Program-made: the position numbers and the translations under genes
Notes under the pieces: model-generated
Databases searched by the model: none
The model's input: the letters and a program-made list of their open reading frames with translations, nothing else
Told to the model about the DNA's origin: nothing
Assembly (NCBI GenBank): GCA_001709035.1
Contig: LVKA01000011.1
Location: forward strand, 248,001-312,000
From: Candidatus Thiodiazotropha endoloripes
Lineage (GTDB): Bacteria; Pseudomonadota; Gammaproteobacteria; Chromatiales; Chromatiaceae
Direction of reading: 5' to 3'
Length of the DNA: 64,000 nucleotides
Shown: piece after piece, positions 1-64,000 of the stretch
Numbering within the stretch: the first letter of the stretch is position 1
Layout: each line of letters starts with the position of its first letter

Positions 1-1044
1 GCCAAGCGTCTGGTATTGCGCAGTAACGGTATCAAGCAGCGCTACTATGCAATTGATCCGGAGAGTGGCGAGCTGAGTCACAGCAATGCCGAAATGACCG
101 CACTCTGCGTGCGGCGGCTGTTTGCTTCAGAGGCTGAGCTCAATCAGATGCAGTGTCTGGTCTCCGGCACCTCCATTCCGGACCAGGTGATGCCGGGTCA
201 TGGGTTGATGGTGCATGGGGAGCTGGGGAATCAGTGTTGCGAGGTGATCACCACATCCGGGATCTGCCTGAGTGGGGCAGCGGCGCTGAAATATGCCTAT
301 CTGGCGGTGAAAAGCGGCGAATTCAAACAGGCGGTATCCACCGGCTCGGAGCTGGTTTCACCGGTGTTGCGGGCCAGCCATTATGAAGGTGAATCGAAGT
401 ATAAAATCGAAAACCTGAAGAAAAACCCGGAAATCGCCTTTGAGAAAGATTTTCTGCGCTGGATGCTGTCCGATGGCGCCGGAGCCTTTCGAGTCGAAAG
501 TGAGCCCAACCAGCGGGCGGAACAACCGGTAGTGGAGATTGATTGGATTGAGATCTACTCCTATGCGAATGAGCTTGAAACCTGCATGTACTCAGGCGCG
601 GAAAAGCTGGAGGACGGCAGTCTGGAGAGCTGGAAGCTCTACACTCAGCAGGGATTGATCGATCACTCGGTGATGAGCATCAAACAGGACGTCAAACTGC
701 TGAATGAGAACATCGTACCCATGGCGGTCAAGGAGACCCTGAAGCGGGTGATTGCCAAAACCGGTCTGCAGGCTGATCAGGTGGACTATTTTCTGCCCCA
801 TATCTCCTCCATGTATTTCGATGAGAAGGTCTATGAGGCGCTGGTGGAGCTCGATTTCGAGATTCCCCGTGAGCGTTGGTTCACCAACCTGACCACCCGG
901 GGCAATACCGGTTCCGCATCGATCTACATCATGCTGGATGAACTGCTAAAATCCGGACAGTTGAAAAGCGGTGAGCGGTTGCTCTGTTTTGTCCCGGAGA
1001 GCGGGCGCTTCTCCAGTTCATTCATGTTATTGAGCGTGGTATGA
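1..1044 (+). CDS. KASIII-like beta-ketoacyl-ACP synthase, 5' end outside window
   Basis: The reading frame is open to base 1 with no convincing start, so about 50 N-terminal residues are probably missing. The protein belongs to the thiolase-fold KASIII (FabH/DarB-like) family, which condenses an acyl starter with a malonyl- or acyl-ACP. The family triad is visible: Cys in TTSGICLSG (codon 265-267), His in DYFLPHIS (799-801) and Asn in TTRGNTGSAS (904-906). It overlaps the next gene by ATGA, so the two are translationally coupled. The neighbours (BtrH acyltransferase, ACP, second ketosynthase, ABC exporter) point to a dedicated lipid/polyketide pathway rather than housekeeping fatty-acid synthesis. 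The exact substrate cannot be read from sequence. Confidence 0.88.
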   Translation, partial: AKRLVLRSNGIKQRYYAIDPESGELSHSNAEMTALCVRRLFASEAELNQMQCLVSGTSIPDQVMPGHGLMVHGELGNQCCEVITTSGICLSGAAALKYAYLAVKSGEFKQAVSTGSELVSPVLRASHYEGESKYKIENLKKNPEIAFEKDFLRWMLSDGAGAFRVESEPNQRAEQPVVEIDWIEIYSYANELETCMYSGAEKLEDGSLESWKLYTQQGLIDHSVMSIKQDVKLLNENIVPMAVKETLKRVIAKTGLQADQVDYFLPHISSMYFDEKVYEALVELDFEIPRERWFTNLTTRGNTGSASIYIMLDELLKSGQLKSGERLLCFVPESGRFSSSFMLLSVV

Positions 1045-1448
1045 AGATCAAAGACATTCCGCAGGATAAAGCCGGGTCCCTGGGCGGAGAGACCAAAGTA
1101 ATCTATGCAGAATCGGACTCCGGCAGGATCGAGTCATCCGAGACCAACGGCTGGGAGGTTGAAGAGATCGTACTCGGCCAGGCGCTGGATGAGATCAAAC
1201 GGCTGACCGTAGATGCCTATCAGCGGGCCAGGCAGGGAAAAACCTCAGCACTGGAATTTCATATGTACCATCAGCGCATGGACCTGCCGATGCTGGCCCA
1301 GGCGATGGGACGCTTTCAATGGATGGTGAAACGGGACTTTTCACCGCAGCGCTTTGCCAGGCTCTCTGTCGATAAGCTGGACGGTTATGCCGAAGTACTG
1401 GGTATCGATCGGGATACACTAAAACAACTACCTGAGACATATGAATAA
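1041..1448 (+). CDS. conserved-looking hypothetical protein of the BtrH cluster
   Basis: A 135-residue soluble, mainly helical protein with no signal peptide, membrane segment or recognised motif. The first 40 residues are polar and probably flexible; the rest is predicted helix with many Arg, Gln and Met. Its start overlaps the upstream KASIII stop (ATGA) and its end overlaps the BtrH start by 8 bases, so it is the middle gene of a tightly coupled trio. That packing is the main evidence that it is real and acts with its neighbours, perhaps as an adaptor. Function unknown. Confidence 0.7.
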   Translation: MKIKDIPQDKAGSLGGETKVIYAESDSGRIESSETNGWEVEEIVLGQALDEIKRLTVDAYQRARQGKTSALEFHMYHQRMDLPMLAQAMGRFQWMVKRDFSPQRFARLSVDKLDGYAEVLGIDRDTLKQLPETYE

Positions 1449-2442
1449 ACCACTCGAGCACCGGCACGCGGCGCATTGTGAGACAGGCGTCATGTCCGCC
1501 ATGCTTCGCTATCATGGACTGGCGGTGTCCGAGCCCATGGCCTTCGGTCTGGCAAGCGGCCTGACCTATGCCTATATCCCCATGGTAAAGATCAACGGTA
1601 TGCCGTTGATCGCCTATCGAACCCCTCCGCGGATGATCATCCGCGCCCTCTCACGGCGCATTGGCGGGCTGAAGATGACGTTTCAGAAGTTCCGTAAACC
1701 GGGCCAGGGCGAAGCCGCGCTTGATCGGTTGTTGGATGAGGGACGGATTGTCGGTCTACAGACTTCGGTCTTCTTTCTGCCCTATTTCCCCGAGGATATG
1801 CGTTTCCATTTCAATGCGCACAATCTGCTTGTCTACGGTCGGGAGGGGGACGCCTTCCAGGTCAGTGATCCGGTGTTCTCCCACCTGGTGACGGTGGACC
1901 GGCAGAGTCTGAGTAAGGCGCGGTTTGCCAAAGGCGCACTGGCCCCAAAAGGTCTGCTCTACTACCCGGCCGAGGTGCCGGCGGAGATCGATTTCAAAAC
2001 CGTGCTGCCGAAGGCGATCCGCTTCACCGCCAAGATCAACGGCAATCGAAGTCCGGTACCCATTGCGGGGTCCAAGGGTATTCACCGGGTGGCCAGAAAT
2101 ATCCGCAAACTGGTCGAGGCAGAGGAGCGTTATGCCCATCTCTATCTCGGCCATATTGTGCGTATGCAGGAAGAGATCGGCACCGGTGGCGGGGGCTTTC
2201 GCTTCATGTATGCCGCATTTCTGCAGGAGGCAGCAGAGCTGTTGGCATCGGATCAGTTGGCCGAAGCGGCGGATGAGATGTCGTCGATCGGTGATGAGTG
2301 GCGTCTGTTCGCGCTGATGTGTGCGCGCAAGAGCAAAGCCCGCTATGACGACACCTTTGACTCGATCGCCGACCAGCTGGATAAGATCGCCCTGCGTGAA
2401 GGGGCGCTGTTTGCCCAGCTTAGCGCTTTAGAATCAAAGTAA
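1441..2442 (+). CDS. BtrH N-terminal domain / DUF4872-type acyltransferase
   Basis: 333 residues. The N-terminus carries the BtrH signature: HAAHCETG with candidate nucleophile Cys13, followed by the FGLASGLTYAY stretch typical of the family. His127 (FNAHNLL) and Asp143 (VSDP) would complete a Cys-His-Asp triad. The C-terminal half matches the helical DUF4872-like region usually fused to BtrH_N. BtrH of butirosin biosynthesis moves an acyl chain from an ACP to an amine acceptor; here the ACP encoded at 4442-4711 is the likely donor carrier (inference). Its 3' end overlaps the converging ketosynthase-like gene by 23 bases. The acceptor molecule is unknown. Confidence 0.82.
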   Translation: MNKPLEHRHAAHCETGVMSAMLRYHGLAVSEPMAFGLASGLTYAYIPMVKINGMPLIAYRTPPRMIIRALSRRIGGLKMTFQKFRKPGQGEAALDRLLDEGRIVGLQTSVFFLPYFPEDMRFHFNAHNLLVYGREGDAFQVSDPVFSHLVTVDRQSLSKARFAKGALAPKGLLYYPAEVPAEIDFKTVLPKAIRFTAKINGNRSPVPIAGSKGIHRVARNIRKLVEAEERYAHLYLGHIVRMQEEIGTGGGGFRFMYAAFLQEAAELLASDQLAEAADEMSSIGDEWRLFALMCARKSKARYDDTFDSIADQLDKIALREGALFAQLSALESK

Positions 2443-3289
2443 CGGTCAGGCGCTTACTGCCGGAGGTGTTGTTCAGCAATCCCAGGCGTTCGCCGGGGCG
2501 TGCGCTGTCAAGCCAACGCTGCAGGTAGTCTGCGTTCTGTGTCAGGTAGTGCCCCTGGCTTTGAGTCACCAGCCGTTCTCCTGGCAGTTGAATCTCACTC
2601 AGGGCTGATTCCCGAAGCAGATCCCCGAGCAGGTGGTGGCTGATCTGACGCTCCCGTAAAAAATCCCCGACGTTCCTGCTGTCCCGCATCGGCCCGCAAT
2701 ATTCGATGGTGGCAATCGGGGGCTCTTGTTGCTGTGGGTGTCCACAGTGAAACCAGAAGCTGCCTTCCGCCAGCGGGGTTGTCGGCGGCATGTGCAGGCG
2801 CCGTCGGTGCTGCTGCGGATCATTGGGTATCTCATCGACTGTTCCCAGCAGGATTGGTGAGGGATCGCTGTGTTGCAAGGTTGCCGCGATCTGCAGGCCG
2901 GCCTCCAGTGAACAGTGGTCCCTGGATACGCTGATCGCCTGCCCCTGGATCCCCAGGCTGACACAGAGATGGTAGGCGGTAGAGTTGTTGACGGTATTAA
3001 TGAACCCGATCGGATTGGGCAGGGTGCCGCTGTCAAAGATCTGTTCACTGTTGAGGATGGTGCTGTTGAGGTTGGCATCGCCACTGGCCAGCACCAGATG
3101 AGTCCCCGCCTCAAAGGTGTCGCTGTCTGGTGTGTGTCGCAGGCCCAGCAGGCAGAGCTGGGTGAGCCGGTCCGACCGGCGGGGCAGCTTGTGGGATACC
3201 GCCTTCAGCGGTTCGTTCAGATCGGGTAGCTGTTGTTCAACGGTATGGCTGAAGCCGCCATAGGCAAATAGAGAGAGGTTCAAATCCAT
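2420..3289 (-). CDS. chain-length-factor-like beta-ketoacyl synthase homologue, probably non-catalytic
   Basis: 289 residues related to the N-terminal half of ketosynthases (Ketoacyl-synt_2 type). The region NPIGFINTVNNSTAYH followed by ISVSRDHCSLEAG aligns with the active-site loop of FabF (ISVATAC). On the simplest alignment His sits where the nucleophilic Cys should be, with a Cys one residue later. The C-terminal His motifs of active ketosynthases (HGT.T and K...GH) are not seen, and the protein is about 120 residues shorter than a full enzyme. It is joined to the upstream ketosynthase by a TAATG overlap, the usual arrangement of a KS/CLF heterodimer. A partner that sets chain length or scaffolds the KS is the best reading. 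Confidence 0.78.
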   Translation of the reverse strand: MDLNLSLFAYGGFSHTVEQQLPDLNEPLKAVSHKLPRRSDRLTQLCLLGLRHTPDSDTFEAGTHLVLASGDANLNSTILNSEQIFDSGTLPNPIGFINTVNNSTAYHLCVSLGIQGQAISVSRDHCSLEAGLQIAATLQHSDPSPILLGTVDEIPNDPQQHRRRLHMPPTTPLAEGSFWFHCGHPQQQEPPIATIEYCGPMRDSRNVGDFLRERQISHHLLGDLLRESALSEIQLPGERLVTQSQGHYLTQNADYLQRWLDSARPGERLGLLNNTSGSKRLTVTLILKR

Positions 3290-4437
3290 TAGACCTTGTC
3301 CACTACGACAACGGTATTGCTACCGCCAAAACCGAAATAGTTGAGTAGATAGACACCATCCCGGGCGTCAATATCCTCATTCAGTGGGATGAGAGACAGT
3401 TCCGGGTCGGGGGTTTCAAAATTGGGTGTCTTTGGCACATACCCCTGTTCGAGTGCCTCGGCAAACAGAATCAGTTCCAATGTGCCACAAGCGCCCAGGG
3501 TGTGCCCGATATAGGGTTTGATGGCCGTGATTGGGGGTGTCTCCTCGGGAAAGGCGGTGATTATCCCCTTCGACTCGGAAATATCGTTCATATAGGTCGC
3601 TGTGCCGTGAGTTTTGATCGCCACCACCTCGGACTTGTCGATCGCGGTATCGCGCAGTGCATTTTCCAGAGTCTGGGCAATCGTCGAACCATCCGGATTC
3701 GAGGTGGTGATGCTGTAGGGGTCAAAGCAGCTGCCTCCCCCGCAGAGCATCAGGGAGGGTGTCGTCTTACTCCGCTTGCCGATGATCATGGCGGAACAGG
3801 ATTCACCGAGGATGATGCCGTCCCGGGATTTATCGAAGGGGGCAATACGCTGTTCGGCAATCAGCTGCAGCCCGGCGAAACCGTTGATGGTGGTCTCGTT
3901 GTAGAGCTCGATGCCGACCACCAGCGCATGTTCATAATGACCCTGCCGGATCATGCTGTGGGCCAGCAACAGGGCATTCGCACTGGAGGTGCAGGCCGAG
4001 TTGATATTGAATGGTTCGCTGTCGATATCAAACTTCCGGCAGATCGAGTCACCAAGACGGTTGTAGCCGGTAAAAGGCATGGGTACAGCTGCTGGATCCC
4101 CCGCCACAAGCTTCTGCTTGTAATCGATTTCACTGTCGCGCAGATCGTACGAGGAGGAGCCGATGAACAGTCCGGTCCGTTTGATCTCGGCAGGGCTCAG
4201 TTGACTTCTCAGCAAAGCCTTTTCGATCACCTCGAAAAGGATGCGTTCGGTTCGGTCCAGTTCATCAAACCGGTCGTCGATCGAATAGTAGGGGAGTTGC
4301 AGTGCTGTGGATTCAAGTTGCAGCATCGGCGGTCCGAATCGCCCCGGTGCATCAGTCTGGGTCGGCGCATTGCTCAGTGATTCGCCGAGGTGGGATGCGC
4401 AGGCATATCCTATGATGGGAAGCTTAGTTGGCTCCAT
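3289..4437 (-). CDS. beta-ketoacyl-ACP synthase (FabF/KAS II type)
   Basis: 382 residues with the complete ketosynthase catalytic set: Cys149 in NSACTSSAN, His278 in KTHGTATYM, and Lys307/His312 in IKPYIGHTLGACG. The start at 4437 (MEPTKLPIIGYA) is chosen because it lies 4 bases after the ACP stop; a longer in-frame extension would run into the ACP gene and has no ketosynthase similarity. It performs decarboxylative condensation on ACP-bound chains in the cytoplasm. It is followed by its CLF-like partner (TAATG overlap) and preceded by the ACP and ABC exporter genes, forming one five-gene operon. The product is unknown. Confidence 0.87.
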   Translation of the reverse strand: MEPTKLPIIGYACASHLGESLSNAPTQTDAPGRFGPPMLQLESTALQLPYYSIDDRFDELDRTERILFEVIEKALLRSQLSPAEIKRTGLFIGSSSYDLRDSEIDYKQKLVAGDPAAVPMPFTGYNRLGDSICRKFDIDSEPFNINSACTSSANALLLAHSMIRQGHYEHALVVGIELYNETTINGFAGLQLIAEQRIAPFDKSRDGIILGESCSAMIIGKRSKTTPSLMLCGGGSCFDPYSITTSNPDGSTIAQTLENALRDTAIDKSEVVAIKTHGTATYMNDISESKGIITAFPEETPPITAIKPYIGHTLGACGTLELILFAEALEQGYVPKTPNFETPDPELSLIPLNEDIDARDGVYLLNYFGFGGSNTVVVVDKV

Positions 4438-4441
4438 GTCC

Positions 4442-4711
4442 TTACTCTGGGCGCAAATGGTCCGCCAGGTTGTTGATGGTGGCAAGAATCTCTCTTGATT
4501 CGGCGTCATTCTGGATGTGTACGCCGTAACGGTTTTTGATCGTGACGATGACTTGAAGCATATCGATTGAATCGAGGCCGAATCGAGCCTCTTGCCCGGC
4601 CAGATATTCGTCATCCTTGATATCCTGAGGATCGAAATCATCTAACCGGCATTCATCAACGATCATCTTTTTGAGTTCCAATTTGAACTGTGTATCCGCT
4701 GAACCTTTCAT
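4442..4711 (-). CDS. acyl carrier protein
   Basis: An 89-residue acidic protein with the phosphopantetheine site GLDSID (Ser48), where 4'-phosphopantetheine is attached. Its length and the helix following the DSI motif (MLQVIVTIKNRYGV) are typical of ACPs. The start at 4711 is set by a TAATG overlap with the upstream permease stop; longer in-frame versions would run through the permease. It probably carries the growing chain for the adjacent ketosynthase pair and donates it to the BtrH-type acyltransferase. Confidence 0.88.
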   Translation of the reverse strand: MKGSADTQFKLELKKMIVDECRLDDFDPQDIKDDEYLAGQEARFGLDSIDMLQVIVTIKNRYGVHIQNDAESREILATINNLADHLRPE

Positions 4712-5901
4712 TATTTGATTTCCGTCAGGCCTTTGTATGAATGGAGAGAAAGTAAAAACAAACAGCCGGAGAATGCCAAAAGCTTGAGAATCTCGGGCCC
4801 GGCCATGGCCCATCCACCTTGTCTCAATAGGATGGAGAAGAAGCCTTCCAACGCCCAGTTCATGGGTGACAGGGCGGCGATCTGCTGCATCAGTTCAGGC
4901 ATTACAAAAGTCGGCACCATGATACCACCAATGGCGGCCAGAATAAGGTTACTGATTCCTCCCAGGGTCGTGGCCTGCTCTGTGGTCTTGGCCTGGGTGG
5001 CGATCAGCAGGGCGAAACTGATCGCCGACAGGCTGGTGGCGACGATCAACGGCAGCAGCAACCAGCTCTGCCCGTTGAGTTGCAGTCCCTCACCGGTCAG
5101 GAGCGGCACCAGATGGATGCCAACCAGCAACATCAATGCCGCCTGTATCAGGTTGATTCCCAGGTAAGGTATCAGCTTGCCGATCAGCAGGTAGCTGCGG
5201 GGTACGGGCAGGGTCTGCAGGCGATGCAGGGTGCCTTGCTGTCGTTCTGTCAACAGGGTTGTCGAGATTGGCAGCACCACAAAAAACATCGCAAAGATCA
5301 GCCAGGCGGGAACACTCTGCTGAACTGAATTGGGCTGGGATTCCGTTATGGCGCCATGGGTTTCTGTGACCACCAGGGATTTTCCCAGCAGATGGTCGAC
5401 CCGCTGCTGGCGTTCTGTTTCACTGAGATCGTCATGTTTGAACAGCTGATTAACCTGATAGGCACCGAGAGCCTGTCGCACCGAACCCAGGATCGATCGA
5501 CGCATTGAACCCGGGAGTGTGGCGGCATAGAGGACCCGCAGCTTTTCGCTGTGCTCGGTCACTGGGGATTGAATGATCTTCTCGAACCGGGCGGGCAGCA
5601 TGACGCCGCCGATGATCTCTCCCTGTTGCAAGGCGCGGGTCAACTCGGCCGGGCTTTCGAAGTTTTCAACCCGAACCCCTTCAAGTTGTTGGAAGTGTTG
5701 GCTCAGCTCGCCGTTGAGGCGGTTGTCGGCTGCCATCCAGAGGCCCACGGCGGGGCGGTCCTTGGACTCGCCACTCATCCGGTCCTGCAGTGCCAGGGAC
5801 ATGATCAGAATGAATACGATCGGCAGCAGGAACAGCACCAGCAGCGCATGGATATCACGGGATACCAGCAACAGCTCTTTTTTGATCACCGCAAACAGCA
5901 T
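4711..5901 (-). CDS. ABC-2 type transporter permease
   Basis: 396-residue inner-membrane permease of the ABC-2 (YhhJ/DrrB-like) class. A first membrane helix lies near residues 17-37. A large extracytoplasmic domain follows, then a cluster of about five hydrophobic segments from roughly residue 200 onward, including the ERQQGTLHRLQTLPVPRSYLL stretch typical of the family's cytoplasmic loop. It works with the ATPase encoded immediately upstream (4 bases apart). The linked ACP and ketosynthase genes suggest it exports the product of this cluster. Confidence 0.88.
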   Translation of the reverse strand: MLFAVIKKELLLVSRDIHALLVLFLLPIVFILIMSLALQDRMSGESKDRPAVGLWMAADNRLNGELSQHFQQLEGVRVENFESPAELTRALQQGEIIGGVMLPARFEKIIQSPVTEHSEKLRVLYAATLPGSMRRSILGSVRQALGAYQVNQLFKHDDLSETERQQRVDHLLGKSLVVTETHGAITESQPNSVQQSVPAWLIFAMFFVVLPISTTLLTERQQGTLHRLQTLPVPRSYLLIGKLIPYLGINLIQAALMLLVGIHLVPLLTGEGLQLNGQSWLLLPLIVATSLSAISFALLIATQAKTTEQATTLGGISNLILAAIGGIMVPTFVMPELMQQIAALSPMNWALEGFFSILLRQGGWAMAGPEILKLLAFSGCLFLLSLHSYKGLTEIK

Positions 5902-5905
5902 GCTC

Positions 5906-6829
5906 TCAATCTCTCAAGTGGGTTTGGGTCAGCTCGAAAAACAGCTTTTCCAGGGTATGTTTTCCGTAGGAAAGGTTGATCACAGACAGGTTGAGTGAAG
6001 CCAGGGTTTGCAGCAGTTCGCAAACCTCTGTCTGATCTTTTGGGTGACCGCTGATCGTCAGTTCAGAGAGATTGAAGCCCTTTGCCTGCAGGGCATTGCC
6101 CAGCTGGGTGTATCGGTTTTGGTCGCTTATCGGCCCAAGCTCAACGATCAGTTGAGGGTCCCGCTTGAGGATCTGGCGTAACGGGCCGTGCACCAGGATT
6201 CTGCCATGATCCATGATCGCCACCTGGTCGCAGAGCTGTTCGATCTCTTCCATGTAGTGGCTGGTATAGACGATGGTGCTGCCTGCCTTGTTCAGTTCCC
6301 GGATCGATTGCAGAATGAAATGGCGGGACTGAGGATCGATCCCTACAGTGGGTTCATCGAGAAAGATCAGCTGCGGTTTGTTGAGCAGGCCGATCGCCAG
6401 ATTGAGGCGCCGTTTCAAACCACCGGAGAAGTGTTTCGCCAGCCTTTCCCTCTGCTCTGTCAGTCCGGTCAGCGCCAGGGCCTGCTCGATCAGCCCGGCC
6501 CGGTTGCGGGCCTGATTCGCATACAGGCTGGCGAAAAACTGCAGATTCTCCAATACACTCAGCTGGGGGTAGAAGGCGTATTCCTGGGGAATGTGGGCCA
6601 GTTTCTGCAAGATCGACGTTCGTTGAGTAGGGTAGCTCTGCCCATCGATCTCGATCTCGCCGGCGGCGGGTTGCAATTGCCCGGTCATCAACGAGATCAG
6701 GGTGGTTTTACCGGCCCCATTGGGGCCCAGCAAGCCAAATAGAGAACCCTTGGCAATCGCCAGGTTCACCCCCTCGAAGAGCGGGGGGTGGTGTGGGTAG
6801 TGATAGTCTATTTGCTGCAGCTTGATCAT
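5906..6829 (-). CDS. ABC transporter ATP-binding protein
   Basis: 307 residues with all ABC ATPase motifs: Walker A GPNGAGKTT, signature FSGGLKRRL, Walker B LIFLDEPTVGID and the H-loop TSHYMEE. The C-terminal extension of about 90 residues is as in CcmA/DrrA-like exporter ATPases. It is the first gene of the minus-strand operon (ATPase, permease, ACP, KS, CLF), energising the permease at 4711-5901. The 219 bases to glnE must contain the promoters for both directions; no specific operator was recognised there. Confidence 0.9.
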   Translation of the reverse strand: MIKLQQIDYHYPHHPPLFEGVNLAIAKGSLFGLLGPNGAGKTTLISLMTGQLQPAAGEIEIDGQSYPTQRTSILQKLAHIPQEYAFYPQLSVLENLQFFASLYANQARNRAGLIEQALALTGLTEQRERLAKHFSGGLKRRLNLAIGLLNKPQLIFLDEPTVGIDPQSRHFILQSIRELNKAGSTIVYTSHYMEEIEQLCDQVAIMDHGRILVHGPLRQILKRDPQLIVELGPISDQNRYTQLGNALQAKGFNLSELTISGHPKDQTEVCELLQTLASLNLSVINLSYGKHTLEKLFFELTQTHLRD

Positions 6830-7048
6830 GCCTGATCGGGTCTCTGGCGCCAGTTTGCGGAGAGAGCAACCCTATGTGATTTGTAACGCCTTGGCAATAA
6901 TCGTTATCCCCAGCCAGGCTCGCCTGGTGATTTGTGCTCCTGCCGCCTGCCAGATTTCGCCGGATGGAAAGCAGCTGCCAATAACAGGTTGGTAGAATCC
7001 CGCTGCCGGTGTAACCTGAGCACGGTGCCGAAAGAATAAGTCAGATTG

Positions 7049-9943
7049 ATGAGAAGAGGCGTGGAGCTAGATCAAGAGCACGAACAACAGTGGCAGCAGT
7101 GGTGTGAAAAGCTGGCTGATGCCGAACTGAGTCCACCGAAAGATCGGGTATTTATCAACCAGTTGAAGCGGGTCTGGGAGGGCAGTGAATTTGTCGTCCA
7201 GGTGGCCAACCGATTTCCGGAATTGTTGCCGGAACTGCACCAGCAAGGCCTGTTGGGGGTCAGTTTTGAGGCAGGTGAAATGGCATCCCATCTGGCTGGC
7301 GATCTCAGCGGAGTCAGCGATGAGCAGGCGTTGGGCAGGCAGCTTCGCCAATTCCGCCGTCAGCAGATGGTGCGCATCATCTGGCGTGACCTGACCGGCC
7401 TGGCGGAACTCGCTGAGACCCTGGAGGATCTCTCCGCACTGGCGGATGCCTCGATTGAACTGGCCCTGCAGCATCTCTATCAGTGGTGCTGCAACGAGAT
7501 GGGGGTGCCGAAAAACGAACAGGGGGAGGCTCAGCCCCTGGTGGTGTTGGGTATGGGCAAGCTGGGTGCTCGGGAACTCAATCTCTCCTCCGATATCGAT
7601 CTGATCTTCGCCTATCCCGAGTCAGGCCAGACCGATGGCGCACGACGTCTGACCAATGAACAGTTTTTCATTCGTCTCTGCCAGAAGCTGGTGCAGGCAC
7701 TGGATAACCATACGGCCGATGGCTTCGTTTTCAGGGTGGATACCCGCTTGCGTCCCTTTGGCAGTGTTGGCCCACTGGCGATGAGCTTTTCCGCCATGGA
7801 GAGCTACTACGGCTCCCAGGCCCGTGAGTGGGAGCGCTATGCCATGATCAAGGCCCGGGTGGTTGCCGGTGATGTGGATGCGGGAGATGAGTTGATGGCG
7901 ATGCTCAGGCCCTTCGTCTACCGCCGCTACCTGGATTTCAGCGCCATCGAGTCGCTGCGGGAGATGAAGCAGCTGATCAGCAGTGAACTGCATAAGAAAG
8001 GTATGGCGGCCAACATCAAACTTGGACCTGGCGGAATCCGTGAGATCGAATTTATCGGGCAGGCCTTTCAGTTGATCCGTGGTGGTCGGGACAAAGATCT
8101 GCAGACCCGCCCCATACTCCTAGTGTTGAAGCTGTTGCAGGAGCGGAAGCTGCTGCCGGAGTATGCGGTACGGGAACTGACCGAAGCCTATGAGTTTCTG
8201 CGTCTGGTGGAAAATCGTATTCAGGCCTGGCAGGACAAGCAGACCCACCTCTTGCCATCAGATGAGATGCTGAGACTGCGTCTGGCGCGATCCATGGGAT
8301 TTGATGACTGGGCGGGTTTCTCAGAGGTGTTGGAACAGCATCGCAAACGGGTACAGGGTCATTTCGATATGGTTTTCGCTGCCCCGCAGGCTGAGGCGGA
8401 TCAACAGAATCAGCCATTTGCCGCGGTGTGGAATGATCTGCTGGATGAGGAGCAGGCCGAATCGGTCCTGCATCAATATGGATTCAGTAAGCCGGATCAG
8501 GCGCTGCATCTGTTGAATCACCTGCGCAACAGCCATGCCTGCCGCCAGTTGAGCAGCAAAGGCCGGGAGCGTCTCGATCAGTTGATGCCGCTGTTGCTGC
8601 AGGCGGTCGGGCAGTCGGAGAGTGCCGATGCCACCCTGCCCAGAGTGCTCAATCTGCTGGAGGCGGTGGCTCGCCGAACCGCCTATATCGCTCTGTTGAT
8701 TGAAAACCCCATGGTCCTCTCCCAGCTGGTCAAGCTGGCCGGTATCAGCCCCTGGGTGGCGAGCATGCTGACCCGTCATCCGATCCTGATGGATGAGTTG
8801 CTCGACCCGCGGCGACTCTATAAACCCCTCAAGCGGGAAGCACTGACTCAGGAGCTGGGTGATCAGTTGTCCCGTATCGATGCGGATGACCTTGAGAGCC
8901 AGATGGAGCGGTTACGCCAGTTTGCCCAGAGTAATCGCTTAAGAGTGGCGGCGGCGGATATCGCTGATCAGATTCCGTTGATGGTGGTCAGTGACTATCT
9001 CACCTGGATCGCTGAAAGCATCATCGATCAGGTGATTCAGCTGTGTTACCAGGAGATGGTGCGGCGACATGGCCATCCGCCGGGAATTGAGCCGGGTGAG
9101 ACCGGCTTCGCCGTGGTCGGTTACGGAAAACTGGGCGGTATCGAATTGGGCTTCGGCTCTGACCTGGATATGGTGTTTCTACATGGCTGTGCCGACCGGA
9201 ATGCCTATACCAAAGGCAGTAAACCGGTCTCAGTAGACGTTTTCTATGCCCGCATGGCGCAGCGTTTCATCCATATCATGACCACCCGAACCCCATCGGG
9301 GATACTCTATGAGGTGGATATGCGTCTGCGGCCGAACGGCAATTCCGGCATGATGGTGGCCTCCTTGGAGACCTTTGAGACCTACCAGAAGAACAGCGCC
9401 TGGACCTGGGAACATCAGGCCTTGGTGCGGGCCAGGGTGGTGGCCGGGGATGCCAGGATGGCTGAGCGTTTCGATGAGATACGTCGTGGCATAATCGCTT
9501 CTCAGCGCGATCCGGAGAAGCTGCGTGGTGAGGTTATCGAGATGCGGGAGAAGATGCGCTCCAGCCTGGATAAGAGCAGCCGGGAGCTGTTTGACCTGAA
9601 GCAGGGTCGGGGCGGTATCGTCGATATAGAATTTATGGTTCAATACACGGTCCTTCGGTGGGCGCATTACCACCCAGAACTGTTGGTCTGGACCGATAAC
9701 ATTCGCCTGCTGGAGACGCTTTCCAAACTGGGATTGCTCGATAATCATGCCGCAGATCGCATGATGGGGATCTACAAGGTATTGCGGGCGGTCTACCATC
9801 GCAGTGCGCTACAGGATCAGCCGGCCTTGGTGGAGAGTGAAAAGCTTGCCGAAGAGCAGGCTCTGGTGCAGGACATCTGGTCCTGTCTGATGCACAACGA
9901 AGAGTTGAACGAGAGAAGTTTTCATGATGTCGACAATGGCTGA
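7049..9943 (+). CDS. glnE: bifunctional glutamine synthetase adenylyltransferase/deadenylase
   Basis: 964 residues, close to the usual 940-980 for GlnE. It adds AMP to, and removes it from, a tyrosine of glutamine synthetase in response to PII and glutamine, switching nitrogen assimilation. Both nucleotidyltransferase domains are present: the N-terminal one with GMGKLGARELNLSSDIDL and the C-terminal one with GYGKLGGIELGFGSDLDM, each keeping the GxGKLG and DxD features. Helical PII-responsive segments lie between. The ATG at 7049 is preferred to the TTG one codon earlier. The 3' end overlaps ilvE by 20 bases. Confidence 0.96.
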   Translation: MRRGVELDQEHEQQWQQWCEKLADAELSPPKDRVFINQLKRVWEGSEFVVQVANRFPELLPELHQQGLLGVSFEAGEMASHLAGDLSGVSDEQALGRQLRQFRRQQMVRIIWRDLTGLAELAETLEDLSALADASIELALQHLYQWCCNEMGVPKNEQGEAQPLVVLGMGKLGARELNLSSDIDLIFAYPESGQTDGARRLTNEQFFIRLCQKLVQALDNHTADGFVFRVDTRLRPFGSVGPLAMSFSAMESYYGSQAREWERYAMIKARVVAGDVDAGDELMAMLRPFVYRRYLDFSAIESLREMKQLISSELHKKGMAANIKLGPGGIREIEFIGQAFQLIRGGRDKDLQTRPILLVLKLLQERKLLPEYAVRELTEAYEFLRLVENRIQAWQDKQTHLLPSDEMLRLRLARSMGFDDWAGFSEVLEQHRKRVQGHFDMVFAAPQAEADQQNQPFAAVWNDLLDEEQAESVLHQYGFSKPDQALHLLNHLRNSHACRQLSSKGRERLDQLMPLLLQAVGQSESADATLPRVLNLLEAVARRTAYIALLIENPMVLSQLVKLAGISPWVASMLTRHPILMDELLDPRRLYKPLKREALTQELGDQLSRIDADDLESQMERLRQFAQSNRLRVAAADIADQIPLMVVSDYLTWIAESIIDQVIQLCYQEMVRRHGHPPGIEPGETGFAVVGYGKLGGIELGFGSDLDMVFLHGCADRNAYTKGSKPVSVDVFYARMAQRFIHIMTTRTPSGILYEVDMRLRPNGNSGMMVASLETFETYQKNSAWTWEHQALVRARVVAGDARMAERFDEIRRGIIASQRDPEKLRGEVIEMREKMRSSLDKSSRELFDLKQGRGGIVDIEFMVQYTVLRWAHYHPELLVWTDNIRLLETLSKLGLLDNHAADRMMGIYKVLRAVYHRSALQDQPALVESEKLAEEQALVQDIWSCLMHNEELNERSFHDVDNG

Positions 9944-10850
9944 CCGTGACGGTGTCATCTGGCTGGATGGCGAAATGGTTCCCTGGCGCGAGGCGAAAAC
10001 CCATGTGCTGACCCACACCCTGCACTATGGGATGGGTGTGTTTGAAGGAGTGCGCGCCTACCATGCCGAACAGGGTACTGCGATTTTCCGCCTGCAGGAG
10101 CATACTGACCGACTGTTTCGTTCCGGCCATATCCTGAATATGACGATTCCCTTCGATCGCGAGACAATCAATGAGGCTCAGCGGGCGGTGGTGCGGGAGA
10201 ACAATCTCGACTCGGCCTATATCCGGCCGATGTGCTTCTATGGCTCCGAAGGCATGGGGTTGCGGGCGGACAATCTGAAAGTCCACTGCATGGTTGCCGC
10301 CTGGGAGTGGGGCGCCTATCTGGGTGCAGAAAACATGGAAAAAGGGATTCGTATCCGGGTCTCCTCGTTTACCCGTCACCATGTGAACATCACCATGTGC
10401 CGGGCAAAAGCCAACGGTAACTACATGAACTCTATGATGGCCCTGCAGGAAGCACTGCATGACGGCTATGACGAGGCTTTGCTGCTCGACGCTGAAGGCT
10501 ATGTCATGGAGGGTTCGGGAGAGAACATCTTCATCGTCCGTGATGGGGTGATCTATACCCCGGATCTGACTTCGGCGCTTGACGGGATTACCCGCAAGAC
10601 GGTGATCGAGCTGGCCGAAGAGCTGAATTACAAAGTGGTTGAAAAGCGCATTACCCGGGATGAGGTCTATATTGCTGACGAGGCCTTTTTCACCGGTACC
10701 GCAGCGGAAGTGACGCCGATCCGTGAGGTCGACAACCGGGCCATCGGTGCGGGTGGCCGGGGGCCGGTAACCGGGGAGCTGCAAAAGCGCTATTTCGACC
10801 TGGTACATGGTCGATTGGCATCCCATCCGGAATGGCTCGACTATGTCTGA
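9924..10850 (+). CDS. ilvE: branched-chain amino acid aminotransferase
   Basis: 308 residues (fold-type IV PLP enzyme). It catalyses the last step of Ile, Val and Leu synthesis by transferring amino groups between glutamate and branched 2-oxo acids. The N-terminus WLDGEMVPWREAKTHV and HYGMGVFEGVRAY are typical of IlvE; the PLP lysine is in CRAKANGNY and the phosphate/cofactor region in EGSGENIFIV. Three possible ATG starts (9924, 9927, 9936) lie within the end of glnE; the choice alters only a few residues. glnE-ilvE linkage is common in gammaproteobacteria. Confidence 0.95.
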   Translation: MMSTMADRDGVIWLDGEMVPWREAKTHVLTHTLHYGMGVFEGVRAYHAEQGTAIFRLQEHTDRLFRSGHILNMTIPFDRETINEAQRAVVRENNLDSAYIRPMCFYGSEGMGLRADNLKVHCMVAAWEWGAYLGAENMEKGIRIRVSSFTRHHVNITMCRAKANGNYMNSMMALQEALHDGYDEALLLDAEGYVMEGSGENIFIVRDGVIYTPDLTSALDGITRKTVIELAEELNYKVVEKRITRDEVYIADEAFFTGTAAEVTPIREVDNRAIGAGGRGPVTGELQKRYFDLVHGRLASHPEWLDYV

Positions 10851-10875
10851 TCAACAGGTCCGAGGAGAATCGTAT

Positions 10876-11064
10876 ATGACTCAGGCAGAAACACAATCCA
10901 CCCAGCAGGAGATACATAAGGTCACCCGTAAGGACCTGCCGCTCTGCTGCCCTCGCCCCGGCGAAACCCTGGCGGCACTCCACCCGCGGGTCTATCTGCC
11001 GATTGAAAAGACCGGCAGCGCCACCTGCCCCTATTGCGGCGCCAGGTATCAATTGACCGAATAA
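10876..11064 (+). CDS. small zinc-finger (zf-CHCC type) protein
   Basis: 62 residues. Two Cys near LPLCCPRPG, His in AALHPRVYL and CPYCGARY at the C-terminus form the zf-CHCC pattern, also found in the mitochondrial complex I subunit NDUFS6. The start is set by the Shine-Dalgarno sequence GAGGAG about 6 bases upstream of ATG 10876. It lies 25 bases after ilvE and is probably co-transcribed. Bacterial members have no well-defined role. Confidence 0.85.
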   Translation: MTQAETQSTQQEIHKVTRKDLPLCCPRPGETLAALHPRVYLPIEKTGSATCPYCGARYQLTE

Positions 11065-11429
11065 CTGAGCCTGTTAACCCGGCAACCCAAGATACCGTTG
11101 CCAGGTTGATCACGCCTGACAATCCAGAACCTCAGCCAGGTTCGCTTCAACGCCGGCAGGGCAATCAGCTGTTGTCCCATCCGTGTTCAACAATAAACGG
11201 CTTTTCTGGTTAACCAATTCACCTTCCATCCATCCAGCTGGCCACCAATCTACAGATTTCCCGGCTACTGGACGATATAGACAGGGATGATTGATCGACA
11301 TCAGATTCATAGGATGTCTAAATGTCTTAGGTCAATGTCGGCAGCCGAACAAAATGGCACCATTTCCGGTCATGGGGGACCGATACTCTCGGTCTATATG
11401 GGTTGTGAATGACCGACTGGACTACGGTT
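11065..11429. other. intergenic region without a recognised gene
   Basis: 365 bases between the zinc-finger gene and the response-regulator gene. A 66-codon minus-strand frame at 11110-11310 has no ribosome-binding site or recognisable domain and is not called. The promoter of the signalling operon should lie here, but no convincing -35/-10 or operator was found. Confidence 0.5.
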
Positions 11430-11855
11430 ATGAACGAAAATCATATTTTACTGGTTGAAGACAATCCCGATGATGAGCTGCTGGCTTTACGTGCGTTTAA
11501 AAAGTCGAACATCAGTCATCGGGTCGAAGTGGCTCGTGATGGTAGTGAAGCGGTAAATTACCTTTTCAGGATGGATGAGAGCCAATCCTTGCCGAAAGTT
11601 GTTCTACTGGATCTGCAGTTGCCGAAAATGGGTGGTTTGGATGTATTGAAAGCGATACGTGAATACCCGCGCACCCAATTGTTACCGGTGGTGGTGCTCA
11701 CCTCATCCGACGAACAGCGGGACATGGTAGAGAGCTACCGGTTGGGAGCCAACAGCTTCATCAGAAAGCCGGTGGATTTCACCCAGTTCACTGATCTGAT
11801 TCGTCAGTTGATTACCTATTGGATGACGATGAATATGACACCTGAGAATTGCTGA
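11430..11855 (+). CDS. single-domain response regulator (CheY/Rcp1-like)
   Basis: About 141 residues, made up only of a receiver domain: acidic pocket in LLVEDNPDD, phosphoacceptor Asp in VVLLDLQLPKMGG, Thr/Ser in VVLTSSDE and Lys in FIRKPVDF. The DNPDDE start and the length resemble Rcp1-type regulators that partner phytochrome- or CHASE-type histidine kinases. An ATG at 11409 is an alternative start adding 7 residues; 11430 is chosen because the receiver fold begins there. It lies 3 bases before the REC-GGDEF-EAL gene, so the two form an operon. The histidine kinase at 18119 is a possible cognate partner. Confidence 0.9.
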   Translation: MNENHILLVEDNPDDELLALRAFKKSNISHRVEVARDGSEAVNYLFRMDESQSLPKVVLLDLQLPKMGGLDVLKAIREYPRTQLLPVVVLTSSDEQRDMVESYRLGANSFIRKPVDFTQFTDLIRQLITYWMTMNMTPENC

Positions 11856-11858
11856 CGG

Positions 11859-13556
11859 ATGAACAAGCCGCCACTACGTCTGCTGTTGGCCGAGGACTCG
11901 GAAGATGATGCTCTGTTACTGCTGCATCATCTGAAGAAAGATCAATGGACGATTGAGCATCATGTTCGAGTGGACAGTCCGGAGACCCTGGCGCAAGCAT
12001 TGACCGACCCGTCCTGGGATCTGGTCATCACCGATCACAATATGCCCTCGTTCGACTCGGAAGAGGTGCTGAAGATGGTGAACGACGCGAATGGCGACAT
12101 TCCGGTGATCATCGTCTCGGGAAGTATTGGTGAAGAGCTGGCGGTTTCGATGATGAAGTGCGGCGCAGCCGACTACATCATGAAGAGCAATCTGACCCGC
12201 CTGGGCGCCGCTATCGAGCGGGAGTTACAAGAGGCCAAATCCCGCGAGGCCAGACGTCTGGCGGAAGACCGGTTGCATCACATGGCCTTTCATGACTCCC
12301 TGACCAACCTCAAAAACCGACATGAACTGGAGCAGGCGCTGCAAAAGGCCCTGGAAGAGGCGCGTCACGCAAATCAGTCCCACGCCTTCATGTATCTGGA
12401 CCTGGATCAGTTCAAGGTAGTGAATGATACCTGTGGGCACATGGCTGGTGACGAGCTGCTGCGACAAATCTCTGCGGTATTGAAAAAAAGGGTGCGGGGG
12501 AGTGATCTGCTGGCCCGCCTTGGGGGTGATGAGTTTGGTGTGCTGCTGCTCAACTGTCCCCTCGATCGGGCGGAGCAGCTGGCGAATATTCTCAGGGAGA
12601 CGGTGGAGGCCTTTCGGTTTATCTGGGAGGGGCGGCCATTCAATACCAGTGTGAGCATTGGCCTGGTCGACATAACACCGATGACCAAGAGTGGAATCGA
12701 AGTGCTGAGTAACGCGGATATGGCCTGTTTTGCCGCTAAAAGCCGGGGCCGTAACCGGGTGCATATCTACACCGCTGAAGATGATGAGTTGGCACTGCGA
12801 CGGGATGAGATGCAGTGGGTCAGCCGGATCAATAGTGCACTGAGCGAGGATCGTTTTCTGCTCTATCAGCAGCCGATTGTACCTTTGGTAGCGGTGGAAG
12901 GGCCCTGCCATACTGAGGTGTTGCTGCGTATGCAGGGTCCGGATGGGGAGATCATTTCACCCGGGGCATTCATACCAGCCGCAGAGCGATACGATCTGAT
13001 GCAGCGGTTGGACCGCTGGGTGGTCAACTCCATATTCACCTATCTGGGAGAGCATAGGCAGGATCGGGATCGGGGACAGCTGTTCTTTATCAACCTGTCT
13101 GGGACATCGCTGAGTGATCCCGACTTTTTTGAGTTCATTCGGGAACGAATGAACCGCCTCAAGGTATCGCCCCGATCGATCTGTTTCGAGGTGACCGAGA
13201 CCGCCGCCATCAACAATCTTGAGATTACTGAGAGTTTTATTCAGGAGATCCGTGAGATGGGGTGTCACTTTGCACTGGATGACTTTGGCGCCGGGCTCAG
13301 CTCCTTCTCCTATCTGAAATCCCTGTCGGTGGATTTTCTCAAGGTGGATGGATCATTCGTCAAGCAGGTTGAAGAGGATGAGATGAGCCGGGCGATCGTC
13401 GATGCGATTAATACCATCGGCCATGTGGCCGGCCTGAAGACCATCGCCGAATTCGTCGAACGACAACAGACCCGGGAGATGCTGCAGTCGATGGGGGTGG
13501 ACTTCGCTCAGGGTTACGGGATTCAGAGGCCGCAACCGCTTATCGAACGAAGTTAA
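11859..13556 (+). CDS. response regulator with GGDEF and EAL domains
   Basis: 565 residues: receiver domain (about 5-125, phosphoacceptor Asp59 in LVITDHNMPS), GGDEF domain (about 140-300, intact GGDEF at 222-226) and EAL domain (about 310-560). The EAL motif reads EVL (HTEVLLRM), a tolerated variant. The metal and catalytic positions FINLS, CFEVTE, LDDFGAG and LKVDGSF are present, so both cyclic-di-GMP synthesis and breakdown are possible. It is co-transcribed with the CheY-like regulator and converges on the receptor operon, sharing 4 bases with its stop. A switch turning a phosphorelay signal into cyclic-di-GMP is the likely role. Confidence 0.93.
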   Translation: MNKPPLRLLLAEDSEDDALLLLHHLKKDQWTIEHHVRVDSPETLAQALTDPSWDLVITDHNMPSFDSEEVLKMVNDANGDIPVIIVSGSIGEELAVSMMKCGAADYIMKSNLTRLGAAIERELQEAKSREARRLAEDRLHHMAFHDSLTNLKNRHELEQALQKALEEARHANQSHAFMYLDLDQFKVVNDTCGHMAGDELLRQISAVLKKRVRGSDLLARLGGDEFGVLLLNCPLDRAEQLANILRETVEAFRFIWEGRPFNTSVSIGLVDITPMTKSGIEVLSNADMACFAAKSRGRNRVHIYTAEDDELALRRDEMQWVSRINSALSEDRFLLYQQPIVPLVAVEGPCHTEVLLRMQGPDGEIISPGAFIPAAERYDLMQRLDRWVVNSIFTYLGEHRQDRDRGQLFFINLSGTSLSDPDFFEFIRERMNRLKVSPRSICFEVTETAAINNLEITESFIQEIREMGCHFALDDFGAGLSSFSYLKSLSVDFLKVDGSFVKQVEEDEMSRAIVDAINTIGHVAGLKTIAEFVERQQTREMLQSMGVDFAQGYGIQRPQPLIERS

Positions 13557-15757
13557 TCGTAGTTCACCTCGAGCGCCAGCCAATAGGCCCGGCTGTCCAT
13601 GGGATACTCGTTGATGATGGTTGAACTGGCGGGTTCCGCAATCTCATCGTCCAGCAGATTCCTGATGCCGAATGCCAGATCCACAGCGTCGATCAAGCGA
13701 TCTTTACGCAGCGTCAGATTGAGCAGATGGTATGCCTCGATATCGTCCCGGTTGTCCCCTTCAGCCCGTTTCTGTTCTCCGACCCAGAACCACTGGCCGT
13801 CGAGTGACCAGTTCGGCAAGAGCTGCCAATTGGCCCGGGCGTAGTATTGGAAGCCATGGGAGTTGGCCAGATCCTTGCCGCTGTCACTGTCTTCGCTGTG
13901 TTGCCAGGCACCGTTGCTCTGCAGCCGGAGTTGCTGGTTGATCTGCCAGTCGACCTCGAATTCGATACCGTGTCCCCGCTGGTCCCTGGCGTTCTGATTG
14001 GTGTTGCTGGCACCACCCTCATCAGGGACCGCCTCGATCAGATCTTTTATCTCATAAACGAACAGATTGCTGGCCATTCTCAGGTCCGGGGTGGGACGCC
14101 AATCTATGGCGAGCTCCAAGGTGTCGATGGTCTCCGGATCCAGTTCGGTATTGCCCAACTGAACCGGATTGTTCTGCGCATAGAGTTCGGAGAATGAGGG
14201 GGGACGGAAGGCCCGGCCATAGAGCAGTTTGGTGGTTAGGTCGTAGCGTGTCTGCCAGACCAGCGCCAGTCTGGGGTTGAATGTGTCACCGAAGTCCGAG
14301 TAGCGGTCATAGCGGGCGCCGAGGGTAAGATCCCAATCCCTGGCCAAAGCCCATTCGTCCTGCAGGGAGAGATACCAGAGATCCCGTTTGACGTTTGGGC
14401 TGTAGTTATAGGGGGTACCGGTGACGTCGGTCAGGCTGCCATCAACTTCCTGCGGACTTCCGTCGAGCACACCGGGACCAAAGTTCTGTTTCGAGCCGGC
14501 CTTGTACTCCATCCTGTCGTAGCCTGCTGAGAGACGAATCAGATGGTGCGCCAGGCCATCATAGACACCAATGATATTGTTACGGTAGATACGGTTGGTC
14601 GCCGATGGGTGGCCAATGTAGCCGTCACTGAAAATGGTGACGCCCACCGGATTGTTGAAATCCAGGTTACCGTCAGCGCCGATCGGCAGGGTGGCGCCTG
14701 GCGGGAAGAGATTGAACCTGCTGACATAATCGGCGTAGTTGTAGTTAAAGCGAAGCTCCAGATTCCAGTCCGGGTGAAGCTCCTGGTTCTGGTAGAGCAG
14801 ATCGAGGTTGTAGAGATCCTTGTCGTGTGAACCATCGCCATCCAGCGCCGGAGCGGCACCCACGCCGACACCGGCATCCCGTTGCCTTATTCCCCAGAGG
14901 CGGGCAGTCCACTCAGCCTTGTGCAGGCCGAGGTGGAAATTGATAAGACGCTGATCCAGATTCATGGCGCCAGGGGCCTGGGAGGCCTGGGTGCCGAAGC
15001 TCCCATCCAGGGTGGTTTGCAGATCCTGCTGAATGATCCGCTGGTCATCGGTCTCCTGCTTCAACGCCTCGATGCTGGCAACCAGATCCCAGCCCTGATG
15101 ATTGCCGCCATACTGCAGCCAGCCACTGCTGGTATCGAACGACTCATGGCGGTAGCCGGCGCGGGTGCCACCGATCTCCTGGCCATCCTTGGTGATGATA
15201 TTGATCGTGCCGGCAAAGGCATCGGCGCCATGGATCGCAGAGCCAGGACCCCTGACCACCTCGATCCTGGAGATCATCTCCACCGGCATCTCAAAGCGGT
15301 GGCCGAGATTGCCGTTCCACAGGTCCTTGATCGGCGCGCCGTTGATCAACACCAGAACTTGCGGATTCAGCGCGGTGGTGATCCCGCGAATGTTGATGTT
15401 GGTAATCAACGGGCCGAAGTTGCTTGAGGGGGTGACATGGAGTCCGGGTACCGTCTCCAATACTTCATACAGACTCCTCGCCCCCATCTCCCGGATCTCC
15501 TGCTTGCTGATGACACTCGTCACCGAAGGGGCCAGAAACACCGGTTTGGCGCTGCCGGTAGCCGTCACCAGCTCGGCGTCGGTGCGGTAGTAGTCCTCTT
15601 CACCTGGTCCGCTGAACAGGCTTTCAGCCTCACTCATCTGCTGATCGGTGATCACCGGGGGATTGGCCATGGCAGCAAAAGTAAACAGCAGTGGAAAGAG
15701 AGTGACGAAGGAGAGTCTTTTAAACCGATGCGTTAACGGAATAGCGGAGTGCGTCAT
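13553..15757 (-). CDS. TonB-dependent outer-membrane receptor (copy 2)
   Basis: 734 residues: signal peptide, then a plug domain (about 70-190: APSVTSVISKQEI, GARSLYEVLETVPGLHV, IEVVRGPGSAIHGADAFAGTINI) and a 22-strand-type barrel ending in an aromatic-rich strand. CirA/BtuB-like architecture. It is a clear paralogue of the gene just upstream (15754-17970), with the same leader-adjacent segment DQQM.EAE.LFSGP.EEDYYRTDA; the two overlap by ATGA. The ligand is unknown; the linked periplasmic binding proteins and kinase suggest a small ligand that is sensed as well as imported. It converges on the REC-GGDEF-EAL gene. Confidence 0.92.
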   Translation of the reverse strand: MTHSAIPLTHRFKRLSFVTLFPLLFTFAAMANPPVITDQQMSEAESLFSGPGEEDYYRTDAELVTATGSAKPVFLAPSVTSVISKQEIREMGARSLYEVLETVPGLHVTPSSNFGPLITNINIRGITTALNPQVLVLINGAPIKDLWNGNLGHRFEMPVEMISRIEVVRGPGSAIHGADAFAGTINIITKDGQEIGGTRAGYRHESFDTSSGWLQYGGNHQGWDLVASIEALKQETDDQRIIQQDLQTTLDGSFGTQASQAPGAMNLDQRLINFHLGLHKAEWTARLWGIRQRDAGVGVGAAPALDGDGSHDKDLYNLDLLYQNQELHPDWNLELRFNYNYADYVSRFNLFPPGATLPIGADGNLDFNNPVGVTIFSDGYIGHPSATNRIYRNNIIGVYDGLAHHLIRLSAGYDRMEYKAGSKQNFGPGVLDGSPQEVDGSLTDVTGTPYNYSPNVKRDLWYLSLQDEWALARDWDLTLGARYDRYSDFGDTFNPRLALVWQTRYDLTTKLLYGRAFRPPSFSELYAQNNPVQLGNTELDPETIDTLELAIDWRPTPDLRMASNLFVYEIKDLIEAVPDEGGASNTNQNARDQRGHGIEFEVDWQINQQLRLQSNGAWQHSEDSDSGKDLANSHGFQYYARANWQLLPNWSLDGQWFWVGEQKRAEGDNRDDIEAYHLLNLTLRKDRLIDAVDLAFGIRNLLDDEIAEPASSTIINEYPMDSRAYWLALEVNYD

Positions 15758-17970
15758 AGGTTGATTTGCAATTCTGCCCAGATCTCGCGTCCATTCATCG
15801 GGTAGTCATCGGGGATTACGGAGGTGCTCGGTTCCCGCGCATCCTCATCGAACAGGTTACGCACCGCGAGGGCCAGGTCCAGGTGTTCGAATAGGGCCTG
15901 CCGGCGCAGTGTCAGATTGGTGATTGAGTAGTCGTCAATCTCATTGCGGTTATCGCCACTGGCCCGTTCCCGTTGGCCTATCCAGAACCATTGGGCATTG
16001 ATCGACCAGTCCGGCATAAAGGTCCAATCAGCTGCGAAATGGGCCTGCAGGCCGGGCGCGTTCGGTACCGGGTCGCCGGTCTGTTTGTCTTCAGACTCCT
16101 GCCAGGCCATATTCGACGTCAGCCTCAGGCTGTCAGTAACCTGCCAATCTCCCTCGAGCTCAAGCCCGCGACCTTTCTGATCCCGGGCGTTTTGCGAGGT
16201 GCTGGTTGCTTCACCCTCATCCGGTTCAAATGCGATCAGACCTTCAATATCGTAGACGAACAGATTGGCGGCGATCCGCAGATCGGCTGTTGGTCGATAG
16301 TCGAATACCAGTTCCAGGGTGTCCAGGGTGGCCGGATCCAGGTCCGGATTGCCTAAGCCGATCGGGTTGTTCTGTGCGTGCATGTTGGCGAAGCTGGGCG
16401 CCCGGAATGCCCGTCCGTAAAGCAACTTTGTGGTCATGTCGTAGCGGGTTTGCCAGACCAGGGCGGCTCTGGGATTGAATGTCCCACCAAAATCGGAATA
16501 GCGGTCGTAGCGGGCGCCAAGGGTCAATTCCCAGTTTTTTGCAAAGCTCCACTCATCCTGGGCGGAGAGATACCAGAGGCGACGCTCCACATCCGGCATG
16601 AAGATTCTGGGGTCATCGGTGAGATCGGTCAGCGTCCCATCGACCACTGTCTGAGTACCGTCGAGTACCCCTGGCCCCCAGTTTTGATAGGCTTTGAACA
16701 CCACATCTGTCACTCGATACCCCAAAGCCAGTCGAAGATGATGTTGGGGGAAGCCATCATACAAGGCTGTGGTCTCAGCGCTGTATTGGTTTTGGGTGCG
16801 TGTAGGAAAACCGATATAGCCATCGGTAAACAGGGTGAGCCCAGCGGGATTGGTAAAATTGAGGTTGCCGTCACTGCCGATCGGTAACAAGGCGCCGGGC
16901 GGGAATAGTTGCAGGTTGGTGGCCGTCTTGAGATAGAGATAGCTGAGACTGAAGTCGAACTGCCAATTGTTTAGCCATTCATCGTCGCTGTGTGTGACAC
17001 CTGCCTGAAAAACATCGTTTTGCAATTCGTTTCCGTCAGCCAATGCATTCGCAAGTCCAGCATAGGATCCACCATCTCTCTCCTGCCATCCCCAAAGATA
17101 GATCTGCCAATCGGGGCGGTTGAAACTGAAGTAGGCGTTAATCAGATCATACTTCGTATCCATTGCTTTGGGTGTGATAGAGGCGTTGGTAGCAAAGCTT
17201 TGGTCCAGCAATGATTGAAAATCCTCTTCAATGATGCGTTCGTCGTCACCCTCCGATTTCATCCTGTCCAGGGTCATGGCGATGTCCCAGCCCTGATAAG
17301 CTCCGCCATGCAGCGCCCAGACGTCCTTACGGGAAAAGGAGCCGCCACGGTAACCGCCCTGTGACCCGGCAATCTCCTGTCCATCCTTGGTGATCACATT
17401 GACGCTGCCGGCAAAGGCGTCAGCACCATGAACTGCTGATCCCGGTCCTCTGATCACCTCAATCCGGGAGATCATGCTAACCGGTATCTGCAGGTGATTT
17501 GGACGCCCTCCCTGCAGCATATCCTGGACCGACTGCCCATTGATCAACAGCAGAACATGAGGATTATCGTTGGTGTGAACGCCACGGATCGACCACTGTT
17601 TCTGGTAGTTGGGTGATGGTGACATGTAGACATGCAAACCAGGCACGGTCTCCAGAACTTCATCCAGCGTGGTGGCGCCCATCGCCTTGATCTCTTCCTT
17701 GGTGATCACACTGGCGACGGAAGGTGCCAGGAATACCGGCTTGGCACTGCCGGTGGCGCTCACCAGAACGGCATCGGTTCTGTAGTAGTCCTCTTCAACC
17801 GGTCCGCTGAACAGACGTTCCGCCTCCTCCATCTGCTGGTCCGTGATGAGCGAAGTCTCGTTTGCCTGGGGGGCAAGCGGGTAGCTTAAGATGAGTATTG
17901 GGATGAGGCTCTTGCAGGAAGTGCGTGGCATTTTGATTGTCTGTTTGTTCCTATCATTACTCTGCATCAT
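15754..17970 (-). CDS. TonB-dependent outer-membrane receptor (copy 1)
   Basis: 738 residues with a hydrophobic leader ending near QANET, plug domain (VASVITKEEIKAMGATTLDEVLETVPGLHV; IEVIRGPGSAVHGADAFAGSVNV) and C-terminal beta-barrel. First gene of a two-receptor operon; its stop overlaps the start of the paralogue (ATGA). Two in-frame ATGs lie back to back at 17970 and 17967. A GGGGAG ribosome-binding sequence sits 1-4 bases upstream, inside a short hairpin, which favours the second ATG. Transport is expected to need TonB-ExbBD, none of which is in the window. Ligand unknown. Confidence 0.92.
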   Translation of the reverse strand: MMQSNDRNKQTIKMPRTSCKSLIPILILSYPLAPQANETSLITDQQMEEAERLFSGPVEEDYYRTDAVLVSATGSAKPVFLAPSVASVITKEEIKAMGATTLDEVLETVPGLHVYMSPSPNYQKQWSIRGVHTNDNPHVLLLINGQSVQDMLQGGRPNHLQIPVSMISRIEVIRGPGSAVHGADAFAGSVNVITKDGQEIAGSQGGYRGGSFSRKDVWALHGGAYQGWDIAMTLDRMKSEGDDERIIEEDFQSLLDQSFATNASITPKAMDTKYDLINAYFSFNRPDWQIYLWGWQERDGGSYAGLANALADGNELQNDVFQAGVTHSDDEWLNNWQFDFSLSYLYLKTATNLQLFPPGALLPIGSDGNLNFTNPAGLTLFTDGYIGFPTRTQNQYSAETTALYDGFPQHHLRLALGYRVTDVVFKAYQNWGPGVLDGTQTVVDGTLTDLTDDPRIFMPDVERRLWYLSAQDEWSFAKNWELTLGARYDRYSDFGGTFNPRAALVWQTRYDMTTKLLYGRAFRAPSFANMHAQNNPIGLGNPDLDPATLDTLELVFDYRPTADLRIAANLFVYDIEGLIAFEPDEGEATSTSQNARDQKGRGLELEGDWQVTDSLRLTSNMAWQESEDKQTGDPVPNAPGLQAHFAADWTFMPDWSINAQWFWIGQRERASGDNRNEIDDYSITNLTLRRQALFEHLDLALAVRNLFDEDAREPSTSVIPDDYPMNGREIWAELQINL

Positions 17971-17971
17971 C

Positions 17972-17984
17972 TCCCCTCAGGGGA
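17972..17984 (-). promoter_or_regulatory. short hairpin over the receptor ribosome-binding site
   Basis: TCCCC-TCA-GGGGA forms a 5-bp stem with a 3-base loop directly upstream of the receptor start codons. On the minus strand it contains the purine-rich ribosome-binding sequence, so folding could limit translation. The stem is short and this is only a possibility. Confidence 0.3.
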
Positions 17985-17996
17985 TCGTGATTCGAG

Positions 17997-18008
17997 GTTG
18001 ATATCAAC
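17997..18008. promoter_or_regulatory. perfect 12-bp palindrome in divergent promoter region
   Basis: GTTGATATCAAC is a perfect palindrome in the 148-base gap between the receptor operon (-) and the histidine-kinase operon (+). Its position suits a shared operator. It is not an FNR box, since the TTGAT and ATCAA halves have no 4-base spacer. The binding protein is unknown. Confidence 0.35.
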
Positions 18009-18118
18009 GGTCAAATCTATAATGAAAGATGTAAACCTAGGAGGGTGATTGAGAAAAATCAAGAGAAAACGCATTCTTAGCTGACATAAAGCAATGTGCT
18101 ATCTAAACTTGGGCCTCT

Positions 18119-19723
18119 ATGGGACTTAAAAGTATTCGATATCATGCCGGCAAACTGCCTTCGATCCGGGTCTATCTGGTGTCGATGAATCTGGCATTGC
18201 TGCTGCTTTTTATGGCGATCAGTCTGCTGTTCTGGCAGCAGATTAACAACTTCTACCAAACTGAACAGGCAGAGGATATCGCCTCGATTCATGATGCCAT
18301 GCAGGCCCGTAGCGCTTCACTGGTCCGCAGTATGGCCCTCAGCGCCAACCAGGCGATCACCGGATACGATTTCAGCTTTCTGATCAACCTGATGAAACAG
18401 GTCACCGATGGTGATCAGGATATTCAGTACTGCAAGGTACTCAGCAATCTGGGTCAGGTGGTGGCTCACAACCGGGTTGATCGGGTCGGAAGTCTACCGG
18501 ACACCCCGGTCGATAAGCAGGCATTGGCCTTGTTGGAAAATGAGTTCATTGATGATCAGGTAACGGATTTTTCGATTCAGATCATCGACACGCCGAGCGC
18601 TGTTGAGACTCAGAGTCAGATGATGCAGGTCGTAACACCGGTATTCAATGGTCAGGAGCTGTGGGGCATTTTGTATTGTGGCATCTCATTGGAGAGTGTG
18701 CAGGAGAGTATCATTGAGCGGACTGCAGAATGGGATCATGAGATCACCCGGATCTGGGTTTTCTATATCAGCGTAGCGGCCATCTTCATCCTGTTCGGTT
18801 TTATGATTTCACTGTTTATCACCAGGCGTCTGCTGAAGGCGGTCGACCAGCTCGACGCCGGTGTCAAGGAGGTCTCTGCCGGTGATCTTAACTACCGCCT
18901 GAGTATGCAGGGGTTGATGTGTGCAGAGTTCGGCACCTTTGCCACCTCCTTCAACCGCATGGCCAGCAATCTTGAAAGCTCACATCGGGCACTGGATGAT
19001 TACAATCGTTCACTGGAGTACAAGGTCGAGGAGAGGACCACCGAACTGGCTCGAAGCAACAAAGAGCTTGAAGCGTTCAACTACTCGGTATCCCACGATC
19101 TGCGAGCCCCATTGCGCAGTATTGAAGGATTCAGCCAGGTGCTTTCAGAAGAGTATCAGGCGCGTCTCGATGAGACTGGGCTTGATTACCTGAGTCGGGT
19201 CAGAGCCGCGGCATCCCGAATGGGTGTGTTGATCGACGATATGTTGAGGCTCTCAAGGCTCGGGCGACAGGCGATGCAGGTCGGTGAGGTCGATTTGAGT
19301 GAACTGGCCAATGTCACCCTCAGTATGCTGGTAGAGAGTGAGCCGGAGCGTGAGGTGAGTTTCCAGGTTGAGCCCGGCTTGATGGTCCAGGGTGACCGCC
19401 AGTTGCTGGGTATCGCTCTGGATAATCTGATCGGTAATGCCTGGAAGTACACCAGTCGTCGTGAAAAAGCTGAAATTCTATTCGGTAAAGCTGTAAAGGA
19501 GGGCAAATCCTGCTACTTTGTACAGGATAATGGCGCCGGATTCGATATGCGTTATGCCGACAAACTGTTCGGTGCATTTCAACGGTTGCATAAAAACAGT
19601 GATTTTGAAGGGACTGGCATTGGACTGGCGACTGTCGCCAGGATCATTCATCGACATGGTGGTTCCGTGTGGGCGGAGTCCGAGGTGGATGCCGGCACAA
19701 CTTTTTACTTCCAACTGCCTTAG
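18119..19723 (+). CDS. membrane sensor histidine kinase
   Basis: 534 residues. Membrane helix about 19-42, periplasmic sensor region to about 215 (possibly a single-cache fold), second membrane helix about 218-240, HAMP, a coiled-coil linker, then HisKA with the phosphorylated His326 (YSVSHDLRAPLRSIEG) and an HATPase domain (N-box NLIGNAWKYT, G1 DNGAGF, G2 GTGIGLATV). The catalytic region resembles the phytochrome/bacteriophytochrome-type kinases that use Rcp1-like single-domain regulators, as encoded at 11430. It starts an operon-like run with two periplasmic binding proteins, which may present ligand to its sensor domain. It is divergent from the receptor operon. Confidence 0.92.
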   Translation: MGLKSIRYHAGKLPSIRVYLVSMNLALLLLFMAISLLFWQQINNFYQTEQAEDIASIHDAMQARSASLVRSMALSANQAITGYDFSFLINLMKQVTDGDQDIQYCKVLSNLGQVVAHNRVDRVGSLPDTPVDKQALALLENEFIDDQVTDFSIQIIDTPSAVETQSQMMQVVTPVFNGQELWGILYCGISLESVQESIIERTAEWDHEITRIWVFYISVAAIFILFGFMISLFITRRLLKAVDQLDAGVKEVSAGDLNYRLSMQGLMCAEFGTFATSFNRMASNLESSHRALDDYNRSLEYKVEERTTELARSNKELEAFNYSVSHDLRAPLRSIEGFSQVLSEEYQARLDETGLDYLSRVRAAASRMGVLIDDMLRLSRLGRQAMQVGEVDLSELANVTLSMLVESEPEREVSFQVEPGLMVQGDRQLLGIALDNLIGNAWKYTSRREKAEILFGKAVKEGKSCYFVQDNGAGFDMRYADKLFGAFQRLHKNSDFEGTGIGLATVARIIHRHGGSVWAESEVDAGTTFYFQLP

Positions 19724-19776
19724 GGCCTGTTTACACGAATTCCAGCAGGGCCGATTGGGTTCGTGTAAACAGGTCC
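19723..19776. repeat. long inverted repeat (17-bp arms)
   Basis: GGGCCTGTTTACACGAA (19723-19739) and its complement TTCGTGTAAACAGGTCC (19760-19776) pair over 17 bp with one G-U, around a 20-base loop, immediately after the kinase stop. There is no following T-run, so it is not a classical terminator. Related GGGCCTGTTAACAC and GGGCCTGTTAGC sequences occur near 47929 and 52441, suggesting a dispersed REP- or MITE-like element. Confidence 0.6.
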
Positions 19777-19810
19777 TGGGGTTGATTACGGCTCCCAGGG
19801 AGCAGACTGA

Positions 19811-20608
19811 TTGCATAACCTGAAACGATTAAACCTGGTGTGGTGGCTGTTATGGCTGTACCTGCTGATCGTGCCTGGTCAAGTGGCCGGGGATGATGGG
19901 TTGCGTTTCTATTACTTCAATCCCGACTCGCCACAGAATAACCTCGGCCGCCTGAAGAGCGATATGGAGTTTTTGCTGGAAGGCTTTGATACGGCCATTG
20001 AGTTCCAGCCATTTGCTCATTTGACCGATTTTGATGCGCGTGTGCGGAGTGACCGGCCAGCCTTTGTGTTTGCCCCTCACTGGTACCTGAAGCGTCATGC
20101 GGATGAGATTCGCTTTAGGCCGCTCCTGCAGTCTGTGCGCCAACAGCAGAATAGCTATCGAAAATTATTGGTCGCCAGACTTGGCCGTGATAGTGAGATC
20201 AACAGACCCGAGCGTCTGACCCTGGCCATGACCAGTCTTGGTCCGGGTTCAAAATTGATACTGGCAAGTATGCTGAACCCGGATAGCTTTGTGGCTTTCG
20301 ACAAACTGAGTATTGTGGAAGTGCCTAAAGACGCTGATGCGATCTTTGCAGCGGCATTGGGACAGGTTGATGTGGCCCTGGTGTCCCAAGCCAATATGAA
20401 GCTGTTTCGAAAAATAAATCCCAGACTAATCGATTCATTAGAAGTCATCAGTGAATCGACACCAATTGATATGCCTGTACTGGGCTATATCGATGGGGTT
20501 GTGACAAAGGAACAAGCGGCTGCACTCAAAGAATTTATGTTTTCTTCCCAAAACAGTACTGTCATGCGAACACTTCAGATCGAAGGCTGGAGCAGTCATG
20601 AAAGATAG
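19811..20608 (+). CDS. PhnD-like periplasmic binding protein
   Basis: 265 residues with a signal peptide (WWLLWLYLLIVPGQVAGD) and the fold of phosphate/phosphonate-binding PhnD proteins: DSPQNNLGRLKSDMEFLL near the start, then ALGQVDVALVSQAN. A TTG start is inferred because an in-frame stop (19808-19810) immediately precedes it and AGGGAG lies 8 bases upstream. It overlaps the next binding-protein gene by 11 bases. No ABC permease is linked, so a sensing role with the upstream kinase is more likely than uptake. Confidence 0.78.
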   Translation: MHNLKRLNLVWWLLWLYLLIVPGQVAGDDGLRFYYFNPDSPQNNLGRLKSDMEFLLEGFDTAIEFQPFAHLTDFDARVRSDRPAFVFAPHWYLKRHADEIRFRPLLQSVRQQQNSYRKLLVARLGRDSEINRPERLTLAMTSLGPGSKLILASMLNPDSFVAFDKLSIVEVPKDADAIFAAALGQVDVALVSQANMKLFRKINPRLIDSLEVISESTPIDMPVLGYIDGVVTKEQAAALKEFMFSSQNSTVMRTLQIEGWSSHER

Positions 20609-21524
20609 ATTTCTGCTGATATTTATCTTGCTGCTGTTGACCCAGCCAGTCTGCTCGGCCGAACAGAAGATAGCTGTGCTGCTATCGGATTCGGAGGCCG
20701 TTTACCAGCAACCCCTGGGTGAGTTTAAGGCGAAAGTGAAACAGCCGATCGAGGTCTTCAATCTCCAGGGGGATATCCAACAGGCGCCACAAGTGCTGGG
20801 CCAAGTGATGTCGTCAAATCCTTCATTGATCGTGGCGTTTGGCGCCAAGGCGGCCTATTTTGCCAAAGCCGCGACCCAGAACAGCCAGCAGGTGCCGGTG
20901 ATATTCGCCATGGTGCTGAACTGGGAGCGTTATCGCCTGTTGGAGGGGCAGGAGAATCTGGCCGGCATCAACGCCGAGGTCTCACCAGGTACCCAGTTAC
21001 TCTCAATGAATCTGTTGTTTCCGGATATCAACCGATTAGGGGTGATCTACAGCAAGTCCCACAGTGCTACGAGCGTTCGGGAAGCAAAGGGTGCCGCAGA
21101 ACTGGTGGGTATCGAGATCAGTGCCAGGCCGATTGAACGGGCGAAAGAGCTGAAACAGGCCTATCGCAGGCTGGCCGGTGAGGTCGATGCGATCTGGTTG
21201 CCGACAGATCCGGTGCTCTACACCCTGGAAAATATCCACTGGCTGAAACGGCAGTGTGTCAAGGACCGACTGATCTGTATTGGTCAGTCGGACAACGTGG
21301 TCAAGCTTGGACTGTTGTTGGCCGTCAATCCCGATATCCCGAGTATTGGCGGACAGGCGGCTGCCCTGGCGACACAGATACTCTCTCTGGGCGTCAAGCC
21401 GACACAGATCGGTGTGCAGGATCCGTTGGGCACTCGTCTGACCCTGAATGCCAAAACAGCCAGTAAGATCGGTGTGAAGCTGGCGGAAGATGTACTGATT
21501 CTGGCCGACGAAGTGATTGAGTGA
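20598..21524 (+). CDS. ABC-type periplasmic substrate-binding protein (ABC_sub_bind family)
   Basis: 308 residues with a lipobox-free signal peptide (FILLLLTQPVCSA) followed by the TrpX-like fold: IAVLLSDSEAVYQQPL, LIVAFGAKAAYFA, VIFAMVLNW, LFPDINRLGVIYS, DAIWLPTDPVLY and VNPDIPSIGGQAA. Such proteins occur beside TonB receptors and GGDEF/kinase genes with no transporter. It is translationally coupled to the PhnD-like gene. Ligand unknown. Confidence 0.85.
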   Translation: MKDRFLLIFILLLLTQPVCSAEQKIAVLLSDSEAVYQQPLGEFKAKVKQPIEVFNLQGDIQQAPQVLGQVMSSNPSLIVAFGAKAAYFAKAATQNSQQVPVIFAMVLNWERYRLLEGQENLAGINAEVSPGTQLLSMNLLFPDINRLGVIYSKSHSATSVREAKGAAELVGIEISARPIERAKELKQAYRRLAGEVDAIWLPTDPVLYTLENIHWLKRQCVKDRLICIGQSDNVVKLGLLLAVNPDIPSIGGQAAALATQILSLGVKPTQIGVQDPLGTRLTLNAKTASKIGVKLAEDVLILADEVIE

Positions 21525-21575
21525 TTCTTCTATTGCTCCCCAGGCATACTCAGACGCCCGGTTGAAAGCAGCAGA

Positions 21576-21818
21576 TCAGCGGCGAAAGTCGGAGACCGGA
21601 TGGACACTGACTTCCCCATCTTGCTCCAGAGTGCCGATCTGGTCACCTGTCGGATTTGTCACCACGATGGTGATCTCCTGAAACAGGGGGCGACGGATGA
21701 ATTTCACCCGCCAGCCAAAGCTTTCGATTTTCTGTAGCGTGTTCTGTTGCCACTGATTGAGCAGTTCCGCGAAGTTGTCCGGAACCGGTGATATGCCTGT
21801 GCGTTTTTCCCTGGCCAT
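21576..21818 (-). CDS. small conserved-looking hypothetical protein
   Basis: 80 residues, MAREKRTG start at 21818. A longer in-frame upstream extension has no ribosome-binding site and would cover the promoter of the neighbouring TPR gene, so the short form is chosen. Charged and soluble, with an alpha segment (FAELLNQWQQNTLQKIESFGW) followed by beta strands (RVKFIRRPLFQEITIVVT, DQIGTLEQDGEVSVHPVSDFR). No recognised domain; possibly a single compact alpha/beta domain. Confidence 0.65.
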   Translation of the reverse strand: MAREKRTGISPVPDNFAELLNQWQQNTLQKIESFGWRVKFIRRPLFQEITIVVTNPTGDQIGTLEQDGEVSVHPVSDFRR

Positions 21819-22028
21819 GCGATCTATTCCCTTAGGCTGTGATGTTTCAAGCTTCCTGTTGACACTACGATTTCGATGGTCTGATTTTAATTCTTTTTGA
21901 TTTGATGTACAAAACTTAAGGGCATCCCGGTTGACAGAGAGCTGGCTCAGAGCGCAGTCTTGGGCCCTGAACGCTTTACAGAGCGTTAGGATAACGATCG
22001 ACTTAACAAAACTAAGATATTGACAGAT

Positions 22029-22607
22029 ATGCCAAAATTCAGTGTACTCACATGGTTGGTTATCATCGTTGCGCAGATTACGTATGGCCTGATGGTTTAT
22101 GCAATCACCCGAAGCTACTATGAACAGAGACCGGTAGTTGCCGCGACACCCGCGCCTTCCACTCCGGTTGCCCCCCATCCGATGCCCAATCCCAACCCGA
22201 CGGGTTTAACCCCTGGAATGGGCTATACCCCGACGATCGAGGATCTCAAGGAGGAGGATCCCGAGCTGATCGCAAGACTGGCGGATAGTTATTTCGCGCA
22301 GAAAAACTACTCACAGGCAATCGAGCTCTACGAACGTGCTTTGACCATCGATCCCAAGAATGTTGAAACCTATAACGATCTGGGCCTGGCGTTGTTTTAT
22401 ACCGGCCAGAACGAACAAGCGGTCGATATCCTGTTGGCCGGGATTCAGCAGGATGGGGAGTTTCAACGCATCCGCCTCTCATTGGGATTCATCCTGGCCC
22501 AGATCGGTGATAAAGAGGGGGCTGCGGCCGCCTTCAATAAAGCGATCGAATTGGGCGCTGACAACAGCGTCGGTATTGAGGCGAAACGTATGTTGGGTGA
22601 GCTTTAG
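22029..22607 (+). CDS. membrane-anchored TPR protein
   Basis: 192 residues. An N-terminal membrane helix (FSVLTWLVIIVAQITYGLMV) is followed by a Pro-rich linker (about 40-70) and tetratricopeptide repeats (ADSYFAQKNYSQAIELYERA, YNDLGLALFYTGQNEQAV, LSLGFILAQIGDKEGAAAAF). ATG 22029 is preferred to the TTG 9 bases earlier. Probably an envelope scaffold exposing TPRs to the periplasm or cytoplasm. No partner is evident next to it. Confidence 0.85.
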   Translation: MPKFSVLTWLVIIVAQITYGLMVYAITRSYYEQRPVVAATPAPSTPVAPHPMPNPNPTGLTPGMGYTPTIEDLKEEDPELIARLADSYFAQKNYSQAIELYERALTIDPKNVETYNDLGLALFYTGQNEQAVDILLAGIQQDGEFQRIRLSLGFILAQIGDKEGAAAAFNKAIELGADNSVGIEAKRMLGEL

Positions 22608-22691
22608 GATTTTCCCTCGATCAGCAGCGCTGGGATCGGTATCAAAATAAATATCATAAAATTGGATTGATAACGGATCCTGGAGGTGGCT

Positions 22692-23510
22692 ATGGCGCAG
22701 CAGATCGACTTCTCCGGACAGTCGGTATTGGTGGTTGGCGGAACCAGCGGTATCAACCTGGGCATCGCTGAAGCATTCGTCGCAAATGGGGCGAGGGTTG
22801 CGGTGATTGGCCGTTCCAGGGAGCGGATGGAGAGCGCCCTGTCACGTCTTTCAGCATCTGGGGGGGAGGCCATTGGCCGCTGTGCCGATGTGCGGGATCT
22901 GTCGGCTGTGGAACAGGTTATCGGCGAGATCAGCGATCACTTCGGTGGTATCGATGTGCTGGTCTCCGGTGCAGCCGGTAACTTTCCGGCCAGCGCGCTG
23001 GATATGCCTCCGGCAGGCTTCTCCGCTGTGGTCGATATCGATCTGTTGGGCACCTATCATGTTCTGCGCACAGCCTATGCCTACCTGACAAAACCGGGTG
23101 CTTCGGTGATCAATATTTCAGCCCCTCAGGCCTACATACCCATGCCGTTGCAGCTGCATGTCTGCGCGGCCAAGGCAGGGGTGGATATGGTGACCCGGGT
23201 TTTGGCCATGGAGTGGGGTGAGTCCGGGGTGAGAGTCAATTCGATCGTACCCGGTCCGATTGCCGACACCGAAGGGATGAAACGCCTGGCGCCCACCACG
23301 GAAGCGAGAGAAATGATCACCGACTCCGTGCCTCTGAAGCGGCTGGGAAAAGCCGGGGATGTGGCCAATCTGGCACTGTTTCTCGCCTCACCGATGGCCA
23401 GCTATATCACCGGAGCGGTCATGCCGGTGGATGGGGGCTGGTCTCTGGGTGGTCTGAGCGCCATGGCGGTGGAGCTGCAGCGACACTTCAAACCTGGCGG
23501 TCGGGACTGA
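22692..23510 (+). CDS. short-chain dehydrogenase of the 2,4-dienoyl-CoA reductase (DECR2-like) type
   Basis: 272 residues, start set by TGGAGG just upstream. Rossmann motif GGTSGINLGIA and NAD(P)-binding region ADVRD and SGAAGNF are present. The usual YxxxK is replaced: the segment is QLHVCAAKAGVDM, so Lys is kept and Tyr is not, as in peroxisomal-type 2,4-dienoyl-CoA reductases. The C-terminal PVDGGWSLGG is typical of that group. Likely NADPH-dependent reduction of unsaturated acyl-CoAs during fatty-acid breakdown. It is a monocistron here. Confidence 0.85.
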   Translation: MAQQIDFSGQSVLVVGGTSGINLGIAEAFVANGARVAVIGRSRERMESALSRLSASGGEAIGRCADVRDLSAVEQVIGEISDHFGGIDVLVSGAAGNFPASALDMPPAGFSAVVDIDLLGTYHVLRTAYAYLTKPGASVINISAPQAYIPMPLQLHVCAAKAGVDMVTRVLAMEWGESGVRVNSIVPGPIADTEGMKRLAPTTEAREMITDSVPLKRLGKAGDVANLALFLASPMASYITGAVMPVDGGWSLGGLSAMAVELQRHFKPGGRD

Positions 23511-23629
23511 AAGACGCATTGAAATCGGTAATAATGATGCAGCAGTTTGCCCGGGTCCGAATCCGTATCAGGTAAAAATGGGAGCGGCTGCCTTATTGGC
23601 TGGTGTTGAAGTAGAGGAAACAAAACGAG

Positions 23630-23854
23630 ATGTTCAATTGGCTTGACCGCATTCCCATGCATATGATCGTACTGCCTGCGCTACTGCTTGGGCTGGCGCC
23701 GTTCGTACCTGAGCCTCATTTGTGGGAGAAGCTGAAGATGCTGATGGCCGGTACTCTGCATCGCCCGATCGATATCTTCGACCTGCTGATGCACGGTACG
23801 CCGGTGATTCTGCTGGCGATCAAGGTGTTCCGCGGGGAACGGGAGCCTGAATAG
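23630..23854 (+). CDS. small membrane protein
   Basis: 74 residues with two hydrophobic segments (about 12-27, IVLPALLLGLAPFVPEP, and about 50-65, LLMHGTPVILLAIKVF) and an amphipathic stretch between. Sequences like this are often named RND transporter in databases without evidence. Start has AAACGAG upstream. Function unknown. Confidence 0.7.
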   Translation: MFNWLDRIPMHMIVLPALLLGLAPFVPEPHLWEKLKMLMAGTLHRPIDIFDLLMHGTPVILLAIKVFRGEREPE

Positions 23855-23882
23855 GGTCTCGAGGGGGCTGTTGCTCGGCGAG

Positions 23883-24686
23883 TCAGGCGCGCTTTTTACC
23901 CAAACGGTCGAGTCGTAGACGCTCCCGGTCATCGAACAGCCGCTTGGCGCCAATCCATACCGCCGCCGTGGCGCCGAAACCGGTTCCCGCTGCAATCAGC
24001 AGCATGATCAGAATCTGGTACTTAGAGGCTTCCATCGGTGGCGTGCCGGCGAGGATCTGGCCGGTCATCATACCGGGCAGGCTGACAATGCCGGCTGCAG
24101 CCATCGCATTGATGATCGGAATCAGGCCACTGCGCAGGGCATTGCGGCGAATATCCCGGATGGCTTGATCCCAGGAGTGTCCAAGGATCAGGCGGGCCTC
24201 GATCTCCTGGCGTCTCTGCCAGGCGTTCTGGGTCAGGTTGTCCAGGGCGATGGCAATCCCTGACATGGTGTTGCCCAGCATCATGCCGAGCAACGGAATC
24301 AGATACTGCACCGAATACCAGGGCTCTGCCTGGATGATCACGGTCAAGGCGAGGATGGTGACACTGAAGGATGAGATGAACATCGAGAGGGTGCCCACGC
24401 CAAACCCCCAGATGCCGCTGAAACGGCGCTGCTGTCTGGCCATTACCTCATATCCGGCGACAAACAACATGAACATCGCCAGTGCGCTGATCAGCAGCGG
24501 GTGGGACTGAACAAACAGAAATTTCAATACCAGGCCGAGCAGACTGAGCTGAATCACGGTTCTCAGGGCGGCAATCAGCAGCTTGCCCTCGATTCCCAGG
24601 GAGAGCCGCAGTGAGATCAGTGCCAGCGCCACCACCAGGGTTGCGGCGATGGCCAGATCGAGGGGGGTCAGCAGGATCAGGTTCAA
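23883..24686 (-). CDS. fetB: FetB-like ABC transporter permease (UPF0014)
   Basis: 267 residues, about 7 hydrophobic segments with the UPF0014/FetB signature region (PLLGMMLGNTMSGIAIALDNL, then RRNALRSGLIPIINAMAAAGIVSLPGMMTGQILAG). In E. coli FetAB exports iron and raises resistance to oxidative stress. It overlaps the ATPase gene by ATGA, forming fetA-fetB downstream of trmB. Confidence 0.9.
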   Translation of the reverse strand: MNLILLTPLDLAIAATLVVALALISLRLSLGIEGKLLIAALRTVIQLSLLGLVLKFLFVQSHPLLISALAMFMLFVAGYEVMARQQRRFSGIWGFGVGTLSMFISSFSVTILALTVIIQAEPWYSVQYLIPLLGMMLGNTMSGIAIALDNLTQNAWQRRQEIEARLILGHSWDQAIRDIRRNALRSGLIPIINAMAAAGIVSLPGMMTGQILAGTPPMEASKYQILIMLLIAAGTGFGATAAVWIGAKRLFDDRERLRLDRLGKKRA

Positions 24687-25279
24687 GGGGCCTTCCTCAG
24701 TCGCCCCGACTCGATCAGCCAGCTGTGGTCACTGACCCGTTTTCGCTGTTGCGGATCGTGGGTGACCCAGAGAACAGCTACCTGGTGCTGTTCTCGCCAG
24801 TCGGCGATCAGTGCTTCGACTTTGGCGGTATTGGCCTGATCCAGATTGGCCGTGGCTTCATCCAGCAGCAGAACCTGGGGTTGGTTACTCAGCAGTCGGA
24901 TCAGCGAGAGTCGCTGGCGTTCACCGCTGGAGAGGCGGCTGACCTCCCAGTTGATCGCATCACTGGGTAGCTCCAGGCGCTCGAACAATTCTGCCTGCGG
25001 TTGTTTGAAGTGGTCGCCGACCCGTTCCAGCCACCAGCCGCTTTCGGCCAGCAGCAGACCCACTTTGCTGCGCCACTGGGGGGCGCTGAAAGTCGATCGC
25101 TCCTGATTGTTGAGAGAAACTTCTCCCTGGGCCGGATCAAGGTCGGCCAGCGCCCGTAACAGGCGGGTTTTGCCCGATCCTGATGGGCCGCTGAGAGTCT
25201 GGCATTCACCCGCCCGCAGATGCAGGTCGATCGGCTCCAACAGTGGCGCATGGAACTGCTTCAGGGTCAGGCTGCCCAT
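24683..25279 (-). CDS. fetA: FetA-like ABC transporter ATP-binding protein
   Basis: 198-residue compact ABC ATPase: Walker A GPSGSGKTR, signature LSSGERQRLS, Walker B VLLLDEATANLD and H-loop VTHDPQQ. It is adjacent to and overlaps the FetB-like permease, supporting a metal (iron) export role by homology. Its start overlaps the trmB stop (TAATG), so it lies in the thiS-thiG-trmB-fetA-fetB run. Confidence 0.88.
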   Translation of the reverse strand: MGSLTLKQFHAPLLEPIDLHLRAGECQTLSGPSGSGKTRLLRALADLDPAQGEVSLNNQERSTFSAPQWRSKVGLLLAESGWWLERVGDHFKQPQAELFERLELPSDAINWEVSRLSSGERQRLSLIRLLSNQPQVLLLDEATANLDQANTAKVEALIADWREQHQVAVLWVTHDPQQRKRVSDHSWLIESGRLRKAP

Positions 25280-25971
25280 TAGGCAAGTCGCTCGAACAGC
25301 AGATCCCAGACCCCATGGCCAAGGCGTTCACCACGCTGTTCGAATTTGGTCAGTGGCCGGGTTTCCGGGCGGGGAGAGAAGTTTCCCTCACCGGCCTGAT
25401 TGTTGAACCCCGGATGGGCTGACAATACGTTCATCATTTGCCGGGCGTAATCTTCCCAGTCGGTTGCCATGTGCAGAATGCCGCCAGGGATCAGCGCCCG
25501 GTGGACCAGTTCGGCAAACTCATCCTGCACAATGCGCCGTTTGTTGTGTTTGCGTTTATGCCAGGGATCGGGGAAGTAGAGCAGCACCCGTTGCAGGGAG
25601 CCGGGTTGAAGGTGGTGGCGCAGCAGCTCCATGGCGTCGTGCTTGAGGATGCGGACGTTGCTGAGTTGATACTGCTGCAACTGAATCATCAGATGACCAA
25701 CCCCAGGACCATGCACCTCGATTCCGAGAAAGTTTTGCTCCGGTTGTTTCTGTGCCAGTTGGCGCAGGCTCTCACCATTACCGAAACCGATCTCCAGGGT
25801 GACCGGTTGTGTTTGCTCGAACGGTCCGGAGAGATCGAGTTGATCACCATCGAGCTCCACACCATAGCGGGGCCAGAGGGCCTCGTAGGCCTTTTGCTGG
25901 CCTTCGGTCATGCGACCCTGGCGCAGCACATAGCTGCGTATCGGACGTGACTTTTGGTCAGATTGGGGCAT
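25279..25971 (-). CDS. trmB: tRNA (guanine-N7)-methyltransferase
   Basis: 230 residues. SAM-binding motif LEIGFGNGESL, the TrmB-specific HGPGVGHLM region, and the catalytic/tRNA-binding FPDPWHKRKHNKRRI with the C-terminal TKFEQRGERLGHGVWDL. It makes m7G46 in tRNA variable loops. Located 87 bases after thiG and joined to fetA by a TAATG overlap. Confidence 0.95.
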   Translation of the reverse strand: MPQSDQKSRPIRSYVLRQGRMTEGQQKAYEALWPRYGVELDGDQLDLSGPFEQTQPVTLEIGFGNGESLRQLAQKQPEQNFLGIEVHGPGVGHLMIQLQQYQLSNVRILKHDAMELLRHHLQPGSLQRVLLYFPDPWHKRKHNKRRIVQDEFAELVHRALIPGGILHMATDWEDYARQMMNVLSAHPGFNNQAGEGNFSPRPETRPLTKFEQRGERLGHGVWDLLFERLA

Positions 25972-26058
25972 AAGTGGGTCTGGTTGCTATTCTGCTGGCG
26001 AACGGGTGCGACGTTGCCGCACCAGAGTCTGCCGGTTTCTGACGTGGAAACATATCCG

Positions 26059-26853
26059 CTAGAAAAACAGTCCGTCCGTTGGGGATGAGGCTGAAGCAAA
26101 ACGCTTCGCCGGCATGCGACCTGCGAGATAAGCCTCCCGACCCGCCTGGATACCCTTCTTCATCGCCGAGGCCATCAACACCGGGTTCTGGGCCGCGGCA
26201 ATGGCGGTATTCATCAACACCCCGTCACAACCCAGCTCCATGGCAACAGCCGCATCGGATGCGGTACCCACCCCGGCATCGACCAGAATCGGCACCTTGG
26301 CATTTTCAACGATGGTGCGGATGTTGAGGCGATTGCGTACCCCAAGGCCGGAGCCGATTGGCGCCGCAAGGGGCATCACGGCTGCACAACCCAACTCTTC
26401 GAGTCGCTTGGCCATGATCGGATCATCGTTGGTGTAGACCATCACATCAAAATCCTCTTTGATCAGAACCTCGGCCGCTTCCAGGGTCTGCACCACGTCG
26501 GGAAACAGGGTCTGCTCATCGCCGAGCACTTCGAGTTTGACCAGATTGTGGCCATCCAGCAGTTCCCGGGCGAGACGGCAGGTACGGATGGCCGTTTTCG
26601 CATCGTAGCAACCGGCAGTGTTGGGTAGATAGGTGTATTCGCTCGGCGGCAGGGTCTCCAGGATATTCGGCTCATCCTGGTTCTGGCCGATATTGGTGCG
26701 CCTTACCGCAATGGTGACGATCTCCGCACCACTGGCGTCGATTGCCGCGCGGGTCTCCGCCATATCCTTGTATTTGCCGGTTCCCACCAAGAGTCGGGAT
26801 GTAAATGCGCGCCCGGCGACGCTAAAGCTGTCTGTCTGGTTTTCGTTTGACAT
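26059..26853 (-). CDS. thiG: thiazole synthase
   Basis: 264 residues. It builds the thiazole phosphate of thiamine from DXP, dehydroglycine or iminoglycine, and ThiS thiocarboxylate. Recognisable features: [12 protein letters not shown] at the N-terminus, the DXP-imine Lys in [19 protein letters not shown] and the phosphate-binding [11 protein letters not shown]. It follows thiS by 44 bases. Confidence 0.96.
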
Positions 26854-26897
26854 CGGATTCTATCTGTAGAAGTTGAAATAAAAAGTCTGTCTGCAAC

Positions 26898-27098
26898 TCA
26901 ACCGCCGCCAACCGCATGGATGATCTCAATGCGGTCCTGGTCGTTGAGGAGATGACCACTGAAAGTCGTGCGCGGAACCAGCTCCTCATTGACCTCGACG
27001 GCAATGCGCTGGTCAGTCAAATCGAGCATTTCAATCAATCCGGCCATATCCAGTGAGTCAGGGATTTGCTTTTCCAAGCCGTTTAAGTAAATCTGCAT
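26898..27098 (-). CDS. thiS: thiamine biosynthesis sulfur carrier protein ThiS
   Basis: 66-residue beta-grasp protein ending in the diagnostic GGG tail (HAVGGG), whose terminal Gly is adenylated and thiocarboxylated to feed sulfur to ThiG. First gene of the thiS-thiG-trmB-fetA-fetB run. The 129 bases upstream do not show a convincing TPP riboswitch. Confidence 0.94.
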   Translation of the reverse strand: MQIYLNGLEKQIPDSLDMAGLIEMLDLTDQRIAVEVNEELVPRTTFSGHLLNDQDRIEIIHAVGGG

Positions 27099-27227
27099 CT
27101 CATATGATCTCTGTCAGGAGTAGAGTCAGGTTCAGTTTTTGGATTCTACCTCAACTCAAGGAGACAACCTACGCAAAGGACAAAATGATAACAGCCCCGG
27201 ATCTGACAGAGCCAAGCAAAGGGGTGG

Positions 27228-29060
27228 ATGCAGGAGAGAAAAGTGGATTGGAGTGAAGACCTCATACCCTTGGATCAAGCAGGAACCCTGGATGGGCTCT
27301 TTTTCCAGCGGGTGCGTCGCACACCGGATGCGATTGCCTACCGAAATTACGACCGTACCCAAAAACAGTGGTATGAGTTGAGCTGGGATGACATGGCCCG
27401 GCATGTGGCCCGCTGGCGCCAGGCGCTGAGTGGCGAAGATCTGGAGCCAGGTGACCGGGTGGCGGTACTGCTGCGCAACAGTCCCGAATGGGTGATGTTC
27501 GATCAGGCCGCCCTCTCTCTGGGATTGGTGGTGGTGCCCCTGTATACCGATGATCGGGCGGATGCGATCGCCTACATCCTCAAGGATGCCGCCGTAAAAC
27601 TGTTGCTTGTTCAGGATACCGGGCGCTGGAACCGGATGGCGGATGCGGTGGAGGAGTTGCCCGACCTGCAGCGGGTGGTGGTACTGGAGACGGCCAGGCA
27701 GCCGGATCCGGGAGAGGATGACCTGGTGCGGGAAGCCAGTAACTGGTTGCCGCCCCGTGGTGAGGCGTTGCAAAAGCGCAAGGCGGATCCCCACACACTC
27801 GCCTCGATTGTCTATACATCCGGCACCACCGGGCGACCCAAAGGGGTGATGTTGAGTCACTACAACATGCTCTCCATTGCCCACGCCTCGGTGACGGTGG
27901 TGGATTGCTATCAGCAGGACAGCTTTCTCTCGTTTCTGCCCCTCTCGCATACCCTGGAGCGGACTGGGGGATACTATCTGCCGATGATGGCGGGTGCTTC
28001 GGTCTCATTCGCCCGCTCCATCCCGCAACTGGCGGAAGATCTGCAAACCATTCAACCCACGGCGATTATTGCCGTTCCGAGGATTTTTGAACGGGTCTAT
28101 GCCCGGGTTCAGGACCAGCTGAAACATAAACCGGCTTTTGCCCGGATGCTGTTTCAGATGGCGTTGTCGGTTGGTTTTAAGGAGTTCGAATATCGCATGG
28201 GACGCCAGCGCTGGTTTCCCGGCCTGTTGCTCTATCCATTGCTGCGGCATCTGGTGTCGGCAAAGATTCTCGACAAGCTGGGTGGCCGGTTACGGGTCGC
28301 TGTGAGTGGTGGGGCCGCCATCTCACCGGAGATTGCAAAAGTATTCCTTGGTCTGGGATTGCCGATGCTGCAGGGTTACGGCCTGACAGAAACCAGTCCG
28401 GTGATCAGCGTCAATCCTATGGATAACATCAAGCCGGAGAGTGTCGGCGTACCGCTGCGCGGGGTAACCACCAAGATCGGCGAAGATGATGAGTTGCTGG
28501 TAAAAACCCCAGGCATGATGCTCGGCTACTGGAACAATCATGCGGCCACAGCTGCGATGATCGACCCACAGGGCTGGCTGCATACCGGCGACCAGGCCCG
28601 TATCGATGAAGATGGCCATATCCATATTACCGGTCGAATCAAGGATATTCTGGTGCTCTCCAACGGGGAGAAGATTCCACCATCGGATATGGAGATGGCG
28701 ATTGCGCTGGATCCAGTGGTGGAGCAGGCGATGGTGGTGGGTGAGGGCAAGCCCTATCTGGGCGCACTGGTGGTGCTCAATCCGGATCTTTGGGGTGGTC
28801 TGGCCGAGGAGTTTGACCTGGATTCCTCGAATCAGGAGAGTTTGAATGACGAAAAGATTCAGGGTGTTTTTCTGAAGCGCATACGAGGTGCGCTGAAGGA
28901 TTTTCCAGGCTACGCCAAGATCAGGCGGGTTGCCGTGTTACTGGAGCCCTGGAGTATTGAGAACGGTCTGATGACGCCGACCATGAAGATCAAACGGCAG
29001 AAAGTTACCGAGCATCATCGGGATCTGATCGAAACCCTCTACAAAGGTGGGCCGGTGTGA
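27228..29060 (+). CDS. long-chain acyl-CoA synthetase (AMP-forming)
   Basis: 610 residues, ANL superfamily. AMP-binding motif SIVYTSGTTGRPKGV, A5 region GYGLTETSPV, A7 WLHTGDQARID and A8 GRIKDILVLSNGEKI. The layout resembles FadD15-type enzymes. It activates fatty acids to acyl-CoA, for lipid synthesis or beta-oxidation. Start ATG 27228 follows GGGGTGG. Divergent from thiS. Substrate length is not deducible. Confidence 0.92.
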   Translation: MQERKVDWSEDLIPLDQAGTLDGLFFQRVRRTPDAIAYRNYDRTQKQWYELSWDDMARHVARWRQALSGEDLEPGDRVAVLLRNSPEWVMFDQAALSLGLVVVPLYTDDRADAIAYILKDAAVKLLLVQDTGRWNRMADAVEELPDLQRVVVLETARQPDPGEDDLVREASNWLPPRGEALQKRKADPHTLASIVYTSGTTGRPKGVMLSHYNMLSIAHASVTVVDCYQQDSFLSFLPLSHTLERTGGYYLPMMAGASVSFARSIPQLAEDLQTIQPTAIIAVPRIFERVYARVQDQLKHKPAFARMLFQMALSVGFKEFEYRMGRQRWFPGLLLYPLLRHLVSAKILDKLGGRLRVAVSGGAAISPEIAKVFLGLGLPMLQGYGLTETSPVISVNPMDNIKPESVGVPLRGVTTKIGEDDELLVKTPGMMLGYWNNHAATAAMIDPQGWLHTGDQARIDEDGHIHITGRIKDILVLSNGEKIPPSDMEMAIALDPVVEQAMVVGEGKPYLGALVVLNPDLWGGLAEEFDLDSSNQESLNDEKIQGVFLKRIRGALKDFPGYAKIRRVAVLLEPWSIENGLMTPTMKIKRQKVTEHHRDLIETLYKGGPV

Positions 29061-29136
29061 TGTGCCGATGGCGTGGCCCTGTCCAGGTGGCAATTTGAGT
29101 CGGGGCTGGTGTAGGATTCCCAGACGGCTTTACACT

Positions 29137-29210
29137 GCGGGTGTAGTTCAATGGTAGAACTGTAGCTTCCCAAGCTACTAACGTGGGTTCGATTCCCATC
29201 ACCCGCTCCA
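29137..29210 (+). tRNA. tRNA-Gly (anticodon CCC)
   Basis: Complete cloverleaf: acceptor GCGGGTG/CACCCGC, D-arm, anticodon arm GTAGC-TTCCCAA-GCTAC with anticodon CCC, T-arm GTGGG-TTCGATT-CCCAT (last pair G-T) and an encoded CCA end. Located 77 bases after the acyl-CoA synthetase gene. Confidence 0.97.
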
Positions 29211-29260
29211 ATCACCCTCTCTCCGGCCGGTCGCTGCAGATCCTTTATTCAGGGGGCTGA

Positions 29261-29512
29261 CTATTTCAAGCAGGCCTTTTTATGTCTTTCAATCACCGCA
29301 TGGCGACGTTGGGGTTTGCCTTTCAGGGCTTCGATCTGCTGCTGCAGCTGCTGGCATTTCTCAGCCTCGCTCAGCTGTTTTGGCGGTGGCTCGGTAAACG
29401 GATGTGCTTTGGGTTTGAACATCACTGACTCTCCCCGTTCGGCGATGGCGCTGGAGAGCGGCAGTAGGAGCAGTGTCAGTAGCAGCATCAATAGGGTTGG
29501 ATGGTGTTTCAT
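29261..29512 (-). CDS. small secreted hypothetical protein
   Basis: 83 residues: a strong signal peptide (LLMLLLTLLLLPLSSAIA), then a Pro-rich stretch (KAHPFTEPPPKQ) and a C-terminal charged helix (EAEKCQQLQQQIEALKGK) with two Cys that could pair. Start ATG 29512 has AGAGAGAATATG context. No recognised family. Confidence 0.6.
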   Translation of the reverse strand: MKHHPTLLMLLLTLLLLPLSSAIAERGESVMFKPKAHPFTEPPPKQLSEAEKCQQLQQQIEALKGKPQRRHAVIERHKKACLK

Positions 29513-29858
29513 ATTCTCTCTGTTGTACCGTGTTAATCATCTTCTGATCAGTTTTGCGGGCGCAAGACGTATTGGATTTCGTGTTAACCGACCCAAGCTT
29601 GATCCGGCTACAAGGTCCATATAATGGACTCAATGTATCACTAAATTTACACAATGTTACACAGTCAATGTGGGGATATTCTCTTGTATGTCTTGATAGC
29701 ATGTATGATTTAAGCTATCCGGGAAAGCTTGACAGTAACCGGCTTGACTACCGTTCGTCTCTGAAGCCGGCTGTCAGCTGAATCAATTTAGACACCGCTT
29801 GGCCCGTCGGATCAATTATGGCTGGGCCCAAGACGAAGTGGAACTGCAGGGGGTGCTC
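29513..29858. other. intergenic region with one promoter candidate
   Basis: 346 bases between the small secreted protein (-) and the next gene (+). TTGATC at 29599-29604 and a perfect TATAAT at 29620-29625 with a 15-base spacer could be a weak sigma-70 promoter reading right, 234 bases from the next start. TTACACA is repeated just after it. Nothing else recognised. Confidence 0.4.
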
Positions 29859-30233
29859 GTGAGAACAATCAAAAACCTGGTCGTCATCATCATCTTGATG
29901 GCACTAACAGCAACGGCTTCTGCGTTGGGATTGCGATTGGAGGAATCCACGCCGATCAAGTACTTTAGCAAAGAGGATTGGAGTCAGGCCAAACAGGTGG
30001 TGAAAACGGCTCTTGAACAGGGCAAACCGGATGAAACCTTTGACTGGCATAATGAGTCTACCGGTCATAGTGGCTCCTACACGGTATTGCGTTCAGTGGA
30101 GATCGATGGGCGGAGCTGCCGCGACCTGCTGATAAAACATAAGGCTGGACCGGCCAACGCCCGTGGTGATTATCGTTTCTGCCAGATGCAGAACGGTGAG
30201 TGGAAGACCATGGGTAGGGCGCCCTCCAAGTGA
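29859..30233 (+). CDS. periplasmic/surface protein with RT0821/Lpp0805-type C-terminal domain
   Basis: 124 residues from a GTG start at 29859, chosen because it gives a clean signal peptide (LVVIIILMALTATASA) and has GGGGG 4-8 bases upstream; an in-frame start at 29799 would add 20 non-leader residues. The C-terminal half (ETFDWHNESTGHSGSYTVL, GRSCRDLLIKH, DYRFCQMQNGEWK) matches the surface-antigen domain found at the end of 17-kDa antigen-like proteins. Two Cys may form a disulfide. Role unknown. Confidence 0.75.
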   Translation: MRTIKNLVVIIILMALTATASALGLRLEESTPIKYFSKEDWSQAKQVVKTALEQGKPDETFDWHNESTGHSGSYTVLRSVEIDGRSCRDLLIKHKAGPANARGDYRFCQMQNGEWKTMGRAPSK

Positions 30234-30352
30234 GTCTTCAGGTGGCCGGTTGTGAATTCTTAACGCTATGTTTTTAAATGAAAATATATCGATTGCATGG
30301 GAGTGTTACAGGTCTGGATTGATGCTGCTTGAACTGATGGTATGTGGCAAAG

Positions 30353-30679
30353 ATGATTGAACTTTTTCAAGCGCAGGATCGGATTGAGGCGCAGATGCTG
30401 AAGGATTATCTGCAGGATCAGGGAATCGAAACAGTGATACTCAACGACCACCTCAGTGGCGCACTGGGTGAACTACCGGCTAATATATTCCCAACGCTTT
30501 GGTTATTGGAAGACCAGGACCTGAGCAAGGCCAGGAAACTGAAACAGCAGTTTTTAAATCTGCATGCCCCGAAGGCCGCCGCATGGCGCTGTCCGGCCTG
30601 TGGTGAACAGATCGATGGCGGATATGAGATTTGTTGGAATTGTTCCACCCCTGGCCCAAAAGATAACAATAAGGAGTAG
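30353..30679 (+). CDS. DUF2007-type protein with C-terminal zinc ribbon
   Basis: 108 residues. The N-terminal half (ELFQAQDRIEAQMLKDYLQ, GIETVILNDHLSGALGELP) is the PII-like DUF2007 fold. The C-terminal half carries CPACGEQ and CWNCSTP, a four-Cys zinc ribbon. GTG 30344 is an alternative start adding 3 residues. Ends 3 bases before the AsmA gene, so probably co-transcribed. Confidence 0.82.
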   Translation: MIELFQAQDRIEAQMLKDYLQDQGIETVILNDHLSGALGELPANIFPTLWLLEDQDLSKARKLKQQFLNLHAPKAAAWRCPACGEQIDGGYEICWNCSTPGPKDNNKE

Positions 30680-30682
30680 AGG

Positions 30683-32827
30683 ATGGGTAAGACCCTGAAA
30701 GTGTTAGGCTGGTTGGTCGGGATGGTCGTAGTGCTGGTTATCGCAGCTATCATCCTGATACCAATGTTTGTCGATCCCAATGATCACAAAGATCGCATTG
30801 TTGCCGAAGTGAAACGGGCCACGGGCAGAGATTTGACCATCAGCGGCGATATCGGCCTGTCTGTATTTCCCCGCTTGGCACTGGAACTGAACGGCCTGAC
30901 CTTGAGTAATGCACCTGGCTTCAACGGTTCTGAATTCGCTTCGGTCAAACACGCCTCGGTAAGTGTCAACCTGCTGCCCCTGTTGTTCAAGCAGCTGCTC
31001 GAGGTTGATACGGTTCAGGTGGATGGGGTCAGGCTGAATCTGGCGAAAAGCGAAAACGGCACAACCAACTGGGAGGATATGGCCGGTGGCAAGGCTACAG
31101 GGAAGAAGCCGGGGTCGGCTCCAGAGACTGGCGAGTCCGGAGACATGGGCCTGCTCGCTTTCACCATTGGTGGCCTGAATATCAACCAGGCGAGTGTTGC
31201 CTGGGACGATCAGTCCACCGGTGAACGCTACAGTGTGGACAATATCCAGCTGGAGACAGGCGAGGTGGCGCCGGGCGAGCCGGTGGATCTGAAGTTCAGC
31301 CTCTCGGCCGACAGCCAGAAGCCGGCAATGAATGGCAAGCTCTCCATGACCACCCAGCTGGTGGTAAATCCCGACAGCCAGTCGATCGGTATGGATGATC
31401 TGGATCTTGACGTTGAGGTGAGCGGTGAGGGTTTACCCAAAAAGGGGGTGGCCATTTCACTGCAGTCGGATGTGGCGCTCAATATGAGCAGCGGCACTCT
31501 GGATATCCAGGATCTCAGTCTGGAATCGGGAAACCTCAAACTGACCGGCCGTCTGGAAGGTCTCGATATCCAGAACAGTCCCAGTATGAAGGGAGAGCTT
31601 CGTCTGGCTGAATTCAACCTGAGGGAGTGGATGGAGCAGTTCGGTATGACTGCACCGGAAACCGCCGATGAGACCGTGCTGGAGAAACTACAGTTTTCCA
31701 CCAGCTTTGTCGCCAATCCCGAACAGTTGCAACTGAGCGACCTGGTGGCGACCCTGGATCAGACCAACCTGAGGGGTAAATTTGAAATTGTCGATTTTGC
31801 CGATCCCACCTATCTGTTCAATCTGGATGTAAACAGCATCAATCTGGATCGCTATCTTCCCCCATCCAATGAACAGACATCACCACCGGCCGGCCGTCCG
31901 GGTAAACAGAAAGGGGGCAAAGAGGAGCCCCTGTTTCCCACCGAGATGTTAAGAAAGTTGAAACTCAACGGCACCATCCGGATCGACAACCTGACCATCA
32001 ACAATCTCCACTCCGAAGCGATTCTGGTGAAGCTCAGAAGCCGGGATGGCAAGCTCAGTGTGGATCATGAGATCGGCCGGTTTTACGATGGCCTGCTGAA
32101 GGGGGATATGGAGCTGGACGTGAAGGGCGCCAAGCCCCGTTTGAAGCTGAATCAGTCGATATCGAGAATATTGTCAGGGCCCCTGCTGAAAGACCTGACC
32201 GGGGAGGATACCCTGCTGGGCAGTGGTGATCTGGAGATGGCGCTGACCAGCCAGGGGGAGACCGTCAGTCAGCTCAAGGGATGGTTGAATGGAGATGTTT
32301 CATTCGACTTTCGTGATGGGGCTGTGAAGGGATTCAATCTGGCGAAAATGATCCGTGATACCAAAGCCCGCCTGAGCGGTGAGCCGATCCCGATATTGAA
32401 TGAGCCGGAGCAGACCGATTTTTCCGAGCTGACCGGAGTGGCCAAGATCGTCAACGGAGTGGTCAACAATCAACGCCTGTATGCCAAGTCCCCCTATATC
32501 CGGCTGGAAGGTAGCGGTAAAGCCTATCTGCTTGAGGAGCGGCTCAAATATACAATCCGACCGGTCATCGTGAATACCTCGACCGGGCAGGGCGGCAAGG
32601 CCCTGGAGGATCTGAAAGGCATTCCAATTCCGGTGAAGATCAAAGGCAACTGGAATGATCCCGAGTTCTCGATACAGCTCTCCAAAATTCTCGAAGAGCA
32701 GCAGAAGGCCAAGCTGAAAAAGAAACTCGACGACAAGATCGACGAGAAGGTCAGCGAGGAGCTGGAAGAGAAGCTGCCCGAAGAGCTGCAGGATCAGTTG
32801 AAGGACAAGCTGAAAAACCTGCTTTGA
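30683..32827 (+). CDS. AsmA family protein
   Basis: 714 residues. N-terminal membrane helix (LGWLVGMVVVLVIAAIILIP) followed by the AsmA signature FVDPNDHKDRIVAEVKRATGRDLTISG (residues about 30-56), long repetitive beta-rich periplasmic body, and a C-terminal Lys/Glu-rich helix. AsmA-like proteins are thought to form bridges moving phospholipid to the outer membrane. The end overlaps the mutY start. Confidence 0.93.
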   Translation: MGKTLKVLGWLVGMVVVLVIAAIILIPMFVDPNDHKDRIVAEVKRATGRDLTISGDIGLSVFPRLALELNGLTLSNAPGFNGSEFASVKHASVSVNLLPLLFKQLLEVDTVQVDGVRLNLAKSENGTTNWEDMAGGKATGKKPGSAPETGESGDMGLLAFTIGGLNINQASVAWDDQSTGERYSVDNIQLETGEVAPGEPVDLKFSLSADSQKPAMNGKLSMTTQLVVNPDSQSIGMDDLDLDVEVSGEGLPKKGVAISLQSDVALNMSSGTLDIQDLSLESGNLKLTGRLEGLDIQNSPSMKGELRLAEFNLREWMEQFGMTAPETADETVLEKLQFSTSFVANPEQLQLSDLVATLDQTNLRGKFEIVDFADPTYLFNLDVNSINLDRYLPPSNEQTSPPAGRPGKQKGGKEEPLFPTEMLRKLKLNGTIRIDNLTINNLHSEAILVKLRSRDGKLSVDHEIGRFYDGLLKGDMELDVKGAKPRLKLNQSISRILSGPLLKDLTGEDTLLGSGDLEMALTSQGETVSQLKGWLNGDVSFDFRDGAVKGFNLAKMIRDTKARLSGEPIPILNEPEQTDFSELTGVAKIVNGVVNNQRLYAKSPYIRLEGSGKAYLLEERLKYTIRPVIVNTSTGQGGKALEDLKGIPIPVKIKGNWNDPEFSIQLSKILEEQQKAKLKKKLDDKIDEKVSEELEEKLPEELQDQLKDKLKNLL

Positions 32828-33948
32828 GTAACACGCCCCCAGCGACTCTACCCGACAGCGCGGCGAGCGGCAGATTCGCCAAGCAGGTTCTCGGCTGGTT
32901 CGCTCTACATGGCCGTAAGCACCTCCCCTGGCAGAATCCCCGGGATCCCTATCGGGTATGGATCTCCGAGATCATGCTGCAACAGACCCAGGTCACCACG
33001 GTGATCGACTACTTCAATCGCTTCGTGGAGACTTTTCCCGAACTCAAATCTCTGGCCGAGGCGGATTCAGATCTGGTCATGCACCACTGGTCCGGGCTGG
33101 GTTATTACGCCCGGGCGCGTAATCTTCACCGCTGTGCTCAACTGGTGATGGCCGAACACCAGGGCAATCTGCCGGAGGACCTTGAAAGTCTGCAATCTCT
33201 GCCCGGTATCGGCCGTTCCACTGCCGGAGCAATCCGCTCACTGGCGTTTGGGCAGTATGCGTCGATACTGGACGGCAATGTGAAACGGGTACTGGCCCGC
33301 CACTATGCCGTCGAAGGCTGGCCGGGGGAGACGGCGGTATTGAAACGGTTGTGGCAACTGAGCGAGCATCTGACTCCGCAGCGTCACTGCGCCGATTACA
33401 ATCAGGCCATGATGGATCTGGGTGCGATGGTTTGTGTTCGCACAAAACCCCTCTGCGAAGCCTGCCCATTGGCGCAGAGCTGTGTGGCCAGAGTGCGGGG
33501 AGAGATCGATCGATATCCTGGTAAAAAGGTCAAATCGAGTAAGCCGGTACGTTCAGCGCAACTGCTGGTGGTGCTGGATGACGCTGACAATATTCTGCTG
33601 CAGAAACGGCCGCCCAGTGGCATCTGGGGTGGTTTGTGGAGTCTGCCGGAGTGCCCGGCAGAACAGCGCGGAGAGCACTGGTGCCAAGTCAATCTGGGGT
33701 TGCAGGTGAAGCCGCTCTCCCAAATGAGTCTCCGTCGTCACACATTCAGCCACTTCCACCTGGATATCACTCCGGTTCTGCTGAAAATGGAAAAACCACT
33801 TAAAGCGGTCATGGATGAGAATTCCCTGGTTTGGTATAACCTGTCGCAACCTGAGGATCTCGGACTGGCAGCGCCGGTGTCGACAATCCTGCAACAGATC
33901 GATCCAAAGATTCCGATTGCCGAAAACAATGAAGGAGAGGCCAGATGA
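32824..33948 (+). CDS. mutY: A/G-specific adenine glycosylase
   Basis: 374 residues. It removes adenine mispaired with 8-oxoguanine. Catalytic Glu in [10 protein letters not shown], helix-hairpin-helix [11 protein letters not shown] with catalytic Asp in ILDGNVKR, iron-sulfur loop C-x6-C-x2-C-x5-C ([17 protein letters not shown]) and a C-terminal NUDIX-like recognition domain. A TTG start overlapping the asmA stop is inferred because no ATG precedes the conserved region. asmA-mutY-yggX is a common gammaproteobacterial order. Confidence 0.94.
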
Positions 33949-34214
33949 GCCGTACAGTAGAATGTGTCAGATTGAAACGAGAGGCCGAAGGGCTGGATCG
34001 CCTGCCCTATCCCGGGGAACTGGGCCAGCGGATTTTCGATAATGTCTCCAAAGAGGCCTGGCAGGAGTGGTTGCGGCATCAGACCATGCTGATCAATGAA
34101 AACCGGCTGAGCCCGGTGGATCCCAAGGCAAGAAAGTTTCTCGAAGAGCAGATGGAGCAGTTCTTTTTCGGCGAAGGATCGGAGCTGCCCCCGGATTACA
34201 AACCCCGCGCCTGA
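33945..34214 (+). CDS. yggX: Fe(2+)-trafficking protein YggX
   Basis: 89 residues, typical Ygg[21 protein letters not shown], the [22 protein letters not shown] core and the C-terminal EEQMEQFFF. It protects iron-sulfur proteins against oxidation and overlaps mutY by 4 bases (ATGA), fitting a shared oxidative-damage role. It is followed by tRNA-Phe. Confidence 0.96.
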
Positions 34215-34304
34215 ACAACCCTCTAAAGCGAAACCGGGGAGCGGGAATGGCAATCCAACTTGACTCGGCCCTTTAACATCGGTTTAATACGGCCCTCTCA
34301 CCGA

Positions 34305-34380
34305 GGCCAGGTAGCTCAGTCGGTAGAGCAGGGGACTGAAAATCCCCGTGTCGGCAGTTCGATTCTGTCCCTGGCCACCA
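34305..34380 (+). tRNA. tRNA-Phe (anticodon GAA)
   Basis: Complete cloverleaf: acceptor GGCCAGG/CCTGGCC, D-arm GCTC/GAGC, anticodon arm GGGGA-CTGAAAA-TCCCC with anticodon GAA, T-arm GGCAG/CTGTC and encoded CCA. A decayed copy of its last 28 bases lies at 45654-45681, which suggests this tRNA was the integration site of the region between them. Confidence 0.97.
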
Positions 34381-34494
34381 CTTAACTCTGCACTCTTTTA
34401 AAATCGCGGTCTCTGACCGGTTTCAGCCCTTCTTTCTCAATAGCTGTACTGATGTAGCATTCGAAATCTAGTCCTTGGTTTGAGCGGGGCTGGT

Positions 34495-35481
34495 TTATCC
34501 TCCTGACTTCGCCATGAAACGGATCAACTTCTCAGGCCGTTCACTGAACTCATGACGCTCGGGTTTGAGGGCAATGGCACGGCGCAGGTGGTCGGTCAAT
34601 CCGGTGTCGTCTATCCCATCCCGGAGTAGCTGACGCAATGGGTACGCATGCTCATGGCCCAGACATAAATAGAGATCACCGTCCACTGTCAGCCTCACCC
34701 GGTTGCAGGTCTCACAAAAGTGTTGTGATATGGGGGTGATGAAGCCGATGCGGGTATCGGTGCCTGCAAGCCGGTAGTAGCGAGCAGGACCACCACCGGG
34801 CAGTATGTCAGGTATCAACTCGATGCGCCGCTCCAGGCGTTGCCTGACGGTTTGTAGATCGATGTACTTATTCACGGCGTTGCGACCGGTATCGCCCATG
34901 GGCATGGTCTCAATGAGACGTAGTGTGAAACCTCGCTCAATGCAGTAGTCCAGAATGGCGTCGATTTCATCATCATTGACTCCTCGCATCACAACCGTGT
35001 TCACACGGATCGGCTCAAATCCTGCTGATTGGCACGCCTCTATGCCCGTCAGCACTTTGTTGAGAGAACCACCGGTAATCTTCTCGAACACTTTTGGGCG
35101 GAGGCTGTCCAGACTTACGTTGAGGCGGCTTACCCCGGCCCTGTAGAGGGGGGCTGCGAGCTTGTCCATGCGAGTGCAGTTGCTGGACAAGGCCAGGTCC
35201 GATATGCCTGGAAGATGGGCTAGACGGTCGACAAGTTCCGTTAGATCTCGACGCATCAGAGGTTCGCCACCCGTGAGGCGTATCCTGTGCACACCCATGA
35301 AGGCAAACGCCCTGGTAACACGCTCGATCTCTTCGAAGCTGAGCCAATTGGCCGGCTCCTCGAAGCCTTTAAAGCGCTTGGGCAGGCAATAACTGCAGCG
35401 CAGATCGCACCGGTCGATTACTGAGATTCTCAGATATTCAATGCGGCGTCCAAACATGTCTGTCAAGGTGTTGGATGGCAT
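34495..35481 (-). CDS. moaA: GTP 3',8-cyclase MoaA
   Basis: 328 residues, radical SAM enzyme for the first step of molybdenum cofactor synthesis. N-terminal cluster CDLRCSYC (CxxxCxxC), RLTGGEPLMRRDL, and the second cluster CETCNRVRLTVDGDLYLC (C-x2-C-x13-C). A GGAGGA ribosome-binding site precedes ATG 35481. It shares the strand of the sigma-54 regulator and lies on the putative island with a molybdopterin enzyme, so it may boost cofactor supply; no other moa/mog/moe gene is in the window. Confidence 0.95.
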   Translation of the reverse strand: MPSNTLTDMFGRRIEYLRISVIDRCDLRCSYCLPKRFKGFEEPANWLSFEEIERVTRAFAFMGVHRIRLTGGEPLMRRDLTELVDRLAHLPGISDLALSSNCTRMDKLAAPLYRAGVSRLNVSLDSLRPKVFEKITGGSLNKVLTGIEACQSAGFEPIRVNTVVMRGVNDDEIDAILDYCIERGFTLRLIETMPMGDTGRNAVNKYIDLQTVRQRLERRIELIPDILPGGGPARYYRLAGTDTRIGFITPISQHFCETCNRVRLTVDGDLYLCLGHEHAYPLRQLLRDGIDDTGLTDHLRRAIALKPERHEFSERPEKLIRFMAKSGG

Positions 35482-35565
35482 GGATTATCCTCCAGCAAAT
35501 AATAAAAAGTAGGTATGATTCAGACCGCCTGTATTTATTCTGGATCAGCCAGAAGTTACAAAAAA

Positions 35566-36957
35566 CTACTTCTCAATCTCGTATCGTTTCATCTTCTCCC
35601 ATAGATTCTTTCGCGAGATGCCCAGAGTATCTGCAGCCAGATTAATTTTTCTGTTGTTTTCGGCCAATGCCTTATTGATCGCCTTTCGCTCCGCTTCCTC
35701 GATAGATTGTCTCAATGTCGTAGTAGTGATCTCCCGGCTGTCAATCTCCTGGGTCTGTAGGTCAATGGCGCCGATCCAGGGAGCATCACACAAGGCGACG
35801 GCTCTCTCTATCACGTTTTTAAGTTCACGTACGTTACCTGGAAAAGTCATGGCTTGGAGCAGTAACTCAGCCTCTTTAGACAACCCTTTAATTGAGCTTC
35901 CAGACTTTTTCGTCAGATCACTGACAAATAATCTTGCCAGATAGATGATGTCTTCCCGGCGTTCCCGCAAAGGGGGGATATCTACATGTATTACATTGAG
36001 TCGCCAATAGAGATCAGACCTGAACTCTGAGGTTTCAATGGACTTTTTCAGATTGACCTGGGTAGCGGCAATGACTCTGACGTCCAGTGTGATGGGCTCT
36101 ACACCACCGACACGCTCAATTTCTCGCTCCTGCAGGACGCGCAGTAGTTTGACCTGTATGTCGGGAGAGACTTCGGCAATCTCGTCAAGGAAGATGGTGC
36201 CCCCTTGCGCTTGTTCAAAGCGGCCGATGCGTTGATGCATCGCACCGGTGAATGCCCCTTTCTCATGGCCAAACAGTTCGCTTTCGATCAGGCTGGGGGA
36301 GAGGGCGGCGCAGTTGACCCGGATCATAGGCGCCTTGGCGCGAAGGCTGTTGTTGTGGATTAGACTGGCAACAACTTCTTTACCGACACCTGACTCACCG
36401 GTGAGCAAGACTGAGCTGTCGCTCCCGCCAAGGCGTGCGACCAGTCGCTCGATTCTGCGCATTGCTGAACTCTTTCCAAGGCGTCCACTGCCGGGTTTGA
36501 ATTGTTTTTCTTCAGCGTCAGAATTGACCAGCGTTAAGCGGGTATCAGCGATGCGGGAGAGATGACGCTCCACCTTCTGAATGAAGTTGCTGATATCAAA
36601 TGGCTTGGTCAAATAATCGAGTGCTCCGGCTTTAACCAGAGTAACAGCATCGGCTATCTCTCCGTAGGCCGTTATAAGGATAACCGAAACACCGGGAAAG
36701 TGGCATGAAATATCCTTAAACAGTTCGATACCAGTGCCATCCGGTAAACGGATGTCTGTCACAACAAGATCAATGTCACCTTTTTCAAGTTCTCTTCTTG
36801 CACTGGCCATATCGCTTACAGCACGGGCAGGGATCTCTTCCAGGTGCAGTCTGTCTTCAAGGGATAGACGCATGATATCATCATCCTCAACAAGGAGTAC
36901 GCAATAAGCCTTGAGATCATTATTAATCGGAGTCTTGTCGAGACTATTCACTATCAT
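35566..36957 (-). CDS. sigma-54-dependent response regulator (NtrC family)
   Basis: 463 residues: receiver domain (phosphoacceptor Asp68 in LVVTDIRLPDG), AAA+ domain (Walker A GESGVGKE about 187-194, sigma-54 loop GAFTGA 234-239, Walker B GGTIFLDEIAEV) and a Fis-type HTH at the C-terminus (LAADTLGISRKNLWEKMKR). Its start overlaps the kinase stop by 4 bases. The divergent intergenic region has a -24/-12 promoter and two identical-core palindromes at activator distance, which this protein very probably binds to switch on the molybdoenzyme operon. Confidence 0.95.
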   Translation of the reverse strand: MIVNSLDKTPINNDLKAYCVLLVEDDDIMRLSLEDRLHLEEIPARAVSDMASARRELEKGDIDLVVTDIRLPDGTGIELFKDISCHFPGVSVILITAYGEIADAVTLVKAGALDYLTKPFDISNFIQKVERHLSRIADTRLTLVNSDAEEKQFKPGSGRLGKSSAMRRIERLVARLGGSDSSVLLTGESGVGKEVVASLIHNNSLRAKAPMIRVNCAALSPSLIESELFGHEKGAFTGAMHQRIGRFEQAQGGTIFLDEIAEVSPDIQVKLLRVLQEREIERVGGVEPITLDVRVIAATQVNLKKSIETSEFRSDLYWRLNVIHVDIPPLRERREDIIYLARLFVSDLTKKSGSSIKGLSKEAELLLQAMTFPGNVRELKNVIERAVALCDAPWIGAIDLQTQEIDSREITTTTLRQSIEEAERKAINKALAENNRKINLAADTLGISRKNLWEKMKRYEIEK

Positions 36958-38429
36958 GCTGCCTTCTTGGTGATAACCGGTATTGCCACATGAAATGTTG
37001 TACCCTGACCTTCTTCACTCTTGATCTCAATGACGCCTTCCATACTCTGGACAAGGCGGTAAATTATCCAGAGCCCCAATCCTGTACCGTCAGGTTTAGT
37101 GGTAAAAAAGGGATCAAACAGTTTGTTTCTTATATTGGATGGGATACCCGGTCCGTTGTCGCTGACTTCAATGATTAGGAATGGTCCGCTCTGATGAAGA
37201 CTGCAAATAACTGTCCCGCCATCTGCAACAATCTCTACGGCGTTCTTTAGCAGGTTACATACAATCTGTTCTGTCTTACTGGGAATATGGAGATTTTGAT
37301 CTGTATTGTTTACCCAGATAATGTCGATATCTTTGTCACCACTCTCTGCGGTAATAAGATCATGTAGTTTGTCGATGCGTTGAATGCTAATGGATTCTTC
37401 GCCACCTTCGATCTTGAGTCCCACAAGCAGATTGTGGACGATCTCTTTGATTCTGTGTAGACCCTGATCAATGACGGGTAAGTAACGATCGATGAGATCC
37501 TTATCGTTAGGGTGTTTGCGTAAGGTATCGATACAATTAAGTAAGCCGGCAAGCGGATTGTTGACTTCATGGGCGACGCCGGCAGTGATACGACCGAGTG
37601 CAACAAGTTTTTCATTCATTGCAATCTCTTCCTCAAGCATCTTCTTCTCAGCTAATTCCGCCATGATTTGATTGAAGGTGACGCTGAGACGGCCGATTTC
37701 ATCCCTCTCTTTTACCGGGATCGGTGAGAAATCAGTCATTTCTCCTCGGCCGACTGCTTCCAGCCCTTGTGTGACTGCGGTGAGAGGTTTGACCATGCGT
37801 CTGGAAACAATGGTGCCGAGAGCGCTGCCGATGATAACAAAGCAGAATATCAGGGCAAGAATGAGAATTGCTGTACTTGTTGCTTTCTCGTATAGCTGTG
37901 CGATAGACAAACGTACTCTGACAACACCCAGGTATTTTTGATCTGAGAATAATGGAACAACGCCTTCCTGGAAACCTGTCTTTGAGAAACTGTCACTGCT
38001 TATTACTATGGGTGCCCTGGTGCTCATGGCCTGCTCGTAGAGCTCCTGCTCCAGTCTGTTGCTTGGTGAAAAAGGCAGACCCATTGGGTTGTCTGCAGGG
38101 TGAAGGTGTGCCTGAATTCTGCCTTCGGCATCAAGTACCATCGCCGTTATGACACCATGATTACCTTTTGATTTCGGTCTTCTGGAAGCCATGTTTTTCA
38201 GGCTTTGATAAAGCTGCCAATAGTCTTTGCGTAGCATGGCTTTGGGGGTGGTGGTGGCGATTGATTCCGACAGCAACAGGGCCTTTTCACCAAGTACGTC
38301 ATGAAAGCGTTTCCAATCCTGGACAATCATGACACCGCCAATCATAAAACCAACAGCAGCCACAACGGTTGTAATGGTGAGCGATAGTTTTATTGCCAAT
38401 GGCCAGGTTTTAGGTTGAGTTAGCTGCAT
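36954..38429 (-). CDS. membrane sensor histidine kinase
   Basis: 491 residues. Two membrane helices (about 12-35 and 185-207) enclose a periplasmic domain of about 150 residues; HAMP (about 208-260), HisKA with His287 (GVAHEVNNPLAG) and an HATPase domain (NLLKNAVEIV, SDNGPGIP, GTGLGLWI). The HEVNNPL box is typical of NtrB/DctB-type kinases that pair with sigma-54 activators, matching the overlapping regulator gene. The PhnD-like protein encoded 14 bases upstream likely docks on its periplasmic domain. Confidence 0.94.
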   Translation of the reverse strand: MQLTQPKTWPLAIKLSLTITTVVAAVGFMIGGVMIVQDWKRFHDVLGEKALLLSESIATTTPKAMLRKDYWQLYQSLKNMASRRPKSKGNHGVITAMVLDAEGRIQAHLHPADNPMGLPFSPSNRLEQELYEQAMSTRAPIVISSDSFSKTGFQEGVVPLFSDQKYLGVVRVRLSIAQLYEKATSTAILILALIFCFVIIGSALGTIVSRRMVKPLTAVTQGLEAVGRGEMTDFSPIPVKERDEIGRLSVTFNQIMAELAEKKMLEEEIAMNEKLVALGRITAGVAHEVNNPLAGLLNCIDTLRKHPNDKDLIDRYLPVIDQGLHRIKEIVHNLLVGLKIEGGEESISIQRIDKLHDLITAESGDKDIDIIWVNNTDQNLHIPSKTEQIVCNLLKNAVEIVADGGTVICSLHQSGPFLIIEVSDNGPGIPSNIRNKLFDPFFTTKPDGTGLGLWIIYRLVQSMEGVIEIKSEEGQGTTFHVAIPVITKKAA

Positions 38430-38443
38430 TTTGAATTAAAGAA

Positions 38444-39313
38444 TTAGTCAGTTGCAATCATATTGGACAGTAGGTTATTTCTTTTGGTTGTGTTTGCCAA
38501 AGCACGTATCCCATTGAACAGGGAGTCTGAATAATGAGCAAAACCATCCAGTTTAAGTCGAGCGAGGAGTCTCTTGCCGCTTGGGTCCTGGTCCATATTC
38601 TCTAGTGTTTGCTTCATTAATTTAACCGTTGTGTGATCCACTCCTAATCGGGAAACGATTGGTGGGAAACCAAAACCTGGAGATTTCTTGATGATGCGAG
38701 TCTGTTCTGTGATGTCCGGCCTGAAAATGGCAAGGTATTCCCAGATGTAGGAATCTACCGCGCCGCCATCCGCAACCTGTTCGGAGACCGCCTGCACAGT
38801 CTCGGCGTGATTGAAGGTGAAAAAAGTATGACGGAAAAAAGTTTCGGCATCCTCATCTTGTTCAGCTATCAGGCTCAGGGGATAGAGAAAGCCGGAATTC
38901 GAGTCAGGGTCGGAGAAAGCGAAAATCTTGTCTTGTAGATCGGTAAAGCTATTATAGGGACTGGTATGGTGGACGATGATGTAAGAGTGATAACGAGGTG
39001 CTCCACGATAGACTGGTACCGTTAAAAGCTCTAGGGATTCTGGCGTTCTTTTTTGAACGTATGGATAGCCACAGATCCAGGCAAATTCAATGCCTCCAGC
39101 GGTCACGAGATCCATCACCTCTCGATATGACTTTCTGAGCACGAATTCTATCTGGCGACCCATTTTTTGTTCAAGGTATTGACTCCACTGATCGAGGAAT
39201 CTGAGATTTTCTGTGAGTACTACGGCCGTTAAGCCGAATCGGATAGGCTGTTCAGCTTTAGCTGCATAAGTGGGGGGGAGCCACAACAGTAAACAAAGAT
39301 AGATCAAACGCAC
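38444..39313 (-). CDS. PhnD-like periplasmic binding protein of a three-component sensor
   Basis: 289 residues: signal peptide (RLIYLCLLLWLPPTYAAKA), then a PhnD-type fold (PIRFGLTAVVLTENLRFLDQW, VTAGGIEFAWICGYPYVQ, FAFSDPDSNSGFLYPL). First gene of the binding protein-kinase-sigma-54 regulator operon. The same three-part design is known from arsenite-responsive AioX/AioS/AioR and ArxX/ArxS/ArxR, and TtrS carries a PhnD-like sensor domain for tetrathionate. By analogy it may sense the oxyanion-type substrate of the divergent molybdoenzyme, but the ligand cannot be named. Confidence 0.85.
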   Translation of the reverse strand: MRLIYLCLLLWLPPTYAAKAEQPIRFGLTAVVLTENLRFLDQWSQYLEQKMGRQIEFVLRKSYREVMDLVTAGGIEFAWICGYPYVQKRTPESLELLTVPVYRGAPRYHSYIIVHHTSPYNSFTDLQDKIFAFSDPDSNSGFLYPLSLIAEQDEDAETFFRHTFFTFNHAETVQAVSEQVADGGAVDSYIWEYLAIFRPDITEQTRIIKKSPGFGFPPIVSRLGVDHTTVKLMKQTLENMDQDPSGKRLLARLKLDGFAHYSDSLFNGIRALANTTKRNNLLSNMIATD

Positions 39314-39611
39314 ATGGACTCCTTATTCTTGCATCACTAGTAAGCGTAACCCCTGGTTTTTTAACTGTACCTGTTTGCGATATGAAAAGTAACTCGCACA
39401 CAGTATAGAAAGCCTTTCTGGAAACCTAAAGTTGAGCTCTTACGAACAATATCATCGAAGTACAAGATAATTTATTTATTATTATATTTATGGATGCTGC
39501 TTTATGATTCTCGAGACAGATCAATTGGGTTATCTATGAAGATAGTATTAGCTGCTTTTTAGTAAAGAGTGAAGTGGGTTTTCAAATTGTCCTTTTTATA
39601 TCATCTGGATT

Positions 39612-39627
39612 GTTACCTTTCGGTAAC
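39612..39627. promoter_or_regulatory. upstream activator palindrome 1
   Basis: GTTACC-TTTC-GGTAAC, a perfect 6-bp inverted repeat with a 4-base spacer. Its centre is about 189 bases upstream of the predicted transcription start, a usual position for NtrC-family enhancer sites. The same arms recur 92 bases downstream. Confidence 0.82.
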
Positions 39628-39703
39628 TTAGTGTCTCCTGTCGATGATTATAACTATCTGAAATAATAAGAAAAATAAGAATAGTTACTGAATCTCTGGA
39701 AAC

Positions 39704-39719
39704 GTTACCGTCGGGTAAC
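39704..39719. promoter_or_regulatory. upstream activator palindrome 2
   Basis: GTTACC-GTCG-GGTAAC, arms identical to palindrome 1, spacer sequence different. Centre about 97 bases upstream of the predicted start. Conserved arms with variable spacer are the pattern expected of a dimer binding site, probably for the regulator at 35566-36957. Confidence 0.82.
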
Positions 39720-39782
39720 AAAAGCCTTGACCATCTGTGTTGTGAAAGCATTTATTTGTGATATTTCAACTAGATGAGAATT

Positions 39783-39798
39783 TGGCAAGCCTCTTGCT
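39783..39798 (+). promoter_or_regulatory. sigma-54 (-24/-12) promoter
   Basis: TGGCAAGCCTCTTGCT matches the TGGCAC-N5-TTGCW consensus, with GG at 39784-39785 and GC at 39796-39797, exactly 10 bases apart. Transcription should start near 39809, about 56 bases before the cytochrome ATG. The adjacent sigma-54 activator gene strengthens the call. Confidence 0.85.
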
Positions 39799-39864
39799 GG
39801 ATCCCTTTCCAATAATTGATAGATCAACAAATCGTTTTTTATAGCATTGGTATGGGAGGAGTGG

Positions 39865-41448
39865 ATGACCATGAGTAGTGATAGTGGCTTTGGGTTTCAT
39901 GTGACCTGGAGACTGTTATTGGTTCTATTCATTGGTGTTACTGCCGCGCTCTTAATCACTTATCAGGGGGTTGAGTATTATACCTCCCAGTCCTCGTTTT
40001 GTGGTGGTAGCTGCCACACCATGGCAGAGCAGTATGAAGCCTGGAAGAGTGATTCTCATCATAAAGAAAATAATCCAGATGGGATGCAAGCGGATTGTAT
40101 CGATTGTCACTTTCTGCCGGGTGAGCATAAGTCATTGAAGGCAAAATATGAGGGCTTACGTCATCTTGCAGCTTACCTTTACGATCCTGATGCTCCACTG
40201 CCGATTCGTCCTGTTATAAAGGATGGAGCCTGTCTTCAGTCAGGTTGCCATAATCAGCATCAGTTGGCACAGAAGGAGATAGCGCTTACTGAAAATGTCC
40301 GCTTCAAACACGAGATACATTTTAGTGACAAGGCGCTTGATGGATACAAGATAACTTGTGATACCTGTCATTTCAAAACAACAGAAAAAAAACATTTCGA
40401 GGTACCGCATGAGATCTGTTTTCTCTGTCACTTGAAACTACAGAAGCCCACGCTGGAAATAGCCAAAATGGGTGAATGTTGTGAAGATGGCAGTTTTGAA
40501 AAGATCAGTTTTGCAGGCAAGCCTTCTGTCAACTTCAATGAGGGAAAATCTCGATGTGATATCTGTCATACGATCCCGGTAACCTCATTACAGAGCCAGT
40601 TGCAGGTCGATGATGACACAACGACGAAGAACCCGATTACCCATCAGACCATTCAAGAAGCGGATGTTGCCTGTGAGAGTTGCCATTTTGAGGTGGTAAA
40701 GGGTCATGGCGAAATCGAAATAGGAAATGTGGTCTCGAATGGATGTCTGACCTGTCACAACCGGAGTCAGACCCTGCTGGCATCTTCGGGGGATCAGGCT
40801 CTGATGCATGACAAACACATACCTGACAAGGCTGACTGTTTTGACTGTCATAGCGTTGTTGAACACAGGAACAGAACAGATCATCTCGATTTTGTACGGG
40901 AGGATTGTCAGCTGTGTCATGTCAATCAGCATAAATACCAGAAGCTGCTCCTCTCCGGTGAGCCTGTAGATAGTGATATTTCCGGTGCGCCACACCTGAT
41001 GTACGAAGTCAATGTAAATTGTATGGCCTGCCATCTTAAAAAGGCAATAAGCCGGGGTCACGATGTAAGAACTGCTGCCGGAGATACCTGTGCTGCCTGT
41101 CATACAGAGCAACACTACAAAATGCTCGATGATTGGAAAAAACAATTGGAGAGTGAAGTCGTAAGCGCTGAAGAGGTTGAAAGTGAGGCGCTGCAACTTC
41201 TTTCCGCATCAAGAGACAGTCTAAGCAAGCAACAATTGAATCAAGCTCAAGAGATGATCGCTAAAGGGAGTGAGCTGCTCAATATTGTACGGGTCGGAAA
41301 TGGCGTGCATAACAAGAAATATGCAATCACCATTCTCGATGGTGCATTTGGAAATTTTGAAGAGACTATTGAGCTAATTGAAGGTGCAGAGGTGATTGAC
41401 CAGGGAGTGTCTCAAGCGCCATATACAAGTTCGGAGGTGATGAGATGA
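39865..41448 (+). CDS. membrane-anchored multihaem cytochrome c (12 haem motifs)
   Basis: 527 residues from ATG 39865, chosen because GGAGG lies 5 bases upstream (ATG 39871 also possible). One membrane helix (about 15-37) anchors a periplasmic domain with ten CXXCH sites plus two variants: the first, CGGSCH (CX3CH, residues 46-51, followed by TM as in NapC/NrfH-type quinol-side haems), and the third, CLQSGCH (CX4CH). A helical tail without haem motifs (about 420-527) follows. The operon lacks an NrfD/PsrC-type membrane subunit, so this protein most likely passes electrons from the quinol pool to the iron-sulfur and molybdopterin subunits. First gene of a sigma-54-controlled operon. Confidence 0.93.
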   Translation: MTMSSDSGFGFHVTWRLLLVLFIGVTAALLITYQGVEYYTSQSSFCGGSCHTMAEQYEAWKSDSHHKENNPDGMQADCIDCHFLPGEHKSLKAKYEGLRHLAAYLYDPDAPLPIRPVIKDGACLQSGCHNQHQLAQKEIALTENVRFKHEIHFSDKALDGYKITCDTCHFKTTEKKHFEVPHEICFLCHLKLQKPTLEIAKMGECCEDGSFEKISFAGKPSVNFNEGKSRCDICHTIPVTSLQSQLQVDDDTTTKNPITHQTIQEADVACESCHFEVVKGHGEIEIGNVVSNGCLTCHNRSQTLLASSGDQALMHDKHIPDKADCFDCHSVVEHRNRTDHLDFVREDCQLCHVNQHKYQKLLLSGEPVDSDISGAPHLMYEVNVNCMACHLKKAISRGHDVRTAAGDTCAACHTEQHYKMLDDWKKQLESEVVSAEEVESEALQLLSASRDSLSKQQLNQAQEMIAKGSELLNIVRVGNGVHNKKYAITILDGAFGNFEETIELIEGAEVIDQGVSQAPYTSSEVMR

Positions 41449-41463
41449 ACAGGAGAGAACAAG

Positions 41464-42318
41464 ATGAGTGATAAAAAAGCACCCGATGTCAGTCGTCGGA
41501 AGTTCCTAACGGATGCTGGAGTGGCAGCAGTAGGTGCTGCAGCAGCAGCGACACCTGGAGTGAGTCTTCAGGCTGCTGAATCCAAAAAGGCGCCGCGCTG
41601 GGCAATGGTGATGGACCTTAGGCGGTGTATAGGATGCAGGGCGTGTACAGTAGCCTGTAAATCGGAAAACAGGGTCTCCCTTGGTCGATTCAGAGCTGTA
41701 ATTCAAGAAAAAACCACGGGAACTTTTCCAAATACGAAGAAGGCATTTTTGCCTCTGATGTGTAATCATTGCGAAGGAAATAAGAAAGACGGTGTTCCCC
41801 CCTGTGTTAAAGCGTGTCCTGAGTATCCTGGCGCGCGTGCCAAGTTCAAGACAGCTGATGGTAAGACCATACGTTACCGTAGTGGTGCAACTTACAAGCG
41901 ACCGGATGGCTTGATCCTGATAGATAAGGAAAAGTGCATCGGTTGCGGAAAATGTATTGATGCCTGCCCTTATGGCGTTCGGTCATTTGATCCATTTGTA
42001 AAGGCCGGTGGTGATCCAAGCAAGCAGGCAGCAGACAAATGCGACATGTGCGCCCATCGTGTCGATAATGGTGTTGAACCGTCCTGTGTCAATACCTGTC
42101 AAGGACGAGCTCGAATATTTGGTGATCTTAATGATCCGGACAGTCAGGTGTCCAAGCTTGTCAAAGAGCATAATCTGGCTACACCCGAAAATGTACTGCT
42201 TCATGAGAAAGATACCAATCCTCATGTGTTTTATATCGATCCCGATAACTTGTTGAAAACACTCTATACACAACGAAAGAAGGGCAAACTGGACCATTTT
42301 GTGGATCAGATCGTGTAA
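41464..42318 (+). CDS. Tat-exported 4x[4Fe-4S] ferredoxin subunit
   Basis: 284 residues. Twin-arginine signal SRRKFLTDAG (residues 10-19) then four Cys sets: C55/58/61/65, C100/103/114/118, C158/161/164/168 and C193/196/208/212, giving four [4Fe-4S] clusters as in PsrB/TtrB/NrfC. The N-terminal Tat signal puts it in the periplasm next to the cytochrome and molybdenum subunit. A clear AGGAGAG precedes the start; 15 bases follow the cytochrome stop. It should wire the multihaem cytochrome to the molybdopterin enzyme. Confidence 0.94.
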   Translation: MSDKKAPDVSRRKFLTDAGVAAVGAAAAATPGVSLQAAESKKAPRWAMVMDLRRCIGCRACTVACKSENRVSLGRFRAVIQEKTTGTFPNTKKAFLPLMCNHCEGNKKDGVPPCVKACPEYPGARAKFKTADGKTIRYRSGATYKRPDGLILIDKEKCIGCGKCIDACPYGVRSFDPFVKAGGDPSKQAADKCDMCAHRVDNGVEPSCVNTCQGRARIFGDLNDPDSQVSKLVKEHNLATPENVLLHEKDTNPHVFYIDPDNLLKTLYTQRKKGKLDHFVDQIV

Positions 42319-42350
42319 TCCCTGTGAGCTTGTATTGGAGAGGAATTGAT

Positions 42351-44873
42351 ATGAAAAAGTTAAATCGTCGTAATTTTATGAAACTGGCTGCAGGCAGTAG
42401 CTGTGCGATGGCTGCAGGGTTGGGCCTTAATCAAAAAGCACTGGCCGGATCAATCAAGCTGCAGGAAGGGGGGCGTGATTTTTCTCCCACTACAAAGAAG
42501 GAGCTTCAGGCAATCCCCACAGCTTGCTGGCAGTGCGTCACCCGAGATGCCATGATCGGTTATGTGGAAGATGGTCGTGTGGTGAAGTTGGAGGGCCATC
42601 CTGACTCTATACGGACCTTGGGTAAACTCTGCGCCAAGGGTCAGGCTGGCATTAATCATGTTTACTTTCCAGACCGTATTCTCTATCCGATGCTGCGTGC
42701 CGGAAAGCGTGGTGAACATAAATGGAAACGGATTTCGTGGGACGAGGCTCTGGACTTGATGGCATCGAAGCTGAAACCGCTGCTTTATGCAGGTACACCA
42801 GAGTTATTTATGTATCAATACGGGCGTCATAAGGGCAGTCAGTCTTCGATCATGCATGATTTCATGGATGCCTTCGGATCACAAACTATCGGCACTCACA
42901 CATCAGTATGTGAAGGACCTAAATGGGTTGGGCAGGAGAGTCTGTGGGGCGGCATGTATGATAATTGGGACTACGATCATACCGATTTTGTGGTTAATTT
43001 CGGTTCCAACCAGTTCGAAACCCATACCAACCACATCCCAACGTCGCAGCGCCTGATCCGGGCAATGGTTGAGCGAAATGTACCGCTATATACCTTCGAT
43101 GTGCGTCTTTCAAATACTGCTGCCAAGTCCACTGAATGGATCCCCATCAATGTCGGCATGGACGGTTTGGTGATGTTGTCGATGGTCAATGTCATCATGA
43201 ACGAAGGCATTTTTAGAAAGGATCACCTGAAATACATGCGCGTATCACCGGATTATCATGCGACTGAAAGTGAAAAAATAGCTGCGATCAAAGAGCATGT
43301 GGCCAAGTTTACCCCGGAATATGCTGCAAAAGAGAGTGGAGTGCCGGCTGAAAAAATCAGGCAGATTGCTCGTGGATATGCAAAAGCGAAATCGGCCTGC
43401 CTTATCGGCTATCGTGGTACGGTGATGCATTATCACGGAGCAGACCAGGAGCGTGCTGCGATGTTGCTGTCGGCGATAACCAATAACCTTGACAGAAAAG
43501 GCGGTCGGATCATGGGTGTAGGTGCTGGCTGGAAACATCCTCATTCACCTAAAGCCAAAATTCAAAAAGGGCTTGATATCGTTAACGGTTTTCCCGGTGA
43601 GGCTGCTTTCCCGACCCATCAATGCAGCCAGCAGAATCTACCGATGATCAAAGATGGTCAAAATGGAAGGCCGAAAGTCTACTGGTCAAGTTGCAATAAT
43701 CAAGCCTTCATTAACGGCAATAACATAGAAGCGGAAGCGGTTCTGAAAGATGAGAGCTTGATTCCCTTTTACGTGAATACAAACATTGTCTATGATGAAT
43801 CGTCTCAATACGCCGACCTCATACTGCCGGATGTCACCTATTTGGAGCGATGGGATTATGAAGATATGGTGTCACCAACCGGGGTTGCAGAATACTACAT
43901 ACGCCAACCTCTCATAAAACCACTTGGTGAGGCGCGGGATCAGGGCGAGGTATTTTCCGGTTTGGCGAAACGGTTGGGCATTAAACTTGCGTACACAACC
44001 AAGGAAGAATATGTCCGCCAATCTTGCGAGATGACACCCGGTGTCAAGGAGGCCGGCGGTTTTGAATACATGAAGAAGCATGGGGTCTGGCACGACAAGG
44101 ATGCCAAGCCAAATCATGGTTTTTATGAAGCCAAAGTGGATGTGTCCGGTGACGGGATTATTCTCGATGAAAAGACCGGCGTCTATTGGAACTATAAGAA
44201 GGCAGGGGTCACTGAGGCTGAAGCCAGAAGCAAAGGCTTTCTGGGGGTGGAGGGTGCCAAGAATGCCTATGTTGCCCAGGACATTGAAGGTACGCCGCGT
44301 AAGGCCTATCCTCCAAACACATCGTTCGTGAAATCCGGGCTGCTTGACTTCTATTCCGACAATTTCGCGTCAAAGGGATTTCCCGCATTCCCTACCTACA
44401 CGCCTGTGCCTGAGCATCAGAAGATGGGCAAGGATGACTTGCATCTTACTACCTATAAGGTCGCCGTACATACCCATTCACGTACGGCTCATTGCAAGTG
44501 GCTTTCTGAGATAAAGCATGATAATCCGGCTTGGATTAATAGTAAAACCGCTGCAGAGCGGGGCATAAAAGAGGGAGATCGTATCAAGGTGGCCAGTGAC
44601 CTGGGTGAGATAACCACCACTGCCCACGTTACCGAGGGCATTATTCCCGGCATCATTGCAATTTCACACCACTTTGGGCGTCAACAGTCCGGTATATACG
44701 GCTCGGGGAAAAGTTCACCCACTCCGGGCGGTGCTGCGGCTGACCCGGATGCTAACAACAAGTGGTGGGACAAACACGGCATTCATCCCAACTCGATCAT
44801 TCCTAACAGTTCGGATCCGATCAGTGGTGGGCAACGCTGGATGGATACGGTTGTCAGGGTTGTGAAAGCGTAA
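42351..44873 (+). CDS. Tat-exported molybdopterin oxidoreductase, catalytic subunit
   Basis: 840 residues from ATG 42351 (GGAGAGG upstream). Twin-arginine signal NRRNFMKLAAG. The [4Fe-4S] site reads C59-x2-C62-x3-D66-x27-C94: spacing is exactly that of the PsrA/TtrA/ArrA family, but Asp replaces the third Cys. The probable molybdenum ligand is Cys187 in THTSVCEGPK, placing it in the Cys-ligated group (polysulfide, thiosulfate, tetrathionate, arsenate reductases and ArxA). The C-terminal molybdopterin-dinucleotide domain begins near HTHSRTAHCKW. Context shows a periplasmic respiratory enzyme fed by a multihaem cytochrome; substrate and direction are unknown. Confidence 0.93.
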   Translation: MKKLNRRNFMKLAAGSSCAMAAGLGLNQKALAGSIKLQEGGRDFSPTTKKELQAIPTACWQCVTRDAMIGYVEDGRVVKLEGHPDSIRTLGKLCAKGQAGINHVYFPDRILYPMLRAGKRGEHKWKRISWDEALDLMASKLKPLLYAGTPELFMYQYGRHKGSQSSIMHDFMDAFGSQTIGTHTSVCEGPKWVGQESLWGGMYDNWDYDHTDFVVNFGSNQFETHTNHIPTSQRLIRAMVERNVPLYTFDVRLSNTAAKSTEWIPINVGMDGLVMLSMVNVIMNEGIFRKDHLKYMRVSPDYHATESEKIAAIKEHVAKFTPEYAAKESGVPAEKIRQIARGYAKAKSACLIGYRGTVMHYHGADQERAAMLLSAITNNLDRKGGRIMGVGAGWKHPHSPKAKIQKGLDIVNGFPGEAAFPTHQCSQQNLPMIKDGQNGRPKVYWSSCNNQAFINGNNIEAEAVLKDESLIPFYVNTNIVYDESSQYADLILPDVTYLERWDYEDMVSPTGVAEYYIRQPLIKPLGEARDQGEVFSGLAKRLGIKLAYTTKEEYVRQSCEMTPGVKEAGGFEYMKKHGVWHDKDAKPNHGFYEAKVDVSGDGIILDEKTGVYWNYKKAGVTEAEARSKGFLGVEGAKNAYVAQDIEGTPRKAYPPNTSFVKSGLLDFYSDNFASKGFPAFPTYTPVPEHQKMGKDDLHLTTYKVAVHTHSRTAHCKWLSEIKHDNPAWINSKTAAERGIKEGDRIKVASDLGEITTTAHVTEGIIPGIIAISHHFGRQQSGIYGSGKSSPTPGGAAADPDANNKWWDKHGIHPNSIIPNSSDPISGGQRWMDTVVRVVKA

Positions 44874-44902
44874 TTTTGTGTGTATCTAACCGGAGGGTTG
44901 AG

Positions 44903-45556
44903 ATGGAAACTGACTGGAAAGCGTTGGCTGATAGTGCAAAATCAAGAAGCGATATCTATGGGCTGTTGAGCGCAGTTTTCCGGGAGGAGCCCACCGAGAC
45001 CCTGATTAGACAGATGAAAGGTCCCCAATTACTGGGGGCCTTCACCAGCCTGGGTGTCAAATTAGGTGAGCGATTTTATACCGACCCTGAATCTGAGGTG
45101 GTGGAACAGTTGGCTATCGAATATAGCCGCTTATTTATAGGGCCTGGTCCGCATATATCGCCACATGAATCAATTTTTATCGACGCAGAGCATGGAGAAG
45201 CTGGCCTGTGGGGAGTGCAGACCGTTGAAGTAAAAAAATTTATCGAAACAACTGGTCTCGATTATGATTCAGGGTTCTGCGGGGTTCCCGATCACGTTAG
45301 TGTTGAGCTTGAGTTCATGCAGAAGCTGAGTGAGTGGGAGGCAGATAAATGGTTACAAGAAGATCGCAAGAGTGCAGAATACTGTCTGACTGTACAGCGT
45401 ATGTTTCTGGAAAAACACCTGTTATGTTGGCTGGCCCGATTCTGTGATGAAGTAATGGATCAGGCGCAACTGCCTTTTTACCGAGCTATAGCGGATTTAA
45501 CCAAGACTTATATGGAATACGAAAGGGAGAGTATTGCACCCCCAGTATCTGCTTGA
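44903..45556 (+). CDS. TorD/DmsD-family molybdoenzyme chaperone
   Basis: 217 residues from ATG 44903 after GGAGGG. All-helical TorD family signature YSRLFIGPGPHISPHESIF, then the conserved FCGVPDHVSVELEFMQKL. Such chaperones bind the Tat signal of their partner and delay export until the cofactor is inserted; the partner is the upstream molybdopterin subunit (29 bases away). Last gene of the operon; a tRNA 3' remnant follows 97 bases later. Confidence 0.93.
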   Translation: METDWKALADSAKSRSDIYGLLSAVFREEPTETLIRQMKGPQLLGAFTSLGVKLGERFYTDPESEVVEQLAIEYSRLFIGPGPHISPHESIFIDAEHGEAGLWGVQTVEVKKFIETTGLDYDSGFCGVPDHVSVELEFMQKLSEWEADKWLQEDRKSAEYCLTVQRMFLEKHLLCWLARFCDEVMDQAQLPFYRAIADLTKTYMEYERESIAPPVSA

Positions 45557-46464
45557 ATTATAGTAAAAAATAGATCTCCATGATAAGCGTGTGTCTGGAC
45601 GTATTAAAATATTATGGCTGTGCTGTGTACTTGCGGTATCAGAGACCCTGTGCGGAAGTTCGAATCTGTCCTTGACCACCATACATTTCCATACCATTCG
45701 AATCAGTTCTTACCGGAAGCTATTCTGGATTAGTGCCAATAGAGCAATCACAATCTCCCTTCCTGGCTTCGGATTTTATCGTTTGCTGTGAGAAAACTGT
45801 TAGACCTTAAGGGCAGGTGATCTCAAAAGTCAGCATGCTGGAGGGGTAGTGCCTCATAATTATCTGGTCTGTCCCATACAGAAGGGACTGGATCAGCGAT
45901 TCGCGTCAGAAAGACGGAGTGACAGAATGATCATTTTGTTGTGGTTGATTCGGCCAGGAAGTGTGCTTGGATATTTTACACGAACCTGATTCTTCGTATG
46001 ATAAATATCTCAGTGAGTTTTGATGTCTCTCACCTGAGGCAGGCCGAAGGGTTTTTATACTAATGCTTTTGGCTGTATGAAAATCCGAACACAAGGGCCC
46101 GATATGTCGGTTGTTTTAGCAGGGAATTATGATCTCTATCTTCAGCAGAAGGAGTATGACTCAATGCCGCTTCTTACGGGAGAGACTATTTGTGATCTTA
46201 AGCGCCATTGGACTCCCGTTCATTTGGACTTTCTTACGCAAGATGTCTATGAGGTAGTAAACTGAGTAGTTCAATATAGTGGTTCACATGAAGGTGGCGA
46301 TAGTGGGGTATGGCGGCAATCTCCTACTGTTCAGATCCGTCCGAAAATGGCTTTTGTGCTAACTGGTGCGTAAGATGGTTGAGATGAGTTGGTAAAGGAT
46401 TTTTTTTATCAGATTTTTGATCGAGTGTTATCAGGGTTGGTTGAGTAACCGTATGTGAGGATGT
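45557..46464. other. 908-base AT-rich gap with no supported gene
   Basis: Contains the tRNA-Phe 3' remnant (45654-45681). A 62-codon frame at 46077-46265 has no ribosome-binding site or recognised domain and is not called. The rest shows no recognisable feature; it is probably degraded DNA at the edge of the island plus the AraC gene promoter. Confidence 0.6.
45654..45681 (+). pseudogene. tRNA-Phe 3'-end remnant (putative attachment-site scar)
   Basis: These 28 bases match the last 28 bases of tRNA-Phe (34353-34380) at 24 positions, including GTTCGA, TCTGTCC and the terminal CCACCA. A one-base shift aligns a few more bases upstream. The substitutions break the T-stem (GGAAG against CTGTC) and no 5' tRNA half is present, so it is not functional. 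A duplicated tRNA 3' end is the usual trace of site-specific integration. Confidence 0.75.
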
Positions 46465-47364
46465 ATGAACCGGCAAATGGCTTTGGCTCACTACTGTGAA
46501 GATAATGTTCTTGAGTTACCTGAAGATCTGTTTGGATTGAGGGATATCAATCCGGTTCTTTTCAATAATGAATCCTCTATCTTTTATAAAGATCTGGAGT
46601 CGGATCTTGCTAACATTGAATTTCACACCCGAGTGCCCTGTATTGTCTATATCCAAGCTGGGCATGAGGTCATTACAACCTCAGAAAACCAATCGATAGA
46701 AGTTGGTCCGGGGGAGGTAATCTATCTGCCAAAGGGTCTCAATTTACATTCAGATTATTTTCACGCTGGGGATGGATTGAATGCATTTCTGTTGTTCGTC
46801 GGCTCTGATGTAATGGCCAAGTTTCTTTCTGCCGGACAGACGCCTTCAGCTGCAATGGTGAATGAAGATGCCATAGTCAAACTTCAGGCCAGCCGGGCTG
46901 TGCAGAATTATTTTTCTGCTTTTTATACGATTTATGACAGCTTGGATAATCCATCTCATCTGCTTGAGATAAAGCTTCTAGAAATATTACATTTGCTTGA
47001 TATACACGACAGTGGACGGTTGCGAGCCAGTTTGTTGGCTGTTCAAAAAGGCGGCGTAAAAAGAAATATCAAACGGTTGATGGATCAATATGCAATCTCC
47101 AATCTAAGCGCAAAACAGCTTGCTGTATTGTCTGGTCGTAGTCTGTCAACTTTTAACAGGGAGTTCAAAATACTCTATGGAACCACGCCAAAACAGTGGT
47201 TGATAGAGCGGCGTATTGAACAAGCTCATGAGCTGTTATCCACCGAGCAGTGGTCAGTGACAGATACTGCTCTGCAAGTGGGTTACAGTAACGTTTCTCA
47301 CTTTATAGCTGCTTTCAAGAAAAGGTATGGAAAGACCCCCTATGAAATAAAACAACAATCCTGA
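46465..47364 (+). CDS. AraC-family transcriptional regulator
   Basis: 299 residues. N-terminal cupin-like sensing region (IVYIQAGHEVITTSENQSIEVGPGEVIYLPKG about 65-95), C-terminal pair of HTHs: LSAKQLAVLSGRSLSTFNREFK and VTDTALQVGYSNVSHFIAAFKKRYGKTPYE. The layout resembles ExsA-like regulators. AT-rich compared with the backbone, like the rest of this accessory region. No target operon is certain; the next gene (ABM-like) is the closest candidate. Confidence 0.92.
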   Translation: MNRQMALAHYCEDNVLELPEDLFGLRDINPVLFNNESSIFYKDLESDLANIEFHTRVPCIVYIQAGHEVITTSENQSIEVGPGEVIYLPKGLNLHSDYFHAGDGLNAFLLFVGSDVMAKFLSAGQTPSAAMVNEDAIVKLQASRAVQNYFSAFYTIYDSLDNPSHLLEIKLLEILHLLDIHDSGRLRASLLAVQKGGVKRNIKRLMDQYAISNLSAKQLAVLSGRSLSTFNREFKILYGTTPKQWLIERRIEQAHELLSTEQWSVTDTALQVGYSNVSHFIAAFKKRYGKTPYEIKQQS

Positions 47365-47455
47365 CCAGAAAACCGTATTTTTGATGATTTATTGGTAGTT
47401 TGAGTTTGATTTGGTATTTAATCTATCTCCACAATTAATTGACTGGAGAGCTAAA

Positions 47456-47746
47456 ATGAAAAAAAGAGTAATCATTAAATCTAAGGTGAAAGAGGGTGTT
47501 GTTGATAGGCTGATGCCATTTCTGGAGCATAACCTGTCTAATGTCAGAGGTTTCTCGGGTTGTCTGAAGGTTGGTGTGCTGTTTGATAGTGAGTCGGGAA
47601 GCATGATCTTTGATGAGGAGTGGTTGTCATTAGAGCGGCACCGGAGCTATCTGGATAGCATTGCGAACAACGGTGTTATGGATGAGTTGATCTCTTATCT
47701 TGAATCTCCTCCGGAGGTTAACTACTACGATCTTTTGGACCTATGA
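47456..47746 (+). CDS. ABM-like (antibiotic biosynthesis monooxygenase fold) protein
   Basis: 96 residues from ATG 47456, preceded by GGAGAG; a longer frame from 47411 lacks a ribosome-binding site. The ferredoxin-like pattern (RVIIKSKVKEGVVDRLMPFLE, VRGFSGCLKVGVLFD, MIFDEEWLSLERHRSYLDS) is the small dimeric ABM/quinol-monooxygenase type fold. Substrate unknown. Lies 91 bases after the AraC gene. Confidence 0.75.
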   Translation: MKKRVIIKSKVKEGVVDRLMPFLEHNLSNVRGFSGCLKVGVLFDSESGSMIFDEEWLSLERHRSYLDSIANNGVMDELISYLESPPEVNYYDLLDL

Positions 47747-48106
47747 CCAGTATGGCAGCTCAAGAGCAGTAATATCTACAAAATCAATACCCGATAGATG
47801 ATTTTAAATTGACCTCGCAGCCCTGATGGCGCTGTAGAGTTACTCTTTTGAAAATAATAGAGCAAAATCCATTCAGATTGAGTGTTCAATGATGGTTGAA
47901 AATAAACTTTCGAGCATTATCTCTACTAGGGCCTGTTAACACTAATTATTTGTGTGTGACATTGAGTGTGTTGATATAGCCCTATTGTTGTTAACTGATT
48001 CTAGCTCGTAATTCCGAACAAAGCGCTTAAATAATTCGAGTTTTAATCTGCTATCGCCACCCATACTATGTCACCAGGATCAATATTCAGTTAGCGGTGG
48101 TATTTG
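47747..48106. other. intergenic region with an imperfect inverted repeat
   Basis: 360 bases without a gene. GGGCCTGTTAACAC at 47929-47942 and a loosely complementary GTGTGTTGATATAGCCC ending at 47982 form an imperfect inverted repeat. The left arm resembles the arm of the long hairpin at 19723-19739, which hints at a dispersed element. Confidence 0.4.
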
Positions 48107-48739
48107 ATGGACATAAAAAGAGTATCGACAATTTCTCCGGCTGGTCTGTTAGCCAAATTGAATCAGGGTATGAACTTAGAGTTGCTTGATGTTCGAACGG
48201 CTGCTGAATACAGAGGTGGTCATATTCCCGGATCAAAACTGTTATCTCTTGATGAGATCAGCGATGAATCCCTTGCTCAGCAGCTTGGCCAGTCGATAGA
48301 AAGAGGTCTGGCCCCAACTTACCTTACCTGTAAAAGTGGTATTATTATTTTTGCCGCCCCTGATGATGCCCAAAGATTACGCAATGAGTTTCCAGTGAGT
48401 TTGCATGGGCAGAACATTCTAACGCCGAGCAGTGGCAGCAGCCTGAGACGAAATCTTGAAATCAGGTTCCAGCGCCAGCAGACCGAACCGTTGGTGGTCG
48501 CGGAATTTGAGGGCCGAGCGTTGATGAAGACCTTTGGTGAACGTGGTACAGGGGTATTTACCTCACCAACTGCTGTGGAGCGGGATGTGATCGACAAGTA
48601 TCGTGTCGAGGTTGTGGGACGCTCCGACGAAATAACCGAAAGTTTCTTTGTGATATCCCCTGAACGGCATGTCAAACACCCAGCGGTCAATACCATTACT
48701 CAGGCGGCAAAAATAACCTATTCAAATAGGGTTGCTTGA
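48107..48739 (+). CDS. chimeric protein: rhodanese N-terminus fused to NhaR-type LysR C-terminus
   Basis: 210 residues from ATG 48107. Residues about 20-78 are the start of a rhodanese (LELLDVRTAAEYRGGHIPGS, active-site Cys in YLTCKSG). Directly after CKSG the sequence changes to the effector-binding C-terminus of an NhaR-like LysR regulator: IIIFAAPDDAQRLRNEFP, VAEFEGRALMKTFGERGTGVF, SFFVISPERHVKHPAV. The rhodanese is cut in its active-site loop and the NhaR part has lost its HTH, yet the frame is intact. A deletion joining two neighbouring genes is the simplest origin. Expression and function are doubtful. Confidence 0.82.
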   Translation: MDIKRVSTISPAGLLAKLNQGMNLELLDVRTAAEYRGGHIPGSKLLSLDEISDESLAQQLGQSIERGLAPTYLTCKSGIIIFAAPDDAQRLRNEFPVSLHGQNILTPSSGSSLRRNLEIRFQRQQTEPLVVAEFEGRALMKTFGERGTGVFTSPTAVERDVIDKYRVEVVGRSDEITESFFVISPERHVKHPAVNTITQAAKITYSNRVA

Positions 48740-48783
48740 AACAGGATAACAGGTTGACTCCTGTAGCAGATGTGATATTCGAT

Positions 48784-49539
48784 TCAGGCGCAGTTCTCGA
48801 TGATTTTATAGTATTCGATATTCAGGCTGGTAATGTCCTTGTATTTGAAAACCAGGCGGTCGCCGGATATCTCGTAGAAACGAAGTGCCTCACCGGGCTG
48901 CTCGGCTTGCTCCTCAATCGGTGTCTCATCTGCAATCAGTTGGCGTCTGACCACGGAGGATAAAATGATACGGTCGAGATTTCCTGAGTCTGTGAGGTAG
49001 AAATCCTCCAGGATTCCATAGTAGAGATAGGTTGCTTCGACCTGTTTTACAGTGACCGCAAGCTTCACGAAATCCGCCTCGTCCCCTTCATCGTTGAAGC
49101 CTTTCAAGAGATAGAACCAGGGGGTATCAAAGCGAAAAAAATCGCTCAGTAGAGGGTGCCGATCGAGTTTCAGTTTGATTACCAGTTTTTGTGCAATCAG
49201 GCCAAACAGATAGGAGCCAATATAGATCGACATCAAATAGGTGATGAAGCCGGGCATGTGCACGGCGGAGCGGTCAATGGCTAGCTCAAGCAGGTCACCT
49301 CTTGCGGCGGTAAACAGGGTCAGAAACACCTGATAATCGATTGATATCGGTGTGATCAGGTTGGTCAGTTTCAGCCAGAGTGCGTGAAGGAAGATGGCCA
49401 GGATCAGACTTTTGACGGTTTCAGAGGTAAACGGCCGGTTATCCAGCTGGGTTCTTTCCGATCTCGTGAAGGCGCCACGGAAGATGAAGCCGGGTAGGAT
49501 CAGCAGAAACGTGAGTAGTGCGGGAAATGCTACGTTCAC
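48784..49539 (-). CDS. DUF6338-type membrane protein
   Basis: 251 residues from a GTG start at 49539 (no better start seen). N-terminal helix (FPALLTFLLILPGFIFRGAF) and two more hydrophobic segments (about 40-60 and 100-120), then a cytoplasmic C-terminal domain with FDTPWFYLLKGF and YLYYGILEDFYL, typical of DUF6338 proteins. It follows a 50-residue gene by 21 bases. Its first ~75 bases are duplicated near 52592-52664. Some relatives occur in defence or accessory contexts, but no function is established. Confidence 0.75.
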   Translation of the reverse strand: MNVAFPALLTFLLILPGFIFRGAFTRSERTQLDNRPFTSETVKSLILAIFLHALWLKLTNLITPISIDYQVFLTLFTAARGDLLELAIDRSAVHMPGFITYLMSIYIGSYLFGLIAQKLVIKLKLDRHPLLSDFFRFDTPWFYLLKGFNDEGDEADFVKLAVTVKQVEATYLYYGILEDFYLTDSGNLDRIILSSVVRRQLIADETPIEEQAEQPGEALRFYEISGDRLVFKYKDITSLNIEYYKIIENCA

Positions 49540-49850
49540 AGTATCAAACTGCGAATCAGCTTATCGGGTCTTTTTGTTGTTTCGCACGGGTACGATGCGC
49601 AGTTTTACAGCGCCATTTTTGAGCGTATCGGATTTACCCGCAATCCACTCCTGAAAGGCATCCGGGTTGGTTTTTTTCAGCTTACGATAGTTGTCTGATT
49701 GCAATGCTTTCATAAAACGGCTTTCCTGATTTCAGCCAGAGGTCGTCCTGTGGCTAGTATAGCGTTTAATCCTGGTGAACAGTAACTCGGGCTCAGGCAG
49801 CTCCACCATAAATGGTGACGGATTCAGCATATTTAACCACAGCTCGCTTA
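49463..49850. repeat. segmental duplication, left copy
   Basis: About 390 bases containing the 5' end of the DUF6338 gene and the 50-residue gene. A second copy lies at 52590-52915 in the same orientation, about 95% identical over long runs but lacking about 65 bases that correspond to 49560-49624. The copies flank the porin and the secreted unknown. Confidence 0.9.
49561..49713 (-). CDS. 50-residue hypothetical protein upstream of the DUF6338 gene
   Basis: Start ATG 49713, stop TAA at 49561, with AGGAAAG upstream. Sequence begins MKALQSDNYRKLKKTNPDAF, continues through EWIAGKSDTL and ends VRNNKKTR; basic and soluble. It is intact here, while the duplicated copy at about 52684-52775 has an extra T in a poly-T run and is frameshifted. 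The intact frame, ribosome-binding site and operon-like spacing to the DUF6338 gene support it as real. Confidence 0.65.
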   Translation of the reverse strand: MKALQSDNYRKLKKTNPDAFQEWIAGKSDTLKNGAVKLRIVPVRNNKKTR

Positions 49851-49865
49851 TGGATAATCTGCTCC

Positions 49866-50012
49866 GATGAAGTTTGACCGTTCCGGTCCCTGATATATAG
49901 CATCGCCGCCCAGGGTCTTCTCCCACATCTCCTGATCCTCGAGTTATTCAGCCCTGAGTCGCAGGGTGGTGGTCGGGATTCTCAGGTCATGGGATACCTC
50001 AGCGAGGCATCG
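49866..50012 (-). pseudogene. remnant of a histidine-kinase gene
   Basis: Two blocks match the intact kinase gene at 52968-54347: 49868-49915 resembles 53318-53364, and 49916-50010 resembles about 53496-53597. The intervening 130 bases are missing, with CCAGG at the junction. Stops and substitutions have accumulated. This fragment shows that the left copy of the segmental duplication once extended into a kinase gene. Confidence 0.8.
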
Positions 50013-50184
50013 ATACACTCCAATACTCATTTTTTTCTTAGTTGACTATCACTAAATTGTTAATCATAAGTACCACCAAAGAAGTACAAAATGAGACACT
50101 CTGTTGTGAATATGCAACATTGTGAATATTTTGAAAAAAGAAATTTTCGGAGGCAGTGTATCTAGAGGTAAAATAATACAATAA

Positions 50185-50212
50185 TATCAATATGATAATA
50201 ACTATATTGATA
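50185..50212. promoter_or_regulatory. 9-bp inverted repeat upstream of the porin
   Basis: TATCAATAT (50185-50193) and ATATTGATA (50204-50212) are perfect complements with a 10-base spacer in a very AT-rich stretch. A regulator site or structural element is possible; AT-richness raises the chance level. Confidence 0.35.
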
Positions 50213-50276
50213 AAGATAATACTAAATATTGAAATATGTTGCGTTTTTGTTTCGGCATGTCTCATAATGTATTTAC

Positions 50277-50291
50277 GCAACAGGATGTTGC
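50277..50291. promoter_or_regulatory. palindrome upstream of the porin
   Basis: GCAACA-GGA-TGTTGC, a perfect inverted repeat 44 bases before the porin start. GCAACA and TGTTGC half-sites also occur near 50108 and 50237. It may be an operator controlling the porin. Confidence 0.45.
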
Positions 50292-50334
50292 ATTTTACAC
50301 AATAACATTCTTGTAAAGCGGAGGATTGAAATCC

Positions 50335-51336
50335 ATGAAGAAATTCATACTTGCAACAGCAGTTGCAGCTGTCTGTGCTTCACCGATGGCGGCAACAGCA
50401 GGAAACACCGTATATGGAACGTTGAGTTACTCGGTTAACAGCGTCGATCAAGATACGGCTGGTGGGCAGGATGGCCTGAGTGGAGAAGACAACGTCTCAT
50501 TGCTTGGTGTCAAAGGTTCGTTCGGCGATACAATCAAGGCCTTCTATCACTTGCAGACCGGTGCGCCATCTGATGCCGACGGGTCCGGGCGTGCATTCAG
50601 GCAGCGTTTCTATTTCGGCGGACTGAGCGGTAGCTTCGGTAAGGTCGCCTATGGGCGAATGACTAATGCCTACAAATTCCCCGGCTTTGCCATGGATCCT
50701 TTTTATAATCTCTCACATGTCAACGCTGGCGGTAGTGTGGCATTTGGTGGTGCTACCTACGGTCTGTCACCCGCGACTAACGGTTTTACCGATAATGCCC
50801 TGCAGTACACTAGCCCGGCATTGGGTGGTAGTTTCACTGTGAATGCAGGCGTCTATATCGACGATAGCAACGAAGATGAACATGGATACAATTTTGGCGG
50901 TCAATGGAAGGCGGACAACTTCAACGTTGGTGTGCAGTTCGCATCTAACGGCGATGTCGGCACCGTTCCCAATGTGGTTGCTGATGGAGATGCCGTACGC
51001 GTGTATGGTGGATACAAGGGCGACAGCTGGAGCGTCGGTCTCTCCTATGAATCGGTCGACCTCAGTACATCAGTTGAGGATGTTGGTTATCTCTACCTCG
51101 TTGGCCGATACAAGGTAACCACCACAACTGAGGTTATTGGCTCCATCGGCTCAGTGGATGATGGTCCTGCGGAAGGTACAGGCTTTATGGGCGGTGTATT
51201 CCATACCATCACAGACAATACTCAGATCTATGTAACTTATAGTGCTGCAAGCATTGAGCCTTCCGGCGGAGCGGACAAAGATCCTTCCGTGTTTGCTATC
51301 GGTGCGAAGCATAAGTTTAAGTTTGGTGGTAGTTAA
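50335..51336 (+). CDS. Gram-negative trimeric-type porin
   Basis: 333 residues from ATG 50335, 10 bases after GGAGG. Signal peptide (FILATAVAAVCASPMAATA), then alternating beta strands typical of general porins: VYGTLSYSVNSV, RFYFGGLSGSFGKVAYGRM and ALQYTSPALGGSFTVNAG, ending in a strand with IGAKHKFKFGGS. The last residue is not Phe, which is slightly unusual. Diffusion of small solutes across the outer membrane is expected. It lies in an insertion between two duplicated segments and has its own strong terminator, so it is a self-contained transcription unit. Confidence 0.9.
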   Translation: MKKFILATAVAAVCASPMAATAGNTVYGTLSYSVNSVDQDTAGGQDGLSGEDNVSLLGVKGSFGDTIKAFYHLQTGAPSDADGSGRAFRQRFYFGGLSGSFGKVAYGRMTNAYKFPGFAMDPFYNLSHVNAGGSVAFGGATYGLSPATNGFTDNALQYTSPALGGSFTVNAGVYIDDSNEDEHGYNFGGQWKADNFNVGVQFASNGDVGTVPNVVADGDAVRVYGGYKGDSWSVGLSYESVDLSTSVEDVGYLYLVGRYKVTTTTEVIGSIGSVDDGPAEGTGFMGGVFHTITDNTQIYVTYSAASIEPSGGADKDPSVFAIGAKHKFKFGGS

Positions 51337-51368
51337 ATCTGAAATAGTTTAATCTCCGGGGTAGATCA

Positions 51369-51402
51369 AGGCTGTCGGGTTCGTCCCGTCAGCCTTTTTT
51401 TT
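51369..51402 (+). terminator. Rho-independent terminator of the porin gene
   Basis: AGGCTGTCGGG (51369-51379) pairs with CCCGTCAGCCT (51385-51395) with one mismatch around the loop TTCGT, followed by a run of eight T. It lies 32 bases after the porin stop. Confidence 0.93.
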
Positions 51403-51408
51403 CTGTAC

Positions 51409-52092
51409 TCAGTTCGAAAGCTCCCTTAACACTTTCTCGACACGCTCAAGTGAGATGTCATCTCTTATTGGAATGGCAGTCTGATCGCCCTTTTCCATTT
51501 TTGCGAGTATCAATTTGCGGTCACCTGGCTTTCTGTCTTTAAGCTGACCGATAATCTCCCGTTGGATCGAGCCTTTTACGATTGCTACGCCATCTCCGTA
51601 CAGGATATATTTCTTGCCCGTTTTCAATACTTCAAGGCCTTTTCGCCCGATTGCAAACTTAACATCCTGGCATGCTATTGGTGCGAAACCGTATAGATCC
51701 TCTTCACCAATCTGAACGCACTCTTCTCTCGTGTAGTTCAGTGAATCCTGGGTCAGCTGGATATCGTGTCCTTTAATCGCGATTTTAAGGAACTGTTCGA
51801 TATCTTGAGCGCTACTACTTTCCATAGATCGGATTTGCCTTGGTTGCTGTGCATCTTCGTCAGCTTTTTTCTCTGCAGGTGTTGCCATTTCGGTCTTGTC
51901 GCCTGGTGTCTCGTTGCTGCCAGGAGGCGCTATTGAAGTACAGATTTTCGTAATCTGATCAGTTGAGAAACCTTTACCCAAATAGTATTCCACATCACTG
52001 CGAGTGCAGGCTGCATAGGATTGATTAATACTGACGATCAAGGCCAGAATGAAAAAAAAGAATTTTGTAACAACCCAGAACTGTGTATTCAT
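51409..52092 (-). CDS. secreted protein of unknown function
   Basis: 227 residues: signal peptide (FFFFILALIVSINQSYAA), then a Cys-bounded motif CTRSDVEYYLGKGFSTDQ reaching ITKIC, a low-complexity Pro/Glu/Lys linker (about 52-88), and a folded C-terminal domain (about 95-227) with two Cys in REECVQIG and PIACQDVKF. The YYLGKGFSTDQI segment resembles SHOCT-like short helices in secreted proteins, but I do not recognise the family. It converges on the porin terminator. Confidence 0.75.
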   Translation of the reverse strand: MNTQFWVVTKFFFFILALIVSINQSYAACTRSDVEYYLGKGFSTDQITKICTSIAPPGSNETPGDKTEMATPAEKKADEDAQQPRQIRSMESSSAQDIEQFLKIAIKGHDIQLTQDSLNYTREECVQIGEEDLYGFAPIACQDVKFAIGRKGLEVLKTGKKYILYGDGVAIVKGSIQREIIGQLKDRKPGDRKLILAKMEKGDQTAIPIRDDISLERVEKVLRELSN

Positions 52093-52589
52093 CTCAACCT
52101 CTTGGCACCCTGTTTATTGTTAGCATCTTCGAAGTTTACACAAACCGTGTAAATGTGCCCACTTCATGCGCGTGATGTGACAATTTCTGTCTTATTGAAA
52201 ATTATGATGGCATTGCACAAGGCTTTATTCACTGGTGTATGTATTTTCCGTGCAATGATTTGAGCCAAGGCGATGAAGAGTTTCAGTATCAAAAGTCTGT
52301 TAAAATCGTGTCGCTTCAGGCTACCTATCTTTGCAATGTATAACTTCCCTGCATGACATCAAAGGGGGACTTGTCGTGCCGTTTGTCCAGGTGAAAAGGA
52401 AGGCCAAAGCCAAGGCCAGTAATGAACCATTCGGATTCAAAGGGGCCTGTTAGCTGTAAAAATAGCGGCCGAACCTGAGGGGGGAAGAAGGTCTACTGCA
52501 ACATATAGTGGGCTACTCGGTCAGCTGCCGCATTGCCATCGGGCCATCGCAAGGGTGTAAGGTGTTTATACTGCTGACATTTCCGAATT
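52093..52589. other. intergenic region without a supported gene
   Basis: 497 bases. A short open stretch near 52378-52453 (basic, Lys/Ala-rich) ends quickly and looks like a remnant. GGGCCTGTTAGC at 52441 resembles the arm of the repeat at 19723. No promoter or RNA gene recognised. Confidence 0.5.
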
Positions 52590-52915
52590 GGTGAAGGTGC
52601 CACGGAAGATGAAGCCGGGCAGGATCAGCAGAAACGTGAGTAGTGCGGGAAATGCTACGTTCACAGCATCAAACTGCGAATCAGCGTATCGGATTTACCT
52701 GCAATCCACTCCTGAAAGGCATCCGGGTTGGTTTTTTTTCAGCTTACGGTAGTTGTCTGATTGCAATGCTTTCATAAAACGGCTTTCCTGATTTCAGCCA
52801 GAGGTCGTCCTGTGGCTAGTATAGCGTTTAATCCTGGTGAACAGTAACTCGGGCTCAGGCAGCTCCATCATAAATGGTGACGGATTCAGCATATTCAACC
52901 ATTGCTTGCTAATGG
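52590..52915 (-). pseudogene. segmental duplication, right copy (decayed DUF6338 5' end and small gene)
   Basis: Copy of 49463-49850. It holds only the first ~75 bases of the DUF6338 gene and a broken copy of the 50-residue gene: the poly-T run has eight T instead of seven, shifting the frame, and about 65 bases are deleted after GAATCAGC. In contrast to the left copy it adjoins the intact kinase gene, so it marks the original junction between kinase and small gene. Confidence 0.85.
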
Positions 52916-52967
52916 GTGATCTTTCTCGATTGAGTTGTTGGTATGTAACCGGCTGAAAAACAGAATT

Positions 52968-54347
52968 TTATTTGTTATGTTGTTTTTCTGACAGATTGAG
53001 CGCCAGGGTTACCCGCAATCCGCCTTCCGGGCGGTTTGCCAGTGTCAGTTCGCCCCCATGAGCGAGTATGATGCTGTTGGCTACGGCCAGCCCCAGTCCG
53101 GTTCCACCGGTTTCCCGGCTGCGTGAAGCTTCTAGGCGGAAAAAGGGTGTCAATACCGCTTCCAGCTGATCGTCCGGAATGCCTGGACCGTTGTCGTCAA
53201 TATGGATGGTGACCCGGTCCGGCCTGGTGGTGAGACTGGCGACCACGGTCTCGCCATATTTCAAAGCGTTATCAATCAGATTATTGAGTGCCCTTCGCAA
53301 TGAAACCGGTCGGCAGATGAAGTTAAACCGTTCCGGTCCCTGATAGTTGGCATCACCGCCCAGGTCGGCATGGTCATCGATCAGGCTCTGCAGTAGAGCC
53401 GCGAGATCGGTGGTGCGAGCCTGTTCATCTGCGGCTTCGTCGCGGGCGAAGCTTAGGGTGTCGGAGAGGATCGCTTCCATCTCAGTGAGGGTGGCCAGGG
53501 TCTTCTCCCGCATCTCCTGGTCATCGATATACTCAGCCCTGAGTCGCAGGGTGGTGATCGGGGTTCTCAAGTCATGGGATACCGCGGCAAGCATTCGTGA
53601 GCGATCACTGATCTGTTTCTGTAAACGCTGCTGCATCAGGTTGAAGGCGTGGATGGTTTGGCGTACCTCCCGCGGACCCTCTTCTGGAATGGGGGATTGT
53701 GGTTGACCGAGGCCGAAGCGCTCGGCGGCATCGGCCAGCTGAGCCATGGGGCGAGCCATGCGTCGGGCAATCAACAGGCCGATGACAACAAGCAGGGCTA
53801 GCAGTATTAATAAACCCTGAAGGGTAGCGTTGGCCCAGGGCGGAGCATCCTTGAAATCGATGGTGCGAAAGTTTATCCATAGATCATCCCAAAGGAGGAT
53901 GGAGATATTGATCGTTTTTAGCCCCTTGCCCGCCCGGAATCTGAGTTGATCCTCTCCTCGGTGGTGTTTGTCGCGCCCATCGAAGTCGACCCTGACCCGG
54001 ATTGCCGAGTGGTCGCGTATGCCGGTTGTACGGCCTATATGGCGGGCAATCTTTTTTTCCATGGGGTGTCTTGGGGGGTGGCTTACCCAGGGTGTCTCCT
54101 CAAGGCTGATCTGCTCACCCTCTTCGGTGACCCGTTGAATGATACGGCTGCGCTCCTGATCATCCGCGTCGCTGAGTAGACGGGTCAGGGTGGCCACCCG
54201 TTGCAGAGTGCGGAACAGATTGTGCTCATCGAAGCGTGCTTTACGTTCATCCTGCACCAGGATCGCGCTGCTGATCATCATCAGCAGTGTTGCACCGACT
54301 AGCAGCGCCAGGGTTCGCCCCGCCAGGGTGTCAGGCCAGAGACGCAT
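52968..54347 (-). CDS. EnvZ-like sensor histidine kinase
   Basis: 459 residues. Membrane helices about 10-28 and 173-193 bracket a periplasmic domain of about 140 residues. HAMP, HisKA (AAVSHDLRTPITTLRLRAEY, phospho-His in SHDLRTP) and HATPase (NLIDNALKYG, DDNGPGIPD, GTGLGLAVANS) follow. It is the EnvZ type, and its start overlaps the OmpR-like regulator gene by 17 bases. A decayed fragment of a sister gene lies at 49866-50012. Confidence 0.93.
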   Translation of the reverse strand: MRLWPDTLAGRTLALLVGATLLMMISSAILVQDERKARFDEHNLFRTLQRVATLTRLLSDADDQERSRIIQRVTEEGEQISLEETPWVSHPPRHPMEKKIARHIGRTTGIRDHSAIRVRVDFDGRDKHHRGEDQLRFRAGKGLKTINISILLWDDLWINFRTIDFKDAPPWANATLQGLLILLALLVVIGLLIARRMARPMAQLADAAERFGLGQPQSPIPEEGPREVRQTIHAFNLMQQRLQKQISDRSRMLAAVSHDLRTPITTLRLRAEYIDDQEMREKTLATLTEMEAILSDTLSFARDEAADEQARTTDLAALLQSLIDDHADLGGDANYQGPERFNFICRPVSLRRALNNLIDNALKYGETVVASLTTRPDRVTIHIDDNGPGIPDDQLEAVLTPFFRLEASRSRETGGTGLGLAVANSIILAHGGELTLANRPEGGLRVTLALNLSEKQHNK

Positions 54348-55065
54348 TGTTGTTCTCTACCTTGGCGGCAAAAAGATATCCGCCGCCACGTACGGTCTTA
54401 ATGATCTGCGGATTGCGGGGTTGATCGCGCAGCTTGCGCCGCAGTCGACTGACCAGCGTATCGATCGCCCGGTCAAAAGCACGCGCCTCACGTCCTCGCG
54501 CCAGATCAAGCAACTGGTCCCGTGATAGCACCCGACCAGGGCGGGTGACAAAGGCCATCAGCAGGGTGAACTCGGCGGTGCTCAACGGTACCAGGGTCTG
54601 TTGCGGATCGGTCAATTCACGGGATGCCGGTCGCAGTGTCCAGCCAAGGAAATTCAGTTGTTGCGGCAGCTCCTCCCGGCTGACTTTGGGCATTGTGCCC
54701 ATGCGCCGCATCACAGCTTTGATGCGTGCCAGTAACTCTCTGGGATTGAATGGTTTTGCTAGATAGTCGTCTGCGCCCATCTCCAGGCCGATAATCCGGT
54801 CGGTCTCTTCACCCATGGCGGTCAGCATGATGACAGGGGTATTCGACTCGGCGCGCAGGTTACGGCACAGGGTCAGGCCATCTTCACCGGGCATCATCAG
54901 ATCAAGCACGACCAGATCAATCGCTGCGTCCTGCAGGCGCTTCTTCATCTCGACGCCATTCGATGCGGTGGTGATGCGATATCCATGATCCGTGAGAAAA
55001 CGTTGCAGCAGGGTGCGAATCTCCTGGTGATCATCAACAACGAGAATGTGGGGTTGGCTATCCAT
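54331..55065 (-). CDS. OmpR-family response regulator
   Basis: 244 residues: receiver domain (VVDDHQEI, phosphoacceptor Asp in LVVLDLMMPGEDG, Lys in YLAKPFNPREL) and a C-terminal winged helix (LSTAEFTLLMAFVTRPGRVLS, DTLVSRLRRKL, IKTVRGGGYLFAA). It pairs with the overlapping kinase. Divergent from the small periplasmic protein at 55246, whose upstream region has TGTGACA/TGTCA-type repeats (55108-55140) that could be its binding sites. Confidence 0.94.
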   Translation of the reverse strand: MDSQPHILVVDDHQEIRTLLQRFLTDHGYRITTASNGVEMKKRLQDAAIDLVVLDLMMPGEDGLTLCRNLRAESNTPVIMLTAMGEETDRIIGLEMGADDYLAKPFNPRELLARIKAVMRRMGTMPKVSREELPQQLNFLGWTLRPASRELTDPQQTLVPLSTAEFTLLMAFVTRPGRVLSRDQLLDLARGREARAFDRAIDTLVSRLRRKLRDQPRNPQIIKTVRGGGYLFAAKVENNNASLA

Positions 55066-55245
55066 GTGCTCAGTTTAAGGCAAGCGTTGACAGGCGGAAA
55101 GGAAGTTTGTGACAGATTGTGTCAAATCCAGGGATTGTCATGGGCTGTTACAAATCTATCGTTGGTTGGCACGGGGGCGACACATGCAGGGTCTTAAATA
55201 GTAGTCGTCAGTAAGACAAAGCAACCAATCAATGAGGATAGTGAA

Positions 55246-55635
55246 ATGAATAAAGGTTTAAAGGTTAGTATCGTTTCTGCGGTTATTGCCACATCAGGAC
55301 TGTTTGTTCTTGCTTCCAGTGCCGATGCCGGTTGGGGAGGTAAAAGAGGTCAGTGTGATCGTGGCGATATGATGGGAGCTCCCGGAATGATGCAGGGTAA
55401 GGGCAAATTCGGGCCAGCGATGGAGCGGGAGTTGGATCTGACTGCGGAAGAGGCGAAAACTCTGGTATCCGCGCGCCTGATCATGCGCGGTAATGATCGC
55501 TTGAAGGTGGGGCAGGTGACAGAGAAGGATGGGGATACCTACCTGGTGGATATTGTTACCGTTGATAATTCACTGGTGCGTCAAATTGAAGTTGATCGTG
55601 ACAATGGTCTGCCACGCGGCGGCTTCAAACGTTAA
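55246..55635 (+). CDS. small periplasmic protein of unknown function
   Basis: 129 residues with a signal peptide (VSIVSAVIATSGLFVLASSADA), a Gly/Met-rich stretch (GGKRGQCDRGDMMGAPGMMQGKGKFG) and a folded C-terminal part (ERELDLTAEEAKTLVSARLIM, DGDTYLVDIVTVDNSL). The Met/Gly/Asp-rich segment could bind metal, but this is speculative. Divergent from the OmpR/EnvZ-like genes and likely their target. It is closed by a hairpin at 55653. Confidence 0.75.
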   Translation: MNKGLKVSIVSAVIATSGLFVLASSADAGWGGKRGQCDRGDMMGAPGMMQGKGKFGPAMERELDLTAEEAKTLVSARLIMRGNDRLKVGQVTEKDGDTYLVDIVTVDNSLVRQIEVDRDNGLPRGGFKR

Positions 55636-55652
55636 CCGGTTGTTAAGCGGTA

Positions 55653-55675
55653 CGGGGTGGCATCACGCCACCCCG
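55653..55675 (+). terminator. GC-rich hairpin after the small periplasmic protein gene
   Basis: CGGGGTGGC and GCCACCCCG form a perfect 9-bp stem with loop ATCAC, 18 bases after the stop. No T-run follows, so termination may be weak or Rho-dependent, or the hairpin may stabilise the mRNA end. Confidence 0.55.
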
Positions 55676-55854
55676 ATAACCTTCACCTGGAGTTCAAAGG
55701 GATCTCTGATCAACGCTCTTTCGCCATCCCGGCAAGTACCAAGGTTTGGAAAAACCCTGTGTCTGGATGACGGGTGGGTCAGAGAGTATCTGGAATGAAT
55801 CATGATGTAGTGACCCGCTGTGGCGGGATGCAGGATAGAGAGAGTCTATTGACA

Positions 55855-56355
55855 ATGAAGAATCTGAATACCCGTAAATGGTCAACGCCACTGATCATCG
55901 GAAGCGGCCTGGTGGTGGCGGTTTCCGGTGTGCTGATGTTTTTTGGTCTACATAATCCAATCCAGCTGGCACATGAGTGGGTCGGTATGGTGTTTGCCAT
56001 AGCGATCGGGTTGCATGTGCTTCACCACTGGGGTGGGTTTAAAAAGTACTTTGCTCAACCCATGGCGTTGAGTCTGGTCGGGTCGGTGGCTCTGGTCAGC
56101 AGTGCCTTTATATTTTTATCCTTTACCGATGCCGGTGCCAGTCCAATGATGAACATTGTGATGAGTATTGAGTCTTCGCCGGTTGATGAGGTTGCGCCGT
56201 TGCTCAACGAGACCCCCCGGAGTGTCGTGATCCGTATGGAGGCAGCTGGTTTCAAAGTGGAGGGCAGTGCAGACACGATTCTCGAAATCGCTAACGCAAA
56301 TGATCGTGAGCCCCGTGCGTTAATGGAGTTGTTGTTCAGTCAGAAGAGCTCTTGA
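55855..56355 (+). CDS. DUF4405-like membrane protein
   Basis: 166 residues from ATG 55855; a longer frame from 55774 has no leader logic. Three hydrophobic segments: about 12-31, about 40-58 (HEWVGMVFAIAIGLHVLHHWGGF, with several His that could bind haem as in DUF4405 proteins) and about 72-90. A C-terminal soluble domain (about 100-166: SVVIRMEAAGFKVEGSADTILEIA) follows and resembles the short DUF4405-linked tail. Probably co-regulated with the gene at 55246. Function unknown. Confidence 0.75.
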   Translation: MKNLNTRKWSTPLIIGSGLVVAVSGVLMFFGLHNPIQLAHEWVGMVFAIAIGLHVLHHWGGFKKYFAQPMALSLVGSVALVSSAFIFLSFTDAGASPMMNIVMSIESSPVDEVAPLLNETPRSVVIRMEAAGFKVEGSADTILEIANANDREPRALMELLFSQKSS

Positions 56356-56372
56356 ATCATCAAGCGCCATAT

Positions 56373-56390
56373 GGGGGGGAACACCCCCCC
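56373..56390 (+). terminator. G7/C7 hairpin
   Basis: Seven G, the loop AACA, and seven C, 18 bases after the DUF4405-like stop. No T-run; possible terminator. Confidence 0.5.
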
Positions 56391-56486
56391 CTGGATGCGA
56401 GTTCTTTGAGCTATGGTTCCATCTGGTCACTGAGCAGCTGATGAATGGTCGGGACTGTTTTGTCGCTCTGTTTTGTTGTTCATAAT

Positions 56487-57488
56487 CTATGGCCTATCCG
56501 CCTGTTTCAGTAGTTTTGTATGGTTCCGGTAGATCTGGCTCTGTTCAGGGAAATAGGCCAACATCACTGCGGCGTATCGATCGAAAGGGTTCTCGATGCG
56601 TCTGATTTTTTTGCGCTGGCGGATGTCAAGATCATAACTGTTGTAACGAACCGTGAACGGCACGGGAAAGTCAGTGCCAAACAGGATTTTGTGGTGAACG
56701 GTGGTTTGTTGGGAAAGGTGCCGCAAAGCACGGGCACGCAGTGGCGCCAGTATGGCCGAGATATCCGCGTACAGATTGGGCTGGCTGTCGAGCATCTCCA
56801 GCAGTGTAAAATAGTCGGCGTCGAAGTGGTCCGGGTTTTTTGACAGATTTCTCCAGGGTTGTAATTTGTGGTGGAAGCGACCGAGCCCCATATGGGCGGC
56901 AATTACTGTCACGCCAGTGGCCAATGGCAGATGCAGCATATCGGCCCTTTCAAAGGCAGTGTGAGAGCTGATGCTGTATTCGCTGCCAATGTGGATGATC
57001 AGTGGCAGCCGGTGCTGCTTCAGCTTTTCGTAATAGGGGATCCAGCGCTCCTCATTCAAGTCGACACCCCAGTAATTTTGCAGAAACTTGGCGCCCTGAA
57101 AGCCCAGTTCCACTTGCTCGTCAATCAACTCAAGAGCGTTGGGTCGTTTCGGGTTTATTGAAAAGAAGGGAATAAACTGATCCGGATATTGGGTAGCGAC
57201 CTGGAGAACATCCTGGTTCATGGCGCAGACGGTTTTATCCCGCGCCGTCTCCCGGCCATGATCATCAAAACAGGCATCGACACCGAACAGGCAGGTTTTG
57301 TCCACTGTTTGTGATTGGCTGATCGAGTTTGCCATCGCTGCGATATAGGTCTGATAGGGGTTGTCTCTCAATCGAGTCGGATCGACACCGAGGCTCCTGG
57401 CAAAAAAGCGCACGGCTATTTTGTCGTAAGCTCTCTGGAAGCTGACTGCGGGATTTAGGAGATGAGTGTGGATGTCTATAGTTTTCAT
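56487..57488 (-). CDS. amidohydrolase-2 family metal-dependent hydrolase
   Basis: 333 residues, TIM-barrel hydrolase/decarboxylase family. Metal ligands visible: HTH in IDIHTHLLNP (residues 6-8), His in LIIHIGSEYS, His in VIAAHMGLGR and Asp in ILFGTDFPVP. This set is that of ACMSD/gamma-resorcylate decarboxylase relatives. The substrate cannot be predicted and no pathway genes adjoin it. Confidence 0.88.
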   Translation of the reverse strand: MKTIDIHTHLLNPAVSFQRAYDKIAVRFFARSLGVDPTRLRDNPYQTYIAAMANSISQSQTVDKTCLFGVDACFDDHGRETARDKTVCAMNQDVLQVATQYPDQFIPFFSINPKRPNALELIDEQVELGFQGAKFLQNYWGVDLNEERWIPYYEKLKQHRLPLIIHIGSEYSISSHTAFERADMLHLPLATGVTVIAAHMGLGRFHHKLQPWRNLSKNPDHFDADYFTLLEMLDSQPNLYADISAILAPLRARALRHLSQQTTVHHKILFGTDFPVPFTVRYNSYDLDIRQRKKIRRIENPFDRYAAVMLAYFPEQSQIYRNHTKLLKQADRP

Positions 57489-57753
57489 TGGGTTAGGGTC
57501 TGCTTGGTCTGATTTTCCTTATCATTGAAAGCATATTTACCGGCTCTCAATCAAAGCGTCAACCAGCTCACCGGTGCAGCACAATCCATTCTCTTAGGAT
57601 CCGGAGCTGTTGTTTGCTAAGCCCTTGTCGTTAAAGGGTGAACAACCAGCGCCGATAACTTCATTTATAGGCTTTTTTATTGATGCTGGCCCTGGCCGGC
57701 CTGATTTTTTCAGAATGTTTAAATCTATGCTTAATCATCCAGGCTGTAAGCGG

Positions 57754-60700
57754 ATGTGGTTTTCCAGACGGATCACTCTGCTGTTTCTGTTAATACTTGC
57801 CTGGAGCGGCCCACTCTTGTCGGCCAATAATCTGCAACAGACTGACAGTGATTACCAATCCGTTGTTCTGCAGCTGAAGTGGAAGCATCAGTTTCAATTT
57901 GCCGGATACTATGCAGCCAAGGCAAAGGGGTATTACAGAGAGTTGGGTCTGGAGGTGGAAATCAGAGAGCATCAGGGACGCGCCCCGGTTGAAGTGATGC
58001 TAGACGGTGAGGCGGATTATGCCGTCAGTGGGGCGGATGCATTGATTAAACGGGCCAATGGTTATCCGGTGGTGGCCCTGGCGGCAATCTATCAGCACAG
58101 CCCCTACGCCTTATTGGTGAGAGGCGATTCAGGTATTCACCAGGTTTCCGATCTGGCCGGGCGACGGGTGATGATCGGCAGTGGCAGGCAGGATGCTGCA
58201 CTCCATGCGATGCTGAAAAGGGGCGGGCTTACCAGCGATGACTATGTACGTCTGCCCAGCAGTTTTGATGCGAATTCATTGGTGGCCGGTGAAACTGATG
58301 CGTTCAATGCTTATATGACTGATCAGGGGTTTCTGCTGGGTGAGGCGGGTGTGGCACCCCGATACATCATACCGAAGGATTATGGTATCGACTTCTATGG
58401 CGATGTGCTGATTACGACCGAGCAGCAGATCAGTGAAAACCCAGAGCAAGTAGAAAACTTCCGCAACGCCACGCTCAAGGGTTGGGCCTATGCGCTGGCT
58501 AATCGGGATGAGATCGTTGATCTGATACTACAGAAGTACAATACCCAGGGTATGTCCCGTGCCCATCTTGTCTATGAAGCTAATCTCTCCAAAGAGTTGA
58601 TTCAGCCGTTGTTGGTAGAGGTCGGCTACATGCACCCTGAGCGTTGGAGGCAGATCCATGAAATATTCATTGAATTGAATTTTCTCGGTGAGAACAGCCG
58701 TATCGAAGGGTTGTTATATCAGGCAAGATCCCCCATACCAGACTGGTTGAGCTGGAGCTATGAAAATTATATTTTTGTCTTAATTGGCGTGCTTACAACT
58801 GTCGGTTTGCTGTTATCGATGGCCATCGTCAGACTCAAGCTGCTGGTCAGGAAACATACCGCTGAACTGATCGAAAAAGAGCGTGGATACAGAACAATAT
58901 TTGATGCCGCACCGGAAGGGATGTGGGTCATTGATCCTGAACGTAAGACGCTCGATGTCAATGAGCGATTACGAGAGCTGCTGGGTTATAGCAAAGAAGA
59001 GATGCAGGGAAAAACCCCAATGGAGTTTGTCGACGAGGCAAACAAACTGATTTTTATTGAACAAACAAACAAGATCAGCAAAACCGATAGGCGCAGTTAC
59101 GATGTTGAGCTTCAGCATAAGGATGGCTACAACATACCAACCCACTTCAGTGCAGTTACCTTGAGGCAGCAGGATGGGAGTGTGTTCTCCTCGATCGCCT
59201 TTGTTGAGGATATTACGGAGCGTAAAAGACTGGAGGCGGAGTTACGAGCCGGTGAGCAGAATCTGCGGCGTCTGATCAATTCACAGCCGGCTTGTGTCAG
59301 TACCATTGGAAAAGATGGTGAGTTGCTCAGTATTAATCCCAAAGGGCTTGAGATCATTCAAGCGGAATCATTGGATCAGCTCCCAAAGACTATACTTTTT
59401 GATTTGATTGATGAGCCTTATAAGGAGGCGTTTGAACAGATCAATCAATTGGTATTTGATGGTCAGAGCACATCTTTGACGTTCAGTATTACCGGTTTGA
59501 AAGGCAGGCATATCTGGCTGGAAACCCATGCGGTACCGATCATGGATTCTGAAGGTGCGGTTATCGAGCACCTTGGGTTGACCCATGATGTGACCGATCG
59601 TCTTAATATGGAGATGCAGGTTTACCAAGAGCGTGAGTTTTTGCAGACAGTGATCGATAACATCACAGACGCGGTGATGGTGATCGATACCGATCTGCAG
59701 ATTCAATTGTTGAACAAGAGTGTCAAGCGGGTGCTGAAGGGATTTGGTTTTGAGCGTGAACAACCAAAGTACTACTTTGATCTGCCATTTGTTTCATACC
59801 CAGCAGATGGATCTGATGCTCAGAATTGTCCTGTTCACCGGGTACTTGAAAACGGGCGTCAGGCCAGTGCAATCTTGTCCCGGCCCTTTTCATCAAACAG
59901 TAGTAGTTTGAAGCGGGTGGAGGTGATCGCCTCTCCTTTGCTGAACAGTGATGGCACTCTACGTGGCGTTATCGAAGTGGCCAGGGATATCACTGAGCAT
60001 CTTGAGCTCTTGGATGAGGTTAAACAGCAAAAGGACAACCTGCAACATCTCGCCCACCATGATTCACTGACCAATCTGCCCAACAGAGCACTGTTTCTGA
60101 TGCGCTTACAACAGGCGATCAGTAAAGCAAAACGTAGCAACACTCAGCTGGCGGTGCTGTTTGTCGATCTGGATCGATTCAAAGAGATCAACGACAGTCT
60201 TGGCCATGCAGTTGGCGATATGGTCTTGAAAGAGGTTGCCAAGCGTTTTTCAGACAGTGTGCGGGAAGAGGATCTGTTGGCTCGGTTGGGAGGCGATGAA
60301 TTCACTTTCATATCCGAGGGCCTGAACAAACCACAGCACGCGGCAATTGTGGCACAGCAGATTATCCACTCTCTGGAGCTGCCGTTTGAAATGGATAATC
60401 ATCAGTTCTTTCTTACCGCGAGTATCGGCATCAGCGTCTATCCTCAGGATGGCCGAACCGCAGACACCCTGCTGCGCAATGCGGATGCGGCGATGTATAA
60501 GGCCAAGGACGAGGGTAAGAATACATTCCAGTACTATACCGCTGACATGACCGAGCAGGCCTTTGAGAGAATATTTCTCGAATCAAGTTTGCGACGGGCA
60601 TTGGTCGAGGATCAATTGGTCGTCTACTACCAACCTCAATATGCTACAGCCGGTGGTGACCTGATCGGTGTGGAAGCCTTGGTACGTTGGATGCATCCCG

Positions 60701-61386
60701 ATATGGGTATGGTTTCACCTTCGAGATTTATCCCATTGGCTGAGGATACCGGCCTGATCATTTCATTGGGTGAGCAGGTGTTACGAATTGCCTGTAAGCA
60801 GATGGCAAGTTGGAATGAGCAGGACATAGCGCCAAAGAGGTTGGCGGTCAATCTCTCGGTAAAACAGATAAGCAGTGCTGAACTTATACCGACCATCAAA
60901 ACCATACTGGAAGAGACAGGGTGCCGGGCTGAGTGGCTTGAGTTTGAGGTGACTGAAGGCTTCCTGATGAAAGACCCTGAGGCATCAGTTTCCATACTGC
61001 AGCAGTTGCGAGATCTTGGTGCGGACCTGGCGGTGGATGATTTTGGGACAGGTTACTCATCGCTGGCGTATCTGAAGCGGTTTCCATTGACACGGCTGAA
61101 AATTGATCGTTCGTTTATACATGATGTGCCTGGAGATGGTGATGATGTGGCAATAACTCGTGCGATCATTGCAATGGCCAAGAACCTGAATCTGAATGTG
61201 CTGGCAGAAGGTGTGGAGAACGAGGAGCAGAGAAGCTTTCTGGTGGCTGAGGGCTGTAATGATGCCCAGGGTTTCTATTTTGGGCGGCCGCTATCCGCTG
61301 CAGATACCAGTAAACTATTGATCAAGGAAAAAGCTAGCGCCAGTAACTCCTCTGCTTCGGATCTGTCTGATCCGTTACGCGGTTAG
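57754..61386 (+). CDS. NMT1-like sensor with PAS, GGDEF and EAL domains
   Basis: 1210 residues from ATG 57754, chosen because it starts a clean signal peptide (ITLLFLLILAWSGPLLSA); ATGs at 57715 and 57727 are alternatives. Periplasmic NMT1/THI5-like binding domain (about 35-290: LKWKHQFQFAGYYAAKAKGYY), membrane helix about 337-360, three PAS-like regions (about 375-790), GGDEF domain with intact GGDEF at 846-850 and EAL domain with EAL at 974-976 and downstream NLSVKQ, FEVTEG, DDFGTGYSS. The binding domain family usually recognises thiamine-pyrimidine precursors or related small molecules. It probably couples a periplasmic ligand to cyclic-di-GMP turnover. Confidence 0.92.
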   Translation: MWFSRRITLLFLLILAWSGPLLSANNLQQTDSDYQSVVLQLKWKHQFQFAGYYAAKAKGYYRELGLEVEIREHQGRAPVEVMLDGEADYAVSGADALIKRANGYPVVALAAIYQHSPYALLVRGDSGIHQVSDLAGRRVMIGSGRQDAALHAMLKRGGLTSDDYVRLPSSFDANSLVAGETDAFNAYMTDQGFLLGEAGVAPRYIIPKDYGIDFYGDVLITTEQQISENPEQVENFRNATLKGWAYALANRDEIVDLILQKYNTQGMSRAHLVYEANLSKELIQPLLVEVGYMHPERWRQIHEIFIELNFLGENSRIEGLLYQARSPIPDWLSWSYENYIFVLIGVLTTVGLLLSMAIVRLKLLVRKHTAELIEKERGYRTIFDAAPEGMWVIDPERKTLDVNERLRELLGYSKEEMQGKTPMEFVDEANKLIFIEQTNKISKTDRRSYDVELQHKDGYNIPTHFSAVTLRQQDGSVFSSIAFVEDITERKRLEAELRAGEQNLRRLINSQPACVSTIGKDGELLSINPKGLEIIQAESLDQLPKTILFDLIDEPYKEAFEQINQLVFDGQSTSLTFSITGLKGRHIWLETHAVPIMDSEGAVIEHLGLTHDVTDRLNMEMQVYQEREFLQTVIDNITDAVMVIDTDLQIQLLNKSVKRVLKGFGFEREQPKYYFDLPFVSYPADGSDAQNCPVHRVLENGRQASAILSRPFSSNSSSLKRVEVIASPLLNSDGTLRGVIEVARDITEHLELLDEVKQQKDNLQHLAHHDSLTNLPNRALFLMRLQQAISKAKRSNTQLAVLFVDLDRFKEINDSLGHAVGDMVLKEVAKRFSDSVREEDLLARLGGDEFTFISEGLNKPQHAAIVAQQIIHSLELPFEMDNHQFFLTASIGISVYPQDGRTADTLLRNADAAMYKAKDEGKNTFQYYTADMTEQAFERIFLESSLRRALVEDQLVVYYQPQYATAGGDLIGVEALVRWMHPDMGMVSPSRFIPLAEDTGLIISLGEQVLRIACKQMASWNEQDIAPKRLAVNLSVKQISSAELIPTIKTILEETGCRAEWLEFEVTEGFLMKDPEASVSILQQLRDLGADLAVDDFGTGYSSLAYLKRFPLTRLKIDRSFIHDVPGDGDDVAITRAIIAMAKNLNLNVLAEGVENEEQRSFLVAEGCNDAQGFYFGRPLSAADTSKLLIKEKASASNSSASDLSDPLRG

Positions 61387-61836
61387 TCCGCTTCTGATGC
61401 CACTAGGCCTTCGTCAGTTACCGCCATTGAGCCAGGTTTGATCTTTCTTGGACTGATCAAGCCTGGCTGTTTGCACGCAGGGAGAAGCGCTTCCTGGAAC
61501 TCTTGCTCGGTATTAGCATCATACTGCTATTCCGGCAAATAAACCGTCTACTCTCCTGGCATCAAACTTGCCCTCGATGTCGACAGGCCCAGTATGGCAA
61601 AGAGTGAACTCATCGATTGGTGGGTGAGCCGGAGCTTTGTGAATATTTGTCGGCTCGGGATAGAATGGCTCAAGTCACAGATGGATATTTGATATGCTGT
61701 GGTTGCTCTGGCCGACAGTGTCAATCCAGGTGCCTGTTGCTCTCAAGTGATCAAACTGGGTCCAGGCTTTTCAAGTGCGCTCTTATTTACTCAAAGGTTA
61801 GTTTTAAAACTTTTCCGCTCAGCTTCTGCAATCCTT
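61387..61836. other. intergenic region with a terminator-like hairpin
   Basis: 450 bases between the GGDEF-EAL gene and tamA. AGCCAGGTTTGATC (61430-61443) pairs with GATCAAGCCTGGCT (61455-61468) over 14 bp with one G-T pair and an 11-base loop; no T-run follows. The tamA frame could extend upstream to 61699 but the signal peptide starts at 61837. Nothing else recognised. Confidence 0.6.
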
Positions 61837-63564
61837 ATGCGAAACTCAATTTTTATACTGGTCTTGCTGGCGATCCCAGTAAACCTCTATGGTCTGGAAG
61901 TTGCGGTTAGTGTTAAGGGATTGGAGTCACAGTTGCGGGACAATGTGCTGGTATACCTCTCTATCGAACAGGAAAGGTCCCGCTCCTCGTTGACTGAGGC
62001 CAGGCTCCGTCTGCTGCATGGGAAGGCGGAGAGTGAGATACGGGAAGCGTTGAAACCATTCGGTTTTTTTAAGCCCAGCATCATCAGCAAACTGGCGCAG
62101 CAGGAACAGAGGTTTCAAGTGACTTATACCGTCGAGTCAGGCCCGGCGGTGAAAATAGACGAGGTTGATTTCCGGGTTTCCGGTGAAGGCAGTAAGGATC
62201 CTCGGGTGAGCAAGGTTTTTCCTCTGAAAACCGGCGATGTGCTGGATCAAAGTCTTTATGACAGGGCTAAGCAGTCTTTACTGTCCGATACCATCGAGCA
62301 GGGCTATCTGGACGCAAAATATCTGCAACACAGAATTGTGGTGGATACGGCAAGTGATACGGCTAGCATAAATCTACATCTGGATACCGGTATGCGGTTA
62401 CGTTTCGGTGAGGTTCGATTCAATCAGGATGTCATGGATGCTGACTTCCTGGGCCGCTATGTGCCTTTCAATACAGGTGACCCGTTCAGTCAGGAGGCGC
62501 TGCTCAATCTGCAGGGGCAATTGACCGACAGCGAATATTTCAAACGAGTCGAAGTGATCAGTCGTCGGGATCAGGTGGAGGGGGATCGGGTGCCGGTGGA
62601 TATCAATCTCAAGCCCAACAAAAAGAACCGCTACCGGATCGGTCTGGGCTACTCCACTGACACCGGGCCGAGGTTGACCCTGGACTGGAAGAACCGCCGC
62701 ATAGGCCGCCGGGGCCACAGAATGCGTACCGAGTTTCAGATATCGGAGCCGATCAGCAGTCTAAGCACTGAGTATGTCATCCCCCTTGAGCGGCCCACCG
62801 AAGACTATCTGCGTCTGGGTGCTTCCTATGAGCATTTCAACTCCGACACCAATCAGGGGGACCGGGCGTTAATTAATCTCACCCACTCAGTGAGCCTGGA
62901 TCGAGGCTGGCGACGCAGCCTGGGGCTGGAGTATACCCGTGAGGACTTTAAAGTCGGCAATCGGGAGGGTAAATCAAGACTGTTGGTACCGAGTGTGGAT
63001 TGGCTACGCATCAAGAGTGACGGGAAACAGCGGATTAAAAGGGGCAAACGTCTGAATTTTCGTATCGAGGGTGCTTCAGATGCCGTGATGTCGTCTACCA
63101 GCTATTTCCAACTCTATGCCAGTGGCAAGGATATCCGTGCTCTGGGTGATGGGGCGTGGCGCCTGCTGAGTCGGGTGGAGTTGGGGGCAACCTGGGCGCC
63201 AGACTTCTCGGATGAGTTACCACCAAGCAAGCGCTTCTTTGCCGGTGGTGATAACACGGTGCGGGGGTTTGGGTATCAGGATCTGGGGCCTGAAGATAGC
63301 GAAGGCGATGTGATCGGCGGGCGCTATCTTGCTGTGGGCAGTCTTGAGATCGATCGCCACATCAGCGGTAAATGGAGTGGTGCTCTGTTTGTCGATGCGG
63401 GTAACGCCTATGATCAGGATTATGATTCGGAAACGGCTTATGGGGTTGGTTTGGGTGTGCGCTGGCAATCTCCGGTTGGGCCGGTTCGTTTCGATGTTGC
63501 TTCCGGCCGGGTTGAGGACGAGCAGCACTGGCGTCTGCATGTTGTGGTAGGGCCTGAATTGTGA
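61837..63564 (+). CDS. tamA: translocation and assembly module subunit TamA
   Basis: 575 residues, matching the usual ~577. The start at 61837 gives a signal peptide (FILVLLAIPVNLYG) before three POTRA domains (to about 250) and a 16-strand Omp85 barrel with the conserved loop-6 motif VRGFGYQ. It inserts certain beta-barrel proteins with TamB. It overlaps tamB by GTGA. Confidence 0.93.
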   Translation: MRNSIFILVLLAIPVNLYGLEVAVSVKGLESQLRDNVLVYLSIEQERSRSSLTEARLRLLHGKAESEIREALKPFGFFKPSIISKLAQQEQRFQVTYTVESGPAVKIDEVDFRVSGEGSKDPRVSKVFPLKTGDVLDQSLYDRAKQSLLSDTIEQGYLDAKYLQHRIVVDTASDTASINLHLDTGMRLRFGEVRFNQDVMDADFLGRYVPFNTGDPFSQEALLNLQGQLTDSEYFKRVEVISRRDQVEGDRVPVDINLKPNKKNRYRIGLGYSTDTGPRLTLDWKNRRIGRRGHRMRTEFQISEPISSLSTEYVIPLERPTEDYLRLGASYEHFNSDTNQGDRALINLTHSVSLDRGWRRSLGLEYTREDFKVGNREGKSRLLVPSVDWLRIKSDGKQRIKRGKRLNFRIEGASDAVMSSTSYFQLYASGKDIRALGDGAWRLLSRVELGATWAPDFSDELPPSKRFFAGGDNTVRGFGYQDLGPEDSEGDVIGGRYLAVGSLEIDRHISGKWSGALFVDAGNAYDQDYDSETAYGVGLGVRWQSPVGPVRFDVASGRVEDEQHWRLHVVVGPEL

Positions 63565-64000
63565 CCCTCTTTAGAGCGATTGCCTTGTTGATCGGTGGCC
63601 TGCTGCTGCTCTGCCTGTCACTGATTCTCTACATTGGCATGAGTCAGGATGGCGCCAGGCGCCTGATTGACCAGGCCCAACCCTATCTGCCTGGAAAACT
63701 GAGTGTCGAGTCCATCGAGGGGCGACTCGCCGGACCCTTGTTGATCGAAGGGTTGTGCTATCAGCAGCAGGATGGGCTGAAGTTCTGTAACGAGATTTTC
63801 AAGTTCGATTGGCGCCCATGGTCACTGTTGAAAGGGCGCCTTGAGATCACAGAACTGCTGTTCAGCGATTCGGCCCTCAGCCTTCCTCAAGGTGAATCCT
63901 CTGATCAGGGCAGTACCCCCTATCAGGGTGTGATGCTACCCCTGGAGATCACAATTGAGCGCTTTTCCAGTAGTCGCTTCCAGCTCACAACCAGCTCGGA
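63561..64000 (+). CDS. tamB: translocation and assembly module subunit TamB, 3' end outside window
   Basis: Open to the window end; starts with GTG overlapping the tamA stop (GTGA). About 146 residues visible: N-terminal inner-membrane anchor (LLIGGLLLLCLSLILYIG) then the first TamB repeats (PYLPGKLSVESIEGRLAG, WRPWSLLKGRLEI). TamB is a long periplasm-spanning AsmA-like protein partnering TamA; full length would be over 1200 residues. Confidence 0.92.
   Translation, partial: MTLFRAIALLIGGLLLLCLSLILYIGMSQDGARRLIDQAQPYLPGKLSVESIEGRLAGPLLIEGLCYQQQDGLKFCNEIFKFDWRPWSLLKGRLEITELLFSDSALSLPQGESSDQGSTPYQGVMLPLEITIERFSSSRFQLTTSS

Follow-up and report, generated by a model that had tools for sequence, protein, structure and literature searches.

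Here we describe a four-gene operon of Candidatus Thiodiazotropha endoloripes in which a molybdopterin oxidoreductase is combined with a twelve-haem cytochrome c, the latter occupying the place held in relatives by the membrane subunit NrfD. Its sequence and surroundings lead us to favour an arsenic oxyanion enzyme and to lean towards arsenite oxidation as the direction of the reaction; the full proposal, a periplasmic quinone-linked arsenic oxyanion oxidoreductase with arsenite oxidised at the Mo site, is one that we make tentatively. The window, meaning the whole stretch of DNA analysed, comprises 64,000 nucleotides of the forward strand (assembly GCA_001709035.1, contig LVKA01000011.1, positions 248,001-312,000), and all coordinates below refer to it. 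Examination of the open reading frames confirmed that the genes for the cytochrome, the Fe-S subunit, the Mo subunit and a TorD chaperone follow one another at 39865-45556, all on the + strand, as a preliminary description had placed them.

The cytochrome (39865..41448, +; 527 amino acids) was characterized by Pfam matches, counting of haem motifs and an AlphaFold model. It carries 12 haem motifs, ten of them CXXCH, with a CX3CH motif (CGGSCH) at haem 1 and a CX4CH motif (CLQSGCH) at haem 3. Its N-terminal domain belongs to the NapC/NirT family (PF03264, 58.8 bits against a cut-off of 24.1) and includes a CHxM after haem 1 within the NapC/NirT-like first haem region, while the NrfH model scored 60.5 bits and did not reach its cut-off of 134.2. 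The AlphaFold model, which is poor (mean pLDDT 54.4), contains a single N-terminal hydrophobic helix at residues 15-40, and the C-terminal region is helical and haem-free. Judging from its family, the protein may oxidise quinol. The Fe-S subunit (41464..42318, +), identified from its reading frame and profile matches, has 16 cysteines, every one inside four ferredoxin-type [4Fe-4S] motifs, and a Tat motif (RRKFL) recognised by eye. The Mo subunit (42351..44873, +) starts at ATG 42351 and has 840 amino acids, a Tat motif (RRNFMK, also by eye), Cys187 at the Mo-ligand position and Asp66 instead of cysteine as the third ligand position of the N-terminal cluster; its Pfam domains (Molybdopterin, Molydop_binding and Fe4S4) place it in the DMSO reductase family, with which its fold agrees. 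The TorD/DmsD-family chaperone (44903..45556, +) was recognised by a profile match, its reading frame opening at TTG 44876 and ATG 44903 being the likely start. This anatomy bears out the preliminary description, which had listed a cytochrome with 12 haem motifs and one anchor, Tat-dependent 4x[4Fe-4S] and molybdopterin proteins, the latter with a Cys ligand, and a TorD chaperone without any NrfD/PsrC subunit; no NrfD-like reading frame was found among the four genes or the immediate neighbours scanned.

In relatives that are 53-55% identical, one of which belongs to another Thiodiazotropha, the gene order is FeS-NrfD-Mo-TorD, with NrfD where the cytochrome would be (in two of them Pfam identified NrfD at 128.2 and 154.6 bits against a cut-off of 25.8). 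The NrfD version is also carried by the cultivable Aromatoleum toluclasticum, Hydrogenophaga taeniospiralis and Sedimenticola hydrogenitrophicus. Together with the NapC/NirT-like N-terminus of the cytochrome, the gene order of the 53-55% identical relatives supports the earlier suggestion that the cytochrome replaces the polytopic quinone subunit. The suggestion does not extend to every relative, since several relatives from deltaproteobacteria and BMS3 bacteria have a cytochrome whose N-terminus looks by eye like a signal peptide, with octahaem or NrfD genes near the operon; the cytochrome is therefore not an NrfD substitute everywhere. The cytochrome and Mo subunit are present in 18 of 22 Thiodiazotropha genomes, and the synteny search proposed at the outset found the order cytochrome-FeS-Mo-TorD in all seven Thiodiazotropha orthologous loci compared with their flanks, window included. 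Because this order recurs there and, as cytochrome-FeS-Mo, in 16 of 80 named genome loci (with an incomplete second copy in L068), it is not due to chance. Clustering of 449 flanking reading frames from 56 loci gave, beyond the core genes, no family common to all cytochrome-type loci. Part of these loci contain a secreted, weakly phosphatase-like protein with a CGWWGDGE motif, absent from the genome of the window, and a search of 22 genomes with the DsrO model listed Fe-S subunits.

Most of the information on the substrate is carried by the regulator genes at 35566-39313, which are divergent from the operon and did not figure in the preliminary description. They encode, on the - strand, a PhnD-like periplasmic sensor of the AioX/ArxX/ArrX family (38444..39313; profiles, solved-structure match, pocket alignment and tree), a sensor histidine kinase (36954..38429; profile matches) and a sigma-54 response regulator (35566..36957; profiles, with AtoC as the best NCBIfam match, below cut-off). 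The next gene (34495..35481, -; profile matches) encodes MoaA, of molybdenum cofactor synthesis, and may serve the cytochrome-Mo system. The best solved-structure match of the sensor is the arsenite sensor AioX, and all seven pocket residues of AioX (Y88, C106, Y131, S161, S163, H192 and D210) are kept. We rejected the pocket as sole proof of arsenic because five sensors with no molybdoenzyme neighbour keep it too, one of them with Thr163. Upstream of the cytochrome gene, pattern matching and comparison with arx loci identified two putative operator palindromes on the + strand, GTTACCTTTCGGTAAC (39612..39627) and GTTACCGTCGGGTAAC (39704..39719), both of the GTTACC-N4-GGTAAC type that precedes arx genes; none of nine deltaproteobacterial and BMS3 copies has the palindrome ahead of the cytochrome gene. 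A pattern search also yielded a putative sigma-54 promoter, TTGGCAAGCCTCTTGCT (39782..39798, +), where one was found against 0.11 expected and at least one occurred in 11 of 100 shuffles; a similar promoter is present in only 5 of 17 alpha- and gammaproteobacterial copies. The AtoC-type sigma-54 regulator with its candidate RpoN promoter matches the arrangement of the AioXSR/ArxXSR family (PMC5908839).

Arsenic genes lie beside relatives in two separate clades, and an ACR3 arsenite pump adjoins 6 of 99 family loci, none from Thiodiazotropha. Against the arsenic reading, no ars genes were found in the window, beside the other Thiodiazotropha copies or beside the cytochrome-type alphaproteobacterial copies, and two ars-adjacent loci (L049 and L108) have no XSR genes within the stretch examined. 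On the same side count the missing palindrome of the nine deltaproteobacterial and BMS3 copies, the small share of copies with the promoter, and a Mo subunit that has neither the GRGWG motif of ArxA nor the (R/K)GRY motif of ArrA. Taken together, the sensor gene, the operator sites and what lies next to related operons point to arsenic as the probable substrate, so that the earlier statement that sequence alone leaves the substrate undecided appears too pessimistic.

Our leaning towards oxidation stems from a sensor nearest to AioX by score, a regulator of the sigma-54 type and an operator of the arx type. Against it counts that NapC/NrfH-type cytochromes normally oxidise quinol, which favours a reductase. 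The same enzyme might run in reverse, the NapC-like cytochrome oxidising quinol and the electrons reducing arsenate or one of its thio or methylated derivatives, much as CymA feeds ArrAB in Shewanella. We regard this as somewhat unlikely, even though it agrees with the NapC/NirT domain of the cytochrome, with ArrA being the nearest solved fold to the Mo subunit and with the sister cytochrome-type operons found in Desulfobacteraceae and Syntrophobacterales MAGs. The sensors speak on both sides. Those of two other loci (L045 and L050) are nearer to ArrX than to AioX, and in a quickly built tree, many of whose forks are weak, the window protein falls among AioX, ArxX and ArrX, inside a group of 23 rows (support 99) that contains ArrX but neither AioX nor ArxX, which weakens the arsenite-oxidase reading; by score and by identity (39.5% to AioX against 32.1% to ArrX), however, the window sensor is nearer to AioX. 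Arsenate reduction is further opposed by the arx-locus type of the operator and by the AtoC-type sigma-54 regulator, ArrR being CitB-like in the excerpts of PMC5908839 used here. The same excerpts report that XSR regulators and Mo subunits differ in phylogeny, and hence regulators can be exchanged, a further point against the favoured reading.

An alternative that we judge unlikely is a reductase whose substrate is an oxyanion of sulfur, selenium, antimony or another element, the arsenic-type sensor having been co-opted or adapted. The occurrence of same-pocket sensors without a molybdoenzyme neighbour would fit it, as would the best NCBIfam match of the Mo subunit, the thiosulfate reductase PhsA (NF012032, 319.5 bits against a cut-off of 694), and the lysine at +4 from the Mo ligand, in a His-x3-Cys-x3-Lys arrangement as in PhsA. 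We rejected a substrate call from these residues, which do not discriminate because PhsA has both and every reference shown has the histidine. A search for PhsA gave no match in 200 genomes, nor in the controls. In the phylogeny the Mo subunit lies outside the ArrA, TtrA, PhsA (from an E. coli plasmid), SoeA and DmsA references, so that the placement within a characterised clade with the same subunit set that had been named as refutation was not found among them; the tree included ArrA and ArrA-like rows and was built without rows for ArxA (L166/L167), AnrA, SrdA or SrrA. Against a non-arsenic substrate stand the arx-shared operator, the arsenic genes beside relatives in two clades and the binding data excerpted from PMC5908839, in which AioX and ArxX bound arsenite but did not bind antimonite, selenate, tetrathionate or thiosulphate. 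Finally, a route that bypasses quinone and links the window cytochrome to a soluble cytochrome c and a terminal oxidase, which overlaps the other readings, is improbable: a small cbb3-subunit-III-like cytochrome c lies near the operon in four alphaproteobacterial loci (L043, L044, L052 and L063) and the signal-peptide-like N-termini noted above would suit it, but the pattern of this cytochrome c has no match in Thiodiazotropha loci and the window cytochrome keeps its hydrophobic helix and NapC/NirT-like haem region with CHxM.

Under the favoured arsenite-oxidising reading, arsenite outside the inner membrane would bind the AioX-like protein, and the histidine kinase would relay the signal from this protein to the sigma-54 regulator, which in turn would bind the two palindromes and switch the operon on. 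TorD would assist in inserting the molybdenum cofactor, and Tat would export both the Mo and the Fe-S subunit in folded form. Electrons from arsenite oxidised at the Mo site would then travel via the N-terminal cluster, the Fe-S subunit with its four clusters and the twelve-haem chain, reaching at the membrane a NapC/NrfH-like quinone site in the position that NrfD occupies in relatives. It is quite possible that the operon represents a further respiratory arsenic molybdoenzyme lineage beside Aio, Arx/Arr and the archaeal enzyme, with arx-type sensing, interchangeable quinone modules (NrfD or a NapC-like wire of twelve haems, one of them CX3CH) and Asp for the third Cys of the N-terminal cluster, distributed over the symbionts of lucinid clams, uncultured alphaproteobacteria, BMS3 bacteria and relatives of sulfate reducers, and perhaps oxidising arsenite in thioautotrophs and denitrifiers but reducing arsenate in strict anaerobes. 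If so, the operon, present in 18 of the 22 genomes of the genus, would be a concrete arsenic-respiration candidate for lucinid symbionts, and one catalytic core would work with NrfD in certain lineages but with a twelve-haem cytochrome in others; the substrate question of an unassigned DMSO-reductase clade would be reduced to a few direct assays. An annotation as dmsA/B/D-like in Thiodiazotropha symbionts should moreover not always be taken for DMSO respiration. Highly expressed DMSO-reductase-like genes are described for Ca. Thiodiazotropha in the excerpted texts of PMC6872982 and PMC12172469; we rejected tying them to the cytochrome-Mo operon because the genome of the window has a DmsA-like operon as well (L127, which scores 626.5 bits with the dmsA_ynfE model against a cut-off of 777.7).

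Comparison with known systems places the operon beside several of them. As in Arx (arxB'ABCD with arxXSR; PMC6549141 and the excerpts of PMC5908839), divergent X-S-R genes, a sigma-54 promoter and GTTACC-type palindromes precede Mo and Fe-S genes and a TorD gene. Motif and gene set distinguish it from Arx: instead of the arxB'ABCD set with its integral membrane ArxC there is a cytochrome, with neither NrfD nor an arxB'/polyferredoxin gene, and the Mo subunit lacks the GRGWG that L166 and L167 contain, XGRGWG being the mark of ArxA as (R/K)GRY near the pocket is of ArrA (PMC6549141). Unlike ArrAB, the operon has a dodecahaem subunit, and its Mo subunit has QYGRHK with no (R/K)GRY motif and scores 168 bits with the ArrA model (NF041714, cut-off 1600). 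PhsABC/PsrABC provide its best NCBIfam match and the arrangement around the Mo ligand, but the score is below half of the curated cut-off, the place in the tree is separate and no anchor gene of their kind is present. The NapC/NirT/NrfH/CymA cytochromes share the N-terminal domain and the CHxM after haem 1; NapC and CymA have four haems, whereas the window cytochrome has 12, with a CX3CH haem 1 and a score below the NrfH cut-off. In ttrBCA the Fe-S gene comes first, followed by the membrane module, with the Mo gene last, and the NrfD-type relatives follow this order of TtrABC/SrdBCA, although the Mo subunit of the window scores 107.5 bits with the TtrA model (NF011567, cut-off 1750) and belongs to a separate clade. 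While FeS-NrfD-Mo-TorD operons such as that of the Azoarcus KH32C plasmid pAZKH have NrfD instead of the cytochrome, and an ACR3 arsenite pump annotated nearby that is absent from the window, they resemble the operon described here in their homologous Mo subunit (37%) and their X-S-R regulators.

The operon lies on the forward strand of the window (C10:248001-312000, in a genome of 4.87 Mb) at 39865-45556 and encodes, in this order, a cytochrome, an Fe-S protein, a Mo subunit of 840 residues starting at ATG 42351, and a TorD protein whose start is most likely ATG 44903, with gaps of 15, 32 and 29 bases from each stop to the next ATG. The host genus, Ca. Thiodiazotropha, comprises chemosynthetic symbionts of lucinid clams (PMC6872982, in the portion considered). 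The 12 haems reported for this molybdoenzyme operon in the preliminary description were borne out by the motif count: ten motifs are CXXCH, the first is CX3CH and the third CX4CH. The first domain of the cytochrome matched NapC/NirT (58.8 bits; cut-off 24.1), the NrfH model gave 60.5 bits, under its cut-off of 134.2, and the AlphaFold model was poor (pLDDT 54.4). The family is rare, its sole match at E 1e-30 among 398 genomes drawn from the phylum being that of the own genome. The first motif was CX3CH in 17 of the 27 cytochromes, those of gammaproteobacterial and alphaproteobacterial loci (two incomplete at a contig end), CGYCH in nine, from deltaproteobacterial and BMS3 loci, and CHSCH in one, from the Nitrospinae locus L113. 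The CGYCH-type proteins have N-termini that resemble signal peptides by eye, and octahaem cytochromes and NrfD-like proteins adjoin the operon in several of their loci. The cytochrome tree fell into deltaproteobacterial, BMS3 and alpha/gamma groups, matching those of the Mo-subunit tree.

The proposal that the cytochrome stands in place of a polytopic NrfD-like subunit gained support from FeS-NrfD-Mo-TorD operons in another Thiodiazotropha (L025) and a member of the same family (L026), with Mo subunits 53-55% identical to that of the window and Pfam NrfD confirmed at 128.2 and 154.6 bits, respectively. Among 91 Mo subunits 24 were cytochrome-linked (L113, whose 15-motif protein is accompanied by NrfD, was counted here), 43 NrfD-linked and 24 neither or unassignable, some of these owing to contig ends. 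The cytochrome label required five changes on the Mo tree vs 21.5 in shuffles, and the cytochrome-linked type may have had one origin or several. In L113 the 15-motif relative (2-1531), cut by the contig end, lies upstream of FeS-NrfD-Mo, so that cytochrome and NrfD are present together. Two further loci, L053 and L055, hold a tandem pair of family Mo genes separated by the gene of an unassigned protein, which in L053 bears a weak likeness to CHASE3, and no NrfD or cytochrome match was found before the second Mo gene. At least 80 family loci lie in named genomes. In a search of 56 genomes for both proteins, the Mo subunit was found at 78% identity or more in 18 of the 22 Thiodiazotropha genomes, own included, and the cytochrome in the same 18 (one Mo match, in G012, has an internal stop and one cytochrome, in G019, is split across two contigs).

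Divergent from the operon (35566-39313, reverse strand) are genes for a PhnD-like sensor, a histidine kinase and a sigma-54 regulator, the last with AtoC as top NCBIfam match, under cut-off, and then moaA. The best PDB match of the sensor was AioX of Rhizobium NT-26 (210.5 bits), followed by ArrX (139.5) and PhnD (60.9); its identity was 39.5% to AioX and 32.1% to ArrX. According to the sections of PMC5908839 considered, arsenite binds to C106 of the AioX pocket, whose other residues are Y88, Y131, S161, S163, H192 and D210, and of ten oxyanions tested AioX and ArxX bound arsenite alone. The window sensor retains the full set of seven, as do 35 of 41 other family sensors, the remaining six having Thr at 163; five control sensors lacking a Mo neighbour (L174-L178) also keep the pocket, one with Thr163. 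In the sensor tree family sensors are interleaved with known ones: L026 and L060 group with two ArxX (support 97), L097 falls within the AioX group (97), L062 and L071 stand beside ArrX (95), and four of the five controls form a distant group, the fifth (L174) lying near ArrX. The window sensor belongs to a group of 23 (99), outside AioX and ArxX, together with other cytochrome-linked sensors, L105 and ArrX-like sequences.

At E 1e-40 such sensors were found in 26 of the 398 phylum genomes, at 28 places, 12 of which scored at least 250 bits. In the 11 of these examined (one of two G070 copies being left out), the neighbour was AioA in five (1075 to 1310 bits; cut-off 359), ArxA with GRGWG in two, and the window-type Mo family in two, the window and L165; no molybdoenzyme was found within the 19 kb examined in the other two, nor any molybdoenzyme ORF in the four examined of the 16 weaker-scoring places.

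Two exact GTTACC-N4-GGTAAC palindromes, 92 bases apart, lie at 39612 and 39704 (0.05 expected, allowing one mismatch, vs 2 observed), and a sigma-54-like promoter, tggcaagcctcttgct, at 39782-39798 (0.11 expected; present in 11 of 100 shuffles); the putative RpoN promoter of arx is tggcaaggctattgct (PMC5908839, in the sections considered). Pairs 91-93 bases apart precede the cytochrome gene in six of seven Thiodiazotropha copies, window counted (L038 has one site), and in alphaproteobacterial L067 and L072. Fifteen of the 17 alpha/gamma copies have at least one palindrome (that of L044 just within the ORF), and five of the 17 match the sigma-54 pattern; in the nine deltaproteobacterial and BMS3 copies no palindrome was found upstream of the cytochrome gene. 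Of 96 family loci, 44 carry GTTAC-N6-GTAAC, at 78 sites in total, although near-copies among these loci make the number of independent events smaller; three control palindromes with identical base composition reached 0, 1 and 2 loci. In both Arx loci examined the motif is likewise present between X and the arx genes, and a search of five Aio loci did not find it. At one locus, L166, a second, unassigned 886-aa molybdoenzyme (11005-13665) adjoins the arx operon, is preceded by GTTACC-type palindromes at 10808 and 10850, and is perhaps another arsenic-regulated enzyme.

Past TorD in the cytochrome-type loci L049 (BMS3Abin06) and L108 (BMS3Bbin08), at about 0.2 and 2.7 kb respectively, are ArsR-type, ACR3, ArsD, ArsA-like and ArsC-like genes, with no XSR (sensor, kinase, regulator) genes seen at either locus. 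ACR3 (463.6 and 468.5 bits; cut-off 282.8), ArsD (123.7 and 126.6; cut-off 90) and the ArsR/SmtB subfamily (103.2 and 100.9; cut-off 55) were clear matches; the ArsA-like proteins pass just the broad TRC40/GET3/ArsA subfamily and the ArsC-like ones are under cut-offs. ACR3 is also near the operon in NrfD-type L079 (353.8 bits, cut by the contig end), L087 (395.6) and L110 (368.2) and, by annotation, on the Azoarcus KH32C plasmid of the NrfD group, and L104 has ArsA-like, ArsC-like and ArsR-like genes with no ACR3 match. Clear ACR3 genes were found at six of 99 family loci (1.53 Mb), spread over two separate clades, vs about 0.2 expected from a background of one class (20 over-cut-off matches in 40 relatives' genomes, 145 Mb). 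Two matches were doubtful (L057, 91.4 bits, under cut-off; L086, a 31-residue fragment), and there was no ACR3 among the neighbours scanned at the window and other Thiodiazotropha loci.

The kinship of the sensor, the operator in common with arx and the arsenic genes beside relatives agree in suggesting arsenic, although any one of them by itself could mislead. We tentatively favour arsenite oxidation, a reading to which we give less than even confidence, because of the nearest sensor score, the regulator type and the operator, and because the NrfD-type relatives, among the matches listed, include what we take to be denitrifiers and purple sulfur bacteria. These same points of sensor, regulator and operator weigh against arsenate reduction, which is a little less probable and has in its favour the NapC-like cytochrome, the ArrA-like fold of the Mo subunit, the place of the window sensor with ArrX-like sequences, and sister operons in presumed anaerobes. 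The sensors of L045 (a deltaproteobacterial MAG), L050 (Desulfobacula) and L062 (an Aminicenantes MAG), presumed anaerobes too, are nearer ArrX. Action on another oxyanion is the least probable of these readings. A soluble cytochrome c as partner would concern the electron route, and overlaps all of them.

Other molybdoenzymes accompany this one in the genus. At L185 (4756-10403) and L187 (6520-12167) there is a molybdoenzyme whose scores on the AioA model are 350-383 bits (cut-off 359); judged by eye, it is accompanied by Rieske-like and dihaem-peroxidase-like genes, two of the latter, and the cluster presumably resembles iodate reductase (Idr). The cluster was found in six of 30 genomes searched, all of this genus, and in G003 some 6 kb separate it from the cytochrome operon; the own genome lacks it. 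Yet another combination of modules occurs at L130 (675-7330; G020): the ArrA-like operon there (1133 bits, short of the cut-off of 1600; RGRY motif) includes a 9-haem cytochrome and a member of the cytochrome b561 family, and we saw no NrfD in it. The DmsA-like operon of the own genome, L127 (C14, 2249-7086), includes a pentahaem cytochrome and may account for the high DMSO reductase expression that has been described in these symbionts. Part of the genus and two alphaproteobacteria have, close to the operon, a secreted-looking protein with a CGWWG motif (L033:7325-8050, L041:11259-11861, L072:11197-11898), which the window genome lacks; that of L033 barely passes a dual-specificity phosphatase model (27.3 of 27 bits), and the catalytic Cys is apparently missing (by eye). 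Elsewhere in the window are two adjacent TonB-dependent receptors (13553-17970; 734 and 738 aa) that seem to have arisen by tandem duplication, their N-termini being closely alike, a rhodanese domain fused to a partial LysR substrate domain, under cut-off (48104-48739; 2.5 kb past TorD), and a 1258-aa protein in which PAS, GGDEF and EAL domains are fused to an NMT1-type binding domain (57610-61386).

No equivalog for the Mo subunit was found among curated NCBIfam models: PhsA was the top match (319.5 bits; cut-off 694), with ArrA at 168 (cut-off 1600) and TtrA at 107.5 (cut-off 1750). We recognised no description of this operon in the part of the open-access literature covered. The Cys-ligated oxyanion families, in the portions considered of two reviews, are Psr/Phs/Srr, Arx/Arr and Ttr/Srd (PMC7331816, PMC10100899), and the latter mentions seemingly novel lineages near them.
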